From positions 84,257-148,256 of the forward strand of contig CADAQM010000005.1 in assembly GCA_902790135.1 (NCBI GenBank): a DNA stretch of 64,000 nucleotides, read 5' to 3'. This document shows positions 1-64,000 of this stretch, piece after piece. The notes below the pieces were generated by a model that saw nothing but the letters and a program-made list of their open reading frames with translations, did no database searches and was not told the origin of the DNA. Positions within the stretch are counted from its first letter, which is position 1. The number at the start of each line of letters is the position of its first letter. Made by a program: the position numbers and the translations under genes. The DNA is from an uncultured Coriobacteriaceae bacterium (GTDB lineage: Bacteria; Actinomycetota; Coriobacteriia; Coriobacteriales; Atopobiaceae).

Positions 1-2896
1 GCCAAAACCTCTGCGCAAATCCTGGCTGCATTGAATCGATGCGGTTTATATCATCGACCTTCATCCAAACGGATGACAGCCCCTGACTCGCAAGAATCTC
101 AAAAAGAGTCTGGTCGCTCACATCGCTCTTCGGAATCATGCCGTCAACAGCCGCTACCAGACCCCAGAGACTATGCTGCAGCGTCATGTATCTCACATAA
201 GTATAGCCACAAGCATCAATAACACTCTTTATCGTTGGCGGAGATAGCAGCTGTGGCACCTCGTTTGCACAGAAGTGCTCGAACGCCTTCTCAACAGACT
301 CTTTCTCAAAGTTCTTAGCAATGAACATCATGGCGCGGTCGGTCACGTAATACAGCCTATACTCATCAAGCTGCTCCGCGGCGCGGGCACTTCCGCAGTA
401 TGTGACCAGAGCATCAAGATCTGCAATGCTCAGAACCTCCAGCTTCTTGGTGTTGTCCAAGTACCTATCCATAGCACTCGACTCAAAGACATCAAGCGCT
501 GTGGCAAATTCGGATCCCACTTCGATATCAAACAGTTCCTCATAATCCAGACCCAAAGCTGAGCAAGATTCTTGAACGGCATATAAGAGCTTGTCCTCAC
601 CCTGGAGCGGCGCCGGATTCTCTTGCAGGCAACGCGCTAGAGAGTCGACATCACCTTTCGCAATCTCTTCACCCAAACCACGTGATGAGAAGCACGCGAA
701 AAGGCTGTTTATCGCAGCTTTCCGGAACTCATGAATATGGCTCAGCGTAACTAAGCCCGAGATTGACAGCTCCCGAAGGCTTCTAAGCGAATCGGAATCT
801 GATACCTGCCACTGCTTGATAGCAAAAGAGTTCGGGTCATCACCGCTCATGACGCTTTCATACTGGACCCTAAGGTAAAGCTCACATAACCTGTGCAGGG
901 CAGTCGATACATTCTGGTTTGAGCCTGCTTGCACCATTTGGAGCAATCGAGATAGCAGGCGGCGCTCGTCCTTAAAGTCATTAGCCATGGATACGACATC
1001 GGGAGCCAAAAGCCGTTCGAAAGCCATCTTGTATGAGCTAACTGCATCGCCACCCTTTTCAAACAGTGCGATAAGCAGATCCATGCCAACGAGCCAGCGA
1101 GAAGACCCCTTTGTCCCGCAGACTATGGACATGGGCAGGGAAGCTGCACCAATAGCGGCGCGTTGATACTCCTCCCCAGTCGCAATCGACCCGTCCGCCA
1201 TCTCATCTATTGAACATTGGGCATACTCAAGATCGTAAGGCTCAAGCAGCTGATGCAGCACCCCCATCGCAGACTGTCTTGCGGCGCCATCGCTTTCAGG
1301 CAAAGAACGCCAGTAACCACACGCCGCACGCTGTACTTCCTCAATAGTCTCGGTGCATGAGAAGGACCCAAGCAGGATGCTGAGCGAGGCGCAGAGCTCG
1401 TCCTGTCTTGCCCCTATCATGACGCGAATGTACTCTTCCAGCGGAATGATACGGTCCACCATGAGCGCCTTGTAAATGCAGTAGTCCCTGAGGTTCTGCT
1501 GCTCAAAACGAACGGCACGAGCACCGTCGTTGTTGCTAAGCATGTCAATTATTGACATGCTGGACAGCCTTGTCACGCTGGCGGAGAGCAGTCGGGGCTC
1601 GCATACGAACTCCGCGATTCTGTCATACGCCCTGTCTCCAGGCTCAAGATCAGATACACCGTTCAGGCTAAACTCCTCAAGAATCCTCATGTCATTCTCT
1701 GTCAGATGCTTTGCCAGACCAGAGAAGAACAGGTCCAGGATGCTGTATGCATTCCTGATGGCGGGATACCCTTGCTCTTTGCTCTGCATGCCGGCCATAA
1801 TCGCAAGGCGAAGGTTGCCCTTTGCCACGCGCTCGATCTGCTCAATATAGTATGGATTCGTGATGCCAAGGTCTTCTTTCAAAAGAGAGGAAACCTCGGC
1901 TTTGCCCAAAGGAGCTATGCTTTGCCACGCAGGCTTCATGTAGCCTCGTATGGCTTCCTCAATCTTGCCTGTAGCGTAATCACGAACAGTGAGCACCAGT
2001 CTCAGCTCAGGATTGAGCAAAGCAACCTGAAGCAGGGGCCGCAAGTCTATAAGCTGGTCTACGTCATCGACCAATACAGCTGCACTTCCATACTTCAAAA
2101 AGCTGTTAGCATCGACGGAAACGTCGCGGCTAGAGTGCGAGTCGATGACGAACGACTCGCAATGGTATTTCTTGGCATACTTCCGTACCGCTTCCAACGC
2201 AATCCGAGTTTTGCCCAGGCCAGATGCGCCGGTTACTAAAGCCACTTGACACTCTTCAACTGTCTTTACGAGAGTATCGAGCTCAGCCCGCCTTCCACGC
2301 AAGGCCATTGTATGCGGCGTAGTATACTCACGCCTGTTTTCTGCATCGACAAATGCTTTTAGCGTCAACAAAGACCCGTTGCCAACTGGAACACCAAGAT
2401 AATCCCACGCCAAGTCCGCGTATTCGGCAATCATGTCTTCGACCATCGTTGATGGGCCGAGTAGTTCCACCTTACCAGGCGCCTTGTTCAGTATCTCCTG
2501 TTCCTGCCACGGCTCTAGCCTCCAGCAGCTATGGCAACACACGATCTTGCAGACATCATGTAGATGATGGTCGGAGACACTTCCCAACATCAAGCAATCC
2601 TCTACATCCTTACAAATCTTCTGGAAAGAATTGCTCTGGTCGGTAGTAAAGGCAATGAGATACACACCCTCTTCGCCAAAGGAATGCGCATCGGGAACAC
2701 CCCGCGTTACTTTGTCCGTACCCTTTTGGGAGCCAATCGCCGTTAGTGAGGTAAGCCTAAGCTTACGATAAACATAGGATTCGGCAAGCTTTTGAAAAGC
2801 TCCCCCTTCCATCGTCTTTAGCTTGTTCTCGATGTCGTTCTTGCGAGACATCATTCGCTCCATCTCGTGAATCTGTTTTGCAAAGATTCCGGCCAT
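1..2896 (-). CDS. STAND-type P-loop NTPase with nuclease-like N-terminus (partial, 3' end outside window)
   Basis: I translated an uninterrupted minus-strand frame from the ATG at 2896 to base 1, giving 965 residues without a stop; the C-terminus lies outside the window. A P-loop GASGLGKT is at about residue 223 and a Walker B-like LVDDVD at about 278, followed by a long helical, repeat-like region. The N-terminal ~110 residues contain FQKLAESYVYRKL, a conserved-looking glycine, and GVPDAHSF followed by YLIAFTTDQ, resembling the PD-(D/E)xK-like domain that precedes nSTAND3 NTPase domains in other bacteria. The position where the second acidic residue would be expected reads alanine, so catalysis is uncertain. 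The start has only a weak purine-rich site (AGAGAA). It is divergent from an XRE regulator. By analogy with Avs-type STAND proteins it may be an anti-phage sensor; the architecture is clear, the function inferred. Confidence 0.75.
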   Translation of the reverse strand, partial: MAGIFAKQIHEMERMMSRKNDIENKLKTMEGGAFQKLAESYVYRKLRLTSLTAIGSQKGTDKVTRGVPDAHSFGEEGVYLIAFTTDQSNSFQKICKDVEDCLMLGSVSDHHLHDVCKIVCCHSCWRLEPWQEQEILNKAPGKVELLGPSTMVEDMIAEYADLAWDYLGVPVGNGSLLTLKAFVDAENRREYTTPHTMALRGRRAELDTLVKTVEECQVALVTGASGLGKTRIALEAVRKYAKKYHCESFVIDSHSSRDVSVDANSFLKYGSAAVLVDDVDQLIDLRPLLQVALLNPELRLVLTVRDYATGKIEEAIRGYMKPAWQSIAPLGKAEVSSLLKEDLGITNPYYIEQIERVAKGNLRLAIMAGMQSKEQGYPAIRNAYSILDLFFSGLAKHLTENDMRILEEFSLNGVSDLEPGDRAYDRIAEFVCEPRLLSASVTRLSSMSIIDMLSNNDGARAVRFEQQNLRDYCIYKALMVDRIIPLEEYIRVMIGARQDELCASLSILLGSFSCTETIEEVQRAACGYWRSLPESDGAARQSAMGVLHQLLEPYDLEYAQCSIDEMADGSIATGEEYQRAAIGAASLPMSIVCGTKGSSRWLVGMDLLIALFEKGGDAVSSYKMAFERLLAPDVVSMANDFKDERRLLSRLLQMVQAGSNQNVSTALHRLCELYLRVQYESVMSGDDPNSFAIKQWQVSDSDSLRSLRELSISGLVTLSHIHEFRKAAINSLFACFSSRGLGEEIAKGDVDSLARCLQENPAPLQGEDKLLYAVQESCSALGLDYEELFDIEVGSEFATALDVFESSAMDRYLDNTKKLEVLSIADLDALVTYCGSARAAEQLDEYRLYYVTDRAMMFIAKNFEKESVEKAFEHFCANEVPQLLSPPTIKSVIDACGYTYVRYMTLQHSLWGLVAAVDGMIPKSDVSDQTLFEILASQGLSSVWMKVDDINRIDSMQPGFAQRFW

Positions 2897-2988
2897 GATG
2901 TTTCTCTGCGTTCATGCCGGTGCCGAACAGGAGGAATCAATCGTGCATGCTGCGCAGTAGAATCGCTTGCCCTCTGTCAGTTTATAAT

Positions 2989-3006
2989 TTTGCATTATAA
3001 TGCAAA
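2989..3006. promoter_or_regulatory. 18-bp perfect palindrome overlapping a -10 box, candidate XRE operator
   Basis: TTTGCATTATAATGCAAA is a perfect 18-bp inverted repeat in the 213-bp gap between two divergent genes. It includes TATAAT (2996-3001), a perfect -10 hexamer readable on both strands because of the symmetry. A bound repressor here would block transcription both ways. No convincing -35 box was found at 17 bp on either side. Confidence 0.6.
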
Positions 3007-3109
3007 TCCTGAACGAGTAGAACGAGTGTCCGCAAAACTGACCCAGCATTCAACCCATCTGAATCACACCATCGACGCCTTATCGCGCTTAATCACAGGA
3101 GGTCGGATA

Positions 3110-4423
3110 ATGGCATCCACCATGGACGGCGGCCTACCGTCGTTACCTAATGCTACAGACACACCAGAAGCACTGAGACTCAGCCATGCCACAGACATCT
3201 CTGAAGCTATATGGAATAGAATGCAAGAGCTTGGCATCAACCAGACTCAACTGGCTGAAATGCTTGGCAAAAGCTGCAGCCAGGTTTCGCGCATGATCAG
3301 CGCTGACGGCAATATGACCTTGAAAACCATCTCCGAGCTTGAGCACGTGCTTGGCATAACACTGATCGACGTGCCCCCAAGAACAACGGACGAGCTCACT
3401 AATGAGCAGACTATCGAGGTATTCCTTTATCAGATGAAGGAGTATCGCAAGATTGCTGGCGCAGTAAAACTCAGCAGAAAGACTACCAAGCTGGAGTTGG
3501 CAGACAGCCCAAACCTGCCGGATAGACCCCTTTCTACCAGCGACTATGCTGCGATGAGCGTCCGACTCATGCTTCAGAGGAAGCACTTCGTATTTGGCAG
3601 CGACATCCACGTGCGTGACGTTATCAAGGCGGCGCTCGAGCTATGTCCGCAGCTGCAAGATGAGTTGAACGGTCTATATGCTCATCTGAACCGAATAAAG
3701 CAGCACGAATTTGAGACGACGCATTCTGATGGAAAGAAGACCTCCGACTACTACCACAATGCTGAGGAAACGCTGTATGGAGTACTACTGCATTCGGATA
3801 TCCAGAAGATAGAGCATGTCGCTGACTTCTCACCGGAATTGTTGCTAGCTGCTATAACACCCTTTATCCTGGAGCGCGAGCGAATCCTATGCCACCTAAG
3901 TGACCTGCTGGAAAGCTCTGGCTTGCAGGCATACAAAGCAAGAAGAGGACGACGGGCTCAAGTATTGCGTTTCACTAAGTCCACGCCTCAAGAGCTGCGC
4001 GTTGAGAAATCACCTTACTGGTCAAACCTTATAGCAAGGGATGGAACCCCGGACGAATTCAAGGACAGGTGGGACAACTACGACAAGAACACAAGAGAGA
4101 TTATCCTCACATGCTTTGCGTTCGTGCAGCTACTTCGCTGTGAGCCGCGCGACATCACATCACTTGGACATCTAATCCACCCCTCAACAAAGAAGGAATG
4201 GGGCGACTTCTCGCAAGCAGCGGGCATATTCTCAGAATACCCAAGCCTTGGCATGTCGGACCACATCGAGCTCTTCAATCTCAAGAGTTGCGCCAAAGTT
4301 AAACTCTTCCCCAATGTTGACGAACTCATCGTGATTGATACGCTCCAACTTGTCAGCCTATCGACGTTGGTACTTCGCAAGCATCGCGGGAAGTGGAAGG
4401 TGTGGGGGCTGTCTGCATCGTAG
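3110..4423 (+). CDS. XRE-family helix-turn-helix protein with long C-terminal domain
   Basis: 437 residues. An HTH_XRE domain is visible at about residues 27-80: IWNRMQELGINQTQLAEML, then KSCSQVSRMIS and MTLKTISELEHVLGI. The remaining ~350 residues are largely helical with no motif I recognise. The ATG at 3110 was chosen because AGGAGGT (3097-3103) lies six bases upstream; the frame is open back to 2867 but that region is non-coding in character and contains the palindrome. The gene is divergent from the STAND NTPase, a common arrangement for defence-system regulators, and probably autoregulates through that palindrome (inference). The long C-terminal part could be a ligand-sensing or toxin-antitoxin-like domain. 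Confidence 0.75.
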   Translation: MASTMDGGLPSLPNATDTPEALRLSHATDISEAIWNRMQELGINQTQLAEMLGKSCSQVSRMISADGNMTLKTISELEHVLGITLIDVPPRTTDELTNEQTIEVFLYQMKEYRKIAGAVKLSRKTTKLELADSPNLPDRPLSTSDYAAMSVRLMLQRKHFVFGSDIHVRDVIKAALELCPQLQDELNGLYAHLNRIKQHEFETTHSDGKKTSDYYHNAEETLYGVLLHSDIQKIEHVADFSPELLLAAITPFILERERILCHLSDLLESSGLQAYKARRGRRAQVLRFTKSTPQELRVEKSPYWSNLIARDGTPDEFKDRWDNYDKNTREIILTCFAFVQLLRCEPRDITSLGHLIHPSTKKEWGDFSQAAGIFSEYPSLGMSDHIELFNLKSCAKVKLFPNVDELIVIDTLQLVSLSTLVLRKHRGKWKVWGLSAS

Positions 4424-4451
4424 CACTTACCGAACATGCCCTCAAGTGCAG

Positions 4452-4478
4452 TGATGCCCGGCCGTTGGCCGGGCATCA
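4452..4478. terminator. Hairpin between convergent genes, likely terminator
   Basis: A 12-bp perfect inverted repeat with a 3-base loop (TGATGCCCGGCC / GGCCGGGCATCA) sits 28 bp after the XRE gene and before the end of the convergent rfbB. It lacks a clear U-run on either strand, so it is a hairpin of terminator type rather than a textbook intrinsic terminator. Confidence 0.5.
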
Positions 4479-4534
4479 CCCATCAAGTCCTATTCACTTG
4501 CGCAACACGGCGGAGAACCCTTCCCCGTGCTCCC

Positions 4535-7031
<2,497 letters not shown>

Positions 7032-7042
7032 TGTCAAAATCC

Positions 7043-7750
7043 TCACTCGCTTGCCCGCCAAAGCGGGCGAACAAACAGCGGCCGTGTGGCCGCTTGGTTC
7101 CAGTTACCTGTCGAAGTGCCTGTCCGGAGCCACGCGTCCCAGGTAACCAGCAGCATGACGGCGGCAACCAGGTCGATCTTGTCCTCGCCCCACTTCAGGA
7201 AGCCATAGAAGTCGTACACCCGCCCGTTCTCCTCGGCCCCGTGGGCCAGCACCATGCGGATGTACCCCACCGCATAGAGTGCCGTCGGGACCATGGCAAA
7301 TGCCGTGCTCCACAAAGGCAGGGTCTCCACCGGTGCCAAGAAGACGGTGTCTGCAGTGGCCAGCAACGGACAGACCAGATGGAGCCAGAAGTTACCGCCC
7401 CGATAGAGCGACTTGAATCCATACTGGGGAGTCAGGAACAAGATCGTCACAAAGAAGGTGACCATCACCACCGTGGCAGCTGTGAGGCGCAGGACCAAAA
7501 GCCAGGCAGGCACAGGGGTTCCCGCTGCCCCTAGCAGGGACTTTGCATACCCGAGTGACACCACCGCCGAGAAGAGGTTGGAAAGCACCGTGTAGTACTT
7601 GAGGCTGCCGATGCCCCTATGCGAGAGGGACCTGTCATCGCCCGTGCCCAACAGGATGGAAATCCATGCAGCCACCGAGCTCGCGGCAATCACCACGTTG
7701 AGGATGACGCTGATCGTTACCACTGCCCGCCCCTTCTCCGCATGGCACAT
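7043..7750 (-). CDS. Pr6Pr-like integral membrane protein
   Basis: 235 residues with about six hydrophobic segments, starting with a signal-anchor-like VVTISVILNVVIAASSVAAWI and including RGIGSLKYYTVLSNLF, LPLWSTAFAMVPTALYAVGYI and a conserved-looking FYGFLKWG near the end. The pattern of a 'YTVLSNLF' stretch after helix 1 and 'W-HL--P' in the middle is that of the Pr6Pr/FAR-17a-like membrane family, whose activity in bacteria is unknown. Its stop lies just upstream of the rfbC-rfbD start and it reads in the same direction. A small GC hairpin (7053-7068) lies in its last codons. Confidence 0.65.
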   Translation of the reverse strand: MCHAEKGRAVVTISVILNVVIAASSVAAWISILLGTGDDRSLSHRGIGSLKYYTVLSNLFSAVVSLGYAKSLLGAAGTPVPAWLLVLRLTAATVVMVTFFVTILFLTPQYGFKSLYRGGNFWLHLVCPLLATADTVFLAPVETLPLWSTAFAMVPTALYAVGYIRMVLAHGAEENGRVYDFYGFLKWGEDKIDLVAAVMLLVTWDAWLRTGTSTGNWNQAATRPLFVRPLWRASE

Positions 7751-7787
7751 TCTCTCCCCGGGAGTTAGTGTGTCACACTTCAGCGTG

Positions 7788-8699
7788 TTAGCGCCGCAGA
7801 CGGCTCAGCAGCTCCTCGCCCGCCTCGCTCATCACGACCGCGCAGAAGATGAGCGCAAAGCCCGTGAGCAGGCGCGGAGTCACAAGCTCGTGATAGACCA
7901 GCACGCTGCTCAGCACGCCAAAGGGAGCCTCGAGCGCCGAGAGGATCGACCCCTCCGCTGGGTCGACGCGGGTCATCGCACGGTTGAGCAGCCCGAAGCA
8001 CATGCACGAGCAGACTATGGCAAGGTAGAGCATCGTGGCGACGTCGGAAACAGTTGGTATGGGCGGCACGTAGGTGCCCTCGAAGAGAAACGATGTCGTG
8101 GCAGCACACACTGCCATGACCGCAAACTGCCAGGTGGTGGCCACGAGCGCGTCCACGCCAGCGCCCCACTTGGAGAGAATCACAAACTGCAGCGCGTAGA
8201 AGATGCCACACGACAAGGACAGCACGTCCCCGCGATTGAGCGGGAGTCCGCCGTCTGCAGCCACCAGACCAATGCCGCAGACGCATACCACCGCTGCCAG
8301 AACGTGGCGCGCACCCGGCCTGCCCTGTCCAAACGCCCACGAGAGGAAGGGCACCATCACGCAGTAGCATGCCGTGAGAAAGGCGTTCTTGCCCGGCGTG
8401 GTCATGGAGAGCCCCAAGGTCTGAGTGGCGTAGGCACCAAAGCCCGTCACGCCTAGAGCCAAGCCCAGCAAGAGGGTGCGTCGGTCGCGCTCGCGCAGCA
8501 GCCGCCCACGCACCCACACGACCATGGCCACCATGGCCAAGGCGTTGCGCATAGCCAGCAGATAGAACACGGGCATCTCGTTGACGAGGCCCTTCATGGT
8601 GGTAAAGGAAAAGCCCCACATGAGGGCTGCAAAAAGAATGAAGGCCTTGTTGATGAGCGGCCTGTCGAGGAGGCGGACCTCTGCGACATCTTGCGTCAT
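7788..8699 (-). CDS. EamA (DMT superfamily) transporter
   Basis: 303 residues forming ten predicted membrane helices in two EamA repeats (about residues 15-150 and 160-295). Motifs typical of the family: FILFAALMWGFSFTTMKG at the start, PVFYLLAMRNALA in helix 2, and in the second half DPAEGSILSALEAPFGVL followed by GFALIFCAVVMSE. It is an inner-membrane exporter or permease of small metabolites; the substrate cannot be read from the sequence. A purine-rich AAGGGA precedes the ATG. The genes on both sides read in the same direction but are separated by more than 35 bp. Confidence 0.85.
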   Translation of the reverse strand: MTQDVAEVRLLDRPLINKAFILFAALMWGFSFTTMKGLVNEMPVFYLLAMRNALAMVAMVVWVRGRLLRERDRRTLLLGLALGVTGFGAYATQTLGLSMTTPGKNAFLTACYCVMVPFLSWAFGQGRPGARHVLAAVVCVCGIGLVAADGGLPLNRGDVLSLSCGIFYALQFVILSKWGAGVDALVATTWQFAVMAVCAATTSFLFEGTYVPPIPTVSDVATMLYLAIVCSCMCFGLLNRAMTRVDPAEGSILSALEAPFGVLSSVLVYHELVTPRLLTGFALIFCAVVMSEAGEELLSRLRR

Positions 8700-8812
8700 A
8701 CGCGTCCCTTCCCTCGAAGCTGACCCGCATATCGTATCAGTAGACGCGAGATAAACCGCAGAGGTCCACCGTTTGCCACGCCCTGGTAACGTGCCCAGGG
8801 CGGACCCACTCG

Positions 8813-9691
8813 CTACACGGCGCGGCAGAGGCAGACGAAGGGCTCCTTGCGCTCCGTCTGGACGATGGCCGTGTTGCAGGGGTTCACTTCGGGATCGTCA
8901 AAGATGATCTCACCGATGCTCGGCGCCACGATGCGGCCGTTCAGGGGGTTCTTGACGCTCACGACCGGCGTGCTCAGCTCGGCGTCCACGTCCGAGCAGT
9001 ACTCGAACGCGAGGTCGGTGTCCATCAGGTCGCAGTTGCGCAGCGTGAGGCCGCTCACGTAGCACAGGCCCTGCAGGCTCTGGATGATGCAGTTCTCGAA
9101 GGTAACGTTGCGCGCGTTCCACGCAAGGTACTCGCTCACGATGAAGCAGTTGCGCACCACGACGTTCTCGCAGTTCCAGAATGCGTCCTTGGTGATCAGG
9201 CGCGAGTCCTCCACCACCAGGTTCGTGCAGCCGTCAAAGCTGTACTTGCCGCTGAGGTGCAGGTTCTTGACGTAGACGTCGCGCGAACCCTGCAAGAAGT
9301 AGTCGCCCGTCACCGACACGTCCTCCACGCGCACGCCCTCGCACCACCAGAGCGTCTCGTCGGCGTGCGGCATCTGCACGTGCGAGAGGCGCACGTCGTG
9401 GCACTTGCGGATGCCCTTGGGCGCGTCGAAGGAGCAATCAACGAGCTCGACGTCGTTGCTGTACCAGATGCCCGCGCGCGCCACCTCGAGAAACGCGCTG
9501 CTCTTGACCGAGACGTGCTCGTCGTACCACAGGGGATAGCGCCAGCCAAAGACGGTGTTGGCGACCTCGATGTCGCGCGACTCCTTGAGCGGAGACTCTC
9601 CCTCGTCAAAGCGGCAGTTCTCCACGCGCACCCCGCGCACCTTGAACAGAGCTCGCTCACCCGTAAGATGCTGACCCTTGATGACGTTCAT
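8813..9691 (-). CDS. DUF3737 family right-handed beta-helix protein
   Basis: 292 residues. Short repeats of the type 'V-V-(N/D)-C--' recur throughout (VRVENCRFDEG, DVELVDCSF, NVVVRNCFIV, VTFENCIIQS, LTLRNCDLMD), the signature of a pectate-lyase-like parallel beta-helix. The N-terminal MNVIKGQHLTGERALF and the WRYPLWYDEHV stretch match the DUF3737 family, which is common in gut Actinobacteria and Firmicutes and has no assigned activity. There is no signal peptide, so it is probably cytoplasmic. SD GAGGGAG precedes the ATG. The downstream end of the next upstream gene is two bases away. Confidence 0.85.
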   Translation of the reverse strand: MNVIKGQHLTGERALFKVRGVRVENCRFDEGESPLKESRDIEVANTVFGWRYPLWYDEHVSVKSSAFLEVARAGIWYSNDVELVDCSFDAPKGIRKCHDVRLSHVQMPHADETLWWCEGVRVEDVSVTGDYFLQGSRDVYVKNLHLSGKYSFDGCTNLVVEDSRLITKDAFWNCENVVVRNCFIVSEYLAWNARNVTFENCIIQSLQGLCYVSGLTLRNCDLMDTDLAFEYCSDVDAELSTPVVSVKNPLNGRIVAPSIGEIIFDDPEVNPCNTAIVQTERKEPFVCLCRAV

Positions 9692-9692
9692 G

Positions 9693-9905
9693 CTAAAGCT
9701 CCCTCTCTAGGCCCCTGATGATCCAATCGCACACGTCGATGGGCTTTTGGGCCTCATGAAGTGCGCACACGAGCTCGCAGCGATGCCTGCGCAAAAGATC
9801 GAGACACGCCTTGGTGTCACCGACCCCATCCAGCGCACGGTACTGCTCGATAAACTCACCGGCGCAGCCCGCGTCACGCAGCCCATACTCAACTGACTCA
9901 GTCAC
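9693..9905 (-). CDS. Small conserved hypothetical protein
   Basis: 70 residues from a GTG at 9905 preceded by AAGGAGAGG, a far better start than the in-frame ATG at 9959. The sequence is helical: FIEQYRALDGVGDTKACLDLLRRHRCELVCALHEAQKPIDVCDWIIRGLERE. Small proteins with the 'LRRHR-LL--LHEAQ--ID-LDWLI' pattern occur widely in gut bacteria, often beside MerR-type regulators, and look like a coiled-coil region that has separated from such a regulator. No DNA-binding part is present here. Function unknown. Confidence 0.65.
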   Translation of the reverse strand: MTESVEYGLRDAGCAGEFIEQYRALDGVGDTKACLDLLRRHRCELVCALHEAQKPIDVCDWIIRGLEREL

Positions 9906-10097
9906 GTCGCACCTCTCCTTGTCTAGCCCTCGGGCGTCAGTCCGACCTACTTGTAACAACTGTAAGCCCGGGAAAGCGCTATAACAAATTCATATTGCAT
10001 ATCTTTTATCATGCATCAGATTTATGGCTTGCCGAGAAGACCACTCACCCACATGGACTATCCTGTAATGAGTCATTCCCGAGCGTCAGGAGCGTCC

Positions 10098-10787
10098 ATG
10101 CGGCCCCACATCATCGTGCACATCCTGCAGTCCATCGACGGCAAGGTGGCAGGCAAGTTCTTCTCGTCGGCATACGACCTGGTGGGAGCATATGGCGCCA
10201 TCCGCGACGAGCTCGACGCGGAGTGCATCATCTACGGCGCCACCACCGCAGCCGAGGTGCTCTCCGGCGTGCATGCCGGGCGCCCGACGCAGGTTCGCAG
10301 GCCCGTGCCGCCCGGAGACTACGTCGCCCGCGAGGCCGACTTTTACTTTGCGGTGGTGGACCCGGAGGGAACGCTGCGCTTTGACGCGCCGGACACCACG
10401 CGCGGCAACCTCAAGGGACACGTCGTGCAGCTGCTGCGTGAGGACGTGAACCCCGGTTACCTCTCCTACCTGCGCGGCATCGGCGTGAGCTACGTCCTGG
10501 CGGGGCGCGGCAGCTTTGACGCCGAGCTCGCCGCCGAGAAGCTCCTGCAGCTCTTTGGCGTGTCGCGCATCCTGCTCATGGGCGGCGGCTTTGCCAACGG
10601 CACCTTTGCCGCAGCGGAATGCGTGGACGAGCTCTCGCTCATCATCGCGCCGGTGGCGGAGGTGGCAAGCGGCCAGCCCTCGCTCTTCGAGACGGTTCGT
10701 GGCCTGAGGGCAAATCCGCTCGAGTTCGAGCTTGCCGAGGTGCGCCAGCTGCCCAACTCGGGCCTCTGGCTCCACTACATGCGCTGA
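10098..10787 (+). CDS. RibD C-terminal-like dihydrofolate reductase family protein
   Basis: 229 residues. The fold signature is clear: HIIVHILQSIDGKVAG at the N-terminus, DAECIIYGATTAAE, then ILLMGGGFANGTFAAAECVDELSLIIAPV near the C-terminus, where RibD reductases read 'GG--L---ll---LvDEl-l-i-P'. It should bind NADPH and reduce a pteridine- or pyrimidine-like substrate, but stand-alone members of this family are not necessarily riboflavin enzymes and no other rib gene is nearby. The ATG at 10098 follows AGGAGC; the frame is open to 10011 but without an SD. Confidence 0.8.
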   Translation: MRPHIIVHILQSIDGKVAGKFFSSAYDLVGAYGAIRDELDAECIIYGATTAAEVLSGVHAGRPTQVRRPVPPGDYVAREADFYFAVVDPEGTLRFDAPDTTRGNLKGHVVQLLREDVNPGYLSYLRGIGVSYVLAGRGSFDAELAAEKLLQLFGVSRILLMGGGFANGTFAAAECVDELSLIIAPVAEVASGQPSLFETVRGLRANPLEFELAEVRQLPNSGLWLHYMR

Positions 10788-10813
10788 CGCGCCGCGCAAG
10801 CGCCCGCAATCCC

Positions 10814-11635
10814 CTATCCGAGCACGTAGCGCTCCAGGTAGCGGCCCATGCCGTCCTCGGTCACGCCGTACTCGGTGACGGCGTCGGCCACAGCCTTGGC
10901 CGCGTCGCAGCCGTTCTGCATGCAGACGCCCCAGCCGGCCTCACGCAGAAGCGCGATGTCATTGTCCATGTCGCCAAAGGTCATAATCTCGCTCAGGGGA
11001 ATCCCGTTGCGCTCGGAGTAGCGGCGCAGGGCAACGCCCTTGTTCAGGCCCGGCTTGACAAACTCGACCGTCCCCGGGAAGGTGCGCACGGAGTCCCAGT
11101 GAACCGACGGATGCGCGTTGACCACAGCCATGATCTCTTCGTCGAGCTCGGGCTCGTACTGCACCTCGATCTTGCCCGTGTCCTTGAGGGCCATCATCTC
11201 GGGCCCAACCACCTCCACGATCGACCCGTTGCGGTAAATGCTCTGCTCAAGCTGCCTGTCAATACGCTTGACCAGCACGTGGTCGTAGGCGTTCTCGTAG
11301 ACGATGACGTTGCAGTCGAGCGGCCACATGAAGGAGCAGATGTCGTCGATGTACTCCTTGTCCAGCAGCATCATGTGCTCGATGCCCTCGTGGTTGGCAT
11401 CCCACAGGTCACCGCCGTTCATGCCGATGGCCATGTCAAACTCGAAGTCGAGGCCCCACTGCTTGGCCTTGTCCAGCGAGCGATGATCAAGCGGACGCCC
11501 TGAGGCCGTGCCAAAGAGAATCCCACGCTCGTGCAGGGCGTTAATCGCCGCCAGCGTCTTGGGCATCAGCGCGCTGCCCTTGATGTTGATGGTTCCGTCC
11601 ACGTCGGCAATGACTGCCGTGATCTTCTCAATCAT
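10814..11635 (-). CDS. Cof-type HAD hydrolase
   Basis: 273 residues of the HAD superfamily, type IIB. Motif I is DVDGT at residues 11-15 with the nucleophilic Asp11, motif II is the TASGRPL region, and motif IV is FGDMDNDIALL near the C-terminus, followed by VCMQNGCDAAK. It is probably a cytoplasmic phosphatase of sugar phosphates or other phosphomonoesters; the substrate is not inferable. The ATG at 11635 was chosen over a GTG nine bases earlier because GAGGGGT is at the right distance from the ATG. It converges with the RibD-like gene with a short gap. Confidence 0.87.
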   Translation of the reverse strand: MIEKITAVIADVDGTINIKGSALMPKTLAAINALHERGILFGTASGRPLDHRSLDKAKQWGLDFEFDMAIGMNGGDLWDANHEGIEHMMLLDKEYIDDICSFMWPLDCNVIVYENAYDHVLVKRIDRQLEQSIYRNGSIVEVVGPEMMALKDTGKIEVQYEPELDEEIMAVVNAHPSVHWDSVRTFPGTVEFVKPGLNKGVALRRYSERNGIPLSEIMTFGDMDNDIALLREAGWGVCMQNGCDAAKAVADAVTEYGVTEDGMGRYLERYVLG

Positions 11636-11808
11636 GACGCCCACCCCTCAAACACAGGTTCCCATTAGAGTCATCCTAATACGTGCGCAAACGCAGACTA
11701 TCGTGTTTAGCTGGCATTTCGGGAGACGGATGGAAGCGCCGCGAGACACATTTATCACAGCTGAGTATCATAAGGCGTTGGCACAGAATCCATGGAGGTC
11801 AATCGATC

Positions 11809-12651
11809 ATGCAGGCAGACACGACCACGCAGCACTCGTCCTACGCCAACCTCACGCCCTACGAGTGCGCCATCAAGTACAAGAACCGCGACCTGCTCGT
11901 GCGCTATGGCTGCGCCACCGTAGCCGTCATCCTCACGCTCATTGCCTGCTGGCCGTACGTTCTGGGAGAGGCCAGCTGGACCAGACTCCTCGCTGCCATA
12001 CCCATCGTCTTTGTAGTCGTTGCCGTCGAGTTCCTGCTCATCAGCCGCTGCAGCGCCGACTTCCAGGGTATCGTCACGCACGACTGCGACCCCGTTAAGA
12101 TGCTCAAGGTGGAAGACCATCTCCTCGGGCGCATCAAGAGGCGCCCACGTAGGATACAGCACCTCCTCATCGCCTCCCAGGCAGCCGCGGTCGCGGGCGA
12201 CGCCGCGAGGTCGCGCCAGCTGCTTGAGACGGCCACGGCAACAGGCAAGCTCTCCGCCGGCTTGAAACCCATGGCAGGCAACATCCGTATCGGCTATGCC
12301 ATCCTCGAGAAGGACTGGCCGCAGGTGAGAAGCCTGCGTGACGAGCTTGCCACATACCTGCCCAAGTCACGTGGTTTACTCAAGGCGGGCATCGAGACGA
12401 TCATGCTCTTTACCGACGAAGCGCTCGCAGTGGCAGAGGGAGACCTTCAGACGGCAGAGAAGCTGCTCGACAAGATAGACGGCACGGTGAAGATGCCCGA
12501 GCAGAGGGCAAGCGCTGCCTTCCGCCGAGCCCAGCTCGAGTCACTCAAGGGCAACGACGCGGCAGCCCGCCCGTACTACGAGCGGGCAAGAAACGAAGGA
12601 GGCACCTGCTACTTTGCCTACCAGGCAGCCGAGTGGCTGGCAACTCACTAA
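11809..12651 (+). CDS. Membrane-anchored protein with TPR-like cytoplasmic domain
   Basis: 280 residues. Two hydrophobic segments (about residues 27-50 and 57-80) are followed by ~190 residues of helical hairpins with TPR-like spacing: LLIASQAAAVAGDAARSRQL, LLDKIDGTVKMPEQRASAAF and AQLESLKGNDAAARPYYERA. The start at 11809 has GGAGG ten bases upstream. Nothing catalytic is visible; it resembles membrane TPR scaffold proteins of unknown role. It is monocistronic, ending at a hairpin shared with the convergent flavin reductase gene. Confidence 0.7.
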   Translation: MQADTTTQHSSYANLTPYECAIKYKNRDLLVRYGCATVAVILTLIACWPYVLGEASWTRLLAAIPIVFVVVAVEFLLISRCSADFQGIVTHDCDPVKMLKVEDHLLGRIKRRPRRIQHLLIASQAAAVAGDAARSRQLLETATATGKLSAGLKPMAGNIRIGYAILEKDWPQVRSLRDELATYLPKSRGLLKAGIETIMLFTDEALAVAEGDLQTAEKLLDKIDGTVKMPEQRASAAFRRAQLESLKGNDAAARPYYERARNEGGTCYFAYQAAEWLATH

Positions 12652-12665
12652 GCTGACGACAAACG

Positions 12666-12698
12666 GAGGCGGACGCAACAAGTCTGTGCGTCCACCTC
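12666..12698. terminator. Bidirectional hairpin between convergent genes
   Basis: GAGGCGGACGCA pairs with TGCGTCCACCTC across a 9-base loop, with one mismatch. It lies between the end of the TPR protein gene and the end of the flavin reductase gene. There is no strong U-run. Confidence 0.5.
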
Positions 12699-12708
12699 TC
12701 ACCTACCG

Positions 12709-13215
12709 CTAGAGTACGCCGACGAGCTCGCCCACAAAGAAGGTGTGGCCTTCCTCGGCATAGAAGGCACCCAGACGCTCACGGATGTCGGGGGCCATGG
12801 CGTCCAGGTCGATGGCGTGGGTGTAGATCTTCCTGCAGACCAGCGTGGTGGCAGCCTCCTCGAAGGTCATGCCATGCTCGATCGCCTTGGGAGTGAGGCT
12901 CGTGAGAGCGACCTTGTCGCCGTCACGACCGCTCTTGGAACCCAGGATGCCCAGGTCATGTTTGTGCTCGTTGTCAAAGAGCTGCACGGTGAAGTAGTCG
13001 TTGTCCAGCAGGAACTGATGCGTGTAGCGCCAGGGGTGCACGTACACCGTCACGGTCGGCAGGCTCCACAGCATGCCAGCCTCTCCCCAACCGATGGTCA
13101 TCGTGTTCCAGCCATCTTGCTGCGTGCCCGCGGTAACGAGCGCCCAGTCGTCACTCACGCGCCGAACGAACTCAGCCTGTGCATCCAAAAAGCCCTGTGA
13201 AACCTTCCCCGACAT
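12709..13215 (-). CDS. Flavin reductase-like FMN-binding protein
   Basis: 168 residues with the split-barrel pattern of the flavin reductase-like family: DWALVTAGTQQDGWNTMTIG, then WSLPTVTVYVHPWRYTHQFL and FTVQLFDNEHKHDLGILG SKSG. It should bind FMN and use NAD(P)H or a reduced partner; the substrate is unknown. It ends up three bases upstream-adjacent to the GH1 gene's stop and reads in the same direction, so the GH1 gene would follow from a separate start upstream; the pair may be co-transcribed. SD is weak. Confidence 0.75.
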   Translation of the reverse strand: MSGKVSQGFLDAQAEFVRRVSDDWALVTAGTQQDGWNTMTIGWGEAGMLWSLPTVTVYVHPWRYTHQFLLDNDYFTVQLFDNEHKHDLGILGSKSGRDGDKVALTSLTPKAIEHGMTFEEAATTLVCRKIYTHAIDLDAMAPDIRERLGAFYAEEGHTFFVGELVGVL

Positions 13216-13218
13216 GTC

Positions 13219-14703
<1,485 letters not shown>

Positions 14704-14849
14704 TCATATGGCCTTTGCCTCAAGGCAACTGCCTCGATTCTAATGCTTCGCGATCTCGCATAAGCTCGCGCCGATGGTGAGGCGTGAACGGGCGCACCAG
14801 GTACGCCATACTTAGGACAAGGCACCCACCACACCACGGAGGAAGACGC

Positions 14850-15821
14850 ATGCCCGATACGACCCGCGTGCTCGTCATGGTTCCCTTCAAGCCGCACCAT
14901 ATGGAGCGACTGCACAACGCAGCCGAAGGCCGGGCCATACTCACCCAAGTGCCTGGGAGGCAGATGGGCACAGATGAGCTGCGCCTGCTGCTTGCCGAGT
15001 CGGACGTGGTGATCGGCGAGCCGACACCAGCTCTGCTCGCCGAGGGAACTCCCGTACGCTGGGTGCAGATGACCTGGGCCGGCAGCGACCTCTACACGCA
15101 AGGCGGGGTGCCCTTCCCTGCCAATACGCGCCTGACCAACGTGGCGGGCGCCGCGTTTGGGCACATCATCAGCCAGTTCGTGGTCGGACAGATACTCTCC
15201 ATCGCCCAGGACTTCCCGCTCTACGCGCGCCAGCAGGAGCGCGAGCTGTGGGCATGGTCGGGGCCTGTGACCTCGCTCGAGGAGGCGACGGTGCTCATCT
15301 TTGGCGCAGGAGACATCGGCGGCTTCACGGCAAAGCGCCTCACGGGCTTCGACTGCCACTGTGTGGGCGTCTGCCGCGACACCTCTGCCACGCGGCCCCA
15401 CTTCGAGCGGCTCGTGACGCTCGACGAGGCCGAGGCCGAGCTTCCCCGCGCGAATGTGGTCGTCAACTGCCTGCCCAACACGAACGAAACGGCTCGGTGG
15501 ATGGACGAGCGCAGGCTCCGTCTCATGCGCGAGGGCTCGATTCTCGTCAATGTGGGGCGAGGCAACTTCATCGACTGCAATGCGCTCGCCCGCGTACTGG
15601 CAGAGGGGCATCTGCGCGGTGCAGCCCTCGACGTGTGCGATCCCGAGCCGCTACCGCAAGGCCATCCCCTCTGGCACGAGCCGCGCTGCTTCGTCACGCC
15701 CCACACGGCGGGCGGAAGCTTTGGGAAGTGCGCTGCCACCGAGGAACGCATCTGCGACATCTGCTGCGAGAACCTTGCTCGTTGGTTGGACGGCAGGGAG
15801 CTCACGCACGTCGTCGTCTGA
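14850..15821 (+). CDS. D-2-hydroxyacid dehydrogenase
   Basis: 323 residues. The NAD-binding Rossmann core shows GAGDIGGFTAKRL, and the family's catalytic set is seen in NCLPNTNETARWM, NVGRGNFID (Arg), DVCDPEPLPQGHPLW (Glu) and FVTPHTAG (His). It reduces 2-keto acids to D-2-hydroxyacids or the reverse; substrate range cannot be assigned. The ATG at 14850 has GGAGGA five to ten bases upstream, so the upstream in-frame ATG at 14784 is unlikely. It stands alone, divergent from the GH1 gene. Confidence 0.9.
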   Translation: MPDTTRVLVMVPFKPHHMERLHNAAEGRAILTQVPGRQMGTDELRLLLAESDVVIGEPTPALLAEGTPVRWVQMTWAGSDLYTQGGVPFPANTRLTNVAGAAFGHIISQFVVGQILSIAQDFPLYARQQERELWAWSGPVTSLEEATVLIFGAGDIGGFTAKRLTGFDCHCVGVCRDTSATRPHFERLVTLDEAEAELPRANVVVNCLPNTNETARWMDERRLRLMREGSILVNVGRGNFIDCNALARVLAEGHLRGAALDVCDPEPLPQGHPLWHEPRCFVTPHTAGGSFGKCAATEERICDICCENLARWLDGRELTHVVV

Positions 15822-15976
15822 CCCTCCAACCAGGCAGCTCCAAGCATCAGCAATTCAACCATCCAACCGCTTATCCGCACTTCCTATAGGCCGTGCAAGG
15901 CATTGTCCCCGCAAACGGCATCAAGCGGTATCATGGGAAGATGAGGGAAACTATTTGATGGCATTGCGAGGCACAC

Positions 15977-16507
15977 GTGGCACGAGCTAGCAGATTCAGG
16001 CTGGTCGAGGGTGGCGACAGCAAGCGGGACATGCATCGCGACTTCGAGCGCTATTACCGCGAAAGCTTCTCCATGGTCTATAACTACATTTTCCGCCGCG
16101 TGGGCAACCATACGGCCGCCGAGGACATCACCTCCGAGGCGTACCTGCGCGCCGCCCGCTACTTCTCCCGCTTCGATCCCACGCGTGCCAAGTTCTCCAC
16201 CTGGGTCATCTCGATTGCCAACAACTGCGTCAGTGACTACTTCTCGCGCACGCCCGAAAACGTCCCGATCGAGGACATCGCCGAGGGGGCCTACGCCGAG
16301 GAGGCCGAGACCGATCAGATTGGCGACGCCGAGCTCGCTTCGCAGCTACTTGCGACGCTCGACGACGAGGAGCGTCAGCTGGTATACCTCAAGTACTACG
16401 AACAGCTACGTAACACCGAAATCGCCCAGATCATGGGCATGAACGCATCGACAATATCAACCAAGCTCTCGCGCGCCATGGCCAAGATGCGCGCAGTAGC
16501 TTCTTAG
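15977..16507 (+). CDS. ECF-like RNA polymerase sigma factor
   Basis: 176 residues from a GTG with GAGG five bases upstream. Region 2 spans about residues 22-90 (FERYYRESFSMVYNYIFRRV, AAEDITSEAYLRAARYFSRF, FSTWVISIANNCVSDYFSR) and region 4 about 120-170 (LDDEERQLVYLKYYEQLRNTEIAQIMGMNASTIS). No region 3 is present, so it is sigma-70 group IV. No classical membrane anti-sigma gene follows; instead a STAS protein and a SpoIIE phosphatase/kinase follow, implying control by partner switching. It probably reads the shared promoters at 19.9 and 20.1 kb (inference). Confidence 0.88.
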   Translation: MARASRFRLVEGGDSKRDMHRDFERYYRESFSMVYNYIFRRVGNHTAAEDITSEAYLRAARYFSRFDPTRAKFSTWVISIANNCVSDYFSRTPENVPIEDIAEGAYAEEAETDQIGDAELASQLLATLDDEERQLVYLKYYEQLRNTEIAQIMGMNASTISTKLSRAMAKMRAVAS

Positions 16508-16527
16508 GAGACAGCAAGGAGCAAAGC

Positions 16528-16830
16528 ATGGACATCACCACCAATCTTGACGGCAACACGGGCGCCATTGCGGTCAAGGGCAAGCTCACCGTCGCCACGA
16601 GCCCCGAGCTCGAGGATGCCGTACGCCAGCTTGGCACGGGCGCGGTCAACTTTGACATCGACCTCTCCGAGCTCGAGTACATCTCCTCCGCAGGCCTGCG
16701 CGTGCTGGTCAGCACCCAGAAGCTTGCCATGCAGCGCGGTGGCTCCATCCGCCTGCTCCACCCGACCGCAGAGGTCACCGAGGTGTTTGAGATGACGGGA
16801 CTCTCCGAGGTCATGACCATCGTCAGCTAA
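16528..16830 (+). CDS. STAS-domain anti-sigma factor antagonist
   Basis: 100 residues, one STAS domain. The phosphorylation-site region EYISSAGLRVLVSTQK (residues ~50-65) matches SpoIIAA/RsbV, where the conserved serine is phosphorylated by an RsbW-type kinase and dephosphorylated by a PP2C phosphatase. It lies 20 bases after the sigma factor and 121 before the phosphatase/kinase gene, all in one direction, which supports one regulatory operon. AGGAG lies upstream of the ATG. Confidence 0.92.
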   Translation: MDITTNLDGNTGAIAVKGKLTVATSPELEDAVRQLGTGAVNFDIDLSELEYISSAGLRVLVSTQKLAMQRGGSIRLLHPTAEVTEVFEMTGLSEVMTIVS

Positions 16831-16951
16831 CGACAAGAGTCATCGCACTCAACCGAGACAAGCACTTCTCTCGCGTCAGGCACGCTCTCTTGGGGGTTAT
16901 CTCGCGTGAGAGGTGTTTGCCATTAGGCACAGGTATATCCGGGGAGACAGC

Positions 16952-19576
16952 ATGGCGGCGGCAGGGCAGGCCAACAAACGGGGCATAGGCAACCCGCTCA
17001 GGTGGAGGGGGCTCATGGGCGATGCGTCACGAGGCGCGCGCATCACCTCCATCGTGTTCCTCGTCATCCTGTCTTGCTCCATGGTCGCCACCCAGACCAA
17101 CTATCTCGTCATCGGAAGCACCCACGTCATCGCCGTACTGGCCCCCATCGCCGCAGGGTCGCTTCTGTTTGGCACCCTGCCCGGCACCATCATCGGGACC
17201 ATCGCGGGACTCGCCGAGATGCTCCACGCCACGCTGCTGCCTCTCGACGCCTACGAGGCATACTTTGCAGCACCAACCAACTCGGTGCTTCTCTTCGCGC
17301 TCATCGGCTTTGTGATGGGCGTGCTCTTTGCCATAGCCGACCGACGCCGTAACGAGCGGGGCGACCTGCAAGGCCTGCTCGTCCTGGCAAGCGCTTGCCT
17401 GATTGGGTCGGTGCTGTTCACGTTCGTGTTCTCGGTGTCGGTCAACGCCATCAACGACCTGCTCAACCTCACCGTTCCCAGCAACCTGCTCCACGACTTC
17501 ACCGGCAACCACGAGGTCGTCTCGCAGATCGTGGCCGACTTCGTCCTGATGATGGCTCTGTCCACCACTGCGGGAGCGCTCGACCGCAGCATCGAATCCC
17601 TCAAGGGCGAGCACACCCTGCGCGCCACCTTCCAGGGATGGCTGGCCGTGGTAGTCTCCATGGCCTACCTGGTCACGGCGGCACTGGGCTACACCTTCAT
17701 CAGCAGCTCTTGCCTGATGAGCGCAAACAACCAGATAAAGGGCCAGATTGACTATCTCACCGGGCAGCTCGAGCGCAGCGACCAGATGCTCGACGGCATC
17801 GCACGCCGCTCGCAGCTCTCCGAGAACCGCGTCGAGGAGCTGCACGATAGCACGATAGGCGGCATCGCCACCGGTCTTCCCCTCGGCGTGAACGGCATCT
17901 CCGTCATCGCCGAGAACGGCATCATCGTCTCGTCAAGCGAGGAGTCCTTCTTGGGGCAATCCTTTGAGGAGGTAGTCGGCAGTGGCCTTCAGGACGGCTT
18001 CGACGAGAGCATCTACGACCGCCCCATGGTGACGCGGTGGTACATGGGCGGCTCAAAGCTCGAATACCTGCGCGCAACCCAAGTGGGTTATGTGCGCGTG
18101 AGCAAGACGGGCAACTACCAGGTGATGGCCGCCCTTCCCGCAAGCGAGGTCTTTGCTTGGAGAAGCCGCATGATGATCGCGTTCTCCCTCGTGTTCGTCG
18201 CGCTGTTCGCAACCGTGTACGTTCAGGCGATGCTCCTGCTCAAGAACGTCGTGGTGCGCGGCATCGACGAGACCAACGCGACACTCAAGCTCATCACCCA
18301 AGGCGACCTCGACCAGCGCGTGAGCGTGAAGGACTCCGTGGAGTTCGTGAGCCTGTCCTCTGGCATCAACGCCACCGTCTCCGCGCTCAAGAACGCCATT
18401 GCCGAGGAGGCTGGACGCATCGACCGCGACCTCAGCACGGCGCGCTCCATCCAGGAGAGTGCCCTGCCTCAGACCTTCCCGCCCTTCCCCGAGGTCGACG
18501 CCTTTGACATCTACGCCAGCATGTCACCGGCGCGCGAGGTGGGCGGAGACTTCTACGACTTCTTCCTTCTGGACGACCACACGCTCGGCTTCCTCATCGC
18601 CGACGTATCCGGCAAGGGCATTCCGGCGTCACTGTTCATGATGGCGGCAAAGACCGAGCTGGCCAACTACATGAGCAGCGACATGGACCTCGCCGAAGCC
18701 ATCCAGACGGCAAACTGGCACCTCTGCCAGGGCAACGAAGCCGGCATGTTCGTGACCGTGTGGGCTGCCACGCTCGACTACGAGACGGGCGAGCTCACCT
18801 ACGTCAACGCCGGGCACAACCCGCCGATGCTGCGACACAACGGCAGATGGGACTGGCTCCAGTCGCGCGGAGGGCTCTTCTTGGGCATCTTCGACACGGC
18901 CAAGTTCCGTAGCAGCACCCTGAAACTAAGCCGTGGCGACCAGCTGCTGCTGTACACCGATGGTGTCACGGAGGCGTTCAACACCAGGGACGAGCAATAC
19001 GGAGGCCAGCGGCTCGAGGAGTTTCTCATGAGGCATACCGAGATGCACCCGCATGCGATAACCGATGCGCTGAAGGACGACGTCCACGCATGGGCAAACG
19101 GGACTGAGCAGTCCGACGACATCACGATCCTCTCGCTCGAGTACGGGATCGCTCCCGAGGTCAGGGGTTCCATCACGGTCGACGCCACGCTGGACCAACT
19201 CGACGACGTGCTTTCCTTCGTCCATGAGGAGCTCGGGAGGCGCCGCTGCCCCATCGTCGCGCAGAACCAGCTTGACGTGGCCATCGAGGAGCTGTTCGTC
19301 AACGTCTGCAACTACGCCTACGAGGGCTCTGACAGCCCAGGAACCTGCCGCGTCGAGTATATCTATCGTCCCGACCCCTCCACCATCACCGTCCAGATCA
19401 CCGACTGGGGCACACCGTTCAACCCGCTTGCCCAGGACGACCCGGACAAGCCCACCTCCATTGTCGACACCATGATCGGCGGTCTGGGCATCTTCATGGC
19501 AAAGCAGCTGACCGACGACATGAGCTACGTGCGCGACGGCAACGCGAATGTGGTCGCCATCAGCAAGAGCTGGTAG
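16952..19576 (+). CDS. Membrane sensor SpoIIE phosphatase fused to RsbW-like kinase domain
   Basis: 874 residues from the ATG at 16952 (SD GGGGAGA). The N-terminal half has about six membrane helices (first near residues 28-48, last near 405-430) around an extracytoplasmic sensor region, then a HAMP-like stretch (INATLKLITQGDLDQRVSV). A PP2C/SpoIIE phosphatase follows at ~500-710 (REVGGDFYDFF, FLIADVSGKGIPASLFM, YVNAGHNPP, LLYTDGVTEAFN, SDDITILSL). The last ~130 residues are a GHKL ATPase: IEELFVNVCNYAYEG (N box), DWGTPFNPL (G1) and GGLGIFMAKQL (G2). Thus one protein holds both the phosphatase that would dephosphorylate the STAS protein and the kinase/anti-sigma domain. The signal it senses is unknown. 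Confidence 0.92.
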   Translation: MAAAGQANKRGIGNPLRWRGLMGDASRGARITSIVFLVILSCSMVATQTNYLVIGSTHVIAVLAPIAAGSLLFGTLPGTIIGTIAGLAEMLHATLLPLDAYEAYFAAPTNSVLLFALIGFVMGVLFAIADRRRNERGDLQGLLVLASACLIGSVLFTFVFSVSVNAINDLLNLTVPSNLLHDFTGNHEVVSQIVADFVLMMALSTTAGALDRSIESLKGEHTLRATFQGWLAVVVSMAYLVTAALGYTFISSSCLMSANNQIKGQIDYLTGQLERSDQMLDGIARRSQLSENRVEELHDSTIGGIATGLPLGVNGISVIAENGIIVSSSEESFLGQSFEEVVGSGLQDGFDESIYDRPMVTRWYMGGSKLEYLRATQVGYVRVSKTGNYQVMAALPASEVFAWRSRMMIAFSLVFVALFATVYVQAMLLLKNVVVRGIDETNATLKLITQGDLDQRVSVKDSVEFVSLSSGINATVSALKNAIAEEAGRIDRDLSTARSIQESALPQTFPPFPEVDAFDIYASMSPAREVGGDFYDFFLLDDHTLGFLIADVSGKGIPASLFMMAAKTELANYMSSDMDLAEAIQTANWHLCQGNEAGMFVTVWAATLDYETGELTYVNAGHNPPMLRHNGRWDWLQSRGGLFLGIFDTAKFRSSTLKLSRGDQLLLYTDGVTEAFNTRDEQYGGQRLEEFLMRHTEMHPHAITDALKDDVHAWANGTEQSDDITILSLEYGIAPEVRGSITVDATLDQLDDVLSFVHEELGRRRCPIVAQNQLDVAIEELFVNVCNYAYEGSDSPGTCRVEYIYRPDPSTITVQITDWGTPFNPLAQDDPDKPTSIVDTMIGGLGIFMAKQLTDDMSYVRDGNANVVAISKSW

Positions 19577-19610
19577 GACGGGCACCGCATTCGGGCTCCA
19601 ATAACAGACG

Positions 19611-19645
19611 AGCGCCCCAGACCATCTGGCCTGGGGCGCTCTTTC
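19611..19645. terminator. Intrinsic terminator after the SpoIIE gene
   Basis: AGCGCCCCAG and CTGGGGCGCT form a perfect stem around ACCATCTGGC, followed by CTTTCGT. It ends the sigma-STAS-SpoIIE operon and also lies beyond the stop of the convergent peptide gene. Confidence 0.8.
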
Positions 19646-19690
19646 GTAACCCGCATCGCATGGATGCGGCGTCTCAACCAATGGGAAGGT

Positions 19691-19891
19691 CTACGGCCGC
19701 TTGAACGGGTCCTCCTCTAGAAAGGGGACGCCTGCCGCAGCCAGCATGTCGAGCTCGTCGTCCGCAAGCTCCATCCCCTGATCACCCTGATCCAGCTCGG
19801 CCAGGCAACGCTGCAGGAGATTCTCCTTGAAGGCCTGCTTGCCAACCGAATAGTCCCTCGACAGTACGCGCTCGATCATTTTGTCGTTCAT
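19691..19891 (-). CDS. Short peptide with double-glycine-like leader, candidate cargo of the NHLM exporter
   Basis: 66 residues from the ATG at 19891 (AAGGGG upstream); the in-frame extension to 20011 covers the promoter and is unlikely. The N-terminal ~50 residues are helical and acidic (IERVLSRDYSVGKQAFKENL, then GMELADDELDML), ending AAAG. The ELADDELDMLAAAG stretch (41-54) has the form of a C39-cleaved bacteriocin leader (ELs-eEL-x-hxGG) with AG in place of GG. Cleavage there would leave only VPFLEEDPFKRP, which has no Cys, Ser or Thr to modify. The gene lies beside a complete NHLM exporter. It may encode a bacteriocin, a signalling peptide or merely a leader-like regulator; cargo status is inferred. 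Confidence 0.65.
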   Translation of the reverse strand: MNDKMIERVLSRDYSVGKQAFKENLLQRCLAELDQGDQGMELADDELDMLAAAGVPFLEEDPFKRP

Positions 19892-19928
19892 GTCCGTCCC
19901 CTTACGCCGGAGTTTCTCGCTTTGCCAG

Positions 19929-19962
19929 TTAGTACTGCCGGCGCTCGCAGTCTGTCTCAAAC
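19929..19962 (-). promoter_or_regulatory. Shared-motif promoter of the peptide gene
   Basis: Reading the minus strand, GTTTGAGACA (19962-19953) is followed after 17 bp by GTACTAA (19935-19929), 38 bp before the ATG of the 66-residue peptide. The same 10-mer and a GTATTAA box occur upstream of the divergent membrane protein gene. Likely a -35/-10 pair for an alternative sigma factor. Confidence 0.5.
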
Positions 19963-20119
19963 TTTTCTCTATTTTATGCGACTCTGCAAAAGTTTTCTCG
20001 CCAAGCGTCAATCCGATACCACATCGGCAGAACTCTTGTTATGTCTGGCTAGCATTTTCGCAGGTAGATATATATGCCGACAACCACTCACACACCTTCT
20101 TTCGTACAATTCCAAGCTT

Positions 20120-20152
20120 GTTTGAGACAAAACGGCCGTGGGACTGTATTAA
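20120..20152 (+). promoter_or_regulatory. Shared-motif promoter of the membrane protein gene
   Basis: GTTTGAGACA (20120-20129) followed after 16 bp by GTATTAA (20146-20152), 67 bp before the ATG at 20220. It is the counterpart of the promoter at 19929-19962. The rest of the 328-bp gap between the two divergent genes is AT-rich and contains nothing else I can name. Confidence 0.5.
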
Positions 20153-20219
20153 GTTCGAAGTCAAAACGGGCACAAAGGCGCATGCAACTTGAGCGCCAAA
20201 ACAAAGAGGAGGAACATCC

Positions 20220-20867
20220 ATGAAATTCCAGAACGCATACAAAGGCATTGGCAAAATCTACCTGGCAGAGGTTCTCGAGCTTATCGGGGCAATTCTTTTG
20301 GGAATCGGCGTCGCCGCAGGCTTTTTCGGCATGAGAACCGAGGGGCAAGTCGAGGCGGCCGTCACCAGCAGTCTTGCGCTTGGAGCCTTTTTGGCCTTCC
20401 TGCCTGGCATTATCCTGCCGATTGTCAGCCTGATCCTCTCGATACTCGGTCTTAGCGAGGCGAGCAAGGACGAGCCCACTCAGCTGCGCACCGCCTTCAT
20501 CTCCTGCATCGGCGCACTTGCCTTCTCGGCCATCGCTGGCGTCATCGAGAGCGTCGGTGGCGCCCCCAACCTCATGAGCAGCCTCTTCGAGCTTCTCGCC
20601 ACCTTGGCCTCCCTGTTCGTCACGATTTTCACCATCGGCGGCATCAGCAAGCTCATGACCCGCATCGGTCGCAACGACCTCGTCAGCCGCGGCAACCAGA
20701 TTCTGTGGCTGCTCGTTGCAGCGCAGCTCGCCGAGCAGGTCGCCCGCATGCTTCCGCAGGGCACCCTCGTCAGCATCCTCGAGCTTGCCGCCATCATCTT
20801 CAGCACGGTCATGTGCATCATGTACCTCGGCTTCCTGCGCAACTCTCGCAACGCACTTGCCGCATAA
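20220..20867 (+). CDS. Integral membrane protein, possible immunity or accessory protein of the peptide system
   Basis: 215 residues with about five to six membrane helices (LIGAILLGIGVAAGFFGM, FLAFLPGIILPIVSLILSIL, FISCIGALAFSAIAGVI, FELLATLASLFVTIFTIGG, and a C-terminal SILELAAIIFSTVMCIMYLG). I do not recognise a family. A strong GAGGAGG precedes the ATG. It is divergent from the leader-peptide gene and shares its promoter motif, and it converges with the exporter operon. That position would suit an immunity or receptor protein, but only context supports this. Confidence 0.65.
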   Translation: MKFQNAYKGIGKIYLAEVLELIGAILLGIGVAAGFFGMRTEGQVEAAVTSSLALGAFLAFLPGIILPIVSLILSILGLSEASKDEPTQLRTAFISCIGALAFSAIAGVIESVGGAPNLMSSLFELLATLASLFVTIFTIGGISKLMTRIGRNDLVSRGNQILWLLVAAQLAEQVARMLPQGTLVSILELAAIIFSTVMCIMYLGFLRNSRNALAA

Positions 20868-20896
20868 CCTGCAGCTCACACAGCCAGCAACGCAAT

Positions 20897-20936
20897 GGGC
20901 GGGCGCATCCACAACCGGATGCGCCCGCCCTCTGTT
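20897..20936. terminator. Strong bidirectional intrinsic terminator
   Basis: GGGCGGGCGCATCC and GGATGCGCCCGCCC form a perfect 14-bp stem with loop ACAACC, followed by TCTGTTT. It separates the membrane protein gene from the convergent NHLM exporter operon. Confidence 0.85.
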
Positions 20937-20980
20937 TGCCTGTATCAGTTGCAGGGTTGCGTCGCCTGCCCGATGGATGC

Positions 20981-23167
20981 CTACTCCAGGCGCTGGCGCC
21001 TGACCAAGTCGGCAAAGAGGCCGTCATGGGCAATGAGCTCGTCGTAGCTACCCTCCTCGGCAATGTGGCCATCGTCCACCACGAGGATGCGGTCGCAGTG
21101 GCGCACGGTCGACAGGCGATGGGCCACCACTACACGCGTGCACTTGAGCTGGGCGAGAGAGTCTGAGACGTGCTTTTGGGTGACGTTGTCCAAGGCGCTC
21201 GTCGCCTCGTCGAGCATCAGGATGCGCCGGTCGCCGCACACGGCCCGGGCAATCATGATGCGCTGGCGCTGACCGCCCGACACGCCACCCGAGCCTTCGC
21301 TCAGGATCGTCTGCATGCCCATCGGCATCTGGCGGATGTCGTCCGCGATGCCTGCGATCTCAGCCGCCCGCCACGCATCGTCGATCGTCGAGCTCGGTGC
21401 CGCAATCGTGATGTTGGACGCGATGTCGCCCAAGAAGAGGCGACCGTCCTGCATGACCGAGCCGATCGACTGCCTCAGGCTCCTGAGGTCGATCTTGCTG
21501 ACATCGTAACGACCGTAGAAGATGCTCCCGCGCTCGGGCTTCTCGAAGCCCAGAAGCAGACGGATGATGGTCGACTTGCCACATCCGCTCTTGCCGACGA
21601 TGGCCACGTACTCGCCTGGGCGGATGTCAAAGGAGAGGTCCCTGAGCACGTAGGGGGACTTGTCGTCGTAGCGGAACGAAATGCCCGACACCGAGATGGC
21701 GCCGCTGAGCCTCTCCACACTGGGCTTGTCCTCCCCCACCTCGGGCAGCGTCTCGAGGATGGGTTTGACGACCTCAAGCGTGGGCCCGATCTGGGCAACC
21801 TGGCTCACCGTGCTGGAGAGCGACATCAGGGCGCCGGTCACCTGGCCAAAGGCCACACTGAAAGCCATGTAGTCGGCCACGCTCACCTCAGACGTTCCGG
21901 CAAGGTAATAGATGACGATCGAGCCCAGCATGCTGATGAAGGCAACGAAGGCCGGCAGCGCGCGCTCGATCGTGGGGCGGTTGTAGGTAGAACGGGCGTA
22001 GCCTGCGTACTGGTGGGCCCACTTGGCAAAGGCGCGATCCTCCGCTCCAGCAAGCTTGATCTTCTGGATGCCGTTCAGAAGCGCCGTCACCAGACCCGAG
22101 AGACGCGTGGACTCCTGCATCGCCTGATGCTGGCGCTTAGCCGAGATGACGGCCACCAGGACCGACAGCAACGCCTGCAGCACCGCAACCACCAGCGCGG
22201 GCACCGCCAGCACAGGGGCATACAGGGCGATCTGGCCGATGTACACCAGCGAGAGCACGCTCGTGAGGCCGGTCCCCAGCACGAGCGAAGTGAGCAGGTC
22301 GACGAGCAACGTTACCTGCGAGACGCGGCTCGCCAGGTTGCCCGATGCGTACTCCTTGAAGAAGGAGGTCGGCAGCAGGAGGATGCGCGAGAAGGTGGCC
22401 GCCTCGGTCGCGGTCTGGAGCTTTGTGGACACGCGGCCCATCACCAGGGTGCGCGAGATGCCAAACAGGGTGCTCGACAGGGCGACACCCAGAAGAAGCA
22501 TGCCGATAGGAAGGATGAGATTGGCTTGACCGCTTGGCACGACGGTGCCAAAGGCAATGCTGTTTGCCCAGGCGGGGAGGAGTCCGACCAGGGTGGAGAT
22601 GGCTGCCACCGCCATGACAAAGAGGTAGTCGCTGCGGTCGAGCACATGCATGATGTAGAGGAAGAGGCTGTTGACGCTCAGCTTCTCCAGCGGGAACGCG
22701 CGATAGAAGTAGACGGCTTCCGACTCGATGTGGGAGGCTGTGCTGGCATTGACCTTGCAGCGCCGCCCCGTATTGGGATCGTGATAGAAGTAGCCGCCCG
22801 ACGTGCGCGGGAGCAGCGCGACGGGCTCGCCCGTGTCAAGGCGCGCCATCATGACGCCGAAGGCGTCGCGATACCAGGCACCCTCGAGTCGCACCGTGCG
22901 ATGCATGGTGCCCGAAGGACGGCAGAGCCACTCCATGCGCGCCTCGAAGTCGGTCAGGCCATCGGGGGCCGTCCCAGGGGTCACGCCACAATAGCGAAGG
23001 CACGTACGCACAGCGCCATCTGCCAGCTCGAGGTCATCCACCCTGAAGCTGGGTGCGTTGCGCATGCCGCCCACACTCGCGGCAAGCTCCGCATACGAGC
23101 GCTCAAGCAGCTCGGCATCGAGCTCCTTGCGCATCTCAATCTGCGATTTCAGCCCAAAAAAGGCCAT
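20981..23167 (-). CDS. NHLM-type peptide export ABC transporter, peptidase-free subunit
   Basis: 728 residues from the ATG at 23167 (AGGGAAGG upstream). An N-terminal ~150-residue region without peptidase motifs is followed by six membrane helices (~170-430) and an ABC ATPase (~490-725): GKSGCGKSTIIRLLLG (Walker A), GGVSGGQRQRI (signature), ILMLDEATSALD (Walker B), VVVAHRLSTV (H loop). This is the second, non-proteolytic ABC protein that accompanies the C39 protein in NHLM (nitrile hydratase leader microcin) export systems. It forms the last gene of a three-gene exporter operon. Confidence 0.9.
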   Translation of the reverse strand: MAFFGLKSQIEMRKELDAELLERSYAELAASVGGMRNAPSFRVDDLELADGAVRTCLRYCGVTPGTAPDGLTDFEARMEWLCRPSGTMHRTVRLEGAWYRDAFGVMMARLDTGEPVALLPRTSGGYFYHDPNTGRRCKVNASTASHIESEAVYFYRAFPLEKLSVNSLFLYIMHVLDRSDYLFVMAVAAISTLVGLLPAWANSIAFGTVVPSGQANLILPIGMLLLGVALSSTLFGISRTLVMGRVSTKLQTATEAATFSRILLLPTSFFKEYASGNLASRVSQVTLLVDLLTSLVLGTGLTSVLSLVYIGQIALYAPVLAVPALVVAVLQALLSVLVAVISAKRQHQAMQESTRLSGLVTALLNGIQKIKLAGAEDRAFAKWAHQYAGYARSTYNRPTIERALPAFVAFISMLGSIVIYYLAGTSEVSVADYMAFSVAFGQVTGALMSLSSTVSQVAQIGPTLEVVKPILETLPEVGEDKPSVERLSGAISVSGISFRYDDKSPYVLRDLSFDIRPGEYVAIVGKSGCGKSTIIRLLLGFEKPERGSIFYGRYDVSKIDLRSLRQSIGSVMQDGRLFLGDIASNITIAAPSSTIDDAWRAAEIAGIADDIRQMPMGMQTILSEGSGGVSGGQRQRIMIARAVCGDRRILMLDEATSALDNVTQKHVSDSLAQLKCTRVVVAHRLSTVRHCDRILVVDDGHIAEEGSYDELIAHDGLFADLVRRQRLE

Positions 23168-23210
23168 GCGCACCTTCCCTTCGGTGCGGTCCGTACGCAG
23201 GGACCGCCCT

Positions 23211-25376
23211 CTAGTCACTCCTCACAAGCTCGGCATAGGCACCGTCTTTTGCCAACAACTCGTCATGCGTGCCGCGCTCCAGCACCTTGCCCTGGTCGAG
23301 CACGATAATCTCGTCACAGTCCCTGATGGTCGAGAGGCGATGCGCCACCACTATGCAGGTGATCTCGCGGTTGCGAATCCGCCTGATGACCTCGGCTTCG
23401 GTCTGCGCATCAAGAGCGCTTGTCGCTTCGTCCAGAATGATGACCGTGGGATCCTGCGCCAGCACGCGCGCAATCTCCAGCCGCTGCAGCTGACCACCGG
23501 AGAAGTTCTTGCCGCCAGGCAGGATGCGGCTCTCGTAGCCACCCTCGCGCTCTGCGATGACCTGATGGATGTCCGCGTCACGGCAGGCCATGATGACCTC
23601 GTAGTCCTCTATGGACTTGTCCCACAGCTTCACGTTCTGGTTCACCGTATCGTCGAAGGTGACGATGTCCTGGTCGACCACGGCAAGCGACCCGCGCAGC
23701 ACCGAGCGCGGAATCTCCTCCAGCGGGGCGCCGTCAAAGCGGATCTCCCCGCCCCACGGCTTGTAGAGCCCGGAGACGATCTTGGCGATGGTGGACTTCC
23801 CACAGCCCGACGACCCCACGAGCGCAACCCATTGCCCTGGCTCGAGATGCAGGTCGAAGTTCTCGATGAGCGGCTTGTCCAGTGGAGAGTAGCCAAAGGT
23901 GACCTTGTCCAGATCCACCGCCCCACGCAGCTTCTCGCGACCAAAGGCGGATGCCGCATCGATCTCCTCGTCCAGCGACGATTCCTCGGGGACGTCGCTC
24001 TCGTAGCGCATGACGTCCTCGACGCGCTCGACCTGGGTCTGCATCTCCTGCACCGTCTGCCCCAACCCAATGAGCTGGGTCACCGGCGCCATGAAGGACC
24101 CCAAGAAGCCCTGGAAGGCCAGAAGCGCGCCAGGCGTGAATCCTCGCGCGACGATGAGCCAGATGCCCACCAGAAGCACTGCGATATTGCTGAGCTGCGA
24201 GAGGATCGTAGGCACGGCACCCAGGTACTCGTTGATGGCGGTCATGCGCGCGTTGCCATCGGTGACGTTTGCCTGGTAGCCCGCCCAGCGCTGGAAGTAG
24301 CCGGTCTCGGCACCCGCTGCCTTGATGGTCTCGATCATGTCCACGCCTGCGACGGTTGCGGCATACAGCTTGCCGGAGTCGGTGACGACGGAGCGCGCCA
24401 CGTTTACGCGCTTGTCTGAGATGTAGCGTGCGACCAAGGCGTCAAGCACCACCGTCACGATGCCAACCAGCGTGAGCACCAGGCTGTAGCGCACCATGAT
24501 GGCCAGATAGAGCACGAGCATGACCGAGTTGATGAGAACGGGCGCCAGCTGCCCGACAAGCGAGAAGGCGATGGTCTCGTTTGCCGCCTGACGCTGCTGG
24601 AGGTCGCCCACCATGCGCTGCGAGTAGAAGTTCATCGGCAGGTGCAGCAGGTGACGCATGAAGCGCGAGGACGACACCACGGCCAGCTTTCCCTGGATGT
24701 TCACCAGATAGACCGCATTGAGCACGTTGACTATGGTCAAAAGCACCGCGATGAGCGCCATGACCATCGTGAGGGGCACCAGCCACTCGGGATTGTTCCC
24801 GGAGAGCACGTGGTCGAGGAAGACGCGGCTGAGCGAGGTGTTGAAGATGCCAAGAAGCGACGAGATGGCTGCGGTCGTCATCACAAAGGCGATGGCAGGC
24901 CCCAACCCGGCAAGGTACGCCAGCGAGGACTTGAGGCCCGAGGGCGGCTCTCCACCTCTCTCGAAGGCATCGGTCGGCTCGAAGACCAGCGCGATGCCCG
25001 TGAAGGACTTGTTGAAGTCGTCGAGGGTGACCCGCACCTGGCCGCGTGCCGGGTCATTGAGGTAGGCGTACTTGCCCTTTATGCCACGCAGCACCACAAA
25101 GTGATTGAAGTTCCAGAAGATGATGCAGGGATAGGGCGAACGCTTTGCCAGGGCATTCACCGAGAAGGACATGCCCTTCGCGGCAAGGCCGTAGCTACGC
25201 GCCGCCGCAAGAACGTTGCTCGCCTTGCTGCCGTCGCGCGAGACGCCGCAGTCCGCACGCACCTGCTCGAGGGGAACCCAGCGCCCATAGTAGGCAAGGA
25301 TCATGGTCAGGCAGGCCGCTCCGCACTCGAGGGCCTCCATCTGCATGACCTGTGGAACCTTGGGCAACCTGCTCAC
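23211..25376 (-). CDS. NHLM-type C39 peptidase / ABC transporter
   Basis: 721 residues. The first ~130 form a C39 peptidase: QMEALECGAACLTMIL with catalytic Cys18, NHFVVLRG with the His, then YAYLNDPARG with the Asp. Six membrane helices follow (~165-430), then an ABC ATPase: GSSGCGKSTIAKIVSG, FSGGQLQRLEIAR, VIILDEATSALD, CIVVAHRLSTI. It would cut leader peptides after a double-glycine-like site while exporting the core. It overlaps the end of the HlyD-like gene by four bases, so both are translated together. All catalytic residues are present. Confidence 0.93.
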   Translation of the reverse strand: MSRLPKVPQVMQMEALECGAACLTMILAYYGRWVPLEQVRADCGVSRDGSKASNVLAAARSYGLAAKGMSFSVNALAKRSPYPCIIFWNFNHFVVLRGIKGKYAYLNDPARGQVRVTLDDFNKSFTGIALVFEPTDAFERGGEPPSGLKSSLAYLAGLGPAIAFVMTTAAISSLLGIFNTSLSRVFLDHVLSGNNPEWLVPLTMVMALIAVLLTIVNVLNAVYLVNIQGKLAVVSSSRFMRHLLHLPMNFYSQRMVGDLQQRQAANETIAFSLVGQLAPVLINSVMLVLYLAIMVRYSLVLTLVGIVTVVLDALVARYISDKRVNVARSVVTDSGKLYAATVAGVDMIETIKAAGAETGYFQRWAGYQANVTDGNARMTAINEYLGAVPTILSQLSNIAVLLVGIWLIVARGFTPGALLAFQGFLGSFMAPVTQLIGLGQTVQEMQTQVERVEDVMRYESDVPEESSLDEEIDAASAFGREKLRGAVDLDKVTFGYSPLDKPLIENFDLHLEPGQWVALVGSSGCGKSTIAKIVSGLYKPWGGEIRFDGAPLEEIPRSVLRGSLAVVDQDIVTFDDTVNQNVKLWDKSIEDYEVIMACRDADIHQVIAEREGGYESRILPGGKNFSGGQLQRLEIARVLAQDPTVIILDEATSALDAQTEAEVIRRIRNREITCIVVAHRLSTIRDCDEIIVLDQGKVLERGTHDELLAKDGAYAELVRSD

Positions 25377-25879
25377 TGCATGTCTCCCAAGACCAGGGAG
25401 ATCGGTGCGATGCGAGCGGTGGTGATGCTCACCGTCACGGGCACGCCCTCGCCTTCCAGGGAGGCGCCCTCAAGTACGACCAGATAACCCCACTCGCCAG
25501 GCATGAGCGCCTCTACGAGGTAGTCATTGGAAAGGAAGCTTTTTGTCTCGGCAGATGACAGGGGAACCTCGCTTATCCGTGCCACACGCGCCTGCTGGTT
25601 CCCGACATAGGCGGAATCGCCCTCATGCACCTGGGCCACCTGCTCGCCGTCCAGCATGCAGTACACCTTGCCGTTAAGGCTCGCGCCCGTCGTCGAGACG
25701 CTCGCAGAGACCGATCCGAAAATGCCCCATGCCAGAAGGCCCACCGACAGGACAAAGACGGCAAACAGCACCATCCAGACGCCAGGGGTCGTAGCCCGCA
25801 GATATCGGTCAAGGTCATCGGGACTGCGCAGACGTTCGACCGCCTGCTTATTGAAGATGGAGGAACCATCGCCAGCCAT
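25373..25879 (-). CDS. HlyD-like NHLM secretion protein, short
   Basis: 168 residues from the ATG at 25879 with GAGGAGGGG upstream. One membrane helix (VWMVLFAVFVLSVGLLAWGI, about residues 33-52) follows a cytoplasmic N-terminus containing NKQAVERLRSPDDLDRYLR, a stretch typical of NHLM secretion proteins. The external part is a short barrel-sandwich-like domain (GKVYCMLDGEQVAQVHEGDSAYV). It lacks the long coiled coil of classical HlyD, as expected in a single-membrane cell. It heads the exporter operon. Confidence 0.85.
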   Translation of the reverse strand: MAGDGSSIFNKQAVERLRSPDDLDRYLRATTPGVWMVLFAVFVLSVGLLAWGIFGSVSASVSTTGASLNGKVYCMLDGEQVAQVHEGDSAYVGNQQARVARISEVPLSSAETKSFLSNDYLVEALMPGEWGYLVVLEGASLEGEGVPVTVSITTARIAPISLVLGDMQ

Positions 25880-26014
25880 CGGTCGTCCCCTCCTCGTAGG
25901 TTCGAATAGCTGTGCGAGATGCACTGCCCGTATTGCACGAGCATAACGCATCCGCCCGATACAGGCAGGCAGAAGTAGGCGCGAGGGCCTTTGGGCTAGA
26001 CCACGAGGGCAGTT

Positions 26015-26488
26015 CTAGACGAGGCCAAGCGAGGCAAGGAAATCGTCAAAGAGACGGGCGGCCGTCGCTGCATTGCTCTTGCGACCGTAGCAGTAGAGCG
26101 TGTAGGTGCACGCCTCATGCTTGAACACAAGCGCCTTTGCCACCTGGTCGACGCCCTGCATCCGGTAGGCGAATTCGACTCCCCATGCGGTCTCGCCACA
26201 GACCGCAATCTGGTAGAGCTCGCCATCCTCGTAGCCCATGTCCTTGTACGCCTTGCGTGCCTGGGTCTGCACGCGCTTGGTCAGGCTTTTGGTATCGACC
26301 AGCTTCGAGAGCAGCGCGTTGGCCTGATGCCACTGCACGGAGATGATGACATGGTGGCGCTTGTCCCAGATGGCCCAGAGGTTCTCGCCGCCGGTGGGAA
26401 AGACCTTCTGCCTCTCCGCCTCGTCCATGACGCGGAACCCCTTGGGGTAGGACACGGACAGCCTGTCATTCAGAAGCGCCTTTGCCAT
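26015..26488 (-). CDS. Hypothetical protein, unrecognised
   Basis: 157 residues from the ATG at 26488 (GAGGGGG upstream). Alternating strands and helices: LSVSYPKGFRVMDEAERQKVF, AIWDKRHHVIISVQWHQ, then ETAWGVEFAYRMQGVDQVAKALVFKHEACTYTLYCYG and a final helix. The layout loosely resembles PsbP/Mog1-like folds, but I cannot place it. There is no signal peptide. It follows the NUDIX gene by ten bases and precedes the exporter by 135, so it belongs to the NUDIX transcript or leads into the exporter. Confidence 0.6.
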   Translation of the reverse strand: MAKALLNDRLSVSYPKGFRVMDEAERQKVFPTGGENLWAIWDKRHHVIISVQWHQANALLSKLVDTKSLTKRVQTQARKAYKDMGYEDGELYQIAVCGETAWGVEFAYRMQGVDQVAKALVFKHEACTYTLYCYGRKSNAATAARLFDDFLASLGLV

Positions 26489-26498
26489 GGGTACCCCC

Positions 26499-27071
26499 TC
26501 AGTCGTTTGCTGCAAACCCTGCGAGCTTGGCATTGAGCTTAGGATAGACCCGCTCCCTGAACCAAGGCTCGCTCGACCGCTCGACGGCCTCGTCGAGCCC
26601 AAACCAGGCAAGGCCGCTGTTCTCGTCGGCCTTGGCACGCAGGGTCTCGGACGGGTCGGCCTCCACGAGGAAGGTCACGTTGAGATGCAGGTGCGAGCTC
26701 ACGTAAGCCCCGCGCTTGACGTGGCCGTCCACCGTAAGCACCTCGAGCGAGTAGATGTCCGGCGACACCAGCCGCACATGCGCAAGACCGCTCTCCTCAC
26801 GCACCTCGCGCAGAGCGACGGCAGCTAGGTCGCGCTCCCCGTCGGCATGTCCACCCAGCCACGACCACGAGTCGTAGATGTTGTGGTAGCACATGAGCAC
26901 GCTCTGACGGTCTGGCGAGACGATCCACGCCGAGGCCGTCAGATGGCAGACCTCGTTCTCGCGCGTGTAGAGCTCCTGACCGCTCTCGAGAAGAGCCAGC
27001 AGGAGGCAGCGGTCACGCGCCTCCTGCTCGTTGAAGGGGACGTAGCGCTCGATCTGTACGTGCAGGTCCAT
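26499..27071 (-). CDS. NUDIX hydrolase
   Basis: 190 residues from the ATG at 27071. The Nudix box is visible as GGHADGERDLAAVALREVREESG with the REVREESG core (about residues 75-97), so a Mg-dependent pyrophosphohydrolase of nucleoside-diphosphate-X compounds is expected. The N-terminal helix FNEQEARDRCLLLALLES and the TASAWIV strand match NUDIX proteins related to DNA mismatch/ADP-ribose families, but the substrate is unknown. It is 17 bases after the polysaccharide deacetylase gene. Confidence 0.9.
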   Translation of the reverse strand: MDLHVQIERYVPFNEQEARDRCLLLALLESGQELYTRENEVCHLTASAWIVSPDRQSVLMCYHNIYDSWSWLGGHADGERDLAAVALREVREESGLAHVRLVSPDIYSLEVLTVDGHVKRGAYVSSHLHLNVTFLVEADPSETLRAKADENSGLAWFGLDEAVERSSEPWFRERVYPKLNAKLAGFAAND

Positions 27072-27087
27072 CGAAGCCTCGGTGAGA

Positions 27088-28347
27088 CTAGCTCTCGTAG
27101 GCGAGCAGCTCGTCGATGGTGACCAGGCGGTAGCCTTGCGCGACCAGCTCGGGCACCGCGCGCCTGATGGCCTCGACCGTCTGCCAGCGATCGCCACCGC
27201 CGTCATGCATGAGGATCACCTGGCCAGGCTGTGCGCTCATGATGGCCGCATAGATGGCATCGGAACCCGGAAGGCGCCAGTCCTCGGTATCGACGTCCCA
27301 ACCGACCTCGGCGTCCACATAGGGTGCCAGGTTGGCGATGATGTCACCGTAGTAGTTGCCGCCCGGAGCCCTGAAGACGTGCGACGGCTCCTCACCCAGC
27401 ACCTCCTTGAGGGCCGCATAGCCTTGGGTGATCTCGTAGACCTGCTCGTCGGCAGACATGTAGGTGAGGTTCACGCCCTGGCCGCTGCCGCTTGCGTGGT
27501 CCCACGAGTGCGTGCAGACCTGACAGCCCAAATCGGCTTCGCGCTTGACCTGCGCGGCATAGGGAGCCACCTGGTTGCCGATGGTGAAGAAGGTGGCCTT
27601 GGCCCCGTTTGCCTCCAGCACGTCCAGGATGGCGTCGGTCGTTTCGGGCCAGGGACCGTCGTCGAAGGTCAGTGCGATGACCTTGTCCTCCCCCACGTTG
27701 GCCGTGTAGACGCGGTAGCCCTCGTCCACGGGAGCCTTGGTCTGCTCGGTGATCTGCACGCCCGACACGTCGCCCGTGCGGACGGTGCGTTCGCCTTCCT
27801 GGCCCTTCTGGTTGACGTGCAGAGACCCGGTCCAGTAGGCGTCGGCGGTGCGCTCGCTCCCCACGGTCTCGAAGGGGATGGCCTCGGTCGTGACCGTCTC
27901 GGTCTCCACCTGGTCAGCGCCGTCTGCAATCTCGACAACCGCATCCTTGTCCAGGGCCGTCGTGGCATCGGTGGTGGCGGTCCCGTTGACCGTGGCGGCA
28001 AACGCGTCTCCGCCACCCTCCTGCGCCACGCTCCCGTCAATGGCCATGAGATTGCCCGCCGTAGGCGTGGCATAGCCGGCCTCGATGACGTCGGCAATGG
28101 TGGCACCACGGTCGACGGTGACCGTCTGGCCATTGATCGTCACGTCGTAGCGCGGCGGATTGAGAATGAAGTACGCGGCTGCGGCAACGGCTGCGGCAAT
28201 GAGCAGCGTGACGAGCAGCCCAACAAGGCAGCCGCCACGACGACGCTTGCGCGGCACCCCTCCCGCGGGAATGTACATCGGCTGACCGGATATCGTCTGA
28301 ACTGGCTGCTGTGCCTGCTGCTTTGGCGCGCTATGCTTTCCTGCCAT
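27088..28347 (-). CDS. Membrane-anchored polysaccharide deacetylase (NodB domain)
   Basis: 419 residues from the ATG at 28347 (GAGGGAG upstream). A membrane helix at ~34-55 is followed by an ubiquitin/DUF-like extracellular segment (DVTINGQTVTVDRGATIADV) and a linker, then a NodB domain at ~205-415: ALTFDDGPWPET (catalytic Asp and metal Asp), THSWDH (metal His pair), FRAPGGNYYG, WDVDTEDW and ILMHDGGG. It should deacetylate N-acetyl groups of peptidoglycan or surface polysaccharide outside the membrane, a common lysozyme-resistance strategy. The frame starting at 28404 lacks an SD. Confidence 0.92.
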   Translation of the reverse strand: MAGKHSAPKQQAQQPVQTISGQPMYIPAGGVPRKRRRGGCLVGLLVTLLIAAAVAAAAYFILNPPRYDVTINGQTVTVDRGATIADVIEAGYATPTAGNLMAIDGSVAQEGGGDAFAATVNGTATTDATTALDKDAVVEIADGADQVETETVTTEAIPFETVGSERTADAYWTGSLHVNQKGQEGERTVRTGDVSGVQITEQTKAPVDEGYRVYTANVGEDKVIALTFDDGPWPETTDAILDVLEANGAKATFFTIGNQVAPYAAQVKREADLGCQVCTHSWDHASGSGQGVNLTYMSADEQVYEITQGYAALKEVLGEEPSHVFRAPGGNYYGDIIANLAPYVDAEVGWDVDTEDWRLPGSDAIYAAIMSAQPGQVILMHDGGGDRWQTVEAIRRAVPELVAQGYRLVTIDELLAYES

Positions 28348-28470
28348 GACATCTCCCTCATCCTGGCATCTGCTTGACCTGTTACACCTTACCTGAAAAA
28401 ACACGCGCAGCCTCGAGGTATCAATAATCCCTCAGGGCTGCACGTTTCGCAGATGATCGTATCACCCAGC

Positions 28471-29646
28471 CTACTCGTCGGACTCCCCGGACTTGCGGGA
28501 GAACGCGCCAACCAAAAGGCCCGCGATGTCCGCCTTCTGGTCCTTGCCGGCAGAGACGCCCGAGAGCTTGCCCAGTACCTTGGTGCCCCTGGCGATGAAG
28601 TCCTTGGAGAGACTCGACTCGAGCGCGCGCTTCACCCATTCGGTGTCGTCGAGGGTCTTCTCGCCCACATAGATCCGCTCGAAGACGCGCATCGTCGCCT
28701 CGCCTATCGCCGCGACGATGCTGCCCGCGATGGCCGCATTGATGACGCTCGCGGCCACATTGATACCTGGCACCGCCTTGAGCGCGCTGATGGCCGCCTT
28801 GGCTGCAGTGCTCACGGTTCCCACCTCGAGGATGGTGTTGAGGAGCTTCTTGGAACTGCTGCCCTTGCCGATGCCGTAGAGCGTGGCCAGGGCGTTGACC
28901 TCGGCGGTCTCGATGGGTGTGAGGATGAGTGCGTCGGAGATGGGGATGGGCACCGCTCCCACCGTCACGCCAGCGGCTGTGGATGCCGCCACGATGCTGC
29001 GTGCCACCGCGCGACGGCGCTTGAGGGTGAAGGCCTCGATATCCGTCTTGACCGCACGGACGCCCTCGGGCATGAGCTCGTCGGTCGCCTCCAGCAGCTC
29101 GGGCAGGCCCGAGGGCGGCACGAAGGTAGTGCTGCTGAGCTGGTAGGTGTCAGCCACCACCGGTATGATGGCGCGCACGTTGCGCTTGAGGCGGCGACGG
29201 TGGTTGCAGGCCTCGCGGACGATGGCAACGTTCTCCTCGCGCTCCAGCTCGGCGTACGACTTAGTGATGACCACGATGATGGGTACCGAGTACCACACGT
29301 CGGTAGCCCGTGCGAGTTCGCTGACCTGCTGGCGAATGAGCTTGCGCGACTTGCCCTCGATGCAATACCAGATCACGTTGATATCGTTGTCGGCGTTTCC
29401 GTCAAGCGCGTTGGTCCTAGACCACCGCTTGACCGCCCTGACGCCTGCACGTCGAGCCAGAAAGCCGCCACTCAGGTCACCCGCATCAATGACGCGGTAC
29501 GGCACCGAGAGGCTCTCATAGACATGCACCTCGTGCGTGAGGCCCCCACCCCTCTCGTTCACGTCTGAGCCCAGAACCTTGCGGATGAGCGTCGACTTGC
29601 CCACGCCGCCGCTGCCGATCACAAGCACGTTGCCAAAGCCTGACAT
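28471..29646 (-). CDS. GTPase with C-terminal hydrophobic region (DUF697-like)
   Basis: 391 residues. The N-terminus is a GTPase domain with VLVIGSGGVGKSTLIRKVLG (G1), DAGD (G3-like) and VVITKSY (G4, TKxY in place of NKxD). A hydrophobic segment of ~130 residues follows (VAASTAAGVTVGAVPIPISDALILTPIETAEVNALATLYGIG), which matches the DUF697 pattern found in YcjF/EngA-related proteins that associate with membranes. Proteins of this type are called 'GTPase' or 'DUF697' with unknown role. It precedes the deacetylase by 123 bases. The altered G4 motif makes nucleotide specificity uncertain. Confidence 0.8.
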   Translation of the reverse strand: MSGFGNVLVIGSGGVGKSTLIRKVLGSDVNERGGGLTHEVHVYESLSVPYRVIDAGDLSGGFLARRAGVRAVKRWSRTNALDGNADNDINVIWYCIEGKSRKLIRQQVSELARATDVWYSVPIIVVITKSYAELEREENVAIVREACNHRRRLKRNVRAIIPVVADTYQLSSTTFVPPSGLPELLEATDELMPEGVRAVKTDIEAFTLKRRRAVARSIVAASTAAGVTVGAVPIPISDALILTPIETAEVNALATLYGIGKGSSSKKLLNTILEVGTVSTAAKAAISALKAVPGINVAASVINAAIAGSIVAAIGEATMRVFERIYVGEKTLDDTEWVKRALESSLSKDFIARGTKVLGKLSGVSAGKDQKADIAGLLVGAFSRKSGESDE

Positions 29647-29745
29647 GATGCCTCCCCTCGATGCACCATCGCGAGTCCGCCGGTAGTGGTATTCTTCAGA
29701 CCATTATGCCCCCTGCGGGAGCTTGGGAAGAGAAGGGAGCGACGC

Positions 29746-30513
29746 GTGGGCGAACGGCAGTATCAGGACATAAACGCAGCTACGATAGACCGTTGGGTGG
29801 CCGAGGGATGGCTTTGGGGCCAGCCCGTGAGCCACGAGGAGTACCTGCGCGCCAAACGGGGCGACTGGCAGCTCGTGCTGACGCCGACCAAGCCCGTTCC
29901 CACTGCCTGGTATCCCCCGCTCAAGGGTGCCAACGTCCTGGGGCTTGCGGCGGGAGGTGGCCAACAGATGCCCATTCTCACGGCAGTGGGCGCCAACTGC
30001 ACCGTGCTCGACTACGCGAGCGCGCAGATCGAGAGTGAGCGTGCCGTCGCCGCGCGCGAGGGCTACGACATAACCATCTGCCAGGCCGACATGACCAAGT
30101 CGCTTCCCTTTGACGACTCCTCGTTCGACCTGGTCATCAACCCAGTGAGCCTCTGCTACGTGCGCGAGGTGGAGCCCATCTGGCGCGAGGTCTGCCGCGT
30201 GCTGCGCCCGGGCGGGGTGCTACTCGCCGGCCTCGACACGGGCATCAACTTTGTCGTGGATGACGAGGAGGAGCGCATCGTGCGCGGCCTGCCCTTCGAC
30301 CCCATCGCCGAACCCGCGCTCATGACCGTGCTCGAGGAGGAGGACGGTGGAGTGCAGTTCTCCCACACGCCCGGCGAGCTGCTCGGGTCGATGCTTCATG
30401 CCGGCCTCGTCATCGACGACCTCTATGACGATGTCAACGAGGAAGGTCGGCTCGGCCGCCTGGGCATTCCGTCGTTTCTCGCCGTGCGTGCCCACAAGGG
30501 AGGCGCCGCATGA
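29746..30513 (+). CDS. Class I SAM-dependent methyltransferase
   Basis: 255 residues from a GTG at 29746 (AAGGGAG upstream). The SAM-binding core is visible: NVLGLAAGGGQQMPIL (motif I), CTVLDYASAQI (acidic end of strand 2), DMTKSLPFDDSSFDLVI (motif II/III) and VCRVLRPGGVLL (motif post-III). The substrate is likely a small molecule, as in UbiE-like members; no target can be assigned. It overlaps the next gene by four bases (ATGA). Confidence 0.87.
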   Translation: MGERQYQDINAATIDRWVAEGWLWGQPVSHEEYLRAKRGDWQLVLTPTKPVPTAWYPPLKGANVLGLAAGGGQQMPILTAVGANCTVLDYASAQIESERAVAAREGYDITICQADMTKSLPFDDSSFDLVINPVSLCYVREVEPIWREVCRVLRPGGVLLAGLDTGINFVVDDEEERIVRGLPFDPIAEPALMTVLEEEDGGVQFSHTPGELLGSMLHAGLVIDDLYDDVNEEGRLGRLGIPSFLAVRAHKGGAA

Positions 30514-30818
30514 GCTCGCAGCAGCAAGATGCGCGCGAGGCTGCGCGTGCAGACCTCATCGATGCGATAGAGCAGCTGGGCTATCCCGGGGAGTTCGGCG
30601 AGGTGATCGCCAGCCAGCTCGGCGGCGAGTGGTCGCTGCGCCACATGACCTCATACCTGCGTGGAGCAAACCCCCACTCGCCCGAGGAGATCGCTGACGA
30701 GATGCTCGCCATCCTGCAGATGCGCGAGCGCTATGTCGAGCAGAAGATCAGCGAGCATGCAAACGCCAGTATCACGGCCTTCTACAACCGCGAGAGGGAA
30801 GAGGATGACGAGTTGTAG
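30510..30818 (+). CDS. Conserved hypothetical protein, helical
   Basis: 102 residues, all helical: ARADLIDAIEQLGYPGEFGEVIASQLGGEWSLRHMTSYLRGANPHSPEEIADEMLAILQMRERYVEQKI. The start overlaps the methyltransferase stop by four bases, so the pair is translationally coupled. It is not a known domain to me; GC content and codon bias are like its neighbours, which supports it as a real gene. Confidence 0.7.
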   Translation: MSSQQQDAREAARADLIDAIEQLGYPGEFGEVIASQLGGEWSLRHMTSYLRGANPHSPEEIADEMLAILQMRERYVEQKISEHANASITAFYNREREEDDEL

Positions 30819-30826
30819 CCGGCGGT

Positions 30827-32914
30827 CTAGAGGCCTTCGCGCAGCGTGTCGAGCAGCGGTCCGCCCTCACCGCGACGCCAGTACATCCAGCCGTTGAGGC
30901 CCGTCACGAGTGCGCCTTGCATGGCGAGGAAGCGCTCGTACGCCTCGGTCGGGTCGTCGAACATCTCGCCGTTGGTAAGCATGATCTTGCCGCGCGAGGT
31001 GACGGTGGCCTTGCCCGGATAGAGCGGATTCGCGCTGGCCAGCACGTCGTCCATCTCCACGAGACCAGCCTCGAAGAGGTCGGAGAAGCTGGCCTGCTCC
31101 CCTGCCGCTGCGCGACGGGACGGACGATAGGCCCGGCAGGCCTCCTCGGGCAGGTCAGGGATGGTCCAGAGGCCGAGCGCCTCGTCCACCAGCGTCTGCG
31201 TGCGCTCACGGATCTGCTCTGGGCCCCAGGTATCGGCCTCGACAATGGCCTGTGAGATGGCCAGACGGGCATCGCCCTCGGCTCCGAGCACGCGCTCGCG
31301 CTTGTCGGCAAAGCTTGCGTCCTGCAGGTCGAAGAGCGCGGTCGTCAGGGTGAGGTTACCCAGGCTGTTGACCGTCTCCTCGAAGGCGCGCTCGGCATCC
31401 GCGCCAAGCGCCTCGGCCCAGCCCTCGTCGCTCACGGCATGGACGGGCATCACATGCTCGACCGTCCAGCTGCCCTTGCGCGGCAGGCAGCAGCCTCCCA
31501 TGCCGCCCTCGAGACGCGCCAGCAGGTAGAACACGCGCGAGAACCCGAAGCAGTCGCGCGTGGCGAGCGCACGGGCAAACTCCGCGTCGGTCGGGAAGCG
31601 CCTCGGGGTGCCCGCCTCGTTGAGCAGCATCGCCTGCAGCGCCTCGGCCACGTTGCCTCCCTCGTTGCGCACGGCATCGAGACGGGCAATCAACGAGGCG
31701 GTAAAGGGCGCGAGCACGCTGGTCTCGCAGTCGCAGACCGCTCTGCGTAGGAGGTAGCTCTCGATGGTCGCCACCATGTCCAAGAACTCCTCGCGCGACA
31801 GCGCCTTGTGGTCGTAGCTGTCAAACAGGGCCAGTAGCAGCGGGTTTATCACCGGCATGTCGAGAAGCGACAGCCGATGCAGGACCTCGGCCACCTCGGC
31901 GTCGTCCACCTCGCCGGTGGTCACGCGCGCGTAGTAGCCCGCAAAGCGCTTGACCTTGAGCGAGAGGTTCTTCATGCGGTCGTTGCGGTGATAGCCATTG
32001 AACAGCACGTAGCGCTTGAAGGTCTGGTACACGTCCGCCTTGGCCATCGACTCTGGCGCGTAGGCGACGGTGAAGTAGCTGCGGATGAAGTCGTCGAAGG
32101 TCCCGCCGTAGGCATCGGCGCCCAGGATCTGCTCGATCGGACGCCAGTAGGTCTGGTACATGTCATACTGCTCGGCCACGGGATAGGCCATGAGGACGAA
32201 GTTGCGGATGAGGTCGGCCGAGGAGAGGTCTTTGCCGGTGGAGTTCATCGACTCGAAGATGGCCTGCGGGTTGTCCTGGCCCTGCGAGAGCGCGATGGAG
32301 ACGACCTCCAGACGCTGCAGGCCTGCCCAGACGGACGCGACATCGCTGAGCGCTGCCACGCGACGCTCGAAGAAGGCGAGGTTCTCCATCAGACGCTCGG
32401 ATGTGGTCTCCACGGGAACCGAGGAATCCTCGAGATTGTCGATGAGCGAGCGCAGCGCGGGCTGGTCGGTCTTGGAAAGCGTGAGCTTGTAGTGGTCGTC
32501 CCCGGTGCGGAAGTGGTTGGTGAGATAGCCCGAGTCCACGATCTCCTCGCGGGTGAAGGGCAGGTCGGTCTGCTCCTTGTCGACGAGGCGCGCCAGGGCG
32601 ATCAGCAGAAGCGTGATGGTAGTGATGCGCTGCTGGCCATCAATGAGCAGAAGCGGCGTCACGCCCTGCTCGGACATGCTTCCGTCCTGGATGGTCACAA
32701 TCGAGCCCGTGAAGTGGAAGTTCTCCCGCTGCCGGCCGCAGGCCAGGATGTCATCCCACAGTTGGAGGCACTGCTGCTCGCCCCACGAGTAGGGACGCTG
32801 ATAGACCGGCACGACGAAGCGCGTGTTCATTTCGGCGATCAGGCCAAGGATGCTGCGAGAGTTTGCGTCCACGAGGACCCCCATCGAACGTGATTGCGAT
32901 ACGTGCGAAGGCAC
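30827..32914 (-). CDS. Single-chain DUF262 + DUF1524 protein (GmrSD-like)
   Basis: 695 residues. The N-terminal DUF262 (ParB/Srx-like) domain shows VPVYQRPYSWGEQQCLQLWD and LLLIDGQQRITTITLLLIAL, as in GmrS. The C-terminal DUF1524 HNH-like part shows WTVEHVMPVHA, then NSLGNLTLTTALFD and FADKRERVL, the HxxP...N...GN pattern of the GmrD nuclease. GmrSD is a type IV restriction enzyme against glucosylated or modified phage DNA; DUF262/DUF1524 proteins of other kinds also exist. The start may be the GTG at 32914 or the ATG at 32884; neither has a good SD. It converges with the methyltransferase pair. Confidence 0.85.
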   Translation of the reverse strand: MPSHVSQSRSMGVLVDANSRSILGLIAEMNTRFVVPVYQRPYSWGEQQCLQLWDDILACGRQRENFHFTGSIVTIQDGSMSEQGVTPLLLIDGQQRITTITLLLIALARLVDKEQTDLPFTREEIVDSGYLTNHFRTGDDHYKLTLSKTDQPALRSLIDNLEDSSVPVETTSERLMENLAFFERRVAALSDVASVWAGLQRLEVVSIALSQGQDNPQAIFESMNSTGKDLSSADLIRNFVLMAYPVAEQYDMYQTYWRPIEQILGADAYGGTFDDFIRSYFTVAYAPESMAKADVYQTFKRYVLFNGYHRNDRMKNLSLKVKRFAGYYARVTTGEVDDAEVAEVLHRLSLLDMPVINPLLLALFDSYDHKALSREEFLDMVATIESYLLRRAVCDCETSVLAPFTASLIARLDAVRNEGGNVAEALQAMLLNEAGTPRRFPTDAEFARALATRDCFGFSRVFYLLARLEGGMGGCCLPRKGSWTVEHVMPVHAVSDEGWAEALGADAERAFEETVNSLGNLTLTTALFDLQDASFADKRERVLGAEGDARLAISQAIVEADTWGPEQIRERTQTLVDEALGLWTIPDLPEEACRAYRPSRRAAAGEQASFSDLFEAGLVEMDDVLASANPLYPGKATVTSRGKIMLTNGEMFDDPTEAYERFLAMQGALVTGLNGWMYWRRGEGGPLLDTLREGL

Positions 32915-33128
32915 GTCCCCATCATAAAGGACAACTCACGATAAGTTAGCCAAGGCTCCACCAGCAGCCCGATGCACTTTGTCGGTGGTTTGTGGGTGGG
33001 GCAGCAATTCGATGCGGTCGTCTTGCGCATCAGAGTCACAAGTGGGTCGCGCCACCCCTGGTCAAGAAACCGAGATGACGCGACCCATAAACTACCCTTC
33101 GTAAGCGGAGAGAAGCTGCGAAGAGGTG

Positions 33129-34040
33129 CTACACGTCCATGGAGAGGTAGCGCTCGCCCGTGTCGGGCAGGATGGCGACGATGGTCTTGCCGTCAAAGTC
33201 ACCCGTCTCGACCAGGGCGATGGCACCGGCGACCGCGGCACCAGACGAGATGCCCACAAACACGCCCAGCTCCTTGGCAAGGCGCTGCTTGATGGCGATG
33301 GCGACATCTGATGCCACCGGCTGAACGCGGTCGACCACCTTGGCGTCATAGGTGTCGGGCACGAAGCCCGCACCAATGCCTTGGATGCGGTGCGCACCTG
33401 CGCTGCCACCGGAGAGGACCGGGGACTCGGCAGGCTCGACGGCCACCACGGTCACGTCAGCTTTCTGTTCCTTGAGGTACTTGCCTGTTCCGGACACGGT
33501 TCCGCCCGTACCCACGCCAGCAACCAGCGCGTCGACAGCGCCTTCGGTCGCCTCGAAGATCTCGGGACCGGTGGTATCGTAGTGCGCCTTGGGGTTGGCG
33601 GGATTGACAAACTGACCAGCCACGATGGCGCCAGGCGTCTCGGCGAGAATCGCATCCGCGCGGGCGACGGCGCCCTTCATTCCCTCGGAACCAGGGGTCA
33701 GCACGATCTCGGCACCATAGGCGGCAGCGAGCTTGCGACGCTCGATCGACATGGTCTCTGGCATGACCAAAATCATGCGGTACCCGCGCTCGGCGGCGAT
33801 CATGGCCAGTCCAACGCCAGTGTTGCCGCTGGTGGGCTCGATGATGGTCCCGCCAGGTTTGAGGGTTCCGTCGGCTTCCGCGGCATCGACCATCGCGCGA
33901 GCGATGCGATCCTTCACCGATCCGCCAGGGTTTGCGGCCTCGCGCTTTCCCAGCAGTGTGGCGCGGCCATCCACCAGGGCGGACAGGTCGACGAGCGGGG
34001 TGGAGCCGATGAGGTTCTCGATCTTGGTTGCAAAAGACAT
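33129..34040 (-). CDS. cysK: Cysteine synthase A
   Basis: 303 residues, standard OASS length. It makes cysteine from O-acetylserine and sulfide with PLP. The PLP lysine is K43 in NPGGSVKDRIA; the phosphate-binding TSGNTG and the GVGTGGTVSGTGKY loop are present, with the C-terminal DTGERYLSMDV. A strong AGGAGG lies upstream. Its 285-bp upstream region holds a candidate operator (34233-34257) and a strong hairpin (34070-34092). It is probably monocistronic. Confidence 0.96.
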   Translation of the reverse strand: MSFATKIENLIGSTPLVDLSALVDGRATLLGKREAANPGGSVKDRIARAMVDAAEADGTLKPGGTIIEPTSGNTGVGLAMIAAERGYRMILVMPETMSIERRKLAAAYGAEIVLTPGSEGMKGAVARADAILAETPGAIVAGQFVNPANPKAHYDTTGPEIFEATEGAVDALVAGVGTGGTVSGTGKYLKEQKADVTVVAVEPAESPVLSGGSAGAHRIQGIGAGFVPDTYDAKVVDRVQPVASDVAIAIKQRLAKELGVFVGISSGAAVAGAIALVETGDFDGKTIVAILPDTGERYLSMDV

Positions 34041-34069
34041 GGATGCCTCCTAAGGGGTAGCGTGGCACA

Positions 34070-34092
34070 CCCGTGGGCACCTTGCCCACGGG
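34070..34092 (-). other. Perfect 10-bp hairpin in the cysK leader
   Basis: CCCGTGGGCA and TGCCCACGGG form a perfect stem with a 3-base loop, ending 30 bases before the cysK start and ~20 before its SD. No U-run follows on the cysK strand, so it is not a plain terminator. It may be an mRNA-stabilising structure or part of an attenuator. Confidence 0.5.
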
Positions 34093-34232
34093 GTTGGGAC
34101 TGTGTGAGGAGAGAAGCGGCTTTACGCCCGAGCCTTGGCCCGCCTAACGTGTGCGGCGGTGGGCCATAGCAGACCCGGGCACGGCACATGTGCAACAACA
34201 GCGGAATATGTTCGCCAAAGACTTCATGGGCA

Positions 34233-34257
34233 ATATCCTACTGAAGTACTAGGGTAT
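34233..34257 (-). promoter_or_regulatory. Candidate Rrf2-type operator upstream of cysK
   Basis: A 25-bp interrupted dyad of form ATA-N-CCTA-N9-TAGG-N-TAT, about 200 bp upstream of the cysK ATG and likely around its promoter. Rrf2-family regulators (CymR, IscR) bind similar ATA/CCTA..TAGG/TAT dyads and control cysteine or iron-sulfur genes. The match is by eye; no regulator gene is in the window. Confidence 0.45.
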
Positions 34258-34324
34258 GTCAACCCACGTCATGTTACGTCTTGGAGAACGACGGCGCCGA
34301 GGCATATCGCACGGCAGGATGGCC

Positions 34325-35071
34325 TTAGCCCTCGGGCTCCTGGGCCATGAGGCGGTCGCACATCACCTTGTTTGCCGCAAGCTCGGCGGCATCGTCCAGC
34401 GGCTCAAGTTCTGCCGCGCCATAGCGGCGCTCCAAGGCGCGGGCAATGAGGTAGTCAGCAACGCCTGGGTTCTTGGGCAACAGCGGCCCGTGCACATAGG
34501 TGCCCACCACGTTCTTGTAGAGGCAGCCTTCCTCACCGGTCTTGCCATCGTTTCCAAAGCCATGGAGCACCTTGCCCATCGGCTCGACACCCACACCAAG
34601 ATGCGTGCGCCCGCCGTGATTCTCAAAGCCCACGATGGGCTGCGGCGAGATGCGGCTCTCGACGGCAATGTTGCCGATGAGGCGCGGCGTCCCGCGGTCG
34701 GTGTAAAGGTCGACGAGCGAGAGGCCGCGCACCTCCTCGTCACCCATGAGATAGCTGTGCCCAAGCAGCTGATACCCGCCGCAGACCGCCCCGACCACAC
34801 CCCCATCCTCGACAAAGGCCGCAAGCTCGCCGCGCACCTCGAGCAGATAGTCGCAGACGATCCGCTGCTCGCGGTCCGACCCGCCACCGACAAAGGCGAT
34901 GTCCGCATCGACAAACGATGGATGGTCGCTGGTGTGCACCTCCTCCACCTCGCAGGTGATGCCACGCCACTCCATGCGCCGCCTGAGCACCAGGATGTTG
35001 CCCGAGTCACCGTAGAGGTTGAGCAGCTCGGGATAGAGATGCACCAGACGCAGGACCCTTCCGCTACCCAT
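34325..35071 (-). CDS. gatD: Lipid II isoglutaminyl synthase, glutaminase subunit
   Basis: 248 residues from the ATG at 35071. The type 1 glutamine amidotransferase core shows VGGGSDREQRIV, GAVCGGYQLLGHSY with the nucleophilic Cys, and VGTYVHGPLLPKNPGVAD with the catalytic His, all in the CobB/CobQ-like GatD form. With MurT it amidates the D-glutamate of lipid II in Gram-positive bacteria. It overlaps the murT stop by eight bases, indicating translational coupling. It is not a cobalamin enzyme despite the fold. Confidence 0.95.
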   Translation of the reverse strand: MGSGRVLRLVHLYPELLNLYGDSGNILVLRRRMEWRGITCEVEEVHTSDHPSFVDADIAFVGGGSDREQRIVCDYLLEVRGELAAFVEDGGVVGAVCGGYQLLGHSYLMGDEEVRGLSLVDLYTDRGTPRLIGNIAVESRISPQPIVGFENHGGRTHLGVGVEPMGKVLHGFGNDGKTGEEGCLYKNVVGTYVHGPLLPKNPGVADYLIARALERRYGAAELEPLDDAAELAANKVMCDRLMAQEPEG

Positions 35072-36416
35072 GATGCTCCCCCAAGCTCTCAAGCTCATCC
35101 TTTGCCGACCAAAGCGCAGAGTAGTTTGTGAGCACGTAGAGCGGGCACTCGGCAGGAAGGTCGCCCACCTGGCACAGGGCCTCGCCCACGCTGTCGGCGA
35201 TCCTCGCTTCAATGCCCGCATACTTAAGGCGGACCTGCACGTCATTGGCCCTGTGCCCGCCCGCGATCACGCGACACATGCCCTCCCCACCGGTCAGGCG
35301 CTCGAAGTCCACGTCCCAGATCCACGAGATGTCCCGGCCGTCGTTGTAGTTGTCATTGACGACAAGAAAGGCTGCCTTGGGACGATCGTCCGCCAGGAGA
35401 AGCGAGAGGTTCTGATTGAAGCCCGTGGGGTTCTTTGCCAGGTTGAGCACCACCTCGCGTCTGTCGACGTCAAAGCGCTGCAAGCGGCCGTTGGCGGGAT
35501 GGTAGCCGTCAAGCGCCTGCTGGAAATGTGCGGCATCCACGCCAGCAAGCGACGCAGCTGCAGCGGCGGCAAGAAGGTTGTACGCCATGTAGACGCCGCC
35601 GAAGTCCGCATGGATGCGCCTTGTCCCCTCACCTGGGCGGCTGAAGTCAAACGACACGCCCTCACGGTCCACCGCGACCGCCGTGGCGACAAAGTCGAGT
35701 TCGGGGTGAGCAAAGCCGCAGTTGGGACAGGAGAACTTGCCGAGCTGCGCATATGAGCGGTACTCGTAACGCAACTCGGTGCCACACGCCTGGCAGAAGC
35801 GCGCCTCGGGCACGCGGTCCGGGGCAAGCCCCAGGTCCTCCCCCATGCCAAAGGTCAGCACCCTGATGCCCGCCTGCGCCGCGCGCACCGCCACACCCAT
35901 GGAGAGCGGGTCGTCACCGCAGGTCACCAGCGTCGTCGAGGGAGAGGCGGCCAGCGCGGCCACGATGGTGTCCTGCACGTGGTCGATCTCGCCTGCGCGG
36001 TCGAGCTGGTCACGAAAGAGGTTGAGCAGCACAAGGTAGGTGGGACGCAGCTGCGGCAGGATGTGAATGGTGGAGAGCTCGTCAGCCTCGAGCACCGCCC
36101 AGTCGGCGGCCCCGCTCAACAGAAGCGCCGAAGCCACACCAGCAACCATGTTGGCACCAGCCCGGTTGCAGAGCACGCGCATTCCGGAAGCCTCGAGCGA
36201 GGCCGCAATCACATTGTTGGTTGTGGTCTTGCCATTGGTGCCGCAGACGACTATCGATCCCTTGCCTGTCCTCTCCCGCAGATGGGCAATCAGCTGCGGG
36301 TCAAGGGCTAGCGCTATACGACCTGGGAGCTGAGAGGCGTTGCGATGCAACACCTTCGTCAGCCCCCAGTGTACGAGCCGCCCCAGACCAGTGGCAGCGG
36401 CGCTTATGAGCCTCAT
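35064..36416 (-). CDS. murT: Lipid II isoglutaminyl synthase, MurT subunit
   Basis: 450 residues. A Mur-ligase ATPase core shows VVCGTNGKTTTNNVIA, then the MurT-specific zinc ribbon FCQACGTELRY ... FSCPNCGFAHPELDF, and a C-terminal DUF1727 part with NLAKNPTGFNQNL and NDNYNDGRDISWIWDVDFE. It activates and amidates D-isoglutamate in lipid II, with ammonia from GatD. It follows the Gls24-like gene by three bases, so it is likely in that operon. Confidence 0.96.
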   Translation of the reverse strand: MRLISAAATGLGRLVHWGLTKVLHRNASQLPGRIALALDPQLIAHLRERTGKGSIVVCGTNGKTTTNNVIAASLEASGMRVLCNRAGANMVAGVASALLLSGAADWAVLEADELSTIHILPQLRPTYLVLLNLFRDQLDRAGEIDHVQDTIVAALAASPSTTLVTCGDDPLSMGVAVRAAQAGIRVLTFGMGEDLGLAPDRVPEARFCQACGTELRYEYRSYAQLGKFSCPNCGFAHPELDFVATAVAVDREGVSFDFSRPGEGTRRIHADFGGVYMAYNLLAAAAAASLAGVDAAHFQQALDGYHPANGRLQRFDVDRREVVLNLAKNPTGFNQNLSLLLADDRPKAAFLVVNDNYNDGRDISWIWDVDFERLTGGEGMCRVIAGGHRANDVQVRLKYAGIEARIADSVGEALCQVGDLPAECPLYVLTNYSALWSAKDELESLGEHHG

Positions 36417-36419
36417 AGG

Positions 36420-37007
36420 CTAGCCGGCAACCTCGACGGTGACATCGCCCTCGGTCTCAACCTCAGCCTCCTTGACCTCGGCCTCCTCGACCTCTGCCTC
36501 GGGAAGGTTCTCGGACTCCTCGGCAACCGGCAGCTTGGGCTGGCGCGCCTCGATCTCCTCGGGGGTCAGGACGTCCTCGATGCGCAGGTTGACGCCAGCG
36601 ATCTCCAGGCCGGTCATGCCGGTGACGGCATCCACCACGGCGTGCTTAACGTCCTCGAAGACCTGCGGCGCATAGGAGCCGTAGGCGATGAAGACGGAGA
36701 TGTTGACACGCACGGAGCTGTCGGGGGTGACCTCGACGGTCACACCGCGGCGGGCGTCACGCACACCAAAGGCATCCTGCACGAGGTTGAGGAAGCCGCC
36801 CTTCATGCCCACGACACCCGGCACGTCACGCATGGCCAGCGCAACGATCTTCTCGATGACGCCATTGGAGAAGGTGAGGGAGTCCTCGGACTCGAAATCC
36901 TCATCCTCAAGGTCGAGGCCCTCGGTGACGACCTCGTCCTCGACGGAAACCTGCAGCGGCTCCTCGGTGGTCTGCTCGTCAAGCTTGGTCTCGTCAATAC
37001 TGCTCAT
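36420..37007 (-). CDS. Asp23/Gls24 family envelope stress protein
   Basis: 195 residues. The core at ~45-150 has the family pattern: FSNGVIEKIVALAMRDVPGVVGM, VTVEVTPDSSVRVNISVFIAYG, VFEDVKHAVVDAVTGMTGLEIAGVNLRIEDVL. Both ends are acidic and low-complexity (C-terminal EVEEAEVKEAEVETEGDV). Asp23 proteins attach to the membrane through AmaP and help envelope homeostasis. Here amaP and a DUF2273 gene lie directly upstream. Confidence 0.93.
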   Translation of the reverse strand: MSSIDETKLDEQTTEEPLQVSVEDEVVTEGLDLEDEDFESEDSLTFSNGVIEKIVALAMRDVPGVVGMKGGFLNLVQDAFGVRDARRGVTVEVTPDSSVRVNISVFIAYGSYAPQVFEDVKHAVVDAVTGMTGLEIAGVNLRIEDVLTPEEIEARQPKLPVAEESENLPEAEVEEAEVKEAEVETEGDVTVEVAG

Positions 37008-37049
37008 GTGTGCTCCCTTCGTTGACTAACGTGCGTTAGTAAATACAAC

Positions 37050-37469
37050 CTAGTTGGTACCGCGAAACTCTGCGATCACGCGCCGAATGAAGTCGATGAT
37101 CTTGGGCGTGCCATCAAGATACTGGCCGATGGCGACACCGATCGTCACCATGACCACCACAAAGAGGGTGCGCCAGAAGCCGGCCACAAACATCAGCACG
37201 GCCACGATGAGCCCCATGAGACCGCCGAGCAGCGCGTTCTCGTGATTTGGCGCAAACTTGGTCAGATACGCGGCAAGACCCTGCACGGGCTGCTTCTTCT
37301 TGCTTGACGTGGAGTCTGGGGCGCCCTTGGACGCAGCGGGCTTCTTACCCTGAGCCACGCTCGGCTGCTCGCCCGCACGCGGCTGCCCATGGTCGACCAT
37401 CGGCTCGACCTCAGGCTGCACCATCTCGTCCTCGCTCGGCTCTGCGATCGTAAGCTTGACCTTGGCCAT
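37050..37469 (-). CDS. DUF2273 small membrane protein
   Basis: 139 residues. A charged, low-complexity N-terminal half (acidic, then a Lys/Ser/Gln stretch around SSKKKQPVQG) is followed by two membrane helices (NALLGGLMGLIVAVLMFVAG and TLFVVVMVTIGVAIGQYLDG) and the IIDFIRRV end typical of DUF2273. Such proteins are encoded with Asp23 and AmaP and probably help anchor the complex. The extended N-terminus is longer than in usual DUF2273 proteins, which are about 60-80 residues. Confidence 0.85.
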   Translation of the reverse strand: MAKVKLTIAEPSEDEMVQPEVEPMVDHGQPRAGEQPSVAQGKKPAASKGAPDSTSSKKKQPVQGLAAYLTKFAPNHENALLGGLMGLIVAVLMFVAGFWRTLFVVVMVTIGVAIGQYLDGTPKIIDFIRRVIAEFRGTN

Positions 37470-37472
37470 CGT

Positions 37473-38183
37473 CTACGCCACCTCCCCGTCAACGTCAGTC
37501 GGCTCGTCCTCATCCATCGCGCTCGTCGGCGCCGGTACGACGCTGCTCAGCGGCACAGTGATGTCAGCGGACTCCTCCGTCTCGGCGAGACGCGCCGCAT
37601 GCTCGTACACCGACTCGGGCACCTCGAGCGACTCGACGGTCTCCACCACCACGTCCTGGGCAGGCTCGGGCATCTCCGCCTCGACGAACTCGAGGTTCAC
37701 GTGCTCCACGCGGTCGCCGCAGACCGTGGCGAGTCCCGACGCGAGGTCGTCGTGCAGACGCTTGCCCTCGGTGGTCACATCCACCACGCGACGCGGCCTG
37801 ATGCGAGCGGCAACCTGGATCTTGCCGCCACGACCAAGGCCAACATGCACCTTCTCGGCAACGAACTTGTCCCCGTCCTCGATGACGTGGGTCGCCTGGG
37901 ACGAGATGGCCGTCTTGGTCACGGTAATCTGGTCGCCACCCTCGCTGCTGATAACCACTGTCTTGCGCTTGCGCGGTGCGAAGATGGACACGAGCAGCGT
38001 GACGACAAGGCCGAAGGCGGTGATGGCGAGCACGATCTGCGACGCGAGGTAGTAGTACGGGTTGGCCATGAGAGCGGCAGCTTCGCTCTGGTAGGGCCCT
38101 ACCCACGGAAGCGCAAGGGCACACAGGCACAGCACCCCAGCAAGTCCGAACACGAACAGGCAAAACCGCTTGATGCCACCCAT
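37473..38183 (-). CDS. amaP: Alkaline shock response membrane anchor protein AmaP
   Basis: 236 residues. Two N-terminal membrane helices (FCLFVFGLAGVLCLCALALPW and LASQIVLAITAFGLVVTLLV) and a conserved ending of the membrane part are followed by an Asp23-like soluble domain (TVTKTAISSQATHVIEDGDKF, HVGLGRGGKIQVAARIRP, LHDDLASGLATVCGDRVEHVNLEFVEAEM). It recruits Asp23/Gls24 to the membrane. The stop is three bases before the DUF2273 start. Confidence 0.9.
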   Translation of the reverse strand: MGGIKRFCLFVFGLAGVLCLCALALPWVGPYQSEAAALMANPYYYLASQIVLAITAFGLVVTLLVSIFAPRKRKTVVISSEGGDQITVTKTAISSQATHVIEDGDKFVAEKVHVGLGRGGKIQVAARIRPRRVVDVTTEGKRLHDDLASGLATVCGDRVEHVNLEFVEAEMPEPAQDVVVETVESLEVPESVYEHAARLAETEESADITVPLSSVVPAPTSAMDEDEPTDVDGEVA

Positions 38184-38281
38184 AGGCGCCTCCCCGACTC
38201 ATCGCCCCTGAGCGGGGCGAGCAACGTTTTCCAACAGGATAGCGTAAGAGAGTCGCCTGTGGGTTGCAAGAGGATATCGGC

Positions 38282-39604
38282 TTAGCTCAGCGTCGCGGGG
38301 TCCCCGCCCGCATCGATCACGGCCATCATCTCCGCGAGCGCCTCGTCGTCGGCAATCACGTAGCTCACACCGTCGACCATGGCCGTATCGGAGGGCACGG
38401 TTGCCTGGTAAACCGTCGCTCCACCAATCTTGAGTCGCAGCATTAGCGGCACGATGGAGTAGCAACGCATGGTGGTACCCAGAAGGCCGTTCATGCTGCC
38501 CAGCACGCTGGGGAGCTTGGTCGGACCAAGCGAGAGCGCCTTGTCCATGATGGCCTTGATGAGGATGCGCTGATCGATCTGGCGCTGGTAGTCGCCCAGA
38601 TCAAAGCCGTGACGCACGCGTGAGAAGAGCAGGGCGGTATGCCCGTCCATCTCCTGCTCGCCAGCGGGAAGCTCGAGCCCCGTGTAGTCGGGGTCGTAGA
38701 CCGCCACTGGCACGTTGACCGTCACGCCGCCGAGCGCATCCACAAGCCCCTCGATGCCATCGAACTTGATGACCGCCACATGAGAGATGGGCACTCCCGT
38801 GAGCTCGCTCACCTCATGGACCGCGCAGGCGGCCCCGCCAAAGGCATAGGCAGCGTTGATCTTCTGCGTTCCGTAGCCCTCTATTTCCACCATCGTGTCG
38901 CGGGGAATCGAAAGCATCGTCAGCTTGCCACCGAGTGGGTCGACGCGTACGAGGATCATCGTATCGGAGCGCGAGACGGTATCGTTCTTTCGCGCGTCGG
39001 ACCCAAGGGCAAGGACGTAGTAGGGCATGCCCGGCACATGGCCCTTGAGCTCCTGCGAAAGTCCCTCTCGCTCCTCCTTCGGCAGGGAGATCGAGCGGTC
39101 GATTGGCGAGAAGACCACAAGGTAGATGGCCACGATGGCCGCAATCGCAAGCAGCAGTGGAGTGAGGCTGCCCCGTCCTCCGCCACGGTTCTGCCTACGC
39201 GTGACACGCTCGGCGCGACGGCGGCGGCGCTCAGCCGAACGCACGGGGTCGCTCCCACGGCCACGTTCCTCGCGCACCTTGCGACGCATGGCCATCCCAA
39301 GACGGCTCCGCTTGCTCACGACGGCACCACCAGAAGGCTCCTCTTGCCCAGGCGTGGGCCGACGCACGACAGCATGGTTCGAACGCGGGCGGTCCTTCGC
39401 GGCTGCCCGGCCCGACGTGGTTGCGCGCGAGCCACGGCCAACCGCGCGCTCCTCCTCGAACTCGTACGCCTCCTGCTCGGCGGCCTTGCGCGCCGCATCA
39501 GGGTGAAAGCTCCCCCGGCTCAGCTCATGAGCCTCCTGCTCGGACGCCTTGCGGGCACCGTTCGCCCCATAGCCACCACGACTCAGCCTGTCAAAGTCAC
39601 TCAT
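38282..39604 (-). CDS. LytR-CpsA-Psr (LCP) family ligase
   Basis: 440 residues. An Arg-rich, cytoplasmic N-terminus (~1-150) precedes a membrane helix (LTPLLLAIAAIVAIYLVVFSP), then the LCP domain at ~195-420: YYVLALGSDARKNDTVSRSDTMILVRVDP, TMLSIPRDTMVEI, KINAAYAFGGAACAVHEVSELTGVPISHVAVIKFDGIEGLVDALGGV. It transfers teichoic acid or capsule polymers to peptidoglycan. The unusual length comes from the basic N-terminus, with repeats of 'EQEAHELSRGSFHPDAARKA' type. GGGAGG precedes the ATG. Confidence 0.92.
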   Translation of the reverse strand: MSDFDRLSRGGYGANGARKASEQEAHELSRGSFHPDAARKAAEQEAYEFEEERAVGRGSRATTSGRAAAKDRPRSNHAVVRRPTPGQEEPSGGAVVSKRSRLGMAMRRKVREERGRGSDPVRSAERRRRRAERVTRRQNRGGGRGSLTPLLLAIAAIVAIYLVVFSPIDRSISLPKEEREGLSQELKGHVPGMPYYVLALGSDARKNDTVSRSDTMILVRVDPLGGKLTMLSIPRDTMVEIEGYGTQKINAAYAFGGAACAVHEVSELTGVPISHVAVIKFDGIEGLVDALGGVTVNVPVAVYDPDYTGLELPAGEQEMDGHTALLFSRVRHGFDLGDYQRQIDQRILIKAIMDKALSLGPTKLPSVLGSMNGLLGTTMRCYSIVPLMLRLKIGGATVYQATVPSDTAMVDGVSYVIADDEALAEMMAVIDAGGDPATLS

Positions 39605-39645
39605 GGGAGACCTCCCGGGAACGTGCCTTACGTGCCTATTGTGCC

Positions 39646-40644
39646 TTACGAGAACTCGGGCTTGAGCCTGCGCCCGGTGAGCAGATCGACGGCGCGCTCG
39701 ATGTCATACGCCCCCGCAATCAGCTCCTTGACGGTGCGGACCAGAGGCATGTCGATGTCGTACTGCGCGGCCTTGGCAAGCAGCGGGTCTATGGCGTGAG
39801 AGCCCTCGACGACGGCCGAATGCTCGCGCTCGTAGTCCGCGACGGTGATGCCCGTCTTGGCAAAGGTCTCGCCGAACATGCCATTGCGCGAGTGAACGGA
39901 GTGGCAGGTCACGTCGAGGTCGCCCACGCCGGCAAGGCCCATGCAGGTGCGCTGGTCGCCGCCACTGGCAACCACCAGGCGGCTGATCTCGGCAAGGCCA
40001 CGGGTCATGAGCAGCGACTGCGTATTGGATCCCAGACCAAGACCGCGAGCCATGCCGCAGGCGATGGCCACCACGTTCTTTGCGGCGCCGCAGATGCTGG
40101 TGCCCACCGGGTCCTCCGAGGTATAGAGCCTGAAGAAGGCCCCGGAGACCAGACGCTGGAAGAAGCAGGCCGTGCCCGTCGACTCGCTCGCGACAACGGC
40201 GCCAGAGAACTGCTCCTGTGCGAGCTCCTCGGCATGGTTGGGGCCGGACAGCACCGCAACGCGCTCGCTGGAGCCCAGGGCCTCGCCAACGACCTCAAAG
40301 AGATAGCGGCCATCGGCGGCAAGGCCCTTGGAGAGCAGCATCACTGGGGCGCCCTCGGGCAAGTACAGGCCCATCTGACTGGCAGCGGAGGCAACGGCAA
40401 ACGAGGGGGTCGCCACGATGGCGGATGAGGCCTCGTCGCACACCTCGTCGATATTGGAGGATACCTGCGCAGCCGAGATATCGAGCTCGCTCATGTGCAG
40501 CGGATTGCGACCAGTGCGCGCAGCCTCCTCGGCCGCCTCCTTCTCGTAGCACCAGAGGCTCACGTCCAAGCCGTTGTCGAGCAGCATGCGCGTCATCGTG
40601 GTACCAAAGGTACCTGCACCAATAACCGCAACCTTTCCTGCCAT
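39646..40644 (-). CDS. gpsA: Glycerol-3-phosphate dehydrogenase [NAD(P)+]
   Basis: 332 residues from the ATG at 40644. N-terminal VAVIGAGTFGTTMTRML (Rossmann), VMLLSKGLAADGRYLFEVV, SGPNHAEELAQEQ, and CGAAKNVVAIACGMARGLGLGSNTQSLLMTRGLAEI with the catalytic Lys, then GLAGVGDLDVTCHS, are classic GpsA. It supplies sn-glycerol 3-phosphate for phospholipids. Reads as a single gene with an 82-bp gap from yebC. Confidence 0.95.
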   Translation of the reverse strand: MAGKVAVIGAGTFGTTMTRMLLDNGLDVSLWCYEKEAAEEAARTGRNPLHMSELDISAAQVSSNIDEVCDEASSAIVATPSFAVASAASQMGLYLPEGAPVMLLSKGLAADGRYLFEVVGEALGSSERVAVLSGPNHAEELAQEQFSGAVVASESTGTACFFQRLVSGAFFRLYTSEDPVGTSICGAAKNVVAIACGMARGLGLGSNTQSLLMTRGLAEISRLVVASGGDQRTCMGLAGVGDLDVTCHSVHSRNGMFGETFAKTGITVADYEREHSAVVEGSHAIDPLLAKAAQYDIDMPLVRTVKELIAGAYDIERAVDLLTGRRLKPEFS

Positions 40645-40726
40645 GAGGACTCCCTTCTTATGGCAAAGGGACGGCAGCCGGCTGGCTACCGCCCCGCAAA
40701 TCAACTTGATCAGACCGGTGCAGCCG

Positions 40727-41524
40727 TTACTCCTCCTCGAGGGCAGCGGCAATCTCGTCGGTCACGTCCATGGTGTTGTAGACGTTCTGAACGTCCTCGA
40801 GCTCGTCGAGACGATCGGCGAGGCGCTGGACCTTCTTGGCGTCGGTCACGCTGACGGTGGTGGGGGTGGTGGGGACGCGGGTGAGCTCAGAACCCTTGAC
40901 CTCGATGCCCTGCTCCTCAAGACCCTTGGCGACAGCCTGCATGTTGTCGTAGGCAGTCCAAACGATCCACTCCTCGCCGGCGTCCTCGTAGTCGTCTCCG
41001 CCAGCCTCGGCAACGGCCATCATGAACTCGTCCTCGTCCACCGCGTTCTCGCGGTCGGCGACCTTCTTGTCCTCGCTCTTGATGATCTTGTCGACGGCGA
41101 TGGAGCCCTTGCGCTCGAACTGGAACGCGACCGAGCCGGAGGTGCCCAGGCTGCCACCCGCATGGGTGAAGGCGGAGCGCACGTCGGCGGCGGTGCGGTT
41201 CTTGTTGTCGGTCAGGCACTCGACGAAGAACGCGACGCCTGCGGGACCGTAGCCCTCGTAGGTGATCTCGGAGTAGACGGCGGCATCGGAACCAGAGCCG
41301 AAGGCCTTGTCGATGGCTGCCTTGATCTTGGCGTTGGGCATGGAGACCATGCGGGCGCGCTGGATGGCGGCTGCAAGAGAGGCGTTGTTGTCCGGGTTCG
41401 GGTCCCCGCCAACCTTTGCCGCTACGGTGATGTTACGGGAGAGCTTTGAGAACAGCGACGAGCGCTTGGCATCGATGGCTGCCTTCTTGTGCTTGGTGGT
41501 TGCCCACTTAGAATGTCCGGACAT
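40727..41524 (-). CDS. yebC: YebC/PmpR family protein
   Basis: 265 residues from the ATG at 41524 (AAGGAG upstream), not the longer frame to 41629. MSGHSKWATTKHKKAAIDAKR at the start, SKLSRNITVAAK, NASLAAAIQRARMVSMPNAKIKAAI, TYEGYGPAGVAFFVECLTDNKNRTAADVRSAFTHAGG and the acidic C-terminus are the full family signature. Recently members were shown to help ribosomes translate difficult proline-rich stretches, as well as acting as regulators; which applies here is unknown. Confidence 0.95.
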   Translation of the reverse strand: MSGHSKWATTKHKKAAIDAKRSSLFSKLSRNITVAAKVGGDPNPDNNASLAAAIQRARMVSMPNAKIKAAIDKAFGSGSDAAVYSEITYEGYGPAGVAFFVECLTDNKNRTAADVRSAFTHAGGSLGTSGSVAFQFERKGSIAVDKIIKSEDKKVADRENAVDEDEFMMAVAEAGGDDYEDAGEEWIVWTAYDNMQAVAKGLEEQGIEVKGSELTRVPTTPTTVSVTDAKKVQRLADRLDELEDVQNVYNTMDVTDEIAAALEEE

Positions 41525-41692
41525 GCAGGCTCCTTTTCGTCTTGGAACAAACATGCATACGTTAGCACCTGCAAGGCCCTGCATCAAGCGTCTAGCCAAG
41601 AGGCCACGCCATCTACGCAGCTCGGACACGAGATGGAGCCGGACTCGGCCCGTGTATCACCAGGACAAAGGCGCAGCTGGCCCGTCCGTTGC

Positions 41693-42730
41693 CTATAGGA
41701 TGTCGCGCAGCACCGGTATGCGCTTGAGCAGCGCTGCAGCAGGCAGCGTCACGCCGAAGGCGATGGCGAGCACCACGACTTCGAAGATGACGGGCGGCAT
41801 CGTCTCGTAGGGCATCCACCACAGGCGTCGGTAGAGCACGACCATGACGATGGGATGCAGCAGGTAGATGGACAGGCTGTGGCTGGAGGCAAAGGCGAGC
41901 AGGCGCGGGGGCTCCCTGTGGCCTACCGCCGAGCGCACCGCGACAAAGACCAAGACAGCCCAAAGCGCCACCAGCGGACACTGCGGCACGATGAGCCACT
42001 TGGGATAGTAGACCTGCAGGCAAATGATGGCAGCGCACGCGACGGCACAGAATGCCAGCGCACCGAGGCCCACGAGGGCGGTAGTGTGGTCGAGGCGCAG
42101 GTACCGGTGCACGTACGAACCCAGCAGGTAGTAGAAGACCGGGAAGCCCACCCACCCTATGTCCACGAGCTCCAGGTGAGTGATGGACCTGAGCGTCGGC
42201 ACCAAGAGCGTGGGGATGGAGAGCACCAGCAAGGTGTCGCGCTGCATGCGCTGCGAGGTGCCACGCACATACGCGGAGAGGATGGGCGTCAGCAGGTAGA
42301 GTCCGATGAGTGAGTAGGGATACCAGAGGTGGTCCCACGACCCCTCGGTCACCAGGTCGGTAAGCCCTTTGCCGATGGCCGCGAGGCTTATCGCCTTCGC
42401 ACTCACGCAGGCGTACACCGGGCAGAAGATGGCCAGAGTCTCCGCCATGCGCAGGATATAGCGACCGAGCTTGGGCCACCCGAGCTCGCGTTTGGGGTCG
42501 AGCAGCAGGGCTCCCGTCACCATGAGAAAGATCGGCACTGCCCAACGTGTGAGCAGCAGCTGGAGCTCGGTCCACGCGAGCACCATAGGCACGCCAAGCT
42601 CCGCCACCGGATGGTCGGTGAGGATCTTGTTGAACATGTGCAGCACGACGACCGCCAGCGTGGCCATGCCACGCAGCCAGTCGAAGTAGGTAACTCGCGG
42701 CTTGCGCTGCTTCTGAGCAGTGTCTGCCAT
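41693..42730 (-). CDS. Acyltransferase family 3 membrane protein
   Basis: 345 residues with about ten membrane helices. FDWLRGMATLAVVVLHMFNKI at the N-terminus is the family's signature with its histidine, followed by PIFLMVTGALLLDPKRELGW. It probably O-acetylates a surface sugar or polysaccharide; the substrate cannot be read. It overlaps the upstream gene by one base, which puts it at the tail of the cobalamin transcript even though it has no obvious role there. Confidence 0.85.
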   Translation of the reverse strand: MADTAQKQRKPRVTYFDWLRGMATLAVVVLHMFNKILTDHPVAELGVPMVLAWTELQLLLTRWAVPIFLMVTGALLLDPKRELGWPKLGRYILRMAETLAIFCPVYACVSAKAISLAAIGKGLTDLVTEGSWDHLWYPYSLIGLYLLTPILSAYVRGTSQRMQRDTLLVLSIPTLLVPTLRSITHLELVDIGWVGFPVFYYLLGSYVHRYLRLDHTTALVGLGALAFCAVACAAIICLQVYYPKWLIVPQCPLVALWAVLVFVAVRSAVGHREPPRLLAFASSHSLSIYLLHPIVMVVLYRRLWWMPYETMPPVIFEVVVLAIAFGVTLPAAALLKRIPVLRDIL

Positions 42731-43308
42731 TACGCCTGACGCCTCCCGAGCACCACCGCGACGATCGCACCCGCCGCGCAGATGACCACCAGCACGGGCA
42801 GGACCTTGCTCAAAAGGCCCGCCTCACCGTCAGTCTCCCGCACGATGGTCGTGGAGTCAAAGGTGAGCTGGTAGTCGACCTCATGAGGCACACTCATGGC
42901 CGTGGTGTCACCAATCACGTCGAAAGGCTCGTCCAGCGCGAGCACCGGTATCTCGAAGGTGGAGTTGCCCTCCTTATTGATGGGCAGATAGCGTTTGTCC
43001 GCCACGAGCATGTAATCGTAGTTGGGACTCGACCACTCGATGGTCGCCACGGCACGCCCGTCCTCCACCACAAGCTGGGTCGGCGTCGTTATGCTGGCCC
43101 GACCGCTGCCGCCTTCCATCGACACGTCCACCTGATAGGTGCCATCGTCAAGCGAGACCTCCGTCGCATCCTCGAACGCATCCTTCACAAGCGGTGCCTC
43201 CTGCGCATGTGCCGCAGGTGCCACTACCAGCAAGAACACCACTACGAGGACAACGAGACGCACCAACAGCTGCCGGTTCCTGCACCTCTCGCGCTCATAC
43301 CCCATCAT
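42730..43308 (-). CDS. Secreted, C-terminally anchored protein with a DGTY-type domain
   Basis: 192 residues from the ATG at 43308 (GAGGAG upstream). A signal peptide (LLVRLVVLVVVFLLVVAPAAHA) and a C-terminal membrane helix (VLPVLVVICAAGAIVAVVLG) flank a beta-rich domain with LDDGTYQVDVSMEGGSG, LVVEDGRAVATIEWSSPNY, NSTFEIPVLALDEPFDV. The same domain, including TF-IPV-ALDE, recurs in the lipoprotein at 61380-61823. It may be a NEAT-like ligand-binding domain; I can see the paralogy but not a known family. It overlaps the next gene by four bases. Confidence 0.75.
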   Translation of the reverse strand: MMGYERERCRNRQLLVRLVVLVVVFLLVVAPAAHAQEAPLVKDAFEDATEVSLDDGTYQVDVSMEGGSGRASITTPTQLVVEDGRAVATIEWSSPNYDYMLVADKRYLPINKEGNSTFEIPVLALDEPFDVIGDTTAMSVPHEVDYQLTFDSTTIVRETDGEAGLLSKVLPVLVVICAAGAIVAVVLGRRQA

Positions 43309-43676
43309 CCGTCGCTCCTCTCTTGCCCGCTTTCGCAAATGAGCAGATTGGTTGGTATGCCACAGACGAGCCGCACCACGCGCTCGGAGCGGGCCGCCAG
43401 CTCGGTGCAAGTCCTGCCCACGAGCTCGCGCCATGCACGTTCACGCGCATCGATGGGCACCACGCCTTGCCCGACCTCGCAACAGACCACGACGTGCTTA
43501 GCTAGGAGAGCCGTACGCTCGTCCTCCGTGAGCGGACCCTTGCGCAGCAGCTCCTCGAGCGCGAGCAGCACAGGCGCGTCCGAGGACAGCGACTCGCTCA
43601 TCTGCGCATCGTCATAACCGAGCGAGCGCACGTAGCTGCGCTTTCCCGACGCGATGCCACCCACCACAAGAATCAC
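43305..43676 (-). CDS. Short CobU-like P-loop protein
   Basis: 123 residues. VVGGIASGKRSYV (P-loop) and the C-terminal CCEVGQGVVPIDARERAW, LAARSERVVRLVCGIP are typical CobU (adenosylcobinamide kinase/guanylyltransferase) signatures. The middle, where CobU carries its guanylylated histidine, is shortened and has no HxxxR-type motif. A full-length CobU lies 760 bp upstream in the same direction. This copy could be a kinase-only relic or a regulator; it is unlikely to do the whole CobU reaction. Confidence 0.75.
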   Translation of the reverse strand: MILVVGGIASGKRSYVRSLGYDDAQMSESLSSDAPVLLALEELLRKGPLTEDERTALLAKHVVVCCEVGQGVVPIDARERAWRELVGRTCTELAARSERVVRLVCGIPTNLLICESGQERSDG

Positions 43677-43679
43677 GCT

Positions 43680-44441
43680 CTATACCAGCCTTCCCACAAA
43701 GACGATGCACGCGAGCATGCAGAGCTCGGCAAGCTGCAGATAGTAGCCCGCAAGGTCTCCGCTCATGCCGCCATACTGGCTTTGTGCGAGCCAGCGCACG
43801 TAGGCAAGCGTGCCAACCGCAGCCATCAGAACTGCGATGCCCATAATGGGGTTGATCACCACCAGCACCACTGCAACTGCGACAAGCTCCACGGCCAAGG
43901 CCGTACGAACCACACCCAGGTCTGCCGATCCGCGCTCGGACGCAAGCATGCCCGTGTTGCTCGAAGTCTTGAAGCACACCGTGGCAAACCCGCTCAGGCA
44001 GCGGCTCACCACCGGCACGCACGCGAGCGCACCCACGAACCGTCCGCTCACCTCACCGGCCAAGGCCACGTAGGCCACCAGATAGCAGCACACCCCGATG
44101 ATGGCAAAGGCCCCCACGTGTGGGTCCTTGAGAATCTCGCGCTTGCGGGCAGGCTCGGCATGGCTCGACTGCGCGTCGACCACATCCGCTAGACCATCCA
44201 TGTGGATGCCTCCCGAGACCGCGATGGGTATGAGCGCATAGCCCGCACCAACAAGCAAGGGACCAAAGCCCAGAGCTGCGCACGCCGCCCTCCACAGCAG
44301 CACGAGGGCACCTATCACTACGCCGACCAGCGGAAACGCAGCCATCATGTAACGCGTGGTAGAGTCGTTCCACTCGATGCGCGGCATCGGTATCGCCGAG
44401 AAGAGCACGAAGGCCGCCGCTATCGACCTGAGCACGTTCAT
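43680..44441 (-). CDS. cobS: Adenosylcobinamide-GDP ribazoletransferase
   Basis: 253 residues from the ATG at 44441 (AGGGGAGG upstream). Membrane protein with about seven helices and the family's FSAIPMPRIEW start, GGIHMDGLADVVDA with the metal-binding residues, and SHAEPARKREILKDPHVGAFAIIGV. It joins adenosyl-GDP-cobinamide and alpha-ribazole to form cobalamin at the membrane. It overlaps cobU by four bases. Confidence 0.95.
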   Translation of the reverse strand: MNVLRSIAAAFVLFSAIPMPRIEWNDSTTRYMMAAFPLVGVVIGALVLLWRAACAALGFGPLLVGAGYALIPIAVSGGIHMDGLADVVDAQSSHAEPARKREILKDPHVGAFAIIGVCCYLVAYVALAGEVSGRFVGALACVPVVSRCLSGFATVCFKTSSNTGMLASERGSADLGVVRTALAVELVAVAVVLVVINPIMGIAVLMAAVGTLAYVRWLAQSQYGGMSGDLAGYYLQLAELCMLACIVFVGRLV

Positions 44442-44974
44442 GGCAACCTCCCCTTGAGCACTTGCGGACATCCGCATACCACCTCTGCCACGGTATCGCA
44501 ACGCGCGGCCAACCGACAGGCAAGCGAGCCCGTGAGCCGTACCCAGATGCGCGTGGCCTCGTAGGGAGAGGGTCCCTCGCAACCCACCTCGTTGCCCACG
44601 ATCACCACGTGGTCAAAGCGGTCGGCGAGGCCCATGACTTCGTTTTCCAGCCGAGAGAGCACCTCATCGGCATCCGCCATGCTGCCATCGGGTGCAAAGA
44701 GTGCGTTGGAGACGAGGTTGCCCAGGTCCTCGAGCAGGGCAACGCCACCTGTTGGCACCTTGAGTGCCGGTGCCACCGTGCCCGAGGGACACTCCACCGT
44801 GACGAAGCCCAACCCCTCGCGCTGCGCGCGGTGCCTTGCGATGCGTGCATGCGCCTCAGCCCCCTCGTTTGCCATGGTCGCCAAGTACGAGCGCCTCGAG
44901 CCAAGCGAGCAGGCCAGCTTCTCGGCACATGCGGACTTTCCGCTCGCGGCACCACCTGTCACCAGCGCAATCAC
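44438..44974 (-). CDS. cobU: Adenosylcobinamide kinase / guanylyltransferase
   Basis: 178 residues, the usual CobU length. VTGGAASGKSACAEKLA (P-loop), YLATMANEGAEAHARIARHRAQR with the guanylylated His region, and VGNEVGCEGPSPYEATRIWVRLTGSLACRLAARCDTVAEVVCGCP. The last motif is unusual: canonical NE-G-GVVP is replaced by NEVGCEGPSP, whereas the short paralogue at 43305 keeps the canonical form. It phosphorylates and then guanylylates adenosylcobinamide. Confidence 0.9.
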   Translation of the reverse strand: MIALVTGGAASGKSACAEKLACSLGSRRSYLATMANEGAEAHARIARHRAQREGLGFVTVECPSGTVAPALKVPTGGVALLEDLGNLVSNALFAPDGSMADADEVLSRLENEVMGLADRFDHVVIVGNEVGCEGPSPYEATRIWVRLTGSLACRLAARCDTVAEVVCGCPQVLKGRLP

Positions 44975-44976
44975 GG

Positions 44977-45279
44977 CTATGCCTCGTCCCTGGACGCGTC
45001 CGTCGTCGCAGCAAGGCGTGCAAGCTCGGCAAACTTCTCGCGCACGATGGCCACGCCCGCGTCACCGTCATGCAGACGAGTGCAGGCGCTGCAATCCTTG
45101 ATGCCCGAGGCGGTGTAGGAGAACGCACCGCCACACGCAGGGCCCAGCGCATACAACGGGCAGTAGCAGAAGAGGCAGTTGAAGGACTTCTCGTCTACCC
45201 CCTCATGACAGGGAAAGTACGCGCAGTCCACATTGCGAAAGAACGACGAGCTGTTGGGCATCGCCTCGTCAAAACTCAT
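44977..45279 (-). CDS. Cysteine-rich small-domain protein
   Basis: 100 residues from the ATG at 45279 (GAGAGGAGC upstream). SSFFRNVDCAYFPCHEG, FNCLFCYCPLYALGPACGG and GIKDCSACTRLH give eight or so clustered cysteines, the pattern of the 'cysteine-rich small domain' family that recurs in anaerobic cobalamin operons. It probably binds a metal or an Fe-S cluster; its role in the pathway is not established. Confidence 0.85.
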   Translation of the reverse strand: MSFDEAMPNSSSFFRNVDCAYFPCHEGVDEKSFNCLFCYCPLYALGPACGGAFSYTASGIKDCSACTRLHDGDAGVAIVREKFAELARLAATTDASRDEA

Positions 45280-45341
45280 CTGTTCACGCTCCTCTCCCCC
45301 GTCATCGGCAAAACCCATGGTAACAAACGCCTCCCGTGCCC

Positions 45342-45953
45342 TCAGAGCGCCAACCGCGTAAAGCGCGTGGGACGAGAGAGGCGTATAGCCCCTCCGACAA
45401 GATGCACGTTCGCCTCATAGCCCTCGCAGCAGCCCACATGCCAGCCAAAGTAGCGATCCCCACCCGAGGGAACCTCATCGCAGAGCTCGGAGAGCGCCGC
45501 CATGATCGTGCCGCCATGGGCGACCACGAAAACCCGCTCCTCACCACGCTGGCTCGCCTGTTTGAGCAGATCTGCAAGCGCCGCATTCGTGCGCCTCACA
45601 TACTCCTCGCGCGACTCGCCACCAGGGCAGCGCGCCACGCATCCGCCGTCAACCCACGCGCGATACGCAGCATCGTCCACCATGTCAGAGGCGCTCCTGC
45701 CCTCGAAGTCCCCAAAGTCGTACTCCTCGAGATCTGCGACCTCGACCACGCGAGCCTCAGGGAAGCAGAGCCTGGCCGTCTCAAGTGCACGCTTCAGCGG
45801 ACTGGCATACACGGTCTCTGCCTGCGCAAAGCTGCCCGCCCGCGCACATTGGGCCACACCCGTCTCGCTGAGTGGCTCGTCGCTTGCGCGTCCCACGTAC
45901 CGACGCAGCTCGTTTCCCGCCGTCGCGCCATGGCGCATGAGATAGAGCCTCAT
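45342..45953 (-). CDS. cobC: Histidine phosphatase, CobC-like alpha-ribazole phosphatase
   Basis: 203 residues from the ATG at 45953. MRLYLMRHGAT (RHG motif), YASPLKRALETA, DLEEYDFGDFEGR, and VFVVAHGGTIMAAL with the second His identify the phosphoglycerate mutase-like fold; within a cobalamin operon it most likely dephosphorylates alpha-ribazole phosphate or cobalamin phosphate. Overlaps cobT by four bases. Confidence 0.85.
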   Translation of the reverse strand: MRLYLMRHGATAGNELRRYVGRASDEPLSETGVAQCARAGSFAQAETVYASPLKRALETARLCFPEARVVEVADLEEYDFGDFEGRSASDMVDDAAYRAWVDGGCVARCPGGESREEYVRRTNAALADLLKQASQRGEERVFVVAHGGTIMAALSELCDEVPSGGDRYFGWHVGCCEGYEANVHLVGGAIRLSRPTRFTRLAL

Positions 45954-47026
45954 TGCGGGTCCTCCTCGTAGGGATCGAGCCCGCACGCGGCAAAGGTCGT
46001 ACCCCCGTAGAGGGCAAGGGCCATGTCGAGCAGCGGTATCAGACACACGGCGCCCGTGCCCTCGCCCAGATGCATGCCCGCATCGATTACGGGACGCAGG
46101 CCCATCCGGGCAAACAGAGCTGCCGTCGCGGACTCCGTCGAGAGGTGAGAGGGCAGCATGGCCATTAGGCACTCGGGTCGCAGCCGCCATGCGCAGTAGG
46201 CCGCAACCGTGCTGATAAACCCATCGATCACGATAGGCACGCGATACACGGCTCCGCCAAGGAACATCCCACAGAGGCCGGCGATGTCAAACCCACCCAG
46301 CTTGGCGAGCACATCGAGCGGGTCATCCACATGGGGCCGGTTGACCTCGAGCGCACGGGCGATGACCGCCTCCTTGCGCGCCAAACCCGCATCGGAGAGC
46401 CCAGCACCACGCCCCACCAGCTCCCTTGGGGAGGCATCGAGAAACGCGCAGGCCATGGCCGTCGCCGTGGTGGTGTTGCCGATCCCCATCTCACCGGCCG
46501 CCACGAGCGCATAGCCCTCGCTGGCAAGCTCACCCACCAGGTCCACGCCGGCGCGCACGGCGGCGAGCGCCTGCTCCCGCGTCATCGCAGGACCTTGAGC
46601 GATGCTTCGCGTACCTGCGGCTATACGACGCTCGCGGATGCCCGAAAGACCTATGGGCTCGAGCATGCCCATGTCCACGGCGATGCAATCCACCCTCGCC
46701 GGACCACACATGCGGCAGACCGACGAGATGCCGCACGCTAGGTTGCGTGCCACCACGGCAGTCACTTCGGGACCGCTCTGAGACACACCCTCGGCCACCA
46801 CGCCGTTGTCTGCGCAGAGCACGGCCACGCAACGACGCGCGATGTCGACCTTCTCGCTTCCCGTGAGCGCCGTGATCTTGACCACATAGTCCTCGAACGC
46901 CCCGAGCGACCCTAGGGGCTTTGCAACCGCGTTCCATGCAGCCCGCGCACGGTCTGCTGCGCCTTCGTCAGCGGGCGCCATGACCAAACCCTCTATGTAG
47001 TCAGAGCCGGTCGTTGTAGGACCCAT
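45950..47026 (-). CDS. cobT: Nicotinate-nucleotide--dimethylbenzimidazole phosphoribosyltransferase
   Basis: 358 residues from the ATG at 47026. KPLGSLGAFEDYVVKITAL, VLCADNGVVAEGVSQSG, AAGEMGIGNTTTATAM, GGFDIAGLCGMFLGGA, DGFISTVAAYCA and LGEGTGAVCLIPLLDMAL are the full CobT signature with the catalytic Glu near the C-terminus. It activates the lower ligand base. Its presence implies a benzimidazole-type (or related) lower ligand; no bluB or bza genes are in the window. Confidence 0.96.
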   Translation of the reverse strand: MGPTTTGSDYIEGLVMAPADEGAADRARAAWNAVAKPLGSLGAFEDYVVKITALTGSEKVDIARRCVAVLCADNGVVAEGVSQSGPEVTAVVARNLACGISSVCRMCGPARVDCIAVDMGMLEPIGLSGIRERRIAAGTRSIAQGPAMTREQALAAVRAGVDLVGELASEGYALVAAGEMGIGNTTTATAMACAFLDASPRELVGRGAGLSDAGLARKEAVIARALEVNRPHVDDPLDVLAKLGGFDIAGLCGMFLGGAVYRVPIVIDGFISTVAAYCAWRLRPECLMAMLPSHLSTESATAALFARMGLRPVIDAGMHLGEGTGAVCLIPLLDMALALYGGTTFAACGLDPYEEDPQ

Positions 47027-47039
47027 GGCCACCCTCTCG

Positions 47040-47693
47040 CTACTCACGACGATCACCCGAGGCGAGGTAGAGCAGGGCATTGACTATGGACGCCGCCACA
47101 TTGGAGCCGCCCTTGCGCCCACGGGCCACGATATGCTCCGTGCCTGCGCGCATGATGAGCTCTTTCGACTCGACCACATTGACGAATCCCACCGGCACCC
47201 CGACGATCAGTGCAGGCGGTTCCATTGTTCCCTCCTCGAGCAGCTCATAGGTCCTGACCAGCGCCGTCGGGGCGTTGCCCACCGCAAGCACCAGGGGACC
47301 CTCGAGCGCTGCCGCGCGCTCCATGCTCACTGCAGAGCGCGTGAGCCCGCGCCGACGGGCCTCGTCGGCCACGTCCGCATCGGCGATAAAGGTGCGTGCG
47401 CTACCCCCAAAGCTGCCGAGCACGCGCTTGTTGATGCCCGCGGCCACCATGGAGGTGTCCGTGACCACAGTCGCCCCCGCACGCAAGGCCTCGATGCCCG
47501 CCTCCACGGCACGGGACGAGAAACAGAGCGTCTTGGCATACTCGAAGTCCGCGGTAGTGTGGATGACCCGCTTGAGCACGAGCTCCTCCTGCGGACTGAG
47601 GTCCGTTGGCCCCAGCTCTAGGCCGATAATCTCAAAGCTGCGCGCCTCGATCTCGGACGGCTTCACGTACGAGAGGCCTTCCAGTCTGCTCAT
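47040..47693 (-). CDS. cbiC: Cobalt-precorrin-8 methylmutase
   Basis: 217 residues. KPSEIEARSFEII near the N-terminus, RVIHTTADFEYAKTLCFS with the catalytic His, VVTDTSMVAAGIN, and ALVRTYELLEEG, ALIVGVPVGFVNVVESKE, GRKGGSNVAASIVNALLYLA are CbiC/CobH motifs. It shifts the methyl group from C11 to C12 to give cobyrinate. Starts four bases inside the cbiP stop. Confidence 0.95.
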   Translation of the reverse strand: MSRLEGLSYVKPSEIEARSFEIIGLELGPTDLSPQEELVLKRVIHTTADFEYAKTLCFSSRAVEAGIEALRAGATVVTDTSMVAAGINKRVLGSFGGSARTFIADADVADEARRRGLTRSAVSMERAAALEGPLVLAVGNAPTALVRTYELLEEGTMEPPALIVGVPVGFVNVVESKELIMRAGTEHIVARGRKGGSNVAASIVNALLYLASGDRRE

Positions 47694-49195
47694 AGTCCCT
47701 CCTCGATGATCCGATAGACGAGCTCCATGTCGAGGCTCCCGCGCACGCCAGCCGCCAGGGCGTCGTACTGCCCCTGCTTGTAGGCTGCCATGTCAAGCGC
47801 GACGGCTGCGGAGGCATCGAGCCCCTTTGCCTCGAGCAATGCCGCAACCAGCGCTTGGTTGACCTCGGGCCTGTCAAAGACCCCGTGCAGGTAGCAGCCG
47901 TAGACGTTGCCCCGTTGGCATCCGTCCGCTCGCCCAGTACCTCCCTGCGCAGAGAGCTCCATCAACGGACTGCCGCCCATGAGCTCGCTTGTGCCCATGT
48001 GAATCTCGTATCCGTCCACAGGCTGCGCCGAAAGACCCGCGAGCATCCCGTCTACCTGCATAAACGCGCCTTCAGAACGCACGGTTCGCTTCTCGGAGCC
48101 AAAGGTGGTGCGCACGGGCAGAAGCCCCATGCCCGCCAGCTCGCCGCCACCTTCGACGCCAGAGGGGTCCAAGATTCGCTCGCCGAGCATCTGATAACCG
48201 CCACAGATGCCCATGACCGGCGTACCGGCATGCGCCAGCTTGAGGATGGCCGCCTCCAGACCACTTGTGCGCAGCCACCGGAGGTCTGCCATTGTGGCCT
48301 TGGTGCCAGGCAGAATGACGAGGTCGGGCCTGCCGAGCTCGCGCACGCTGCCCACGTAGCGTACGCCCACGCCTGGTGCCGCCTCCAACGCGATGAAGTC
48401 GGTGAAGTTGGAAATCTTGGGCAGATGCACCACGGCCACGTCCACCGCTGCCCCACTCTGACGCGCACCTAGGCGCTCGGAGAGGCTGTCCTCGTCGTCG
48501 ATGTCCACGTACAGATAGGGCACCACGCCCGCCACCGGCACACCCATCTTGTCGCGCAGCACGTCCAGCCCCGGTTCGAGAATGGTCACGTCTCCACGGA
48601 ACTTGTTGACCACCGATGCCTTGACCAACGCGCGCTCGTCCTCATCCAGCAGCATCATGGTGCCGATGAGCTGGGCAAACACACCACCGCGATCGATGTC
48701 GCCCACCAGCAGCACCGGAGAGGCAGCCATCTTGGCCATGCCCATGTTTACGATGTCGTCCCTCTTGAGGTTGACCTCGGCCGGGCTGCCCGCCCCTTCG
48801 ATGAGGATGACGTCGTAGTCGGCGGCCAGCTCGCGATATGCGTCCATGATCTGGCCCCTAAGCGTGTGCTTGAAGGAAAAGTAGTCGCGTGCCTGCATGG
48901 TGCCGATGGGCTTGCCGCGCACGATCACCTGGCTGCCCGTGTCGGTGGTCGGCTTGAGCAGGATGGGGTTCATGGCGGAGACGGGCTCGATGCCCGCGGC
49001 CTCTGCCTGCATCACCTGTGCTCTGCCGATTTCCAAACCCTCGGCCGTGATGGCTGAGTTGAGCGCCATGTTCTGCGACTTGAAAGGCGCCACGCGTACG
49101 CCATCCTGCGCCAGCACGCGACAGAGGCCTGCCACCAGCAGGCTCTTGCCCACGCCCGACATCGTGCCCTGCACCATGAGTGCCTTGGCCGCCAT
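47690..49195 (-). CDS. cbiP: Cobyric acid synthase
   Basis: 501 residues from the ATG at 49195. ALMVQGTMSGVGKSLLVAGLCR (P-loop of the AAA-type ATPase), FKSQNMALNSAIT, EGAGSPAEVNLKRDDIVNMGMA, and a type 1 glutamine amidotransferase end with MGICGGYQMLG (Cys) and VYGCYLHGVFDRP (His). It amidates positions b, d, e and g. Its ATG overlaps the cobD-type stop by one base. Confidence 0.96.
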   Translation of the reverse strand: MAAKALMVQGTMSGVGKSLLVAGLCRVLAQDGVRVAPFKSQNMALNSAITAEGLEIGRAQVMQAEAAGIEPVSAMNPILLKPTTDTGSQVIVRGKPIGTMQARDYFSFKHTLRGQIMDAYRELAADYDVILIEGAGSPAEVNLKRDDIVNMGMAKMAASPVLLVGDIDRGGVFAQLIGTMMLLDEDERALVKASVVNKFRGDVTILEPGLDVLRDKMGVPVAGVVPYLYVDIDDEDSLSERLGARQSGAAVDVAVVHLPKISNFTDFIALEAAPGVGVRYVGSVRELGRPDLVILPGTKATMADLRWLRTSGLEAAILKLAHAGTPVMGICGGYQMLGERILDPSGVEGGGELAGMGLLPVRTTFGSEKRTVRSEGAFMQVDGMLAGLSAQPVDGYEIHMGTSELMGGSPLMELSAQGGTGRADGCQRGNVYGCYLHGVFDRPEVNQALVAALLEAKGLDASAAVALDMAAYKQGQYDALAAGVRGSLDMELVYRIIEEGL

Positions 49196-50223
49196 CAGAG
49201 CACCTCCCTGAGCACTGCCACGAGCAGCGCGTTCTGCTCTGGCGTGCGCACCGCCACGCGGTACCAGCCAGGTCCGAGTCCCACAAAGTTGTCGCACGCC
49301 CGCACCATCACCCCTCGTGCGAGAAGTGCCCTGCCCAAGCCCTCAGGTCCAAAAAGGAGCAGGTAGTTGGCATCAGAGGGAACGACGCGCAGGCCAAGGG
49401 TCGTGAGGGCGCCAATCAGCCGCTCGCGCTCGACGCGCACGAGCGCACGGCTCCGCTCCAGATAGCTCCCCTCTCCCGCACAAGCCACGCCGGCAACCTG
49501 CGCCGGTACCGAGACCGCCCACGGTTGCCCCGTCTGACGAAGCTTCTCCGCAAGCGCATCGTCCGCACAGAGCGCATAGCCCAGCCGGAGCCCCGCCAGG
49601 CAGAAAGACTTGGTGAACGCCTTGATGATCACCAGGTGGGGATGGTCTTGGAGCAGGTCGCTGGAGCCAGCCCCCTCGGAAAGGTCGATGAAGCACTCGT
49701 CGAGTGCGACCACCGCCCCAACCTCCGCCGCGCGCGCGAGGCAGGCCTCAAGGGTCGTCCGATTGAGGCACCTGCCGGTCGGATTGTTGGGGTTGGCAAG
49801 AAACACGAGGTCAACGCCCTGCTCGATGGCTAAAGCAGCATCCTCCCCAAGGACAAAGCCGTCTCGCTCGCGCAGAAGGGCGACGCACGCCTCCACCCCC
49901 AGCCGCGCCAGGGCCTGCTCATATCCGCCATAGCAGGGAGCAAACACGAGCGCCCGTTGCGGGTTAACCACCTGGCAGAGGCGCGCGATCGCATCGGTCG
50001 CCCCGGCGCAGGGCACCACCCACGCCTCATCTACCTGCTCAAAGTCAGCCAGTGCCCTCACAAGCTCACGTGCATACGGATCGGGGTAGAACTCGCAGGC
50101 ATCGACCGACGCAAGCAGCGCCTCTCGTGCCGCCTTCGGCATGCCCAAGGGATTCAGGCTTGCGGAAAAGTCAACCACACCCGGATGGGTGTAGATGTCT
50201 CCCCCATGCTCGAAGCGCTTCAC
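49195..50223 (-). CDS. cobD: Threonine-phosphate decarboxylase-like aminotransferase (CobD/CobC type)
   Basis: 342 residues from a GTG at 50223 (GGGAGG upstream). FEHGGDIYTHPGVVDFSASLNPLGMP, YPDPYARELVRALA, NPNNPTGRCLN, IIKAFTKSFCLAGLRLGYAL with the PLP Lys. It makes (R)-1-amino-2-propanol phosphate from threonine phosphate for the aminopropanol arm. The upstream part of the frame to 50553 overlaps cbiB in another frame and is excluded. Confidence 0.94.
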   Translation of the reverse strand: MKRFEHGGDIYTHPGVVDFSASLNPLGMPKAAREALLASVDACEFYPDPYARELVRALADFEQVDEAWVVPCAGATDAIARLCQVVNPQRALVFAPCYGGYEQALARLGVEACVALLRERDGFVLGEDAALAIEQGVDLVFLANPNNPTGRCLNRTTLEACLARAAEVGAVVALDECFIDLSEGAGSSDLLQDHPHLVIIKAFTKSFCLAGLRLGYALCADDALAEKLRQTGQPWAVSVPAQVAGVACAGEGSYLERSRALVRVERERLIGALTTLGLRVVPSDANYLLLFGPEGLGRALLARGVMVRACDNFVGLGPGWYRVAVRTPEQNALLVAVLREVL

Positions 50224-50224
50224 G

Positions 50225-51199
50225 CTACCACCTCCCCAGAGCCTTGCGCACCAGAACGCCCAGGGCAATGCAGAGCAAGAGGGTCGCAATCGAGGTCGCC
50301 GTGAGCAAGCGGTTGGCGCGCACGATGTCCTCGGGCTCGATGGGACGGGCGGCATCTCCGATCGTGGGCTTGTCGTGCAACACCCCAAAGTAGCTGGCAG
50401 GGCCTGCAAGCTGTACGCCGAGCGCACCAGCGCAGGCTGCCTCGGGATGGGCCGAGTTGGGCGACGCATGGCGCAGGCGGTCGCGCAAGAAGACGCGCCA
50501 GGCGCCACGACCGTCCAGGCCCACGAGCGGTGCCACCAGGCACATGAGCGCACCCGTCAGGCGCGCCGGCATCCAATTGAGCACGTCATCGAGCCTTGCC
50601 GCCGCCGTGCCAAAGAAGCGATAGCGGTCGTTCACGTAGCCGACCATCGAGTCCATCGTGTTGACGGCCTTGTAGAGCACCCCGGCAGGCGCACCGCCAA
50701 GAGCCATAAAGAGGAGTGGCGCCACGACCCCATCGGAGGTGTTCTCGGCCACAGTCTCCACGGCCGCTCGCGTCACGCCCGCCTCGTCCAGCGCCGCCGT
50801 GTCGCGCCCCACGATCATCGAGACGGCCGTGCGTGCGGCAGCGAGGCCGTCGTTTTGGAGGGCGTCATAGACGCGTCTGGCCTCGATGCGCAGCTGCATG
50901 GCCGCAATCATCTGATAGCAGACGAAGCTCTCCACCATAAAGGCAAGCCACGGCGAGACGAGTCCCGCGAGCCAAAGCACCAGCGCTGACGTACCACATG
51001 AGAGGCCGACAACCAGAGCAACCAGCACCACTCCCGCTGTGCGCTCGCCCCTGGGCGTGGCGGGAAAGACCGCGCGCAGCATCCGCTCGGCCCAAGCGAT
51101 GAGCCTGCCGATCAGCCGGATGATGTGCGGCATGCTATAGGGGTCGCCAAAGAGGGCATCCAAGGCAAAACCGCAGATGAGGGCAGCCAGATGGATCAT
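50225..51199 (-). CDS. cbiB: Adenosylcobinamide-phosphate synthase
   Basis: 324 residues, membrane protein. FALDALFGDPYSMPHIIRLIGRLIAWAE near the start, VETVAENTSDGVVAPLLFMALGGAPAGVLYKAVNTMDSMVGYVNDRYRFFGTAAARLDDVLNWMPARLTG in the middle is the classic CbiB signature. It joins the aminopropanol arm to adenosylcobyric acid. The ATG is at 51199; a GTG six bases earlier is possible. Confidence 0.95.
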   Translation of the reverse strand: MIHLAALICGFALDALFGDPYSMPHIIRLIGRLIAWAERMLRAVFPATPRGERTAGVVLVALVVGLSCGTSALVLWLAGLVSPWLAFMVESFVCYQMIAAMQLRIEARRVYDALQNDGLAAARTAVSMIVGRDTAALDEAGVTRAAVETVAENTSDGVVAPLLFMALGGAPAGVLYKAVNTMDSMVGYVNDRYRFFGTAAARLDDVLNWMPARLTGALMCLVAPLVGLDGRGAWRVFLRDRLRHASPNSAHPEAACAGALGVQLAGPASYFGVLHDKPTIGDAARPIEPEDIVRANRLLTATSIATLLLCIALGVLVRKALGRW

Positions 51200-52581
51200 G
51201 GGCACCCCGCCTTACCAGCTGATGCATAAGATGCGCAGGCAACCACGAAGCGCCTTGTCGCCTCGGGACATGCCGCAAGGTAGAGGTGCGGATAGCCCGC
51301 ATAGAGCGTCGGACTTGCCACCACACAGTCCCAGCCACGCGAGCTCTGTGGCTTCTGGGCATAGAAGGCGTCGCCTGGCTGTTCGCTGTCCCAGTAGTGG
51401 AACTCGTGGGCTGGCAGGCACTCGCCGGCGTTTGCAAGCAGGCTGTCCCGCCGAGCGGTCAGGGTCACGTAGCCAAATCGCCCTAGTCTGCCGAGACCAA
51501 AGCTCGCGCCAGACACGGCGCCTACCATGGGCCACGACACTCCATCTGCATCCTCGAGCGCCTCGTGCAGGTACATGAAGCCCCCGCACTCCGCCACGGT
51601 GGGCATGCCCGCCGCAATAGCCTCCCGTATTTCCTCTCGCAGGCTCTCGTTGGCCGAGAGACGTGCCGCATGCAGCTCGGGGTAGCCACCGCCCAAGTAG
51701 AGGCCGCTGGTGCCTTCGGGCAGGTGTCGGTCCTCCAGGGGCGAGAAGCGTACCAGCCGTGCGCCAAACCTCTCGAGCAAGGCAAGAGCATCCTCGTAAT
51801 AGAAGTTGAAGGCCTCGTCGAAGGCCACAGCGATCGTGGTGGCATCCGAGCGGCGTTCAGGCAACTCGCGCGGCTGATAGACCAGATCGGGAGCCTCGTG
51901 CGCAAGCGCGAGCAGGCCGTCCACGTCGACGGTTTGCTCGAGCGAGTCGGCAATCAGGTCAACCCGCTGGCTGAGGTCGGCCACCTCTCCCGCTGCAACC
52001 AATCCCAGGTGGCGGCTCTTAAGACCCGCACCCGCGAGCTCGGGCACATGGCCCAGAACCCGCACGCCTGTCTCCCGCTCCGCCAGCGCCTTCATCGTGG
52101 GGTAGTAGCCCTTTGACACGCGGCTCAGGATGACCCCCGCCACGTGCGAGGGCTCGCGGAAGTGCTTGAAGCCTGCCACCTCGGCGGCTACCGAAAGGGC
52201 TCGGCCTCGCCCGTCCACCACGAGCACGGCAGGCGTCTGGGTCGCACGCGCCAGGTCGTATGCCGACGCGTCATGACCCTGTGCGATACCGTCGTAGTAG
52301 CCCATGGCGCCCTCGATGACCGTGAGGTCAGCGGAGCGCGCACCTTCGGCAATCAACCCGCACACCAGATTCTCCCCCGCAAAGAAGAGATCAAGGTTGC
52401 GCGACGGCACGCCCAGCACGCGCGTGTGCATCATCGGGTCAAGGTAGTCGGGACCACACTTGGCAGCCTGCACCTTCAGACCGCGACGGTCGAGCAGTCG
52501 CAGCAGCCCACAGGTGAGCGTGGTCTTTCCCACCCCACTTGCGGTGCCGGCAATCAGTATGCGCGGAGCCGCTACCTGCAT
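51196..52581 (-). CDS. cbiA: Cobyrinate a,c-diamide synthase
   Basis: 461 residues from the ATG at 52581 (GAGGGGCAGG upstream). ILIAGTASGVGKTTLTCGLLRLL (P-loop), CGPDYLDPMMHTRVLG, IEGAMGYYDGI, then a glutaminase part with TVAECGGFMYLHEAL (Cys) and EFHYWDSE (His). It amidates the a and c acetate chains using glutamine or ammonia. Overlaps cbiB by four bases. Confidence 0.95.
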   Translation of the reverse strand: MQVAAPRILIAGTASGVGKTTLTCGLLRLLDRRGLKVQAAKCGPDYLDPMMHTRVLGVPSRNLDLFFAGENLVCGLIAEGARSADLTVIEGAMGYYDGIAQGHDASAYDLARATQTPAVLVVDGRGRALSVAAEVAGFKHFREPSHVAGVILSRVSKGYYPTMKALAERETGVRVLGHVPELAGAGLKSRHLGLVAAGEVADLSQRVDLIADSLEQTVDVDGLLALAHEAPDLVYQPRELPERRSDATTIAVAFDEAFNFYYEDALALLERFGARLVRFSPLEDRHLPEGTSGLYLGGGYPELHAARLSANESLREEIREAIAAGMPTVAECGGFMYLHEALEDADGVSWPMVGAVSGASFGLGRLGRFGYVTLTARRDSLLANAGECLPAHEFHYWDSEQPGDAFYAQKPQSSRGWDCVVASPTLYAGYPHLYLAACPEATRRFVVACASYASAGKAGCP

Positions 52582-53804
52582 TCCTGCCCCTCTTCCGTCG
52601 TAGGGCCACACGCCGTGACGAGATACACGGGATTGGCCGCTTGCATCAGGTGGTAGCGCCCCGCCTCGCGCGCCTTGGCAACACTCAGCTGGACGATGTC
52701 GACATCGTGCAGGGAGAGCGAGCGCACGCACGCGAGCGCGTCGGAGACAGTCTCTAGCGTGACGGCTGCAATGCAGATGCGCACAGCCGGATTTGCCGTG
52801 AGGGCCGCGGATACGATCTCGGCAAGCGCACCTGAGGACCCGCCCGCGAAGACGCGATCGGGTGCGGGCAGCCCTGTGAGCGCATCGGGCGCCTCACCTG
52901 CGACGATATGCAGATTGGTGAGTCCATGCTCCTGTCGGTTGGCCTCGATGAGCGCGCAGGCCTGCTCGGTGCGCTCGACGGCAAACACCTGCCCGGCACA
53001 GGCAGCGCGCGCCAGTTCGACGCTCACCGACCCAGTGCCCGCGCCCACATCCCACACCGTGTCGTCAGGGCGCACGCGCAGCTTGCACACGGCCAGCTCG
53101 CGCACCTCCTCCTTGGTCATCGGGACCTCACCGCGGACAATGGCATCGTCACGCAGGTGCGGCGCTCGCACGCCGGGAATGATGGGCGCGTCGTTGAGCA
53201 CGAGCATCACGGCTAGGCTCTCAAACGGCCGCCCAGCAAGCTCAAAGGCCGTACCAGCGGTGATGTGCTCATCGGGATACGACAGGCGCTCCCCCACCCA
53301 CACGCTCACATCACCCAGCCCTCGTTCCACGAGCAGTGCACAGAGCTCGCCGGCGCGCACGGACCCACCCGTGAGCACAAAGGTCTTGGCGTGCGTCTGC
53401 ACGGCACCAGCCAGGTTGTGCGCGCGGCCGTGGGCTGACACCACATAGGTGTCCTGCCAGGTGCAACGCAGGCGGGAGCAGAGGTACGCGAGCGACGAGA
53501 TGCCAGGTATGACCTCCACGTCCCATCCCTCGAGCAGCGGATAGAGGCTCGTTGCCCCACTGTAGAAGCCGACGTCTCCACTCATGACCACACTTGCGAC
53601 GGCCTCCGGCGCCTCGCGCAGCTCCTCAACGATGCGCGCACTGGCGACAAGCGCGACCATGCGTGCATCACGCTCACCAAGCGCCTCGAGCAGGCGTGAC
53701 GACCCGATGATCAAATCGCTCCGGTCAAGCGCCGAGCGCGCAGCCACCGTGAGCGTGTCCGGGTTGCCCATGCCCATGCCAATGACGTAGACCTTAGAGA
53801 CCAT
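52572..53804 (-). CDS. cbiET: Fused cobalt-precorrin-7 methyltransferase / decarboxylating methyltransferase
   Basis: 410 residues from the ATG at 53804. Residues ~1-205 are CbiE, a tetrapyrrole methyltransferase (VYVIGMGMGNPDTLTVAAR, VMSGDVGFYSGATSLYPLL, VEVIPGISSLAYLCSRL). Residues ~215-410 are CbiT, a class I methyltransferase (WDVGAGTGSVSVELARAA, VFAVERTEQACALIEANRQ). Together they methylate C5 and C15 and decarboxylate ring C's acetate. This equals CobL architecture. Overlaps cbiA by ten bases. Confidence 0.94.
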   Translation of the reverse strand: MVSKVYVIGMGMGNPDTLTVAARSALDRSDLIIGSSRLLEALGERDARMVALVASARIVEELREAPEAVASVVMSGDVGFYSGATSLYPLLEGWDVEVIPGISSLAYLCSRLRCTWQDTYVVSAHGRAHNLAGAVQTHAKTFVLTGGSVRAGELCALLVERGLGDVSVWVGERLSYPDEHITAGTAFELAGRPFESLAVMLVLNDAPIIPGVRAPHLRDDAIVRGEVPMTKEEVRELAVCKLRVRPDDTVWDVGAGTGSVSVELARAACAGQVFAVERTEQACALIEANRQEHGLTNLHIVAGEAPDALTGLPAPDRVFAGGSSGALAEIVSAALTANPAVRICIAAVTLETVSDALACVRSLSLHDVDIVQLSVAKAREAGRYHLMQAANPVYLVTACGPTTEEGQECR

Positions 53805-54558
53805 AGCGATCCTCCAGGAGTTGCTGTGCCTCGGACAAGAGCAGCCCCGGCTCATCCTCTGGCCGCTCGATGACCACCAAGTCGATACCGCGCGCCTGCG
53901 CTGCCCGCACTTTCTCGTCAAACCCACCCGCGGGACCTGACTCCTTGGTCACCAGATGGGCGATGTCCAGCTCGTCGATCAGCGCACGGTTCATCTGCTC
54001 GGAGAAGGGTCCCTGCATGGCAATCACGTGACTCGTGGGAATGCCCAGCTCGTACGTGCGCTCGAGCGAGGAGACCACTGGCAGCACGCGCACGTAGAGG
54101 CGCTCGGCAAAGTCGGGGATGAGCTCGGTGAAGGTGGCGAGGTCCTTGCTGCCCGTGGTGAGCAGGATGTTGCCCTCGGTGCCCGCAAGCAGCTGCGCGG
54201 CCTCACGGGCATCGCTAGCGCCCGTCCACGAAACATCACCGCCAGGCACCCCCTCGCGGATCACGCGCACCACATCCACCCCGTGACGCTTGCCCAGGGC
54301 GGCCACACTTTGGGAGATGTGCCGCGCGTAGGGATGCGTCGCGTCCACGATGCAGGCAAAGTCGTGCTCTGCCATCAGCCGGTCCTTCTGCTCGTCGGTG
54401 AGCGGACCCTCGAGGGCCTGCACACGCGGCCCCTGCGCAATCAGGCTTGCGCCATAGGCAGTCGCGGTACATGCCACAATGTCGCAGCTGCCGCGCATTG
54501 CCAGCCACTCGACCAGCCGCCGTCCCTCGGAGGTGCCTCCAAACACGAGCACGTCCAT
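53794..54558 (-). CDS. cbiJ: Cobalt-precorrin-6A reductase
   Basis: 254 residues from the ATG at 54558. VLVFGGTSEGRRLVEWLA, CIVDATHPYARHISQSV, ILLTTGSKDLATF, YVRVLPVVSSLERTYELGIP, VIAMQGPFSEQMNRALI and VTKESGPAGGFDEKVRAAQARGIDLVVIERP are the CbiJ/CobK signature. It reduces precorrin-6A with NAD(P)H. The stop is ten bases inside cbiET. Confidence 0.95.
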   Translation of the reverse strand: MDVLVFGGTSEGRRLVEWLAMRGSCDIVACTATAYGASLIAQGPRVQALEGPLTDEQKDRLMAEHDFACIVDATHPYARHISQSVAALGKRHGVDVVRVIREGVPGGDVSWTGASDAREAAQLLAGTEGNILLTTGSKDLATFTELIPDFAERLYVRVLPVVSSLERTYELGIPTSHVIAMQGPFSEQMNRALIDELDIAHLVTKESGPAGGFDEKVRAAQARGIDLVVIERPEDEPGLLLSEAQQLLEDRYGL

Positions 54559-54559
54559 C

Positions 54560-56353
54560 CTAGGCACCTCCCTCGCCGTAGCCACGAGGGGTCACCATGC
54601 GCCCATCGATTGCCCGCGTCTTCGAGTTACCCACAAACACGCAGGTAAACATGTCCACCTGAGCGTCGCGCAGCTCGCCGAGCGTGAGGATGCAATGCTC
54701 CTCGCCGCTGCGACCGATGTTACGGACATAACCGCAGACGGTCTCGGGCGAGCGATGGGAAAGCAGGATGTCGCAGGCGCGCCGCAGGTGGTCGGGACGG
54801 TGCTTGGAGGCGGGGTTGTAGAGGCTGATGCAGAAGTCCGCCTGTGCTGCTGCAACGAGCCTCCTCTCAATCAGCTCCCAGGGCGTCATGAGATCAGAGA
54901 GCGATATGGTGCACCAGTCGTGCATGAGCGGTGCGCCCAGCACGGCCGCACCGCCGTTGGCCGCCGACACGCCAGGAATGACCGCCACATCGACGCCTTC
55001 GTACTCCTCCGCCAGCTCCAGTAGCAAGCCCGCCATGCCATAGATGCCCGGATCGCCCGAGCAGACCATAGCCACGCGCCTGCCCTCCTGCGCGCGCTCG
55101 AGCGCCAGCCGGCAGCGCTCTGCCTCCTTGCGCATGGGCGTCGCCAGTAGCTCCTTATGGGGATAGTCATTTCGAATCAGGTTGATGTAGGTGGTGTAGC
55201 CGACGATGAGGTCGGCCGCATCCAGGGCCCCACGCGCGCGCAGGGTCATGTCGTCCGCGCCTCCCGGACCGAGGCCCACGCAGGTCAACGTCCCAGGCCC
55301 AGATCCGAGCGAGCCTGGCAGAGCAAGGTGCGGCTCGGACGCAGCCAGGGCCACCGTCACGCCATTGACACTCCGCTTGGACAGAAGCAGCGACTGGCCA
55401 CCAGCGCATGCGGCACGCTCGCAGACGTTGTCCACGCCAACCGTATGCAGCACGAACTCTGACGAGGAGAAATCGCCAGACACCGCCTGGAGCTGGTCCG
55501 CGCTGTAGAGCTGCAGCTCGCAGCCACACTGGTGAGCAAATGCGCGCAGACCTTGCTCGTCGGCCTTCACGTCTATCGAGGCGATGGCGGAGAGCGCAAC
55601 GGGTGCCACCCGTGCCTCGTCCAGGCAACGCCGCACGAGCGCCGCGATCTTCTCTGAGGGCGTGCCGCGCTTGCAGCCAATGCCTGCCACCACCGTATGC
55701 GGCACCAGGTGCAGCGTGGTCGCGAAGGGCTCCTCCGAATCGTCGTAGGAGATGCATATGCCCAGTTCAAGCCCCTCGGCATCCGCACCCGCCACCAAGC
55801 CTGCGGGGAGCGGGCCCGCAAGGGGAAAGGCGCTCGCCATGCCCACCTGCTCGCCCTCGAGCAGCGCCGCCGAGACGAGCTTGGCCGCCTCGCGCTCCAC
55901 GATGACCAAGCCACGCTCGCGTGCCCACTCGTCCACCGCAAAGACATGGTTGACGTCGGTTGCGGTCGAGACGGCAGCCTGACCGCCACAGATGTCCGCG
56001 ACCCGGCGCGCAAGCTGGTTGGCGCCACCCACGTGCCCCGAGAGCAGGGGCACCACGATACGCCCCGCCTCGTCCACGCAAACCACCGCAGGGTCGCTTA
56101 TCTTATCCGCGACATGCGGTGCGATTGCGCGCACGGCGATTCCGGTGGCCGAGACGAACAGCAACGCCTCAGCCTGCGCAAATGCACGCGCAGCCCAGCT
56201 GCCAAGATCGTCCAGGACGCAGACGTCATCGCCATCGGCAAGCCGCTCGGGAGCCGACAGCTCCACAAGGCAGCCGTCCTCCACAAGCGCGCACGCGATG
56301 TGCCGCATGAGGCAGAGGCCCCTGCGCGTGAATGCGACCGCAGCCACCCTCAT
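54560..56353 (-). CDS. cbiGH: Fused cobalt-precorrin-5A hydrolase / precorrin-3B C17-methyltransferase
   Basis: 597 residues. CbiG occupies ~1-345: LLFVSATGIAVRAIAPHVADK, VPLLSGHVGGANQLARRVADI and a C-terminal GIGCKRGTPSEKI domain. CbiH occupies ~357-597: TCVGLGPGGADDMTLRARGAL, VCSGDPGIYGMAGLLLEL, VIPGVSAANGGAAVLGAPL, YNPASKHRPDHLRRACDILL, GRSGEEHCILTL. The fusion couples ring contraction (CbiH) and removal of the two-carbon fragment (CbiG). One base lies between its stop and the cbiJ start. Confidence 0.93.
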   Translation of the reverse strand: MRVAAVAFTRRGLCLMRHIACALVEDGCLVELSAPERLADGDDVCVLDDLGSWAARAFAQAEALLFVSATGIAVRAIAPHVADKISDPAVVCVDEAGRIVVPLLSGHVGGANQLARRVADICGGQAAVSTATDVNHVFAVDEWARERGLVIVEREAAKLVSAALLEGEQVGMASAFPLAGPLPAGLVAGADAEGLELGICISYDDSEEPFATTLHLVPHTVVAGIGCKRGTPSEKIAALVRRCLDEARVAPVALSAIASIDVKADEQGLRAFAHQCGCELQLYSADQLQAVSGDFSSSEFVLHTVGVDNVCERAACAGGQSLLLSKRSVNGVTVALAASEPHLALPGSLGSGPGTLTCVGLGPGGADDMTLRARGALDAADLIVGYTTYINLIRNDYPHKELLATPMRKEAERCRLALERAQEGRRVAMVCSGDPGIYGMAGLLLELAEEYEGVDVAVIPGVSAANGGAAVLGAPLMHDWCTISLSDLMTPWELIERRLVAAAQADFCISLYNPASKHRPDHLRRACDILLSHRSPETVCGYVRNIGRSGEEHCILTLGELRDAQVDMFTCVFVGNSKTRAIDGRMVTPRGYGEGGA

Positions 56354-57129
56354 GGTTGATCACATCCCTCTACCTGCTGCGATGCCTCCCTGAAGCCATG
56401 GGAGAAGCTGGGGTCGTAGAGACGCGAGCGCTCGTAGGTGTCGCCCAGAAAGCTCCCAACGGTCACCAATGCCGTATGCGTAATAGCATGCTCGCGCGCA
56501 CACTGCGCCAGCGTGCCCACCGTGCAGCGGTAGACAGCCTCGTCGGGCCAGGTCGCACGATACACGATGGCCGCCGGCGTGTCCGGGCTGTAGCCTCCGG
56601 CCACGAGCTCCTTCTGCGCGCCTTCGAGCAGGCTCGCCGAGAGAAAGAGCACCATCGTGCAGCCGTGAGAGGCCATGAGGCGCAGCTTCTCGCCTGCAGG
56701 CACGGGAGTGCGCCCCTCCATTCGGGTGACGATGAGCGACTGCGAGACCTCTGGCAACGTGTACTCCGCGCGAAGGGCAGCCGCGGCTCCCATGAGCGAG
56801 GACACCCCCGGCACCACGTCGTAGGGAATCCCCAGCTCGTCAAGGGCGTCCATCTGCTCGCGATGCGCCCCATAGAGCGATGGGTCACCCGAGTGCAGCC
56901 TCACACAGGTCTTGCCCTCCCGCTCGGCCGCACGCATCACTGCCAGGACGTCCTCCAGAGTCATGCGCGCGGAATCATGCAGCTCACATCCTGGCTTGCA
57001 GTTGGAGAGCAGCTCCGTGTTGATGAGCGAGCCCGCGTAGATGACCACGTCCGCCTCCTGGAGCAGACGCACGCCGCGCAGCGTGATGAGATCAGCCGCA
57101 CCAGGGCCGGCTCCCACAAAGTGAATCAT
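56350..57129 (-). CDS. cbiF: Cobalt-precorrin-4 C11-methyltransferase
   Basis: 259 residues. FVGAGPGAADLITLRGVRLLQEADVVIYAGSLIN, VRLHSGDPSLYGAHREQMDAL, VPGVSSLMGAAAALRAEYTLPE, VIVYRATWPDEAVYRCTVG are typical CbiF/CobM motifs. It transfers a methyl from SAM to C11. It overlaps cbiG-H and cbiD by four bases each. Confidence 0.96.
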   Translation of the reverse strand: MIHFVGAGPGAADLITLRGVRLLQEADVVIYAGSLINTELLSNCKPGCELHDSARMTLEDVLAVMRAAEREGKTCVRLHSGDPSLYGAHREQMDALDELGIPYDVVPGVSSLMGAAAALRAEYTLPEVSQSLIVTRMEGRTPVPAGEKLRLMASHGCTMVLFLSASLLEGAQKELVAGGYSPDTPAAIVYRATWPDEAVYRCTVGTLAQCAREHAITHTALVTVGSFLGDTYERSRLYDPSFSHGFREASQQVEGCDQP

Positions 57130-58277
57130 TCGATCTCCCCCTCACGTTCGTGGTAGGCCGCGAGAGCTGCGGCACCCGGCGTCCGTCCCAACAGCCCATA
57201 CTGGTTGGAAAACACCATCGCCTCCACCTGCAACCGACCAGCCGCGCGATAGGCAAGCTTGTCGGCAAGGCTCTTTATAAGAGATTCCATAGTTGCTTCT
57301 ACCAGACGCTCCTCGGCCAACGCATCGAGCATGGCATCGGCGGTCGGTGCAGCCATGATGCGGACGATAGTCTCGCGCGAGGCTCCCACCAGCGCCGCAT
57401 GCGCGGCCATCACTTCAGCTCGGCAGTCGGCCACGCGCGAGTGCGTGTTCATGATGCCACCAGCCACTTTGACCATCTTGCCGATATGGCCGACGACCAG
57501 CACATCCGCAAATCCGAGAAGCCCCGCCTCGTCAACCACGGCCCCAAGGTAGTTGGAACACTGCACCGCCCGCTCGAGCGAGAGATGCAGCATGGATGAG
57601 GCGAAGTCACGCCCGTAGTTGCCAGGGACCACCAGCAGGTGCTTGGCTCCTGTCGAGCGCAGCACCGAGAGCTCGAGCTTGAGCGAGGCAACCAACGCGT
57701 CCTCGCTCATGGGTCGCACGATGCCAGAGGTGCCGAGCACCGAAATGCCACCCTCGATGCCCAGACGCGGGTTGAAGGTGCGTGTGGCAAGCTCACCGCC
57801 TGCGGGAATGGAGATCTCCACCGCAAGGCCACCCGCATAGCCCGCCGCCTCGGTAGCATCTCGTGCGGCACGGGCGATCATCTCGCGGGGAACCGAGTTG
57901 ATGGCAGCGGCTCCCACCGGCTGGTCAAGCCCTGCACGGGTCACGCGTCCCACGCCGGCACCCCCGTCGATGGAGATGCCGGGCTTGTCGGTGCACGTCA
58001 CCCTTGCCCAGACCAGCACGCTGTCGGTCACGTCCGGGTCGTCACCGGCATCCTTGCGCACGGCGCAGCATGCCCAGCCTGGCCCCTCGTCATGCTCCTC
58101 CACGTCCACGCCCACTTCGATGCCAGAGGGGGTGGAGATCACGACCGCGGGCACGAGCGCGCGTGAGAGCAGCAGCCCTGCGGCCGCACGCGTGGCGGCA
58201 GCAGCGCAGGTACCCGTGGTGTAGCCGCAGCGCAAGCGCTTGCCACCAGCGGATATGTAATGCTCGAGTCGCTGCAC
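57126..58277 (-). CDS. cbiD: Cobalt-precorrin-5B C1-methyltransferase
   Basis: 383 residues from a GTG at 58277 with AGGAGGT upstream, not the longer frame to 58676. RCGYTTGTCAAAATRAA, VTRAGLDQPVGAAAINSVPREMI, NPRLGIEGGISVLGTSGIVRPMSE, VVPGNYGRDFASSML, VLVVGHIGKMVKVAGGIMNTHSRVADCRAEV are the CbiD signature. It methylates C1 using SAM in the anaerobic pathway. It follows the transporter ATPase gene by eight bases. Confidence 0.95.
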   Translation of the reverse strand: MQRLEHYISAGGKRLRCGYTTGTCAAAATRAAAGLLLSRALVPAVVISTPSGIEVGVDVEEHDEGPGWACCAVRKDAGDDPDVTDSVLVWARVTCTDKPGISIDGGAGVGRVTRAGLDQPVGAAAINSVPREMIARAARDATEAAGYAGGLAVEISIPAGGELATRTFNPRLGIEGGISVLGTSGIVRPMSEDALVASLKLELSVLRSTGAKHLLVVPGNYGRDFASSMLHLSLERAVQCSNYLGAVVDEAGLLGFADVLVVGHIGKMVKVAGGIMNTHSRVADCRAEVMAAHAALVGASRETIVRIMAAPTADAMLDALAEERLVEATMESLIKSLADKLAYRAAGRLQVEAMVFSNQYGLLGRTPGAAALAAYHEREGEIE

Positions 58278-58285
58278 CTGACCTC

Positions 58286-59065
58286 CTAGCGTCTGTCTGC
58301 AGGCAGCTCCACGCTGCCCGTGGTCGCGTCGTACACACCGGGTTCCAAGTCGTACAGGGCATCGATGACCTCGGGCACGAAGACCTGCTCGGGCGAACCC
58401 TGCATCGTGATGTCGCCGTCCTTCACGCAGACCACCCAGTCGGAGATGCGGCGGGCAAGCGGAAGCTCGTGGAGTGACATCAGGATGCCCAGTCCGCGCG
58501 TCGCAACGAGTTGCCTGAGCACGCCCAGAAGCTCGATCTGATAGCGGATGTCGAGGTAGCTGGTGGGCTCGTCGAGCACGAGGAGCCGTGGCTCCTGGCA
58601 GATGGCCCGCGCGAGCAGCACCCGCTGGCGCTGCCCGTCCGAGAGCCGCATGAAGTCGTTTGTACGGAACTCCCACACGCCCACGAGCTCCATGGCCGCG
58701 CGCACGCGGTCGTGGTCATCGGGCGAGAGGATGCCGAGACGTCCCGTATGGGGCAGCCGACCCGTCTCCACCACATCCTCGCAGGTCATCAGGTCGGTTC
58801 GCAGCCGCTCGGTAAGCAGGACGGAGAGCTCCAGCGCCCGCTCGCGATCCGAGAGCTTGTCGAGGCGTCGCCCCGAGAGGTACGCCACGCCACCCAAGGG
58901 TGCCAGCTCTCCGGCAACCGTGCGTAGCAGCGTCGACTTGCCCGCACCGTTGGGCCCTATGAGCGTCACGATCTGCCCCGGCGTAACCGACAGATCGACG
59001 CCCGCAAGCAGCGGGGACGCCCCGTAGCCGACGGCCAGCTCCTCGGTCTTGAGCATGGGTTGCAT
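58286..59065 (-). CDS. FecE/BtuD-type ABC transporter ATPase
   Basis: 259 residues from the ATG at 59065, preceded by AGGAGG at the right distance; an ATG at 59092 is also in frame. LIGPNGAGKSTLLRTVAGEL (Walker A), RLSDGQRQRVLLARAI (signature), LLVLDEPTSYLDIRYQIELL (Walker B) and LMSLHELPLARRIS (H loop). It powers an FecCD-type importer for iron-siderophore, heme or cobalamin; the surrounding cbi operon and riboswitch favour cobalt, cobinoid or tetrapyrrole cargo. Confidence 0.92.
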   Translation of the reverse strand: MQPMLKTEELAVGYGASPLLAGVDLSVTPGQIVTLIGPNGAGKSTLLRTVAGELAPLGGVAYLSGRRLDKLSDRERALELSVLLTERLRTDLMTCEDVVETGRLPHTGRLGILSPDDHDRVRAAMELVGVWEFRTNDFMRLSDGQRQRVLLARAICQEPRLLVLDEPTSYLDIRYQIELLGVLRQLVATRGLGILMSLHELPLARRISDWVVCVKDGDITMQGSPEQVFVPEVIDALYDLEPGVYDATTGSVELPADRR

Positions 59066-59094
59066 GGCCTGTCCCTCCTCGCGTGCCGTCATCG

Positions 59095-60150
59095 CTAGTC
59101 CACCTGCCTTTGCCTGCCAAGCAGGATGGCGATGACCACAGGAGCGCCGAAAAGGGCCGTGACCGCCGAGATGGAGACCTCGGTCGGTGCCAGAGCCGTA
59201 CGCGCAATGAGATCGCATGCCAGGCAGAAGATGGCTCCTCCCAAGAAGGAGGCGGGTACGACCACCAGAGGCCGCGAGGTCCCCAGCAGGCGCTTGACGA
59301 TATGCGGTACCGCGATGCCCACGAAGCTGATGGGACCCGCAAACGCGGTAACGCAGGCGGCAAGCAGGCTCGAGAGCGCAATCAACCCCACGCGGAAAGC
59401 CCTCACGTTGACACCCACGCTCAGCGCATAGCGCTCCCCCAGCTGGTAGGCCGCCATGGGTTTTGAGAGCGCGAGGGCGAACGCTGCAGCGGGCACGACT
59501 ACCACCGTCAACGTCGCGACGTCCGTCCAATTGATGCCCGAGAAGCTTCCCTGGGACCAATTGCGCAGGTTGACGATGTTGGCGTCACTCGCAAACGTGA
59601 TGAGGAAGTCCGTGAGCGCGCTGCAGATGTAGCCCACCATCACACCAGCGACGATGAGCATGCTCGCCGACCTGATGCGCTGCGACACGACCAGCACGAA
59701 GACCATGGCTAGCGTTGACCCCACGAATGCGGCCAGCACGAGCATCCATGAGGTGAGGACGCCAGAGCTGCCCACCACGAGGATCATCGTGGCGGCAACC
59801 ACCAGTTTGGCGCCGCTTGAGACACCCAGGATGTAAGGGCCGGCGATGGGGTTGTTGAAGAAGGTCTGCAGCAGGAGGCCCGACAGCGCGAGGGCGCCGC
59901 CAAGAAGCCCCGCCGCTATGAGGCGTGGCAGACGGATGCTCCAGATGACCTGGTAAACGGTGCTAGTGCGGTCGCGCCCCGCAAGGACGTCCAGCAGGTC
60001 GGAGAGCGGCACATGCAGGCTGCCAAGACAGAGGTTGAGCGTCGCCGCCACAAGCAGCAATACCGCGAGCAGCGCAAACGTCGCGCACACCCGCGTGCGC
60101 CTCACGGCAAGTGGGTCTGCCTGAGCCTCTGTCCCCTGCGAATGCCTCAC
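59095..60150 (-). CDS. FecCD/BtuC-type ABC transporter permease
   Basis: 351 residues from a GTG at 60150. About nine to ten membrane helices. SIRLPRLIAAGLLGGALALSGLLLQTFFNNPIAGPYILGVSSGAKL is the hallmark of the FecCD family, with GPISFVGIAVPHIVKRLLG near the C-terminus, the ATPase coupling loop. It is the single permease (homodimer expected) of the adjacent ATPase and binding protein. Confidence 0.93.
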   Translation of the reverse strand: MRHSQGTEAQADPLAVRRTRVCATFALLAVLLLVAATLNLCLGSLHVPLSDLLDVLAGRDRTSTVYQVIWSIRLPRLIAAGLLGGALALSGLLLQTFFNNPIAGPYILGVSSGAKLVVAATMILVVGSSGVLTSWMLVLAAFVGSTLAMVFVLVVSQRIRSASMLIVAGVMVGYICSALTDFLITFASDANIVNLRNWSQGSFSGINWTDVATLTVVVVPAAAFALALSKPMAAYQLGERYALSVGVNVRAFRVGLIALSSLLAACVTAFAGPISFVGIAVPHIVKRLLGTSRPLVVVPASFLGGAIFCLACDLIARTALAPTEVSISAVTALFGAPVVIAILLGRQRQVD

Positions 60151-60164
60151 GTGCGCCCGTCCCC

Positions 60165-61367
60165 CTACGTCAGCTGGTGCAGGTAGGTGAGCTCGCCTGT
60201 CGCACCATGCAAGATCCGATTGAAGTCCAAGATGATGTCCCCGGAGGCCATCATCTGCTGATACATGTTCTGGTCGGTCACCCACACGTTGCCCGACTGC
60301 ACTGCCTTGAAGTCCGCCAGCAGCTCGTTTCGCGCAAGGAGGGCGTCTAGTGAGGTGATCGAGTCGTCAATCGAGGCGTTGTAGATCACGATGTCGGCGT
60401 CCTTCGCCGTGGCGTAGAACTGCTCCATCTGCATGGTCACGCTGCTTGAACCCGCGGTGGCAGGCTCCAGGCCGTTGAAGGCATAGGTGCCTCCCGCCTG
60501 CTCGATCATGGCGGTCACGTAGTCGCCCGGGCGGCGCACCACCGCCGCACCGTTGCTGTTGAGGTAGAAATACGCCACAGTCAGGTTCGTGGGTTCGCTG
60601 TCTATGGACGCCGCCTGGTCCACCTGCTGCTGGAACTTCTCCTGTGCGAGGTCGTCCAGACCGCACAGCGCCCCGTACAGGCGAATCCACTCGGCACGGC
60701 CGAGCGGCTCACTCTCGTAGCTCGAAAGCTCAACGAGCACGGGAATCCCCAGCTCCATGAGCTTGTCTCGCACGTCGGGCGTGTGGTTGATCATGGTGCT
60801 CTCGATGGCCAGGCGCACCCCACGTGAGACGAGCAGCTCGTAGTCGGGGGCGCGATACTTGCCGCCATACACCATCTCCCCCGCATCCATCGCCTCGCGT
60901 GCCGCGGGGATGCTCCAGTCGTCACGCTCGATGCCCGACACGCTGATCCGGTCGAGTGCCCCAAGCGCATCGAACAGGCACATCGAGTCGCTGGCCACGA
61001 GGTAGATGTCGCTCGCAGGCTGCTTGAGCACGATGATGTCATCGGAGAGCCCCTCCGGCGCGTCAGCTCCCTCGGGAACGATGAGGTAGCGATGGCCATC
61101 GGAGAGGCACGCCAGCTGATAGCCACCCTCAAAGTAATCGATGGTGAAGCGCCGCGCGTAGGCAAGCTCCATGGAGCCGATGGGCTCCCAGCCGCACCCG
61201 ATGTCGGTGTTGCGGAAGTCGTCCACCAGCTGGGTGCTGGGGCCTTCCTGGACTGTCGTGCCCTGTTCGGCAGATGCGGGGTCTTCCGTAGAGCGGCCGC
61301 AGCCTGCTGCCGGCAGAGCCAGGCAGCAGGCCAGGGTCAGTGCTATGAGGGCGGGCACTCGTCTCAT
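60165..61367 (-). CDS. ABC transporter substrate-binding lipoprotein (FecB/BtuF-like)
   Basis: 400 residues from the ATG at 61367. A lipobox (LALPAAGC) follows a short hydrophobic stretch, so the mature N-terminus is a lipidated Cys. The protein then shows two lobes of a periplasmic-binding protein type III: SDDIIVLKQPASDIYLVASDSMCLFDALGALDRISV and LVSRGVRLAIESTMINHTPDVRDKLMELGIPVLVELSSYESEPLGRAEWIRLYGAL, typical of FecB-like proteins with a helix linking the lobes. Ligand unknown; context suggests cobalt complexes, cobinoids or heme. Confidence 0.9.
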   Translation of the reverse strand: MRRVPALIALTLACCLALPAAGCGRSTEDPASAEQGTTVQEGPSTQLVDDFRNTDIGCGWEPIGSMELAYARRFTIDYFEGGYQLACLSDGHRYLIVPEGADAPEGLSDDIIVLKQPASDIYLVASDSMCLFDALGALDRISVSGIERDDWSIPAAREAMDAGEMVYGGKYRAPDYELLVSRGVRLAIESTMINHTPDVRDKLMELGIPVLVELSSYESEPLGRAEWIRLYGALCGLDDLAQEKFQQQVDQAASIDSEPTNLTVAYFYLNSNGAAVVRRPGDYVTAMIEQAGGTYAFNGLEPATAGSSSVTMQMEQFYATAKDADIVIYNASIDDSITSLDALLARNELLADFKAVQSGNVWVTDQNMYQQMMASGDIILDFNRILHGATGELTYLHQLT

Positions 61368-61379
61368 CGTCAAGATGCC

Positions 61380-61823
61380 TTATGAGGCGTCGGCATCCTC
61401 CGCCGGAGAGGCGAAGGTGATGGTGTGGTCATACCAGGTGTCACGACGGTGGCCAAAGGCTGCAACGGGCAGCTCCTCGTCCAAGGCGCTCACCGGAATG
61501 TCAAAGGTGTACTTGCCCTCGTCGTTGAGGTAGTAGTCGTATATGTCAGCGTCTTCGGCCGCCGCTGCCTCCTCAGCCGTGCCAAAGTACAGGCGCGAGA
61601 AGCCCTCGCCCGGCAGGACGAGCGTCGCGGTGTAGGTGCCATCCGCCACGGTCAGCTCGCACGAGTCCGCACGAAACATACTGGAGTCGGTGTCGACCTC
61701 GATTGCGTACGTACCGTCAGCGAGACCCGACTGCTGCTGGCCCGAGCACCCCATCAGAAGGATGCCCATGCCAACGATGAGCAGGACGGCAAAGAACATG
61801 CTGGCAAAGCGCTTGCGAATCAT
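61380..61823 (-). CDS. Lipoprotein with a DGTY-type domain
   Basis: 147 residues. The N-terminal VLLIVGMGILLMGC forms a lipobox. The rest is beta-rich: LADGTYAIEVDTDSSMF, CELTVADGTYTATLVLP, GKYTFDIPVSALDEELPV, HRRDTWYDHTITF. It shares TF(D/E)IPV-ALDE and the DGTY and L-V-DG-A-AT(I/L) stretches with the anchored protein at 42730-43308. It sits between the substrate-binding protein and cbiK, so it probably acts with the import system outside the membrane. NEAT-like function is a guess. Confidence 0.8.
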   Translation of the reverse strand: MIRKRFASMFFAVLLIVGMGILLMGCSGQQQSGLADGTYAIEVDTDSSMFRADSCELTVADGTYTATLVLPGEGFSRLYFGTAEEAAAAEDADIYDYYLNDEGKYTFDIPVSALDEELPVAAFGHRRDTWYDHTITFASPAEDADAS

Positions 61824-61856
61824 GGAGTCCCCCAGGTTTGCTTCAGATGGAATTGT

Positions 61857-62765
61857 CTACAGGCTGTCGATGGCGTCCTTCACGTGCGCCACGTAGATGT
61901 CGTCGATGGTATCCATCTGGCCCAGGCCCTCGATAACGCAGGTGACCTCAAGTCCAGCCTTGGTCATCACCGAGATGAGCGACTCGGGATCCTCGGGATC
62001 TGCCATGTCGTTGTTGGCGTGATCGCCAGCGACGACCATGAACGGGCGCAGGATAACCTTCTTGAACCCGGCGTCGGTGACGGCCTTTACCGCATCGTCG
62101 AAGGTCGGGGTCGCCTCGACCGTCGTCACAAAGTAGTTGTCATAGCCAAGGTCGATAAAGACCTGCTGCATGGTGGCGTAGATGCCATTGGACTCGGCCT
62201 CGGTACCGTGGCCCATGAGGCAGACGGCGGTCTCCTCATCCTCGAGGCGCTCCATGCCGGCCTTGATGGCCTTGGCGACGGCTACCTGATCCTCCTCGGA
62301 GGAGAGCAGAGTCTTGCCGAGGGCGACCTTGTCAAACTTGTCCTCGTAGGTTGCCAGCGACTCCTTGACGTCGGTGTACTCGAAGCCATCCATCAGATGG
62401 GTCGGCTGAACGATGAGCTCCTTCACGCCATCGGCCACGATCTTGTCCATGGCCTCCTCGAAGTTGTCGATATGACGACCGGTGTCGGACTCGACGTGGT
62501 CGATGATGATCTGCGAGGTGAAAGCACGGCGCACGTCGTAGTCGGGGAAGGCCTCACGGATGTCGCTCTCGATGGCGCCGATGGTGATGTGACGGCTGGT
62601 GGGAAAGCTCGTGCCAAAGCTGGTGACGAGAATGACCGGCTTGGCGGCAGGTGCCGCGGCTCCGTCGGCAGAGGATGCGCCCGCGGCGCAGCCCGCGAGG
62701 GCGGCAAGGGTACCGGTTGCAGCGGTGCCCAAGAAGAGACGACGAGACATGGTTGACTGTGTCAT
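61857..62765 (-). CDS. cbiK: Sirohydrochlorin cobaltochelatase with Tat/lipoprotein signal
   Basis: 302 residues. The N-terminus SRRLFLGTAATGTLAALAGC has a twin-Arg motif and a lipobox, so the enzyme should be folded in the cytoplasm, exported by Tat and lipid-anchored outside. The remainder is CbiK: VTSFGTSFPTSRHITIGAIE, PTHLMDGFEYTDV, CLMGHGTEAESNGIYATM with the first metal His, and KVILRPFMVVAGDHANNDM with the second. CbiK inserts cobalt into sirohydrochlorin. Exported CbiK forms are known in Desulfovibrio. First gene of the operon, behind the riboswitch; SD AAGGGTAGG. Confidence 0.93.
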   Translation of the reverse strand: MTQSTMSRRLFLGTAATGTLAALAGCAAGASSADGAAAPAAKPVILVTSFGTSFPTSRHITIGAIESDIREAFPDYDVRRAFTSQIIIDHVESDTGRHIDNFEEAMDKIVADGVKELIVQPTHLMDGFEYTDVKESLATYEDKFDKVALGKTLLSSEEDQVAVAKAIKAGMERLEDEETAVCLMGHGTEAESNGIYATMQQVFIDLGYDNYFVTTVEATPTFDDAVKAVTDAGFKKVILRPFMVVAGDHANNDMADPEDPESLISVMTKAGLEVTCVIEGLGQMDTIDDIYVAHVKDAIDSL

Positions 62766-62770
62766 AACGA

Positions 62771-62945
62771 CCTACCCTTCTGGCCTTATGGCCATCGTGA
62801 GGGTAGGCAAGGACAGGTGGTATCGCGCCACCAACAGAGCGACTCCCGACAGATATGCCGGCGAGCATTGCGCCTTTAAGTACAGCGACGGCTGATCCGG
62901 AGTAGAACCGGAATCCTTTTAGCGAGGCCTTGCAGCTCGGTGACC
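62771..62945 (-). promoter_or_regulatory. Cobalamin riboswitch candidate with RBS-sequestering hairpin
   Basis: On the minus strand the leader reads UAAAAGGAU, CCGGUUCUACUCCGG, then CAGCCGUCGCUGUA, which aligns with the consensus (AAAAGGGAA, CCGG...UCCGG, GCUGCCCCCGCAACUGUA). Further on are GCCGGC...GUCGGGAGUCGC (cf. GCCACU...GGGAAGGC) and a GGUGGCGCGAUACCACC hairpin in the place of the usual box. The last part is an expression platform: CCTACCCT (62807-62800) pairs with AGGGTAGG (62778-62771), with TGGCC/GGCCA inside, so the SD of cbiK is locked. Match to consensus is by eye and imperfect in the box. Confidence 0.65.
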
Positions 62946-62971
62946 GTACCCTCGATTCATATGATGCTGTC

Positions 62972-62980
62972 ATAATAGCA
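62972..62980 (-). promoter_or_regulatory. Extended -10 promoter of the cobalamin operon
   Basis: TGCTATTAT on the minus strand is an extended -10 element just upstream of the riboswitch, giving a leader of about 200 bases to the cbiK ATG. No clear -35. Confidence 0.45.
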
Positions 62981-63074
62981 GGTCGGTCGCGGGCATTGCC
63001 CCGGCCAAGTCGCACACGCCATCCTTCCATGTGTGATACTGGTTTGGTCCGAGCAACTGAGGAAGGGACACACG

Positions 63075-63836
63075 TTGGACGAGAGAAAGAGGCTGCAGCA
63101 GACTGCGCTCAGGTTTGGTTCCGAGGTGGAGCGCATCGTGGGCAGCAACTTCATCGACATGCCCGCGCCGCTCGAGCGCCTGCTGGACGCGCTGGACAGC
63201 GAACCGCTGATCAGCGCGTACGTCAATGACTGCGTGGACAAGCACCTGCCCACTGGCTTTGACGCGACGGCCGAGGTGGATCGCGTGACCGACGAGTCCT
63301 CGGGTGTCTTTGGGCCCTTCTCCGAGGACCATCGTGGCGCATCCGCCGAGCGTTACCTCATCGTGAGCGAGCTGGTGGAACGAGGCACCAAGTTCCGCAG
63401 CCCCGTCTTCCATGGCTACGGCCACGGGTCTGGGCGCCTGCAGGACCAGGCGGAGCACTTCATGGACGAGATGGTGATCGCCCTCATCGACGACGTGAAC
63501 GCGCATCTGCAAGCCATGGCTGACGCGCTGGGACTTAATGACCTCCTTGACACGCAGGATGCAGCCGACGATGCGCAGGCTGATATCGTTGGCCCCGAGC
63601 GAATTGACTATTTGCTGCGCGAGCTGGAGAGCTCGGTGCGCGAGCTACCCCTGGACTTGCGCGAGGACGCATTGCTGCAAGTTGAGGCCCTCTCCGACGA
63701 GCTCGCATGCGAGGAGCCAAAGCGCAGCGTGGTGCGCGTGGTGCTGCTCGGGCTCAAGTCAACCGATGCCGGTGCGCACTTTGCGATGGCTGTGGAGCAG
63801 CTTGAAGCCTGCCTGAAGGCGGCGGGGATCGCTTAG
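63075..63836 (+). CDS. Hypothetical protein, unrecognised
   Basis: 253 residues from a TTG at 63075 (GGAAGGGA seven bases upstream); a GTG at 63033 is in frame but has no SD. Acidic and largely helical: RFGSEVERIVGSNFIDMPAPLERLLDALDSEPLISAYVNDCVDKHLP, then YLIVSELVERGTKFRSPVFHGYGHGSGRLQDQAEHFMDEMVIALID, and a C-terminal helical part. I do not recognise a domain. It is divergent from the cobalamin operon and ends before a bidirectional terminator. Confidence 0.7.
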   Translation: MDERKRLQQTALRFGSEVERIVGSNFIDMPAPLERLLDALDSEPLISAYVNDCVDKHLPTGFDATAEVDRVTDESSGVFGPFSEDHRGASAERYLIVSELVERGTKFRSPVFHGYGHGSGRLQDQAEHFMDEMVIALIDDVNAHLQAMADALGLNDLLDTQDAADDAQADIVGPERIDYLLRELESSVRELPLDLREDALLQVEALSDELACEEPKRSVVRVVLLGLKSTDAGAHFAMAVEQLEACLKAAGIA

Positions 63837-63878
63837 GCACGACAGTCGGAAGACTTCATCTGAGACCTACGACACGAA

Positions 63879-63906
63879 AGAGGCCGAAGCGCAGACTCCG
63901 GCCTCT
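63879..63906. terminator. Bidirectional intrinsic terminator
   Basis: AGAGGCCG pairs with CGGCCTCT around AAGCGCAGACTC. On the minus strand the stem runs into TTTCGTG, on the plus strand into CGTCATTT. It lies between the gene ending at 63836 and the minus-strand gene tail at 63941. Confidence 0.75.
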
Positions 63907-63940
63907 CGTCATTTGATTATGTCGGGGATGGTCCTGCCAG

Positions 63941-64000
63941 CTACGCCGCGGCCTCATCCGTCCATCCCTGTGGAGCATTGGTCTTGTGAGCCCAGACGAG
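63941..64000 (-). CDS. C-terminal end of an unidentified gene (partial)
   Basis: A minus-strand frame ends at a TAG (63943-63941) after LVWAHKTNAPQGWTDEAAA, 19 residues visible, with the rest outside the window. The position just before a terminator, reading into it, supports a real gene. No family can be told from so little. Confidence 0.4.
   Translation of the reverse strand, partial: LVWAHKTNAPQGWTDEAAA

Follow-up and report, generated by a model that had tools for sequence, protein, structure and literature searches.

The window, a stretch of 64,000 nucleotides from an uncultured Coriobacteriaceae bacterium, carries between positions 15977 and 25951 an island of genes for an ECF sigma factor (SIG), a STAS protein, a SpoIIE-HATPase protein, a leader peptide (PEP), a membrane protein (MEMB) and an NHLM exporter. 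The original prediction had named these genes from the sequence, and every one of them was found to be present, with profile matches over the cut-off for SIG, STAS and both ABC proteins. The features are as follows.

15977..16507, + strand: SIG, ECF sigma factor of 176 aa (TIGR02937 91.2 bits, cut-off 42.9)
16528..16830, + strand: STAS anti-anti-sigma protein with serine motif ISSAGLRVL (TIGR00377 71.7 bits, cut-off 53.45)
16913..19576, + strand: membrane-bound fusion of a SpoIIE-type PP2C phosphatase with an RsbW-like HATPase kinase (PF07228 170.6, PF13581 81.1)
19691..19891, − strand: PEP, 66-aa precursor with a 54-aa leader ending in AAAG and a 12-aa tail, VPFLEEDPFKRP
19928..19960, − strand: promoter-like element of PEP, TTGAGACA-N18-TACTAAC (second in the matrix scan of the window, at 19.8)
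20122..20153, + strand: promoter-like element of MEMB, TTGAGACA-N17-TATTAAG (first in the matrix scan of the window, at 22.5)
20220..20867, + strand: MEMB, membrane protein of 215 aa with about 5 TM (5 hydrophobic segments)
20981..23218, − strand: ABC2, NHLM ABC transporter without peptidase (TIGR03797 712.1, cut-off 709.4)
23211..25376, − strand: ABC1, NHLM ABC transporter with C39 peptidase (TIGR03796 929, cut-off 853.3)
25373..25951, − strand: HlyD-like subunit of 192 aa with one TM (TIGR03794 36.5, cut-off 156.2)
26015..26488, − strand: 157-aa protein, a weak and only possible associate, with relatives at loci L049 and L045 and near PEP at L190

SIG consists of sigma regions 2 and 4 without region 3 (PF04542, PF08281), which is the ECF architecture, and across 396 genomes it belongs to a clade of its own, whose members score at least 205.9 bits as against 112.7 for the next ECF protein. 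The SpoIIE phosphatase, the HATPase kinase and STAS stand in one operon-like row and make up a partner-switch module. All seven hydrophobic segments of the SpoIIE-HATPase protein are N-terminal of residue 432; the protein was modelled, and the solved chain nearest to it is 3ke6, the RsbU-RsbW part of Rv1364c.

The exporter had been called full, and this holds for ABC1 and ABC2 only, because the HlyD-like subunit is short and reaches TIGR03794 at positions 1-51 of 421 alone; relatives adjoin the other Coriobacteriales exporters on the map. ABC1 has the C39-type residues ECGAAC, HFVVL and NDPA. MEMB matched no family over the cut-off in profile search; it is transcribed divergently from PEP and is the one candidate for an immunity protein seen in the window. 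It is present in only 3 of the 49 PEP loci described below, and the relatives L044 and L049 both keep its motif.

The PEP family and its sigma clade

The start of PEP was taken to be the ATG at 19891, instead of that of the long ORF. A model of PEP gave 58 matches, 49 of which were kept as distinct members, the window's own included, after repeats of the same sequence and four ORFs that scored under 40 bits had been dropped; the weak genomes G150, G145 and G174 (E 0.001-0.007) were excluded before counting, and the place G340:C2 (L206) was rejected as a Nif11-type peptide. None of the 49 members had a match better than E 0.03 in Pfam or NCBIfam, and in profile search the PEP of the window fell outside both the NHLP and the Nif11 leader models. 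TIGR03798 had no match at E<=0.01 in G000, and matches in 21 of the 24 PEP-positive genomes searched.

Within the family A52 and A53 are invariant and L47, L50 and G54 are each conserved in at least 90%. The leader thus ends in spaced leucines before the cut site, as in C39 substrates, in a pattern identical to that of the Nif11-type leaders in these genomes. Substrates of C39 peptidases have G at −2 and G or A at −1, and A at −2 is unusual; the last leader position of PEP is G in 46 of 49 members and is preceded by A, so that it departs from this rule. A leader peptide had been predicted here and is present, but with AAAG at the leader end rather than the double-glycine-like end proposed for it. 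The tails are variable and 8-29 aa long; 43 of 49 contain no cysteine, and in 36 of 49 acidic residues outnumber basic ones.

SIG and PEP were found in an identical set of 34 of the 396 genomes of the class, and at 34 of 37 SIG places a PEP is found no more than 5 kb away. Seen from the 49 PEP places, SIG lies within 5 kb in 43, the exporter within 10 kb in 22 and a partner-switch gene within 10 kb in 20. Comparison of the neighbourhoods of SIG loci revealed no second constant neighbour besides PEP. At the level of genomes, the SpoIIE-HATPase clade occurs in 30 of 34 PEP-positive genomes and in 7 of 362 others, the limit of 850 bits for this clade having been set after viewing the score list. 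The NHLM exporter occurs in 33 of the 34, with a fragment in the 34th: ABC1 is present in all 21 PEP-positive genomes of the bacterium's own family (45 of 140 overall) and in 12 of the 13 others in the order, the fragment being in the 13th. Other families have the same parts in different gene orders. These counts come from related genomes and hence are not independent, and the SIG and SpoIIE profiles are partly circular, being built from PEP or exporter loci, with 10 of the 37 SIG places outside the SIG alignment.

Comparison of neighbourhoods in other Coriobacteriia, which the original prediction had proposed as a check of one joint system, gave a positive result: in the own family SIG lies in 10 of 81 exporter loci and PEP lies in the same 10, while the remaining 71, several of them on short contigs, are without SIG. 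Independent occurrence of the regulatory genes and the exporter, which it had expected to speak against one system, is indeed seen locus by locus, as 19 of the 49 PEP places have SIG adjoining and neither exporter nor switch beside them, whereas co-occurrence by genome is stronger. Because of these 19 PEP places and 71 exporter loci, the fixed unit is PEP with SIG; the exporter and the switch are usually in the same genome and may lie apart. PEP is a new family, and it is inseparable from one ECF clade.

The promoter element

Upstream of PEP genes we found an ECF-type promoter consensus, KTGRGAC-N17/18-TATWA. The shared promoter motif of the original prediction proved to be real, as the same element precedes PEP and MEMB with the two best matrix scores in the window; the next score is 14.6 at an unrelated place, and three shuffled copies gave none of 18 or above. 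The training set of the matrix included the PEP site of the window and not the MEMB site. The pattern GTTTGAGACA-N16-18-TAYTAA, written from these two sites themselves, matched them and no third site in the 2.72-Mb genome (backward control, 0). In the matrix scan of the window neither the exporter operon nor SIG had a match of 12 or more on its 5′ side.

For motif fitting PEP starts were trimmed, as ORFs begin too early in the window, L044 and L049. A motif fitted to the true PEP upstreams gave a median of 19.4, and motifs fitted to 8 equally large control sets gave 8.7-9.7. In a leave-one-out scoring, which drops single rows and keeps near relatives in training, 44 of 49 PEP upstreams outscored the top 1% among 1719 control regions and only 4 of 49 exceeded the top 0.1%; we suspect that the highest control regions overlap the same promoters. 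Those below the top 1% were L108 (12.5, compared with 12.58), L173, L201, the second PEP of L180, and L191, which has a site scoring 20.2 further upstream.

In PEP-positive genomes the motif also stands 5′ of 27 of the 68 further glycine-leader peptides, compared with 2 of 25 in the control set (Fisher P 0.005), in a test of 74 PEP-positive and 26 control loci, a part of the listed places, with peptides required to match a leader regex and to pass a filter for a ribosome site. Four loci of G009 and G046, genomes intended as controls, were assigned to the PEP-positive side ahead of the count because both genomes carry PEP (L108, L079). Both motif-positive control peptides come from G004, which is 73% complete and may itself carry PEP, and 22 other control peptides come from few genera and are mostly of another leader type. 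Outside PEP, 23 sites scored 17 or more, a small excess over the 18 and 13 in control sequence; read by eye, 8 of them precede other glycine-leader ORFs and 2 precede MEMB. The strict pattern gave 21 matches in 18 PEP-positive genomes, 8 of which had none, and its control pattern gave 10; the G000 match at C19 was without a good ORF. Two motif places are kept in both G000 and G132, each 5′ of an envelope-type protein, and a relative of the 157-aa protein at L095 stands 3′ of a match scoring 17.2. The matrix results are partly circular, since PEP promoters served as the training set.

A proposed partner-switch circuit for exported peptides

The original prediction had joined the island into one system from adjacency and the shared motif, and the comparison with other genomes supports this. 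We propose, with a probability of roughly 0.6, that the island represents an ECF sigma regulon which serves exported peptides and is controlled by a partner switch. Against this stand the 19 PEP places with neither exporter nor switch nearby, the missing motif 5′ of the window's exporter and SIG, the A at −2 of PEP, the modest excess of strong sites outside PEP and the unusual pairing of an ECF sigma with a partner switch. In the proposed circuit the SpoIIE-HATPase protein in the membrane would sense something external; by analogy with the RsbU/V/W family its kinase half would phosphorylate STAS, which should keep SIG inactive, and its phosphatase half would dephosphorylate STAS, which would then free SIG. 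As the motif suggests, SIG would drive transcription of its neighbour PEP; in this genome MEMB and perhaps a few envelope genes would also depend on it, as would other glycine-leader peptides in related genomes. The C39-type residues and the leader end that the peptides have in common suggest that ABC1 and ABC2 would recognize the leader end ELADDELDML, and that the C39 exporter would cut PEP after AAAG and export the tail. The likeliest role for PEP, put forward tentatively, is that of an extracellular signal on the state of the exporter or the population, because the tails are short, variable, mostly cysteine-free and mostly acidic, and because 46 of 49 PEP loci are without MEMB. The sensor domain of the SpoIIE protein is a candidate receptor for the tail.

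PEP might instead be an export-coupled anti-sigma factor or co-factor of SIG, which we consider improbable. Its N-terminal helices would bind SIG until the exporter cut and removed PEP, and the row of motif, PEP and SIG would be the usual autoregulated operon of an ECF sigma/anti-sigma pair. PEP is the sole gene nearly always adjoining SIG, even without a switch gene near, and it is predicted to fold into three helices (pLDDT 74.5, pTM 0.34). Over 36 loci, distances in the N-terminal part of PEP correlated with those of SIG (rho 0.79; 0.04 for the C39-site block), and 15-column samples of that part gave a median of 0.69 and a minimum of 0.45. The partial correlation of PEP with SIG was 0.28, 0.48, 0.60 and 0.67 on controlling for ABC1, ABC2, STAS and SpoIIE, while on controlling for SIG those of PEP with the same four fell to 0.06 or less. 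However, linked genes share a tree even without contact; the C39 block, too, shows some correlation inside each of two genera (0.24 and 0.40, the N-terminal part 0.76 and 0.63), and where ABC1 is present, at 16 loci, PEP correlates with SIG at only 0.36, or at 0.14 on controlling for HlyD, as against 0.21 for HlyD itself. Moreover, the HATPase domain already is an anti-sigma candidate, and the promoter and leader end of PEP are common to ordinary glycine-leader peptides. An arrangement in which the exporter controls an ECF sigma factor, with PEP binding SIG, C39 trimming and removal of PEP freeing SIG, and the partner switch providing an additional lock, seems just as doubtful; were it true, exportable peptides would be made only while the export line is open.

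It is likewise not probable that PEP acts as a small effector of bacteriocin type against which, in this lineage, MEMB protects the producer itself: the two genes are divergent with the same promoter element, and the exporter families are named peptide or bacteriocin exporters, but MEMB is confined to those 3 loci, no modification enzyme was seen among the island genes, and the tails are short and mostly acidic, whereas bacteriocin-like peptides are usually cationic or hydrophobic. Mere chance, by which an envelope-stress sigma module would neighbour an exporter unrelated to it, is the least likely of all and very improbable; SIG and PEP do often lie apart from the exporter, and the two places conserved in G000 and G132 precede envelope-type proteins, but SIG, PEP, the SpoIIE-HATPase protein and the exporter co-occur by genome, and the motif also stands 5′ of other exporter-type substrates.

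To return to the preferred partner-switch regulon, the recurrence of switch, peptide and peptide-trimming exporter points to a regulated, so far undescribed release of short peptides. To our knowledge, NHLM exporters and glycine-leader peptides are known from genomes while their activation mostly is not; one sigma clade with one promoter and one near-constant peptide partner offers a testable circuit for secreted peptides in gut Coriobacteriales. Should PEP prove to be either a signal or an anti-sigma factor that is exported, gene expression would be tied to peptide export in a new way.

Comparison with known systems

Both ABC proteins score over the curated cut-offs of the NHLM/NHLP export system, whereas the HlyD-like subunit is below its own and PEP is outside the leader models of that system. 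Nif11-type peptides adjoin an NHLM transport cluster, Eggerthella lenta included (Haft 2010, PMC2887384), and the main text of that paper does not contain the word "sigma". Our search, with most subscription papers outside it, found no literature linking NHLM with SpoIIE or partner switching. The island resembles RsbU/RsbV/RsbW and Rv1364c (3ke6) in having PP2C-SpoIIE, HATPase and STAS domains with the expected motifs, and Rv1364c also in an identical order of phosphatase and kinase. It differs from both in its multi-TM sensor and in that the linked sigma factor is of the ECF type, the usual partner-switch sigma being of SigB/SigF type; partner-switch control of ECF sigmas is, as far as we know, non-standard. 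SIG has a profile match (7e-23) to the ECF factor of SigW kind in 5wuq, second behind 6dxo, and its linked promoter, TGRGAC-N-CGTATAA, resembles the SigW type, but its clade is distinct and has PEP as near-constant neighbour instead of a known anti-sigma factor.

FlgM is an export-coupled anti-sigma factor, and PEP may resemble it in being small, tied to a sigma factor, jointly inherited with it and apparently exportable, although here a C39 ABC exporter takes the place of the flagellar apparatus and we know of no homology between the two. Double-glycine peptide pheromones have a GG leader end and a two-component receptor. The island shares with them the C39 exporter, the short variable tail and an apparent positive promoter feedback, and it differs in having AAAG in place of GG and a partner switch in place of the two-component receptor.

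Genes of the island and its promoter-like element

The island belongs to a genome of 2.72 Mb in 65 contigs (G000) and comprises the following genes:

15977-16507 (+), ECF sigma factor (SIG)
16528-16830 (+), STAS protein
16913-19576 (+), membrane phosphatase-kinase fusion (SpoIIE-HATPase)
19691-19891 (-), 66-aa leader peptide (PEP)
20220-20867 (+), membrane protein (MEMB)
20981-23218 (-), NHLM transporter without peptidase (ABC2)
23211-25376 (-), NHLM transporter with C39 peptidase (ABC1)
25373-25951 (-), HlyD-like subunit

The original prediction had named these genes and their domains correctly, but three details had to be amended: the start of PEP lies at 19891, its leader has AAAG at the end, and the HlyD-like subunit is a short one that falls under the family cut-off. 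The activity residues were found as expected in the C39, ABC, PP2C, HATPase and STAS domains.

Upstream of PEP we observed a two-block element with the consensus TTGAGACG-N-GCGTATAA (44 aligned sites), and in a leave-one-out analysis 44 of the 49 PEP upstream regions exceeded the top 1% of scores from 1719 control regions. Motif fitting gave these regions a median score of 19.4, against 8.7-9.7 for eight control sets. When the window was scanned, the site of MEMB, which was not in the training set, scored best (22.5), followed by that of PEP (19.8) and then by a site at 14.6. A stricter pattern was matched five times in G000 (control 1) and five times in its close relative G132 (control 0); across 18 PEP-bearing genomes it gave 21 matches against 10 in the control, and its absence from eight of them implies that it is too strict for many such genomes. 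G000 and G132 keep two further matches, one upstream of a 47-aa frame that contains a small membrane segment, the other upstream of an alanine-lysine-rich surface-type protein. Near 2053 of contig C48 in G000 (L228) an alanine-glutamate-lysine-rich surface-type protein lies downstream of a motif match, and close to its start the reading frame departs from that of its relative in L225, as though a shift had occurred. Also, a 157-aa protein of the window (26015-26488) has relatives close to PEP or the exporter in L049, L045 and L190, and another, in L095, downstream of a motif match.

Co-occurrence and joint inheritance of SIG and PEP

A 10-row PEP alignment searched against 396 genomes of the class gave 37 genomes, three weak ones of which were dropped. 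SIG is a separate clade: 34 genomes have 37 places that score at least 205.9 bits, and the next ECF factor reaches 112.7. As the profile derives from 36 SIGs that adjoin PEP, high scores there arise partly by construction, and 10 of the 37 places are absent from it. These 34 genomes are exactly the 34 that carry PEP, and no genome lacking PEP approaches the clade score. By place, PEP lies within 5 kb of SIG in 34/37 cases and SIG beside PEP in 34/38. The SpoIIE-HATPase clade was found in 30/34 PEP-bearing genomes against 7/362 others, with two candidates scored per genome, a limit of 850 bits of our own choice, and a profile that takes in members from exporter loci (e.g. G058). ABC1 was present in all 21 PEP-bearing genomes of the window's own family and in 12 of 13 at order level, while in the thirteenth (G293) a fragment lies at the edge of its contig, as against 14 of 40 PEP-lacking genomes of the order, which were chosen for their appearance in the lists of the PEP, SIG or SpoIIE-HATPase searches. 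All these counts ignore kinship.

ABC1 occurs in 45 of 140 genomes of the family (E 1e-200). We took 80 stretches around the listed matches, omitting mostly the weakest, and with the window these made 81 loci, of which 10 carry SIG; the same 10 carry PEP. Among 49 distinct PEP places, SIG lies within 5 kb in 43, ABC1 within 10 kb in 22, a partner-switch gene within 10 kb in 20, and all three beside PEP in 15. The six places without SIG include one with a fragment of SIG where its contig ends (L157), a PEP on a 3.2-kb contig (L201) and a second PEP about 8 kb away from SIG (L180), the others being L169, L190 and L194. Other loci repeat the order PEP-SIG-HlyD-ABC1-ABC2-STAS-SpoIIE on one strand, from which the window differs in that PEP is divergent from MEMB.

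Several further families adjoin the PEP-SIG pair. In L162 and L185 the pair is accompanied by two remnants, one HlyD-like (31 aa) and one ABC2-like (69 aa), and the exporter seems either to have undergone deletion on the spot or to have dropped out during assembly. A radical-SAM family (PF04055 in the one member scanned) adjoins the pair in L108, L157, L188 and L203, with a similar partial ORF in L172 and L177 and, in L108, a motif match 33 bases upstream of such an ORF; this hints that peptides are modified in some of the relatives. Two further families that adjoin the pair, in L184, L186 and L191, are a histidine kinase (PF06580 in L186) and a response regulator (PF00072 in L184); proteins of such kind often serve peptide sensing. 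One more family lies close by in L174, L193, L197 and L179, its L174 member being a sodium-dicarboxylate symporter in which one stretch weakly resembles an HATPase.

Furthermore, distances between PEP N-termini track those between SIGs (rho 0.79, 36 loci; two genera taken singly gave 0.76 and 0.63, 0/500 permutations each), against 0.04 overall for the C39 block and SIG (0.24 and 0.40 within the genera). Where ABC1 is also present (16 loci), PEP and SIG correlated at 0.36, with a partial value of 0.28 (10/1000 permutations as high), that of PEP-ABC1 going to 0.06; partial values were 0.48 for PEP-SIG against 0.03 for PEP-ABC2, and 0.14 against 0.21 for PEP-HlyD, with no clear lead in this last case. 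This shows joint inheritance, and would be compatible with PEP-SIG contact without proving it.

The PEP family and other genes behind the element

The 49 PEP members share a mean column identity of 34%, with A52 and A53 invariant and L47, L50 and G54 almost so. The tail past AAAG or its variant measures 8-29 aa, contains cysteine in 6/49 and has more acidic than basic residues in 36/49; PEPs of two close relatives retain VP(F/Y)LxExPF and differ at the end. The predicted structure has three helices and a low-confidence tail, and Pfam and NCBIfam gave nothing better than E 0.03. G000 has one ABC1 and no Nif11-type leader at E 0.01, so that PEP is the sole substrate candidate found there in a search covering Nif11-type leaders as the only other type. 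The 21 titled loci with a PEP relative all come from metagenome-assembled Coriobacteriales (by title 11 Coriobacteriaceae, 4 Atopobiaceae, 2 Olsenella, 2 Eggerthellaceae and 2 Coriobacteriales); deer, goat or sheep gut is given as the source in several titles.

The motif also stands before some other exporter-type peptides. In three other genomes (L213, L214, L216) the stricter pattern lies upstream of canonical glycine-leader peptides. Around matches to the Nif11-type leader model TIGR03798, the motif preceded 27/68 glycine-leader ORFs on the PEP-bearing side against 2/25 controls (Fisher P 0.005, Mann-Whitney P 2e-6), a comparison which is not matched, as few genera supply the controls, many of which carry another leader type; both control positives are from G004 (73% complete, PEP status unknown), and leaving it out gives 0/22. 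Scanning 125 loci with a score threshold of 17 yielded 60 distinct sites; reversed sequence yielded 18 and shuffled sequence 13. By our reading 37 of them, mostly training sites, lie upstream of PEP, and the other 23 precede eight glycine-leader ORFs, two MEMB genes, two lipoproteins, one radical-SAM protein, one SIG and, in nine cases, nothing clear; their number is close to chance, and it is the kind of gene that argues for function.

In L011, L039 and L042, proteins of about 100 aa combine a glycine leader with a body that is conserved (CNVI..ACLTLRKTP..GWYFAY); each has a strong motif match upstream, and they are perhaps larger export cargo. Nif11-type peptides of several genomes (L255, L265, L270, L290, L305, L319) have a nearly identical tail, WSCxSFGERSDCHLNQWYE, which is unusual as cores of this family are variable.

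Proposed circuit and its relation to known systems

We propose that SIG would be under partner-switch control and would use the promoter element, and that PEP may be cut after AAAG, with its tail a putative export product. In the literature searched, mostly without subscription papers, no description was found of the ECF-PEP pair or its rule over glycine-leader peptides; the exporter and the switch are of known kinds. The structure model of SpoIIE-HATPase (pLDDT 77.6, pTM 0.47) comprises membrane helices, an alpha/beta domain at about 300-415, a long helix, PP2C and HATPase, and the alpha/beta domain looks Cache-like in this model, in which 359-390 fall under pLDDT 50. Both Foldseek and sequence comparison ranked 3ke6, the RsbU-RsbW part of Rv1364c, first for this protein.

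Follow-up and report, generated by a model that had tools for sequence, protein, structure and literature searches.

The window, as we call the whole stretch of 64,000 nucleotides that was analysed, comes from an uncultured Coriobacteriaceae bacterium and carries on its minus strand a cbiK gene (61857..62765) whose 302-aa product is predicted, from its family profile, signal motif and aligned histidines, to be a Tat-exported, lipid-anchored chelatase of the CbiK family. The Pfam domain PF06180 (CbiK) covers residues 45-299 at its full length (E 4e-74), with a score of 249.7 bits against a curated cut-off of 26.2. The cut-off of the NCBIfam equivalog SiroCoChCbiK was not reached (194.9 vs 400 bits) and, in consequence, we regard the product as a CbiK homologue and not as a certified equivalog. 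His186 and His249 align with His145 and His207 of Salmonella CbiK (1qgo), which are catalytic, active-site residues in that enzyme (PMC7689651). By this alignment both catalytic histidines appear intact in the window CbiK, which would probably insert cobalt into sirohydrochlorin.

The first-pass annotation had read a twin-arginine plus lipobox signal on CbiK and this signal (SRRLFLG...LAGC) is indeed present and kept among relatives. The N-terminus, MTQSTMSRRLFLGTAATGTLAALAGC-AAG, combines a Tat motif of the form SRRxFLG (here SRRLFLG), a hydrophobic core and a LAGC lipobox, and TatC is encoded in the window's genome (PF00902, E 2.3e-55). The window has 288 open frames of 100 aa or more; the Tat-plus-lipobox pattern, when matched anywhere in the frame, is found in 2 of them, and cbiK is the only recognisable gene that has it at the N-terminus. 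A signal arising by chance was considered and ruled out, because the pattern is rare within the window and kept in relatives. The host is taken to have a single membrane on the basis of taxonomy, its nearest named relatives being Atopobiaceae/Coriobacteriaceae.

On the same strand, the order cbiK, DGTY lipoprotein (61380..61823), substrate-binding protein, permease and ATPase, and then the cbi genes from cbiD onwards, agrees with the earlier remark that the importer and the DGTY lipoprotein are encoded right beside cbiK. The importer set (Peripla_BP_2, FecCD and ABC, of FecBCD/BtuFCD type) is complete in the window: it comprises a substrate-binding lipoprotein of the FecB/BtuF type (60165..61373, minus; PF01497, E 6e-26; lipobox LPAAGC by eye), a FecCD/BtuC-type permease (59095..60285, minus; PF01032, E 3.6e-80; true start probably internal to the ORF) and an ABC ATPase (58286..59560, minus; PF00005, E 2.4e-27; domain beginning near residue 166, true start inside the ORF). 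The best NCBIfam match of the permease is BtuC, below the cut-off, and a search by sequence for PDB relatives of the substrate-binding protein that might point to its ligand gave no match.

The biosynthetic genes, all on the minus strand, encode CbiD (57126..58676; TIGR00312 over the cut-off, domain from about residue 148), a CbiF-type methyltransferase (56350..57129; PF00590, CbiF being assigned by position and reading), a CbiG-CbiH fusion (54560..56353; PF11760, PF01890, PF00590), CbiJ (53794..54585; PF02571, E 4e-66), a CbiE-CbiT fusion (52572..53927; PF00590 and a methyltransferase domain), CbiA (51196..52731; PF01656, PF07685), CbiB (50225..51205; PF03186, E 3e-107), a CobD-like protein of aminotransferase fold (49195..50223; an open frame assigned by reading alone), CbiP (47690..49297; PF07685, E 2e-52), CbiC (47040..47693; PF02570, E 2e-74), CobT (45950..47080; PF02277) and CobU and CobS (43680..44974; PF02283, PF02654). 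As had been noted before, the later Cbi enzymes lack signals: no signal peptide was seen by eye in any of the listed Cbi ORFs. The order cbiK-NEAT-SBP-FecCD-FecE followed by cbi genes recurs in Coriobacteriia and Clostridia; among relatives the module is sometimes divergent from the cbi genes, and some loci have no cbi genes in the stretch examined. No CbiM signature was found in the window or in the stretches examined of loci L040-L139, as would fit a chelation step that needs no cobalt inside the cell, and the cbi operons of these loci and of the window may go without a CbiM-type cobalt importer.

Upstream of cbiK lies a structured leader RNA of around 200 nt (62764..62963, minus), possibly a divergent riboswitch. 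An alignment of 16 sequences has an invariant core, and the leader model R1 matches strongly ahead of cbiK both in the window and in 16 related loci. Its outer stem, GAGGGTA/TACCCTC, competes with a hairpin that is built from its 3' strand ahead of the start codon, and this hairpin displays some covariation (3 pairs changed on both sides, 6 cells, 0/500 shuffles). No Rfam family matched the leader, and the cobalamin riboswitch RF00174 was rejected as a candidate since the window has no match to it. Among relatives, RF00174 precedes cbiK in Clostridia and in a single Coriobacteriia genome (L046, L078, L082, L084, L087, L089, L090, L092 and L093), and the related locus L070 scores 26.7 bits, just under gathering. 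Parts of the leader look by eye like the cobalamin riboswitch core, and that it is a divergent B12-type riboswitch is our guess. Divergently from cbiK, the plus strand has a 267-aa ORF at 63033-63836 with no Pfam or NCBIfam match.

What kind of protein is the DGTY lipoprotein? On the predicted models, both this protein (type 1) and a membrane-anchored protein with a hydrophobic C-terminal segment encoded at the end of the operon (42730..43434, minus; type 2) have the NEAT fold of Gram-positive heme shuttles. AF2 modelled type 1 with a pLDDT of 91.5 from an alignment of 44 domains and type 2 with a pLDDT of 95.0 from 22 domains. The top Foldseek matches of the type 1 model are NEAT domains of heme-binding proteins (E 1.5e-4), with VIA-align Z-scores of up to 10.3 over 102 residues, and NEAT proteins also lead the PDB matches of type 2 (best Foldseek E 2.7e-5). 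PF05031 (NEAT) is the commonest Pfam family among the 44 type 1 homologues, being matched by 14/44 type 1 and 8/22 type 2 members at E up to 1. The gathering score of this family (32.8 bits) is not reached by the window proteins, since type 2 scores 15.0 bits and type 1 has no match, and hence we term them NEAT-like. Types 1 and 2 are fused as one polypeptide in many Clostridia (for example L078, L082, L087 and L092), which ties the 42730-43434 protein to the system. The heme-ligand motif YxxxY is absent from both and its place is taken by [RK]xxWY in type 1 and HxxxY in type 2. We located the axial-Tyr site from the profile alignment in type 1 and by reading in type 2: 43/44 type 1 domains have K/R there (position 94), and 13/22 type 2 domains have His. 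The ligand may be a tetrapyrrole with more carboxylates than heme.

Export of CbiK is clear from its sequence and conserved. Our sample consisted of 149 Coriobacteriia genomes and 80 further cbiK loci from named contigs. A close relative of the window CbiK was found in 19 of the 149 genomes, and 18 of these proteins (17 besides that of the window's genome) have the RR and lipobox; the remaining one, from G105 (L046), has a Sec-type lipoprotein signal. A signal-like hydrophobic segment precedes the CbiK domain in 78 of the 80 further loci, a few of these segments (for example in L065, L068 and L075) lying upstream of the true start, with a Tat motif visible in L065 and L068; the other two start at the end of a contig or with an in-frame stop codon. 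The type of export differs, being mostly Tat with lipobox in Coriobacteriia and Sec, with lipobox or none, in Clostridia. The signal-less paralogues of the CbiK2 type have no such hydrophobic segment. Two unusual architectures were also observed: a tandem pair of CbiK domains in one exported protein (L084, L086, L111, L117, L119, L128, L132 and L135), and Eggerthellaceae exported proteins of about 2,400 residues with a CbiK domain inside (L110 4151-11473 and L137 4394-11584).

Where does the substrate of this chelatase come from? HemB, HemC and CobA are over the cut-off in the same 5 of 32 exported-CbiK genomes and missing from the other 27, and precorrin-2 dehydrogenase is over the cut-off in 7/32 and below it or absent in 25/32; many of these genomes are MAGs and the absence counts rest on profile cut-offs. 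Both the window's genome (96.6% complete) and G121, a single contig that is 99% complete, are without HemB, HemC, CobA and precorrin-2 dehydrogenase. Sub-cut-off matches to TIGR01469 in the window's genome were rejected as CobA because they map to CbiF and CbiG-CbiH of the cbi operon and to CbiL. CbiL is present, with 193.7 bits for TIGR01467 against an NCBIfam cut-off of 163.25, and the pathway would accordingly begin with cobalt-factor II. Because HemB, HemC and CobA are missing, neither precorrin-2 nor sirohydrochlorin can be made and the substrate must come from outside; the lack of CobA, in turn, means that no precursor earlier than precorrin-2 is usable. By gene content, the organism would be a precorrin-2 (sirohydrochlorin) auxotroph that has kept the corrin pathway.

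The exported chelatase follows that pathway closely. In the 149 Coriobacteriia genomes, exported CbiK is found in 19 and CbiD in 20, with an overlap of 19 (Fisher p 4e-23 by genome and 3e-8 by genus, the latter being the fairer figure because genomes are related). The sole exception, G052, has CbiD without exported CbiK, and it has CobA; CobA is found in 1/19 of the Coriobacteriia genomes with exported CbiK. In the wider set, 48 of the 49 genomes that encode an exported CbiK also have CbiD. Apart from the window's genome, the 18 Coriobacteriia genomes with exported CbiK have one CbiK each and no second class II chelatase over the cut-off; CbiX was considered as a hidden internal chelatase in them and discarded, since its over-cut-off matches fall in the same cbiK gene. 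A signal-less CbiK occurs in 3/5 of the CobA-positive genomes with exported CbiK, as expected if a self-made precursor needs an internal chelatase, and CobA-positive G105 and G160 have the exported module but no second CbiK.

The window's genome itself encodes a second, signal-less CbiK (CbiK2; L008 8770-9585), which is accompanied by its own binding protein, FecCD permease and ATPase beside the sulfite reductase genes AsrA and AsrC (L008 3017-9585, G000:C15). Similar CbiK2 loci elsewhere carry sulfite-reductase-like proteins, and judging from these neighbours the CbiK2 branch likely has a siroheme role, in an organism without CobA. At two loci (L051 9709-11043 and L054 9059-10612) CbiK2 carries a fused domain that resembles precorrin-2 dehydrogenase, an assignment for which the profile test covered L051 only.

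We think it probable that the module is a surface salvage system for the ring precursor of B12. The NEAT-fold lipoproteins on the outside of the membrane would capture sirohydrochlorin (factor II) released by neighbours, lipid-anchored CbiK would load it with cobalt there, and the FecBCD-type importer would bring in the cobalt-sirohydrochlorin. Once in the cytoplasm, the complex would join the pathway at the CbiL step, and the vitamin would be completed by the Cbi/Cob enzymes that this operon encodes. The export signal, catalytic residues, NEAT fold, linkage, missing precursor genes, and CbiL with the later enzymes are the computed basis of this model; from them we infer sirohydrochlorin as the ligand, metal insertion before import, and the order NEAT, CbiK, binding protein. 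The first-pass annotation had pointed out that cobalt insertion outside the membrane would require the product to be re-imported. The puzzle of exporting a ring only to re-import it does not arise, since without HemB, HemC, CobA and precorrin-2 dehydrogenase the ring is not made inside and no export step is needed. Against salvage, 5 of the 32 genomes with the module, among them G105 and G160 with their single CbiK, can make their own precorrin-2, and the signal-less CbiK2 of the window's genome could in principle load cobalt inside. Our literature search returned no documentation of free extracellular sirohydrochlorin in the gut.

Other readings of the same genes have to be weighed against precursor salvage. 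It is unlikely, in our view, that cobalamin or cobinamide is what the importer and the NEAT proteins carry and that exported CbiK merely binds or passes on a corrinoid. The closeness of the permease to BtuC and the cobalamin riboswitches ahead of the module in relatives speak for such corrinoid uptake; nevertheless, a salvage importer would be expected in genomes without ring synthesis, and none of the sampled CbiD-negative Coriobacteriia carries the module. Corrinoid uptake also leaves unexplained both the intact chelatase residues and the precursor source of ring-makers without CobA. The earlier suggestion that the importer carries a tetrapyrrole rather than cobalamin appears the more plausible, with a precursor as the inferred ligand. 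We hold it to be rather improbable that the system acquires heme or iron, with CbiK as a lipoprotein that binds heme or removes iron, a role proposed for IhtB of P. gingivalis. The heme-binding FetB (9b86), which we take to be IhtB of P. gingivalis, is a CbiK homologue, and NEAT domains bind heme in other Gram-positives. The Iht system has, moreover, the same set of parts (PMC10913741). However, the module described here is part of a cbi operon, its occurrence matches that of CbiD almost completely, and in relatives it is preceded by B12 riboswitches; in addition, K/R (type 1) or, in most cases, His (type 2) stands in place of the axial Tyr of the YxxxY motif.

The two remaining possibilities accept a chelatase and differ from precursor salvage in its substrate or in its place of action. 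That siroheme, instead of sirohydrochlorin, is scavenged and CbiK swaps its iron for cobalt seems quite improbable. Siroheme is a common protein cofactor, the NEAT fold and the genetics fit it equally well, and nothing in our analysis separates it from sirohydrochlorin; on the other hand, we know of no established case of iron removal by class II chelatases. Ordinary cytoplasmic insertion, in which CbiK acts before its export or stays partly inside and sirohydrochlorin comes from an unrecognised internal source, is very improbable: Tat substrates fold inside the cell and the Cbi enzymes are cytoplasmic, with no signals seen, but the several export designs (Tat-lipo, Sec-lipo and Sec without lipobox), the CbiK domains inside 2,400-aa exported proteins and the absence of HemB, HemC and CobA all argue against it. 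Returning to precursor salvage, we see about even chances for a broader proposal, according to which many anaerobic gut Coriobacteriia and Clostridia would be sirohydrochlorin salvagers, sirohydrochlorin would be a shared community metabolite that is NEAT-trapped, cobalt-loaded outside and imported as the complex, anaerobic B12 synthesis would have its first committed step outside the cytoplasm, and the CbiK2 and FecBCD set beside sulfite reductase genes would serve siroheme.

How does this system compare with those already known? We found no report in the literature of an exported CbiK together with NEAT proteins. A close precedent, to which the first-pass annotation had aptly referred, is the periplasmic CbiKP of Desulfovibrio vulgaris (2xvx, 2xvy; phmmer E 2e-29 to 2xvx), likewise an exported cobaltochelatase of CbiK fold, although its host, unlike the window organism, has two membranes. 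In the CbiK tree, CbiKP appears to group with cytoplasmic CbiKs, apart from the Gram-positive exported proteins, but at a point where long branches meet. The Iht system of P. gingivalis (IhtA-E) shares the CbiK-like lipoprotein, binding protein, permease and ATPase (PMC10913741); it includes a TonB receptor and is regarded as a heme/iron uptake system, whereas the window system has no outer membrane and comes with NEAT proteins and a B12 operon. Citing earlier work, PMC6461909 describes this species as being without precorrin-2 synthesis. Iht may salvage the same precursor in a two-membrane host and not take up heme. Our model would offer a reason for exported cobaltochelatases, whose role in P. 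gingivalis has been discussed as heme/iron. The NEAT heme relays (Isd, IsdX and Hbp2) have the same predicted fold, handle tetrapyrroles at the surface and are linked to a FecBCD-type importer; in contrast to them, the window proteins lie under the Pfam gathering score, have no YxxxY and are paired with a chelatase and B12 genes.

Like the tetrapyrrole precursor salvagers defined by Shelton et al. (PMC6461909), the window organism has a complete corrin pathway without the early precursor genes. The tested cases of that study take up ALA, whereas the window organism is also without CobA, which would leave precorrin-2 or a later compound as the only usable starting point. If this is correct, sirohydrochlorin is predicted to be a new cross-fed compound in gut communities, and organisms whose genomes are scored as B12 producers by their cbi genes may have to obtain the ring precursor from others. 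In this respect, a need for B12 has been noted in Collinsella aerofaciens although its cbi set is full, and precorrin-2 auxotrophy was suggested as one possible reason, with no mechanism (PMC6593275); surface salvage of sirohydrochlorin would name one for such bacteria, which have a full corrin pathway and yet need the vitamin.
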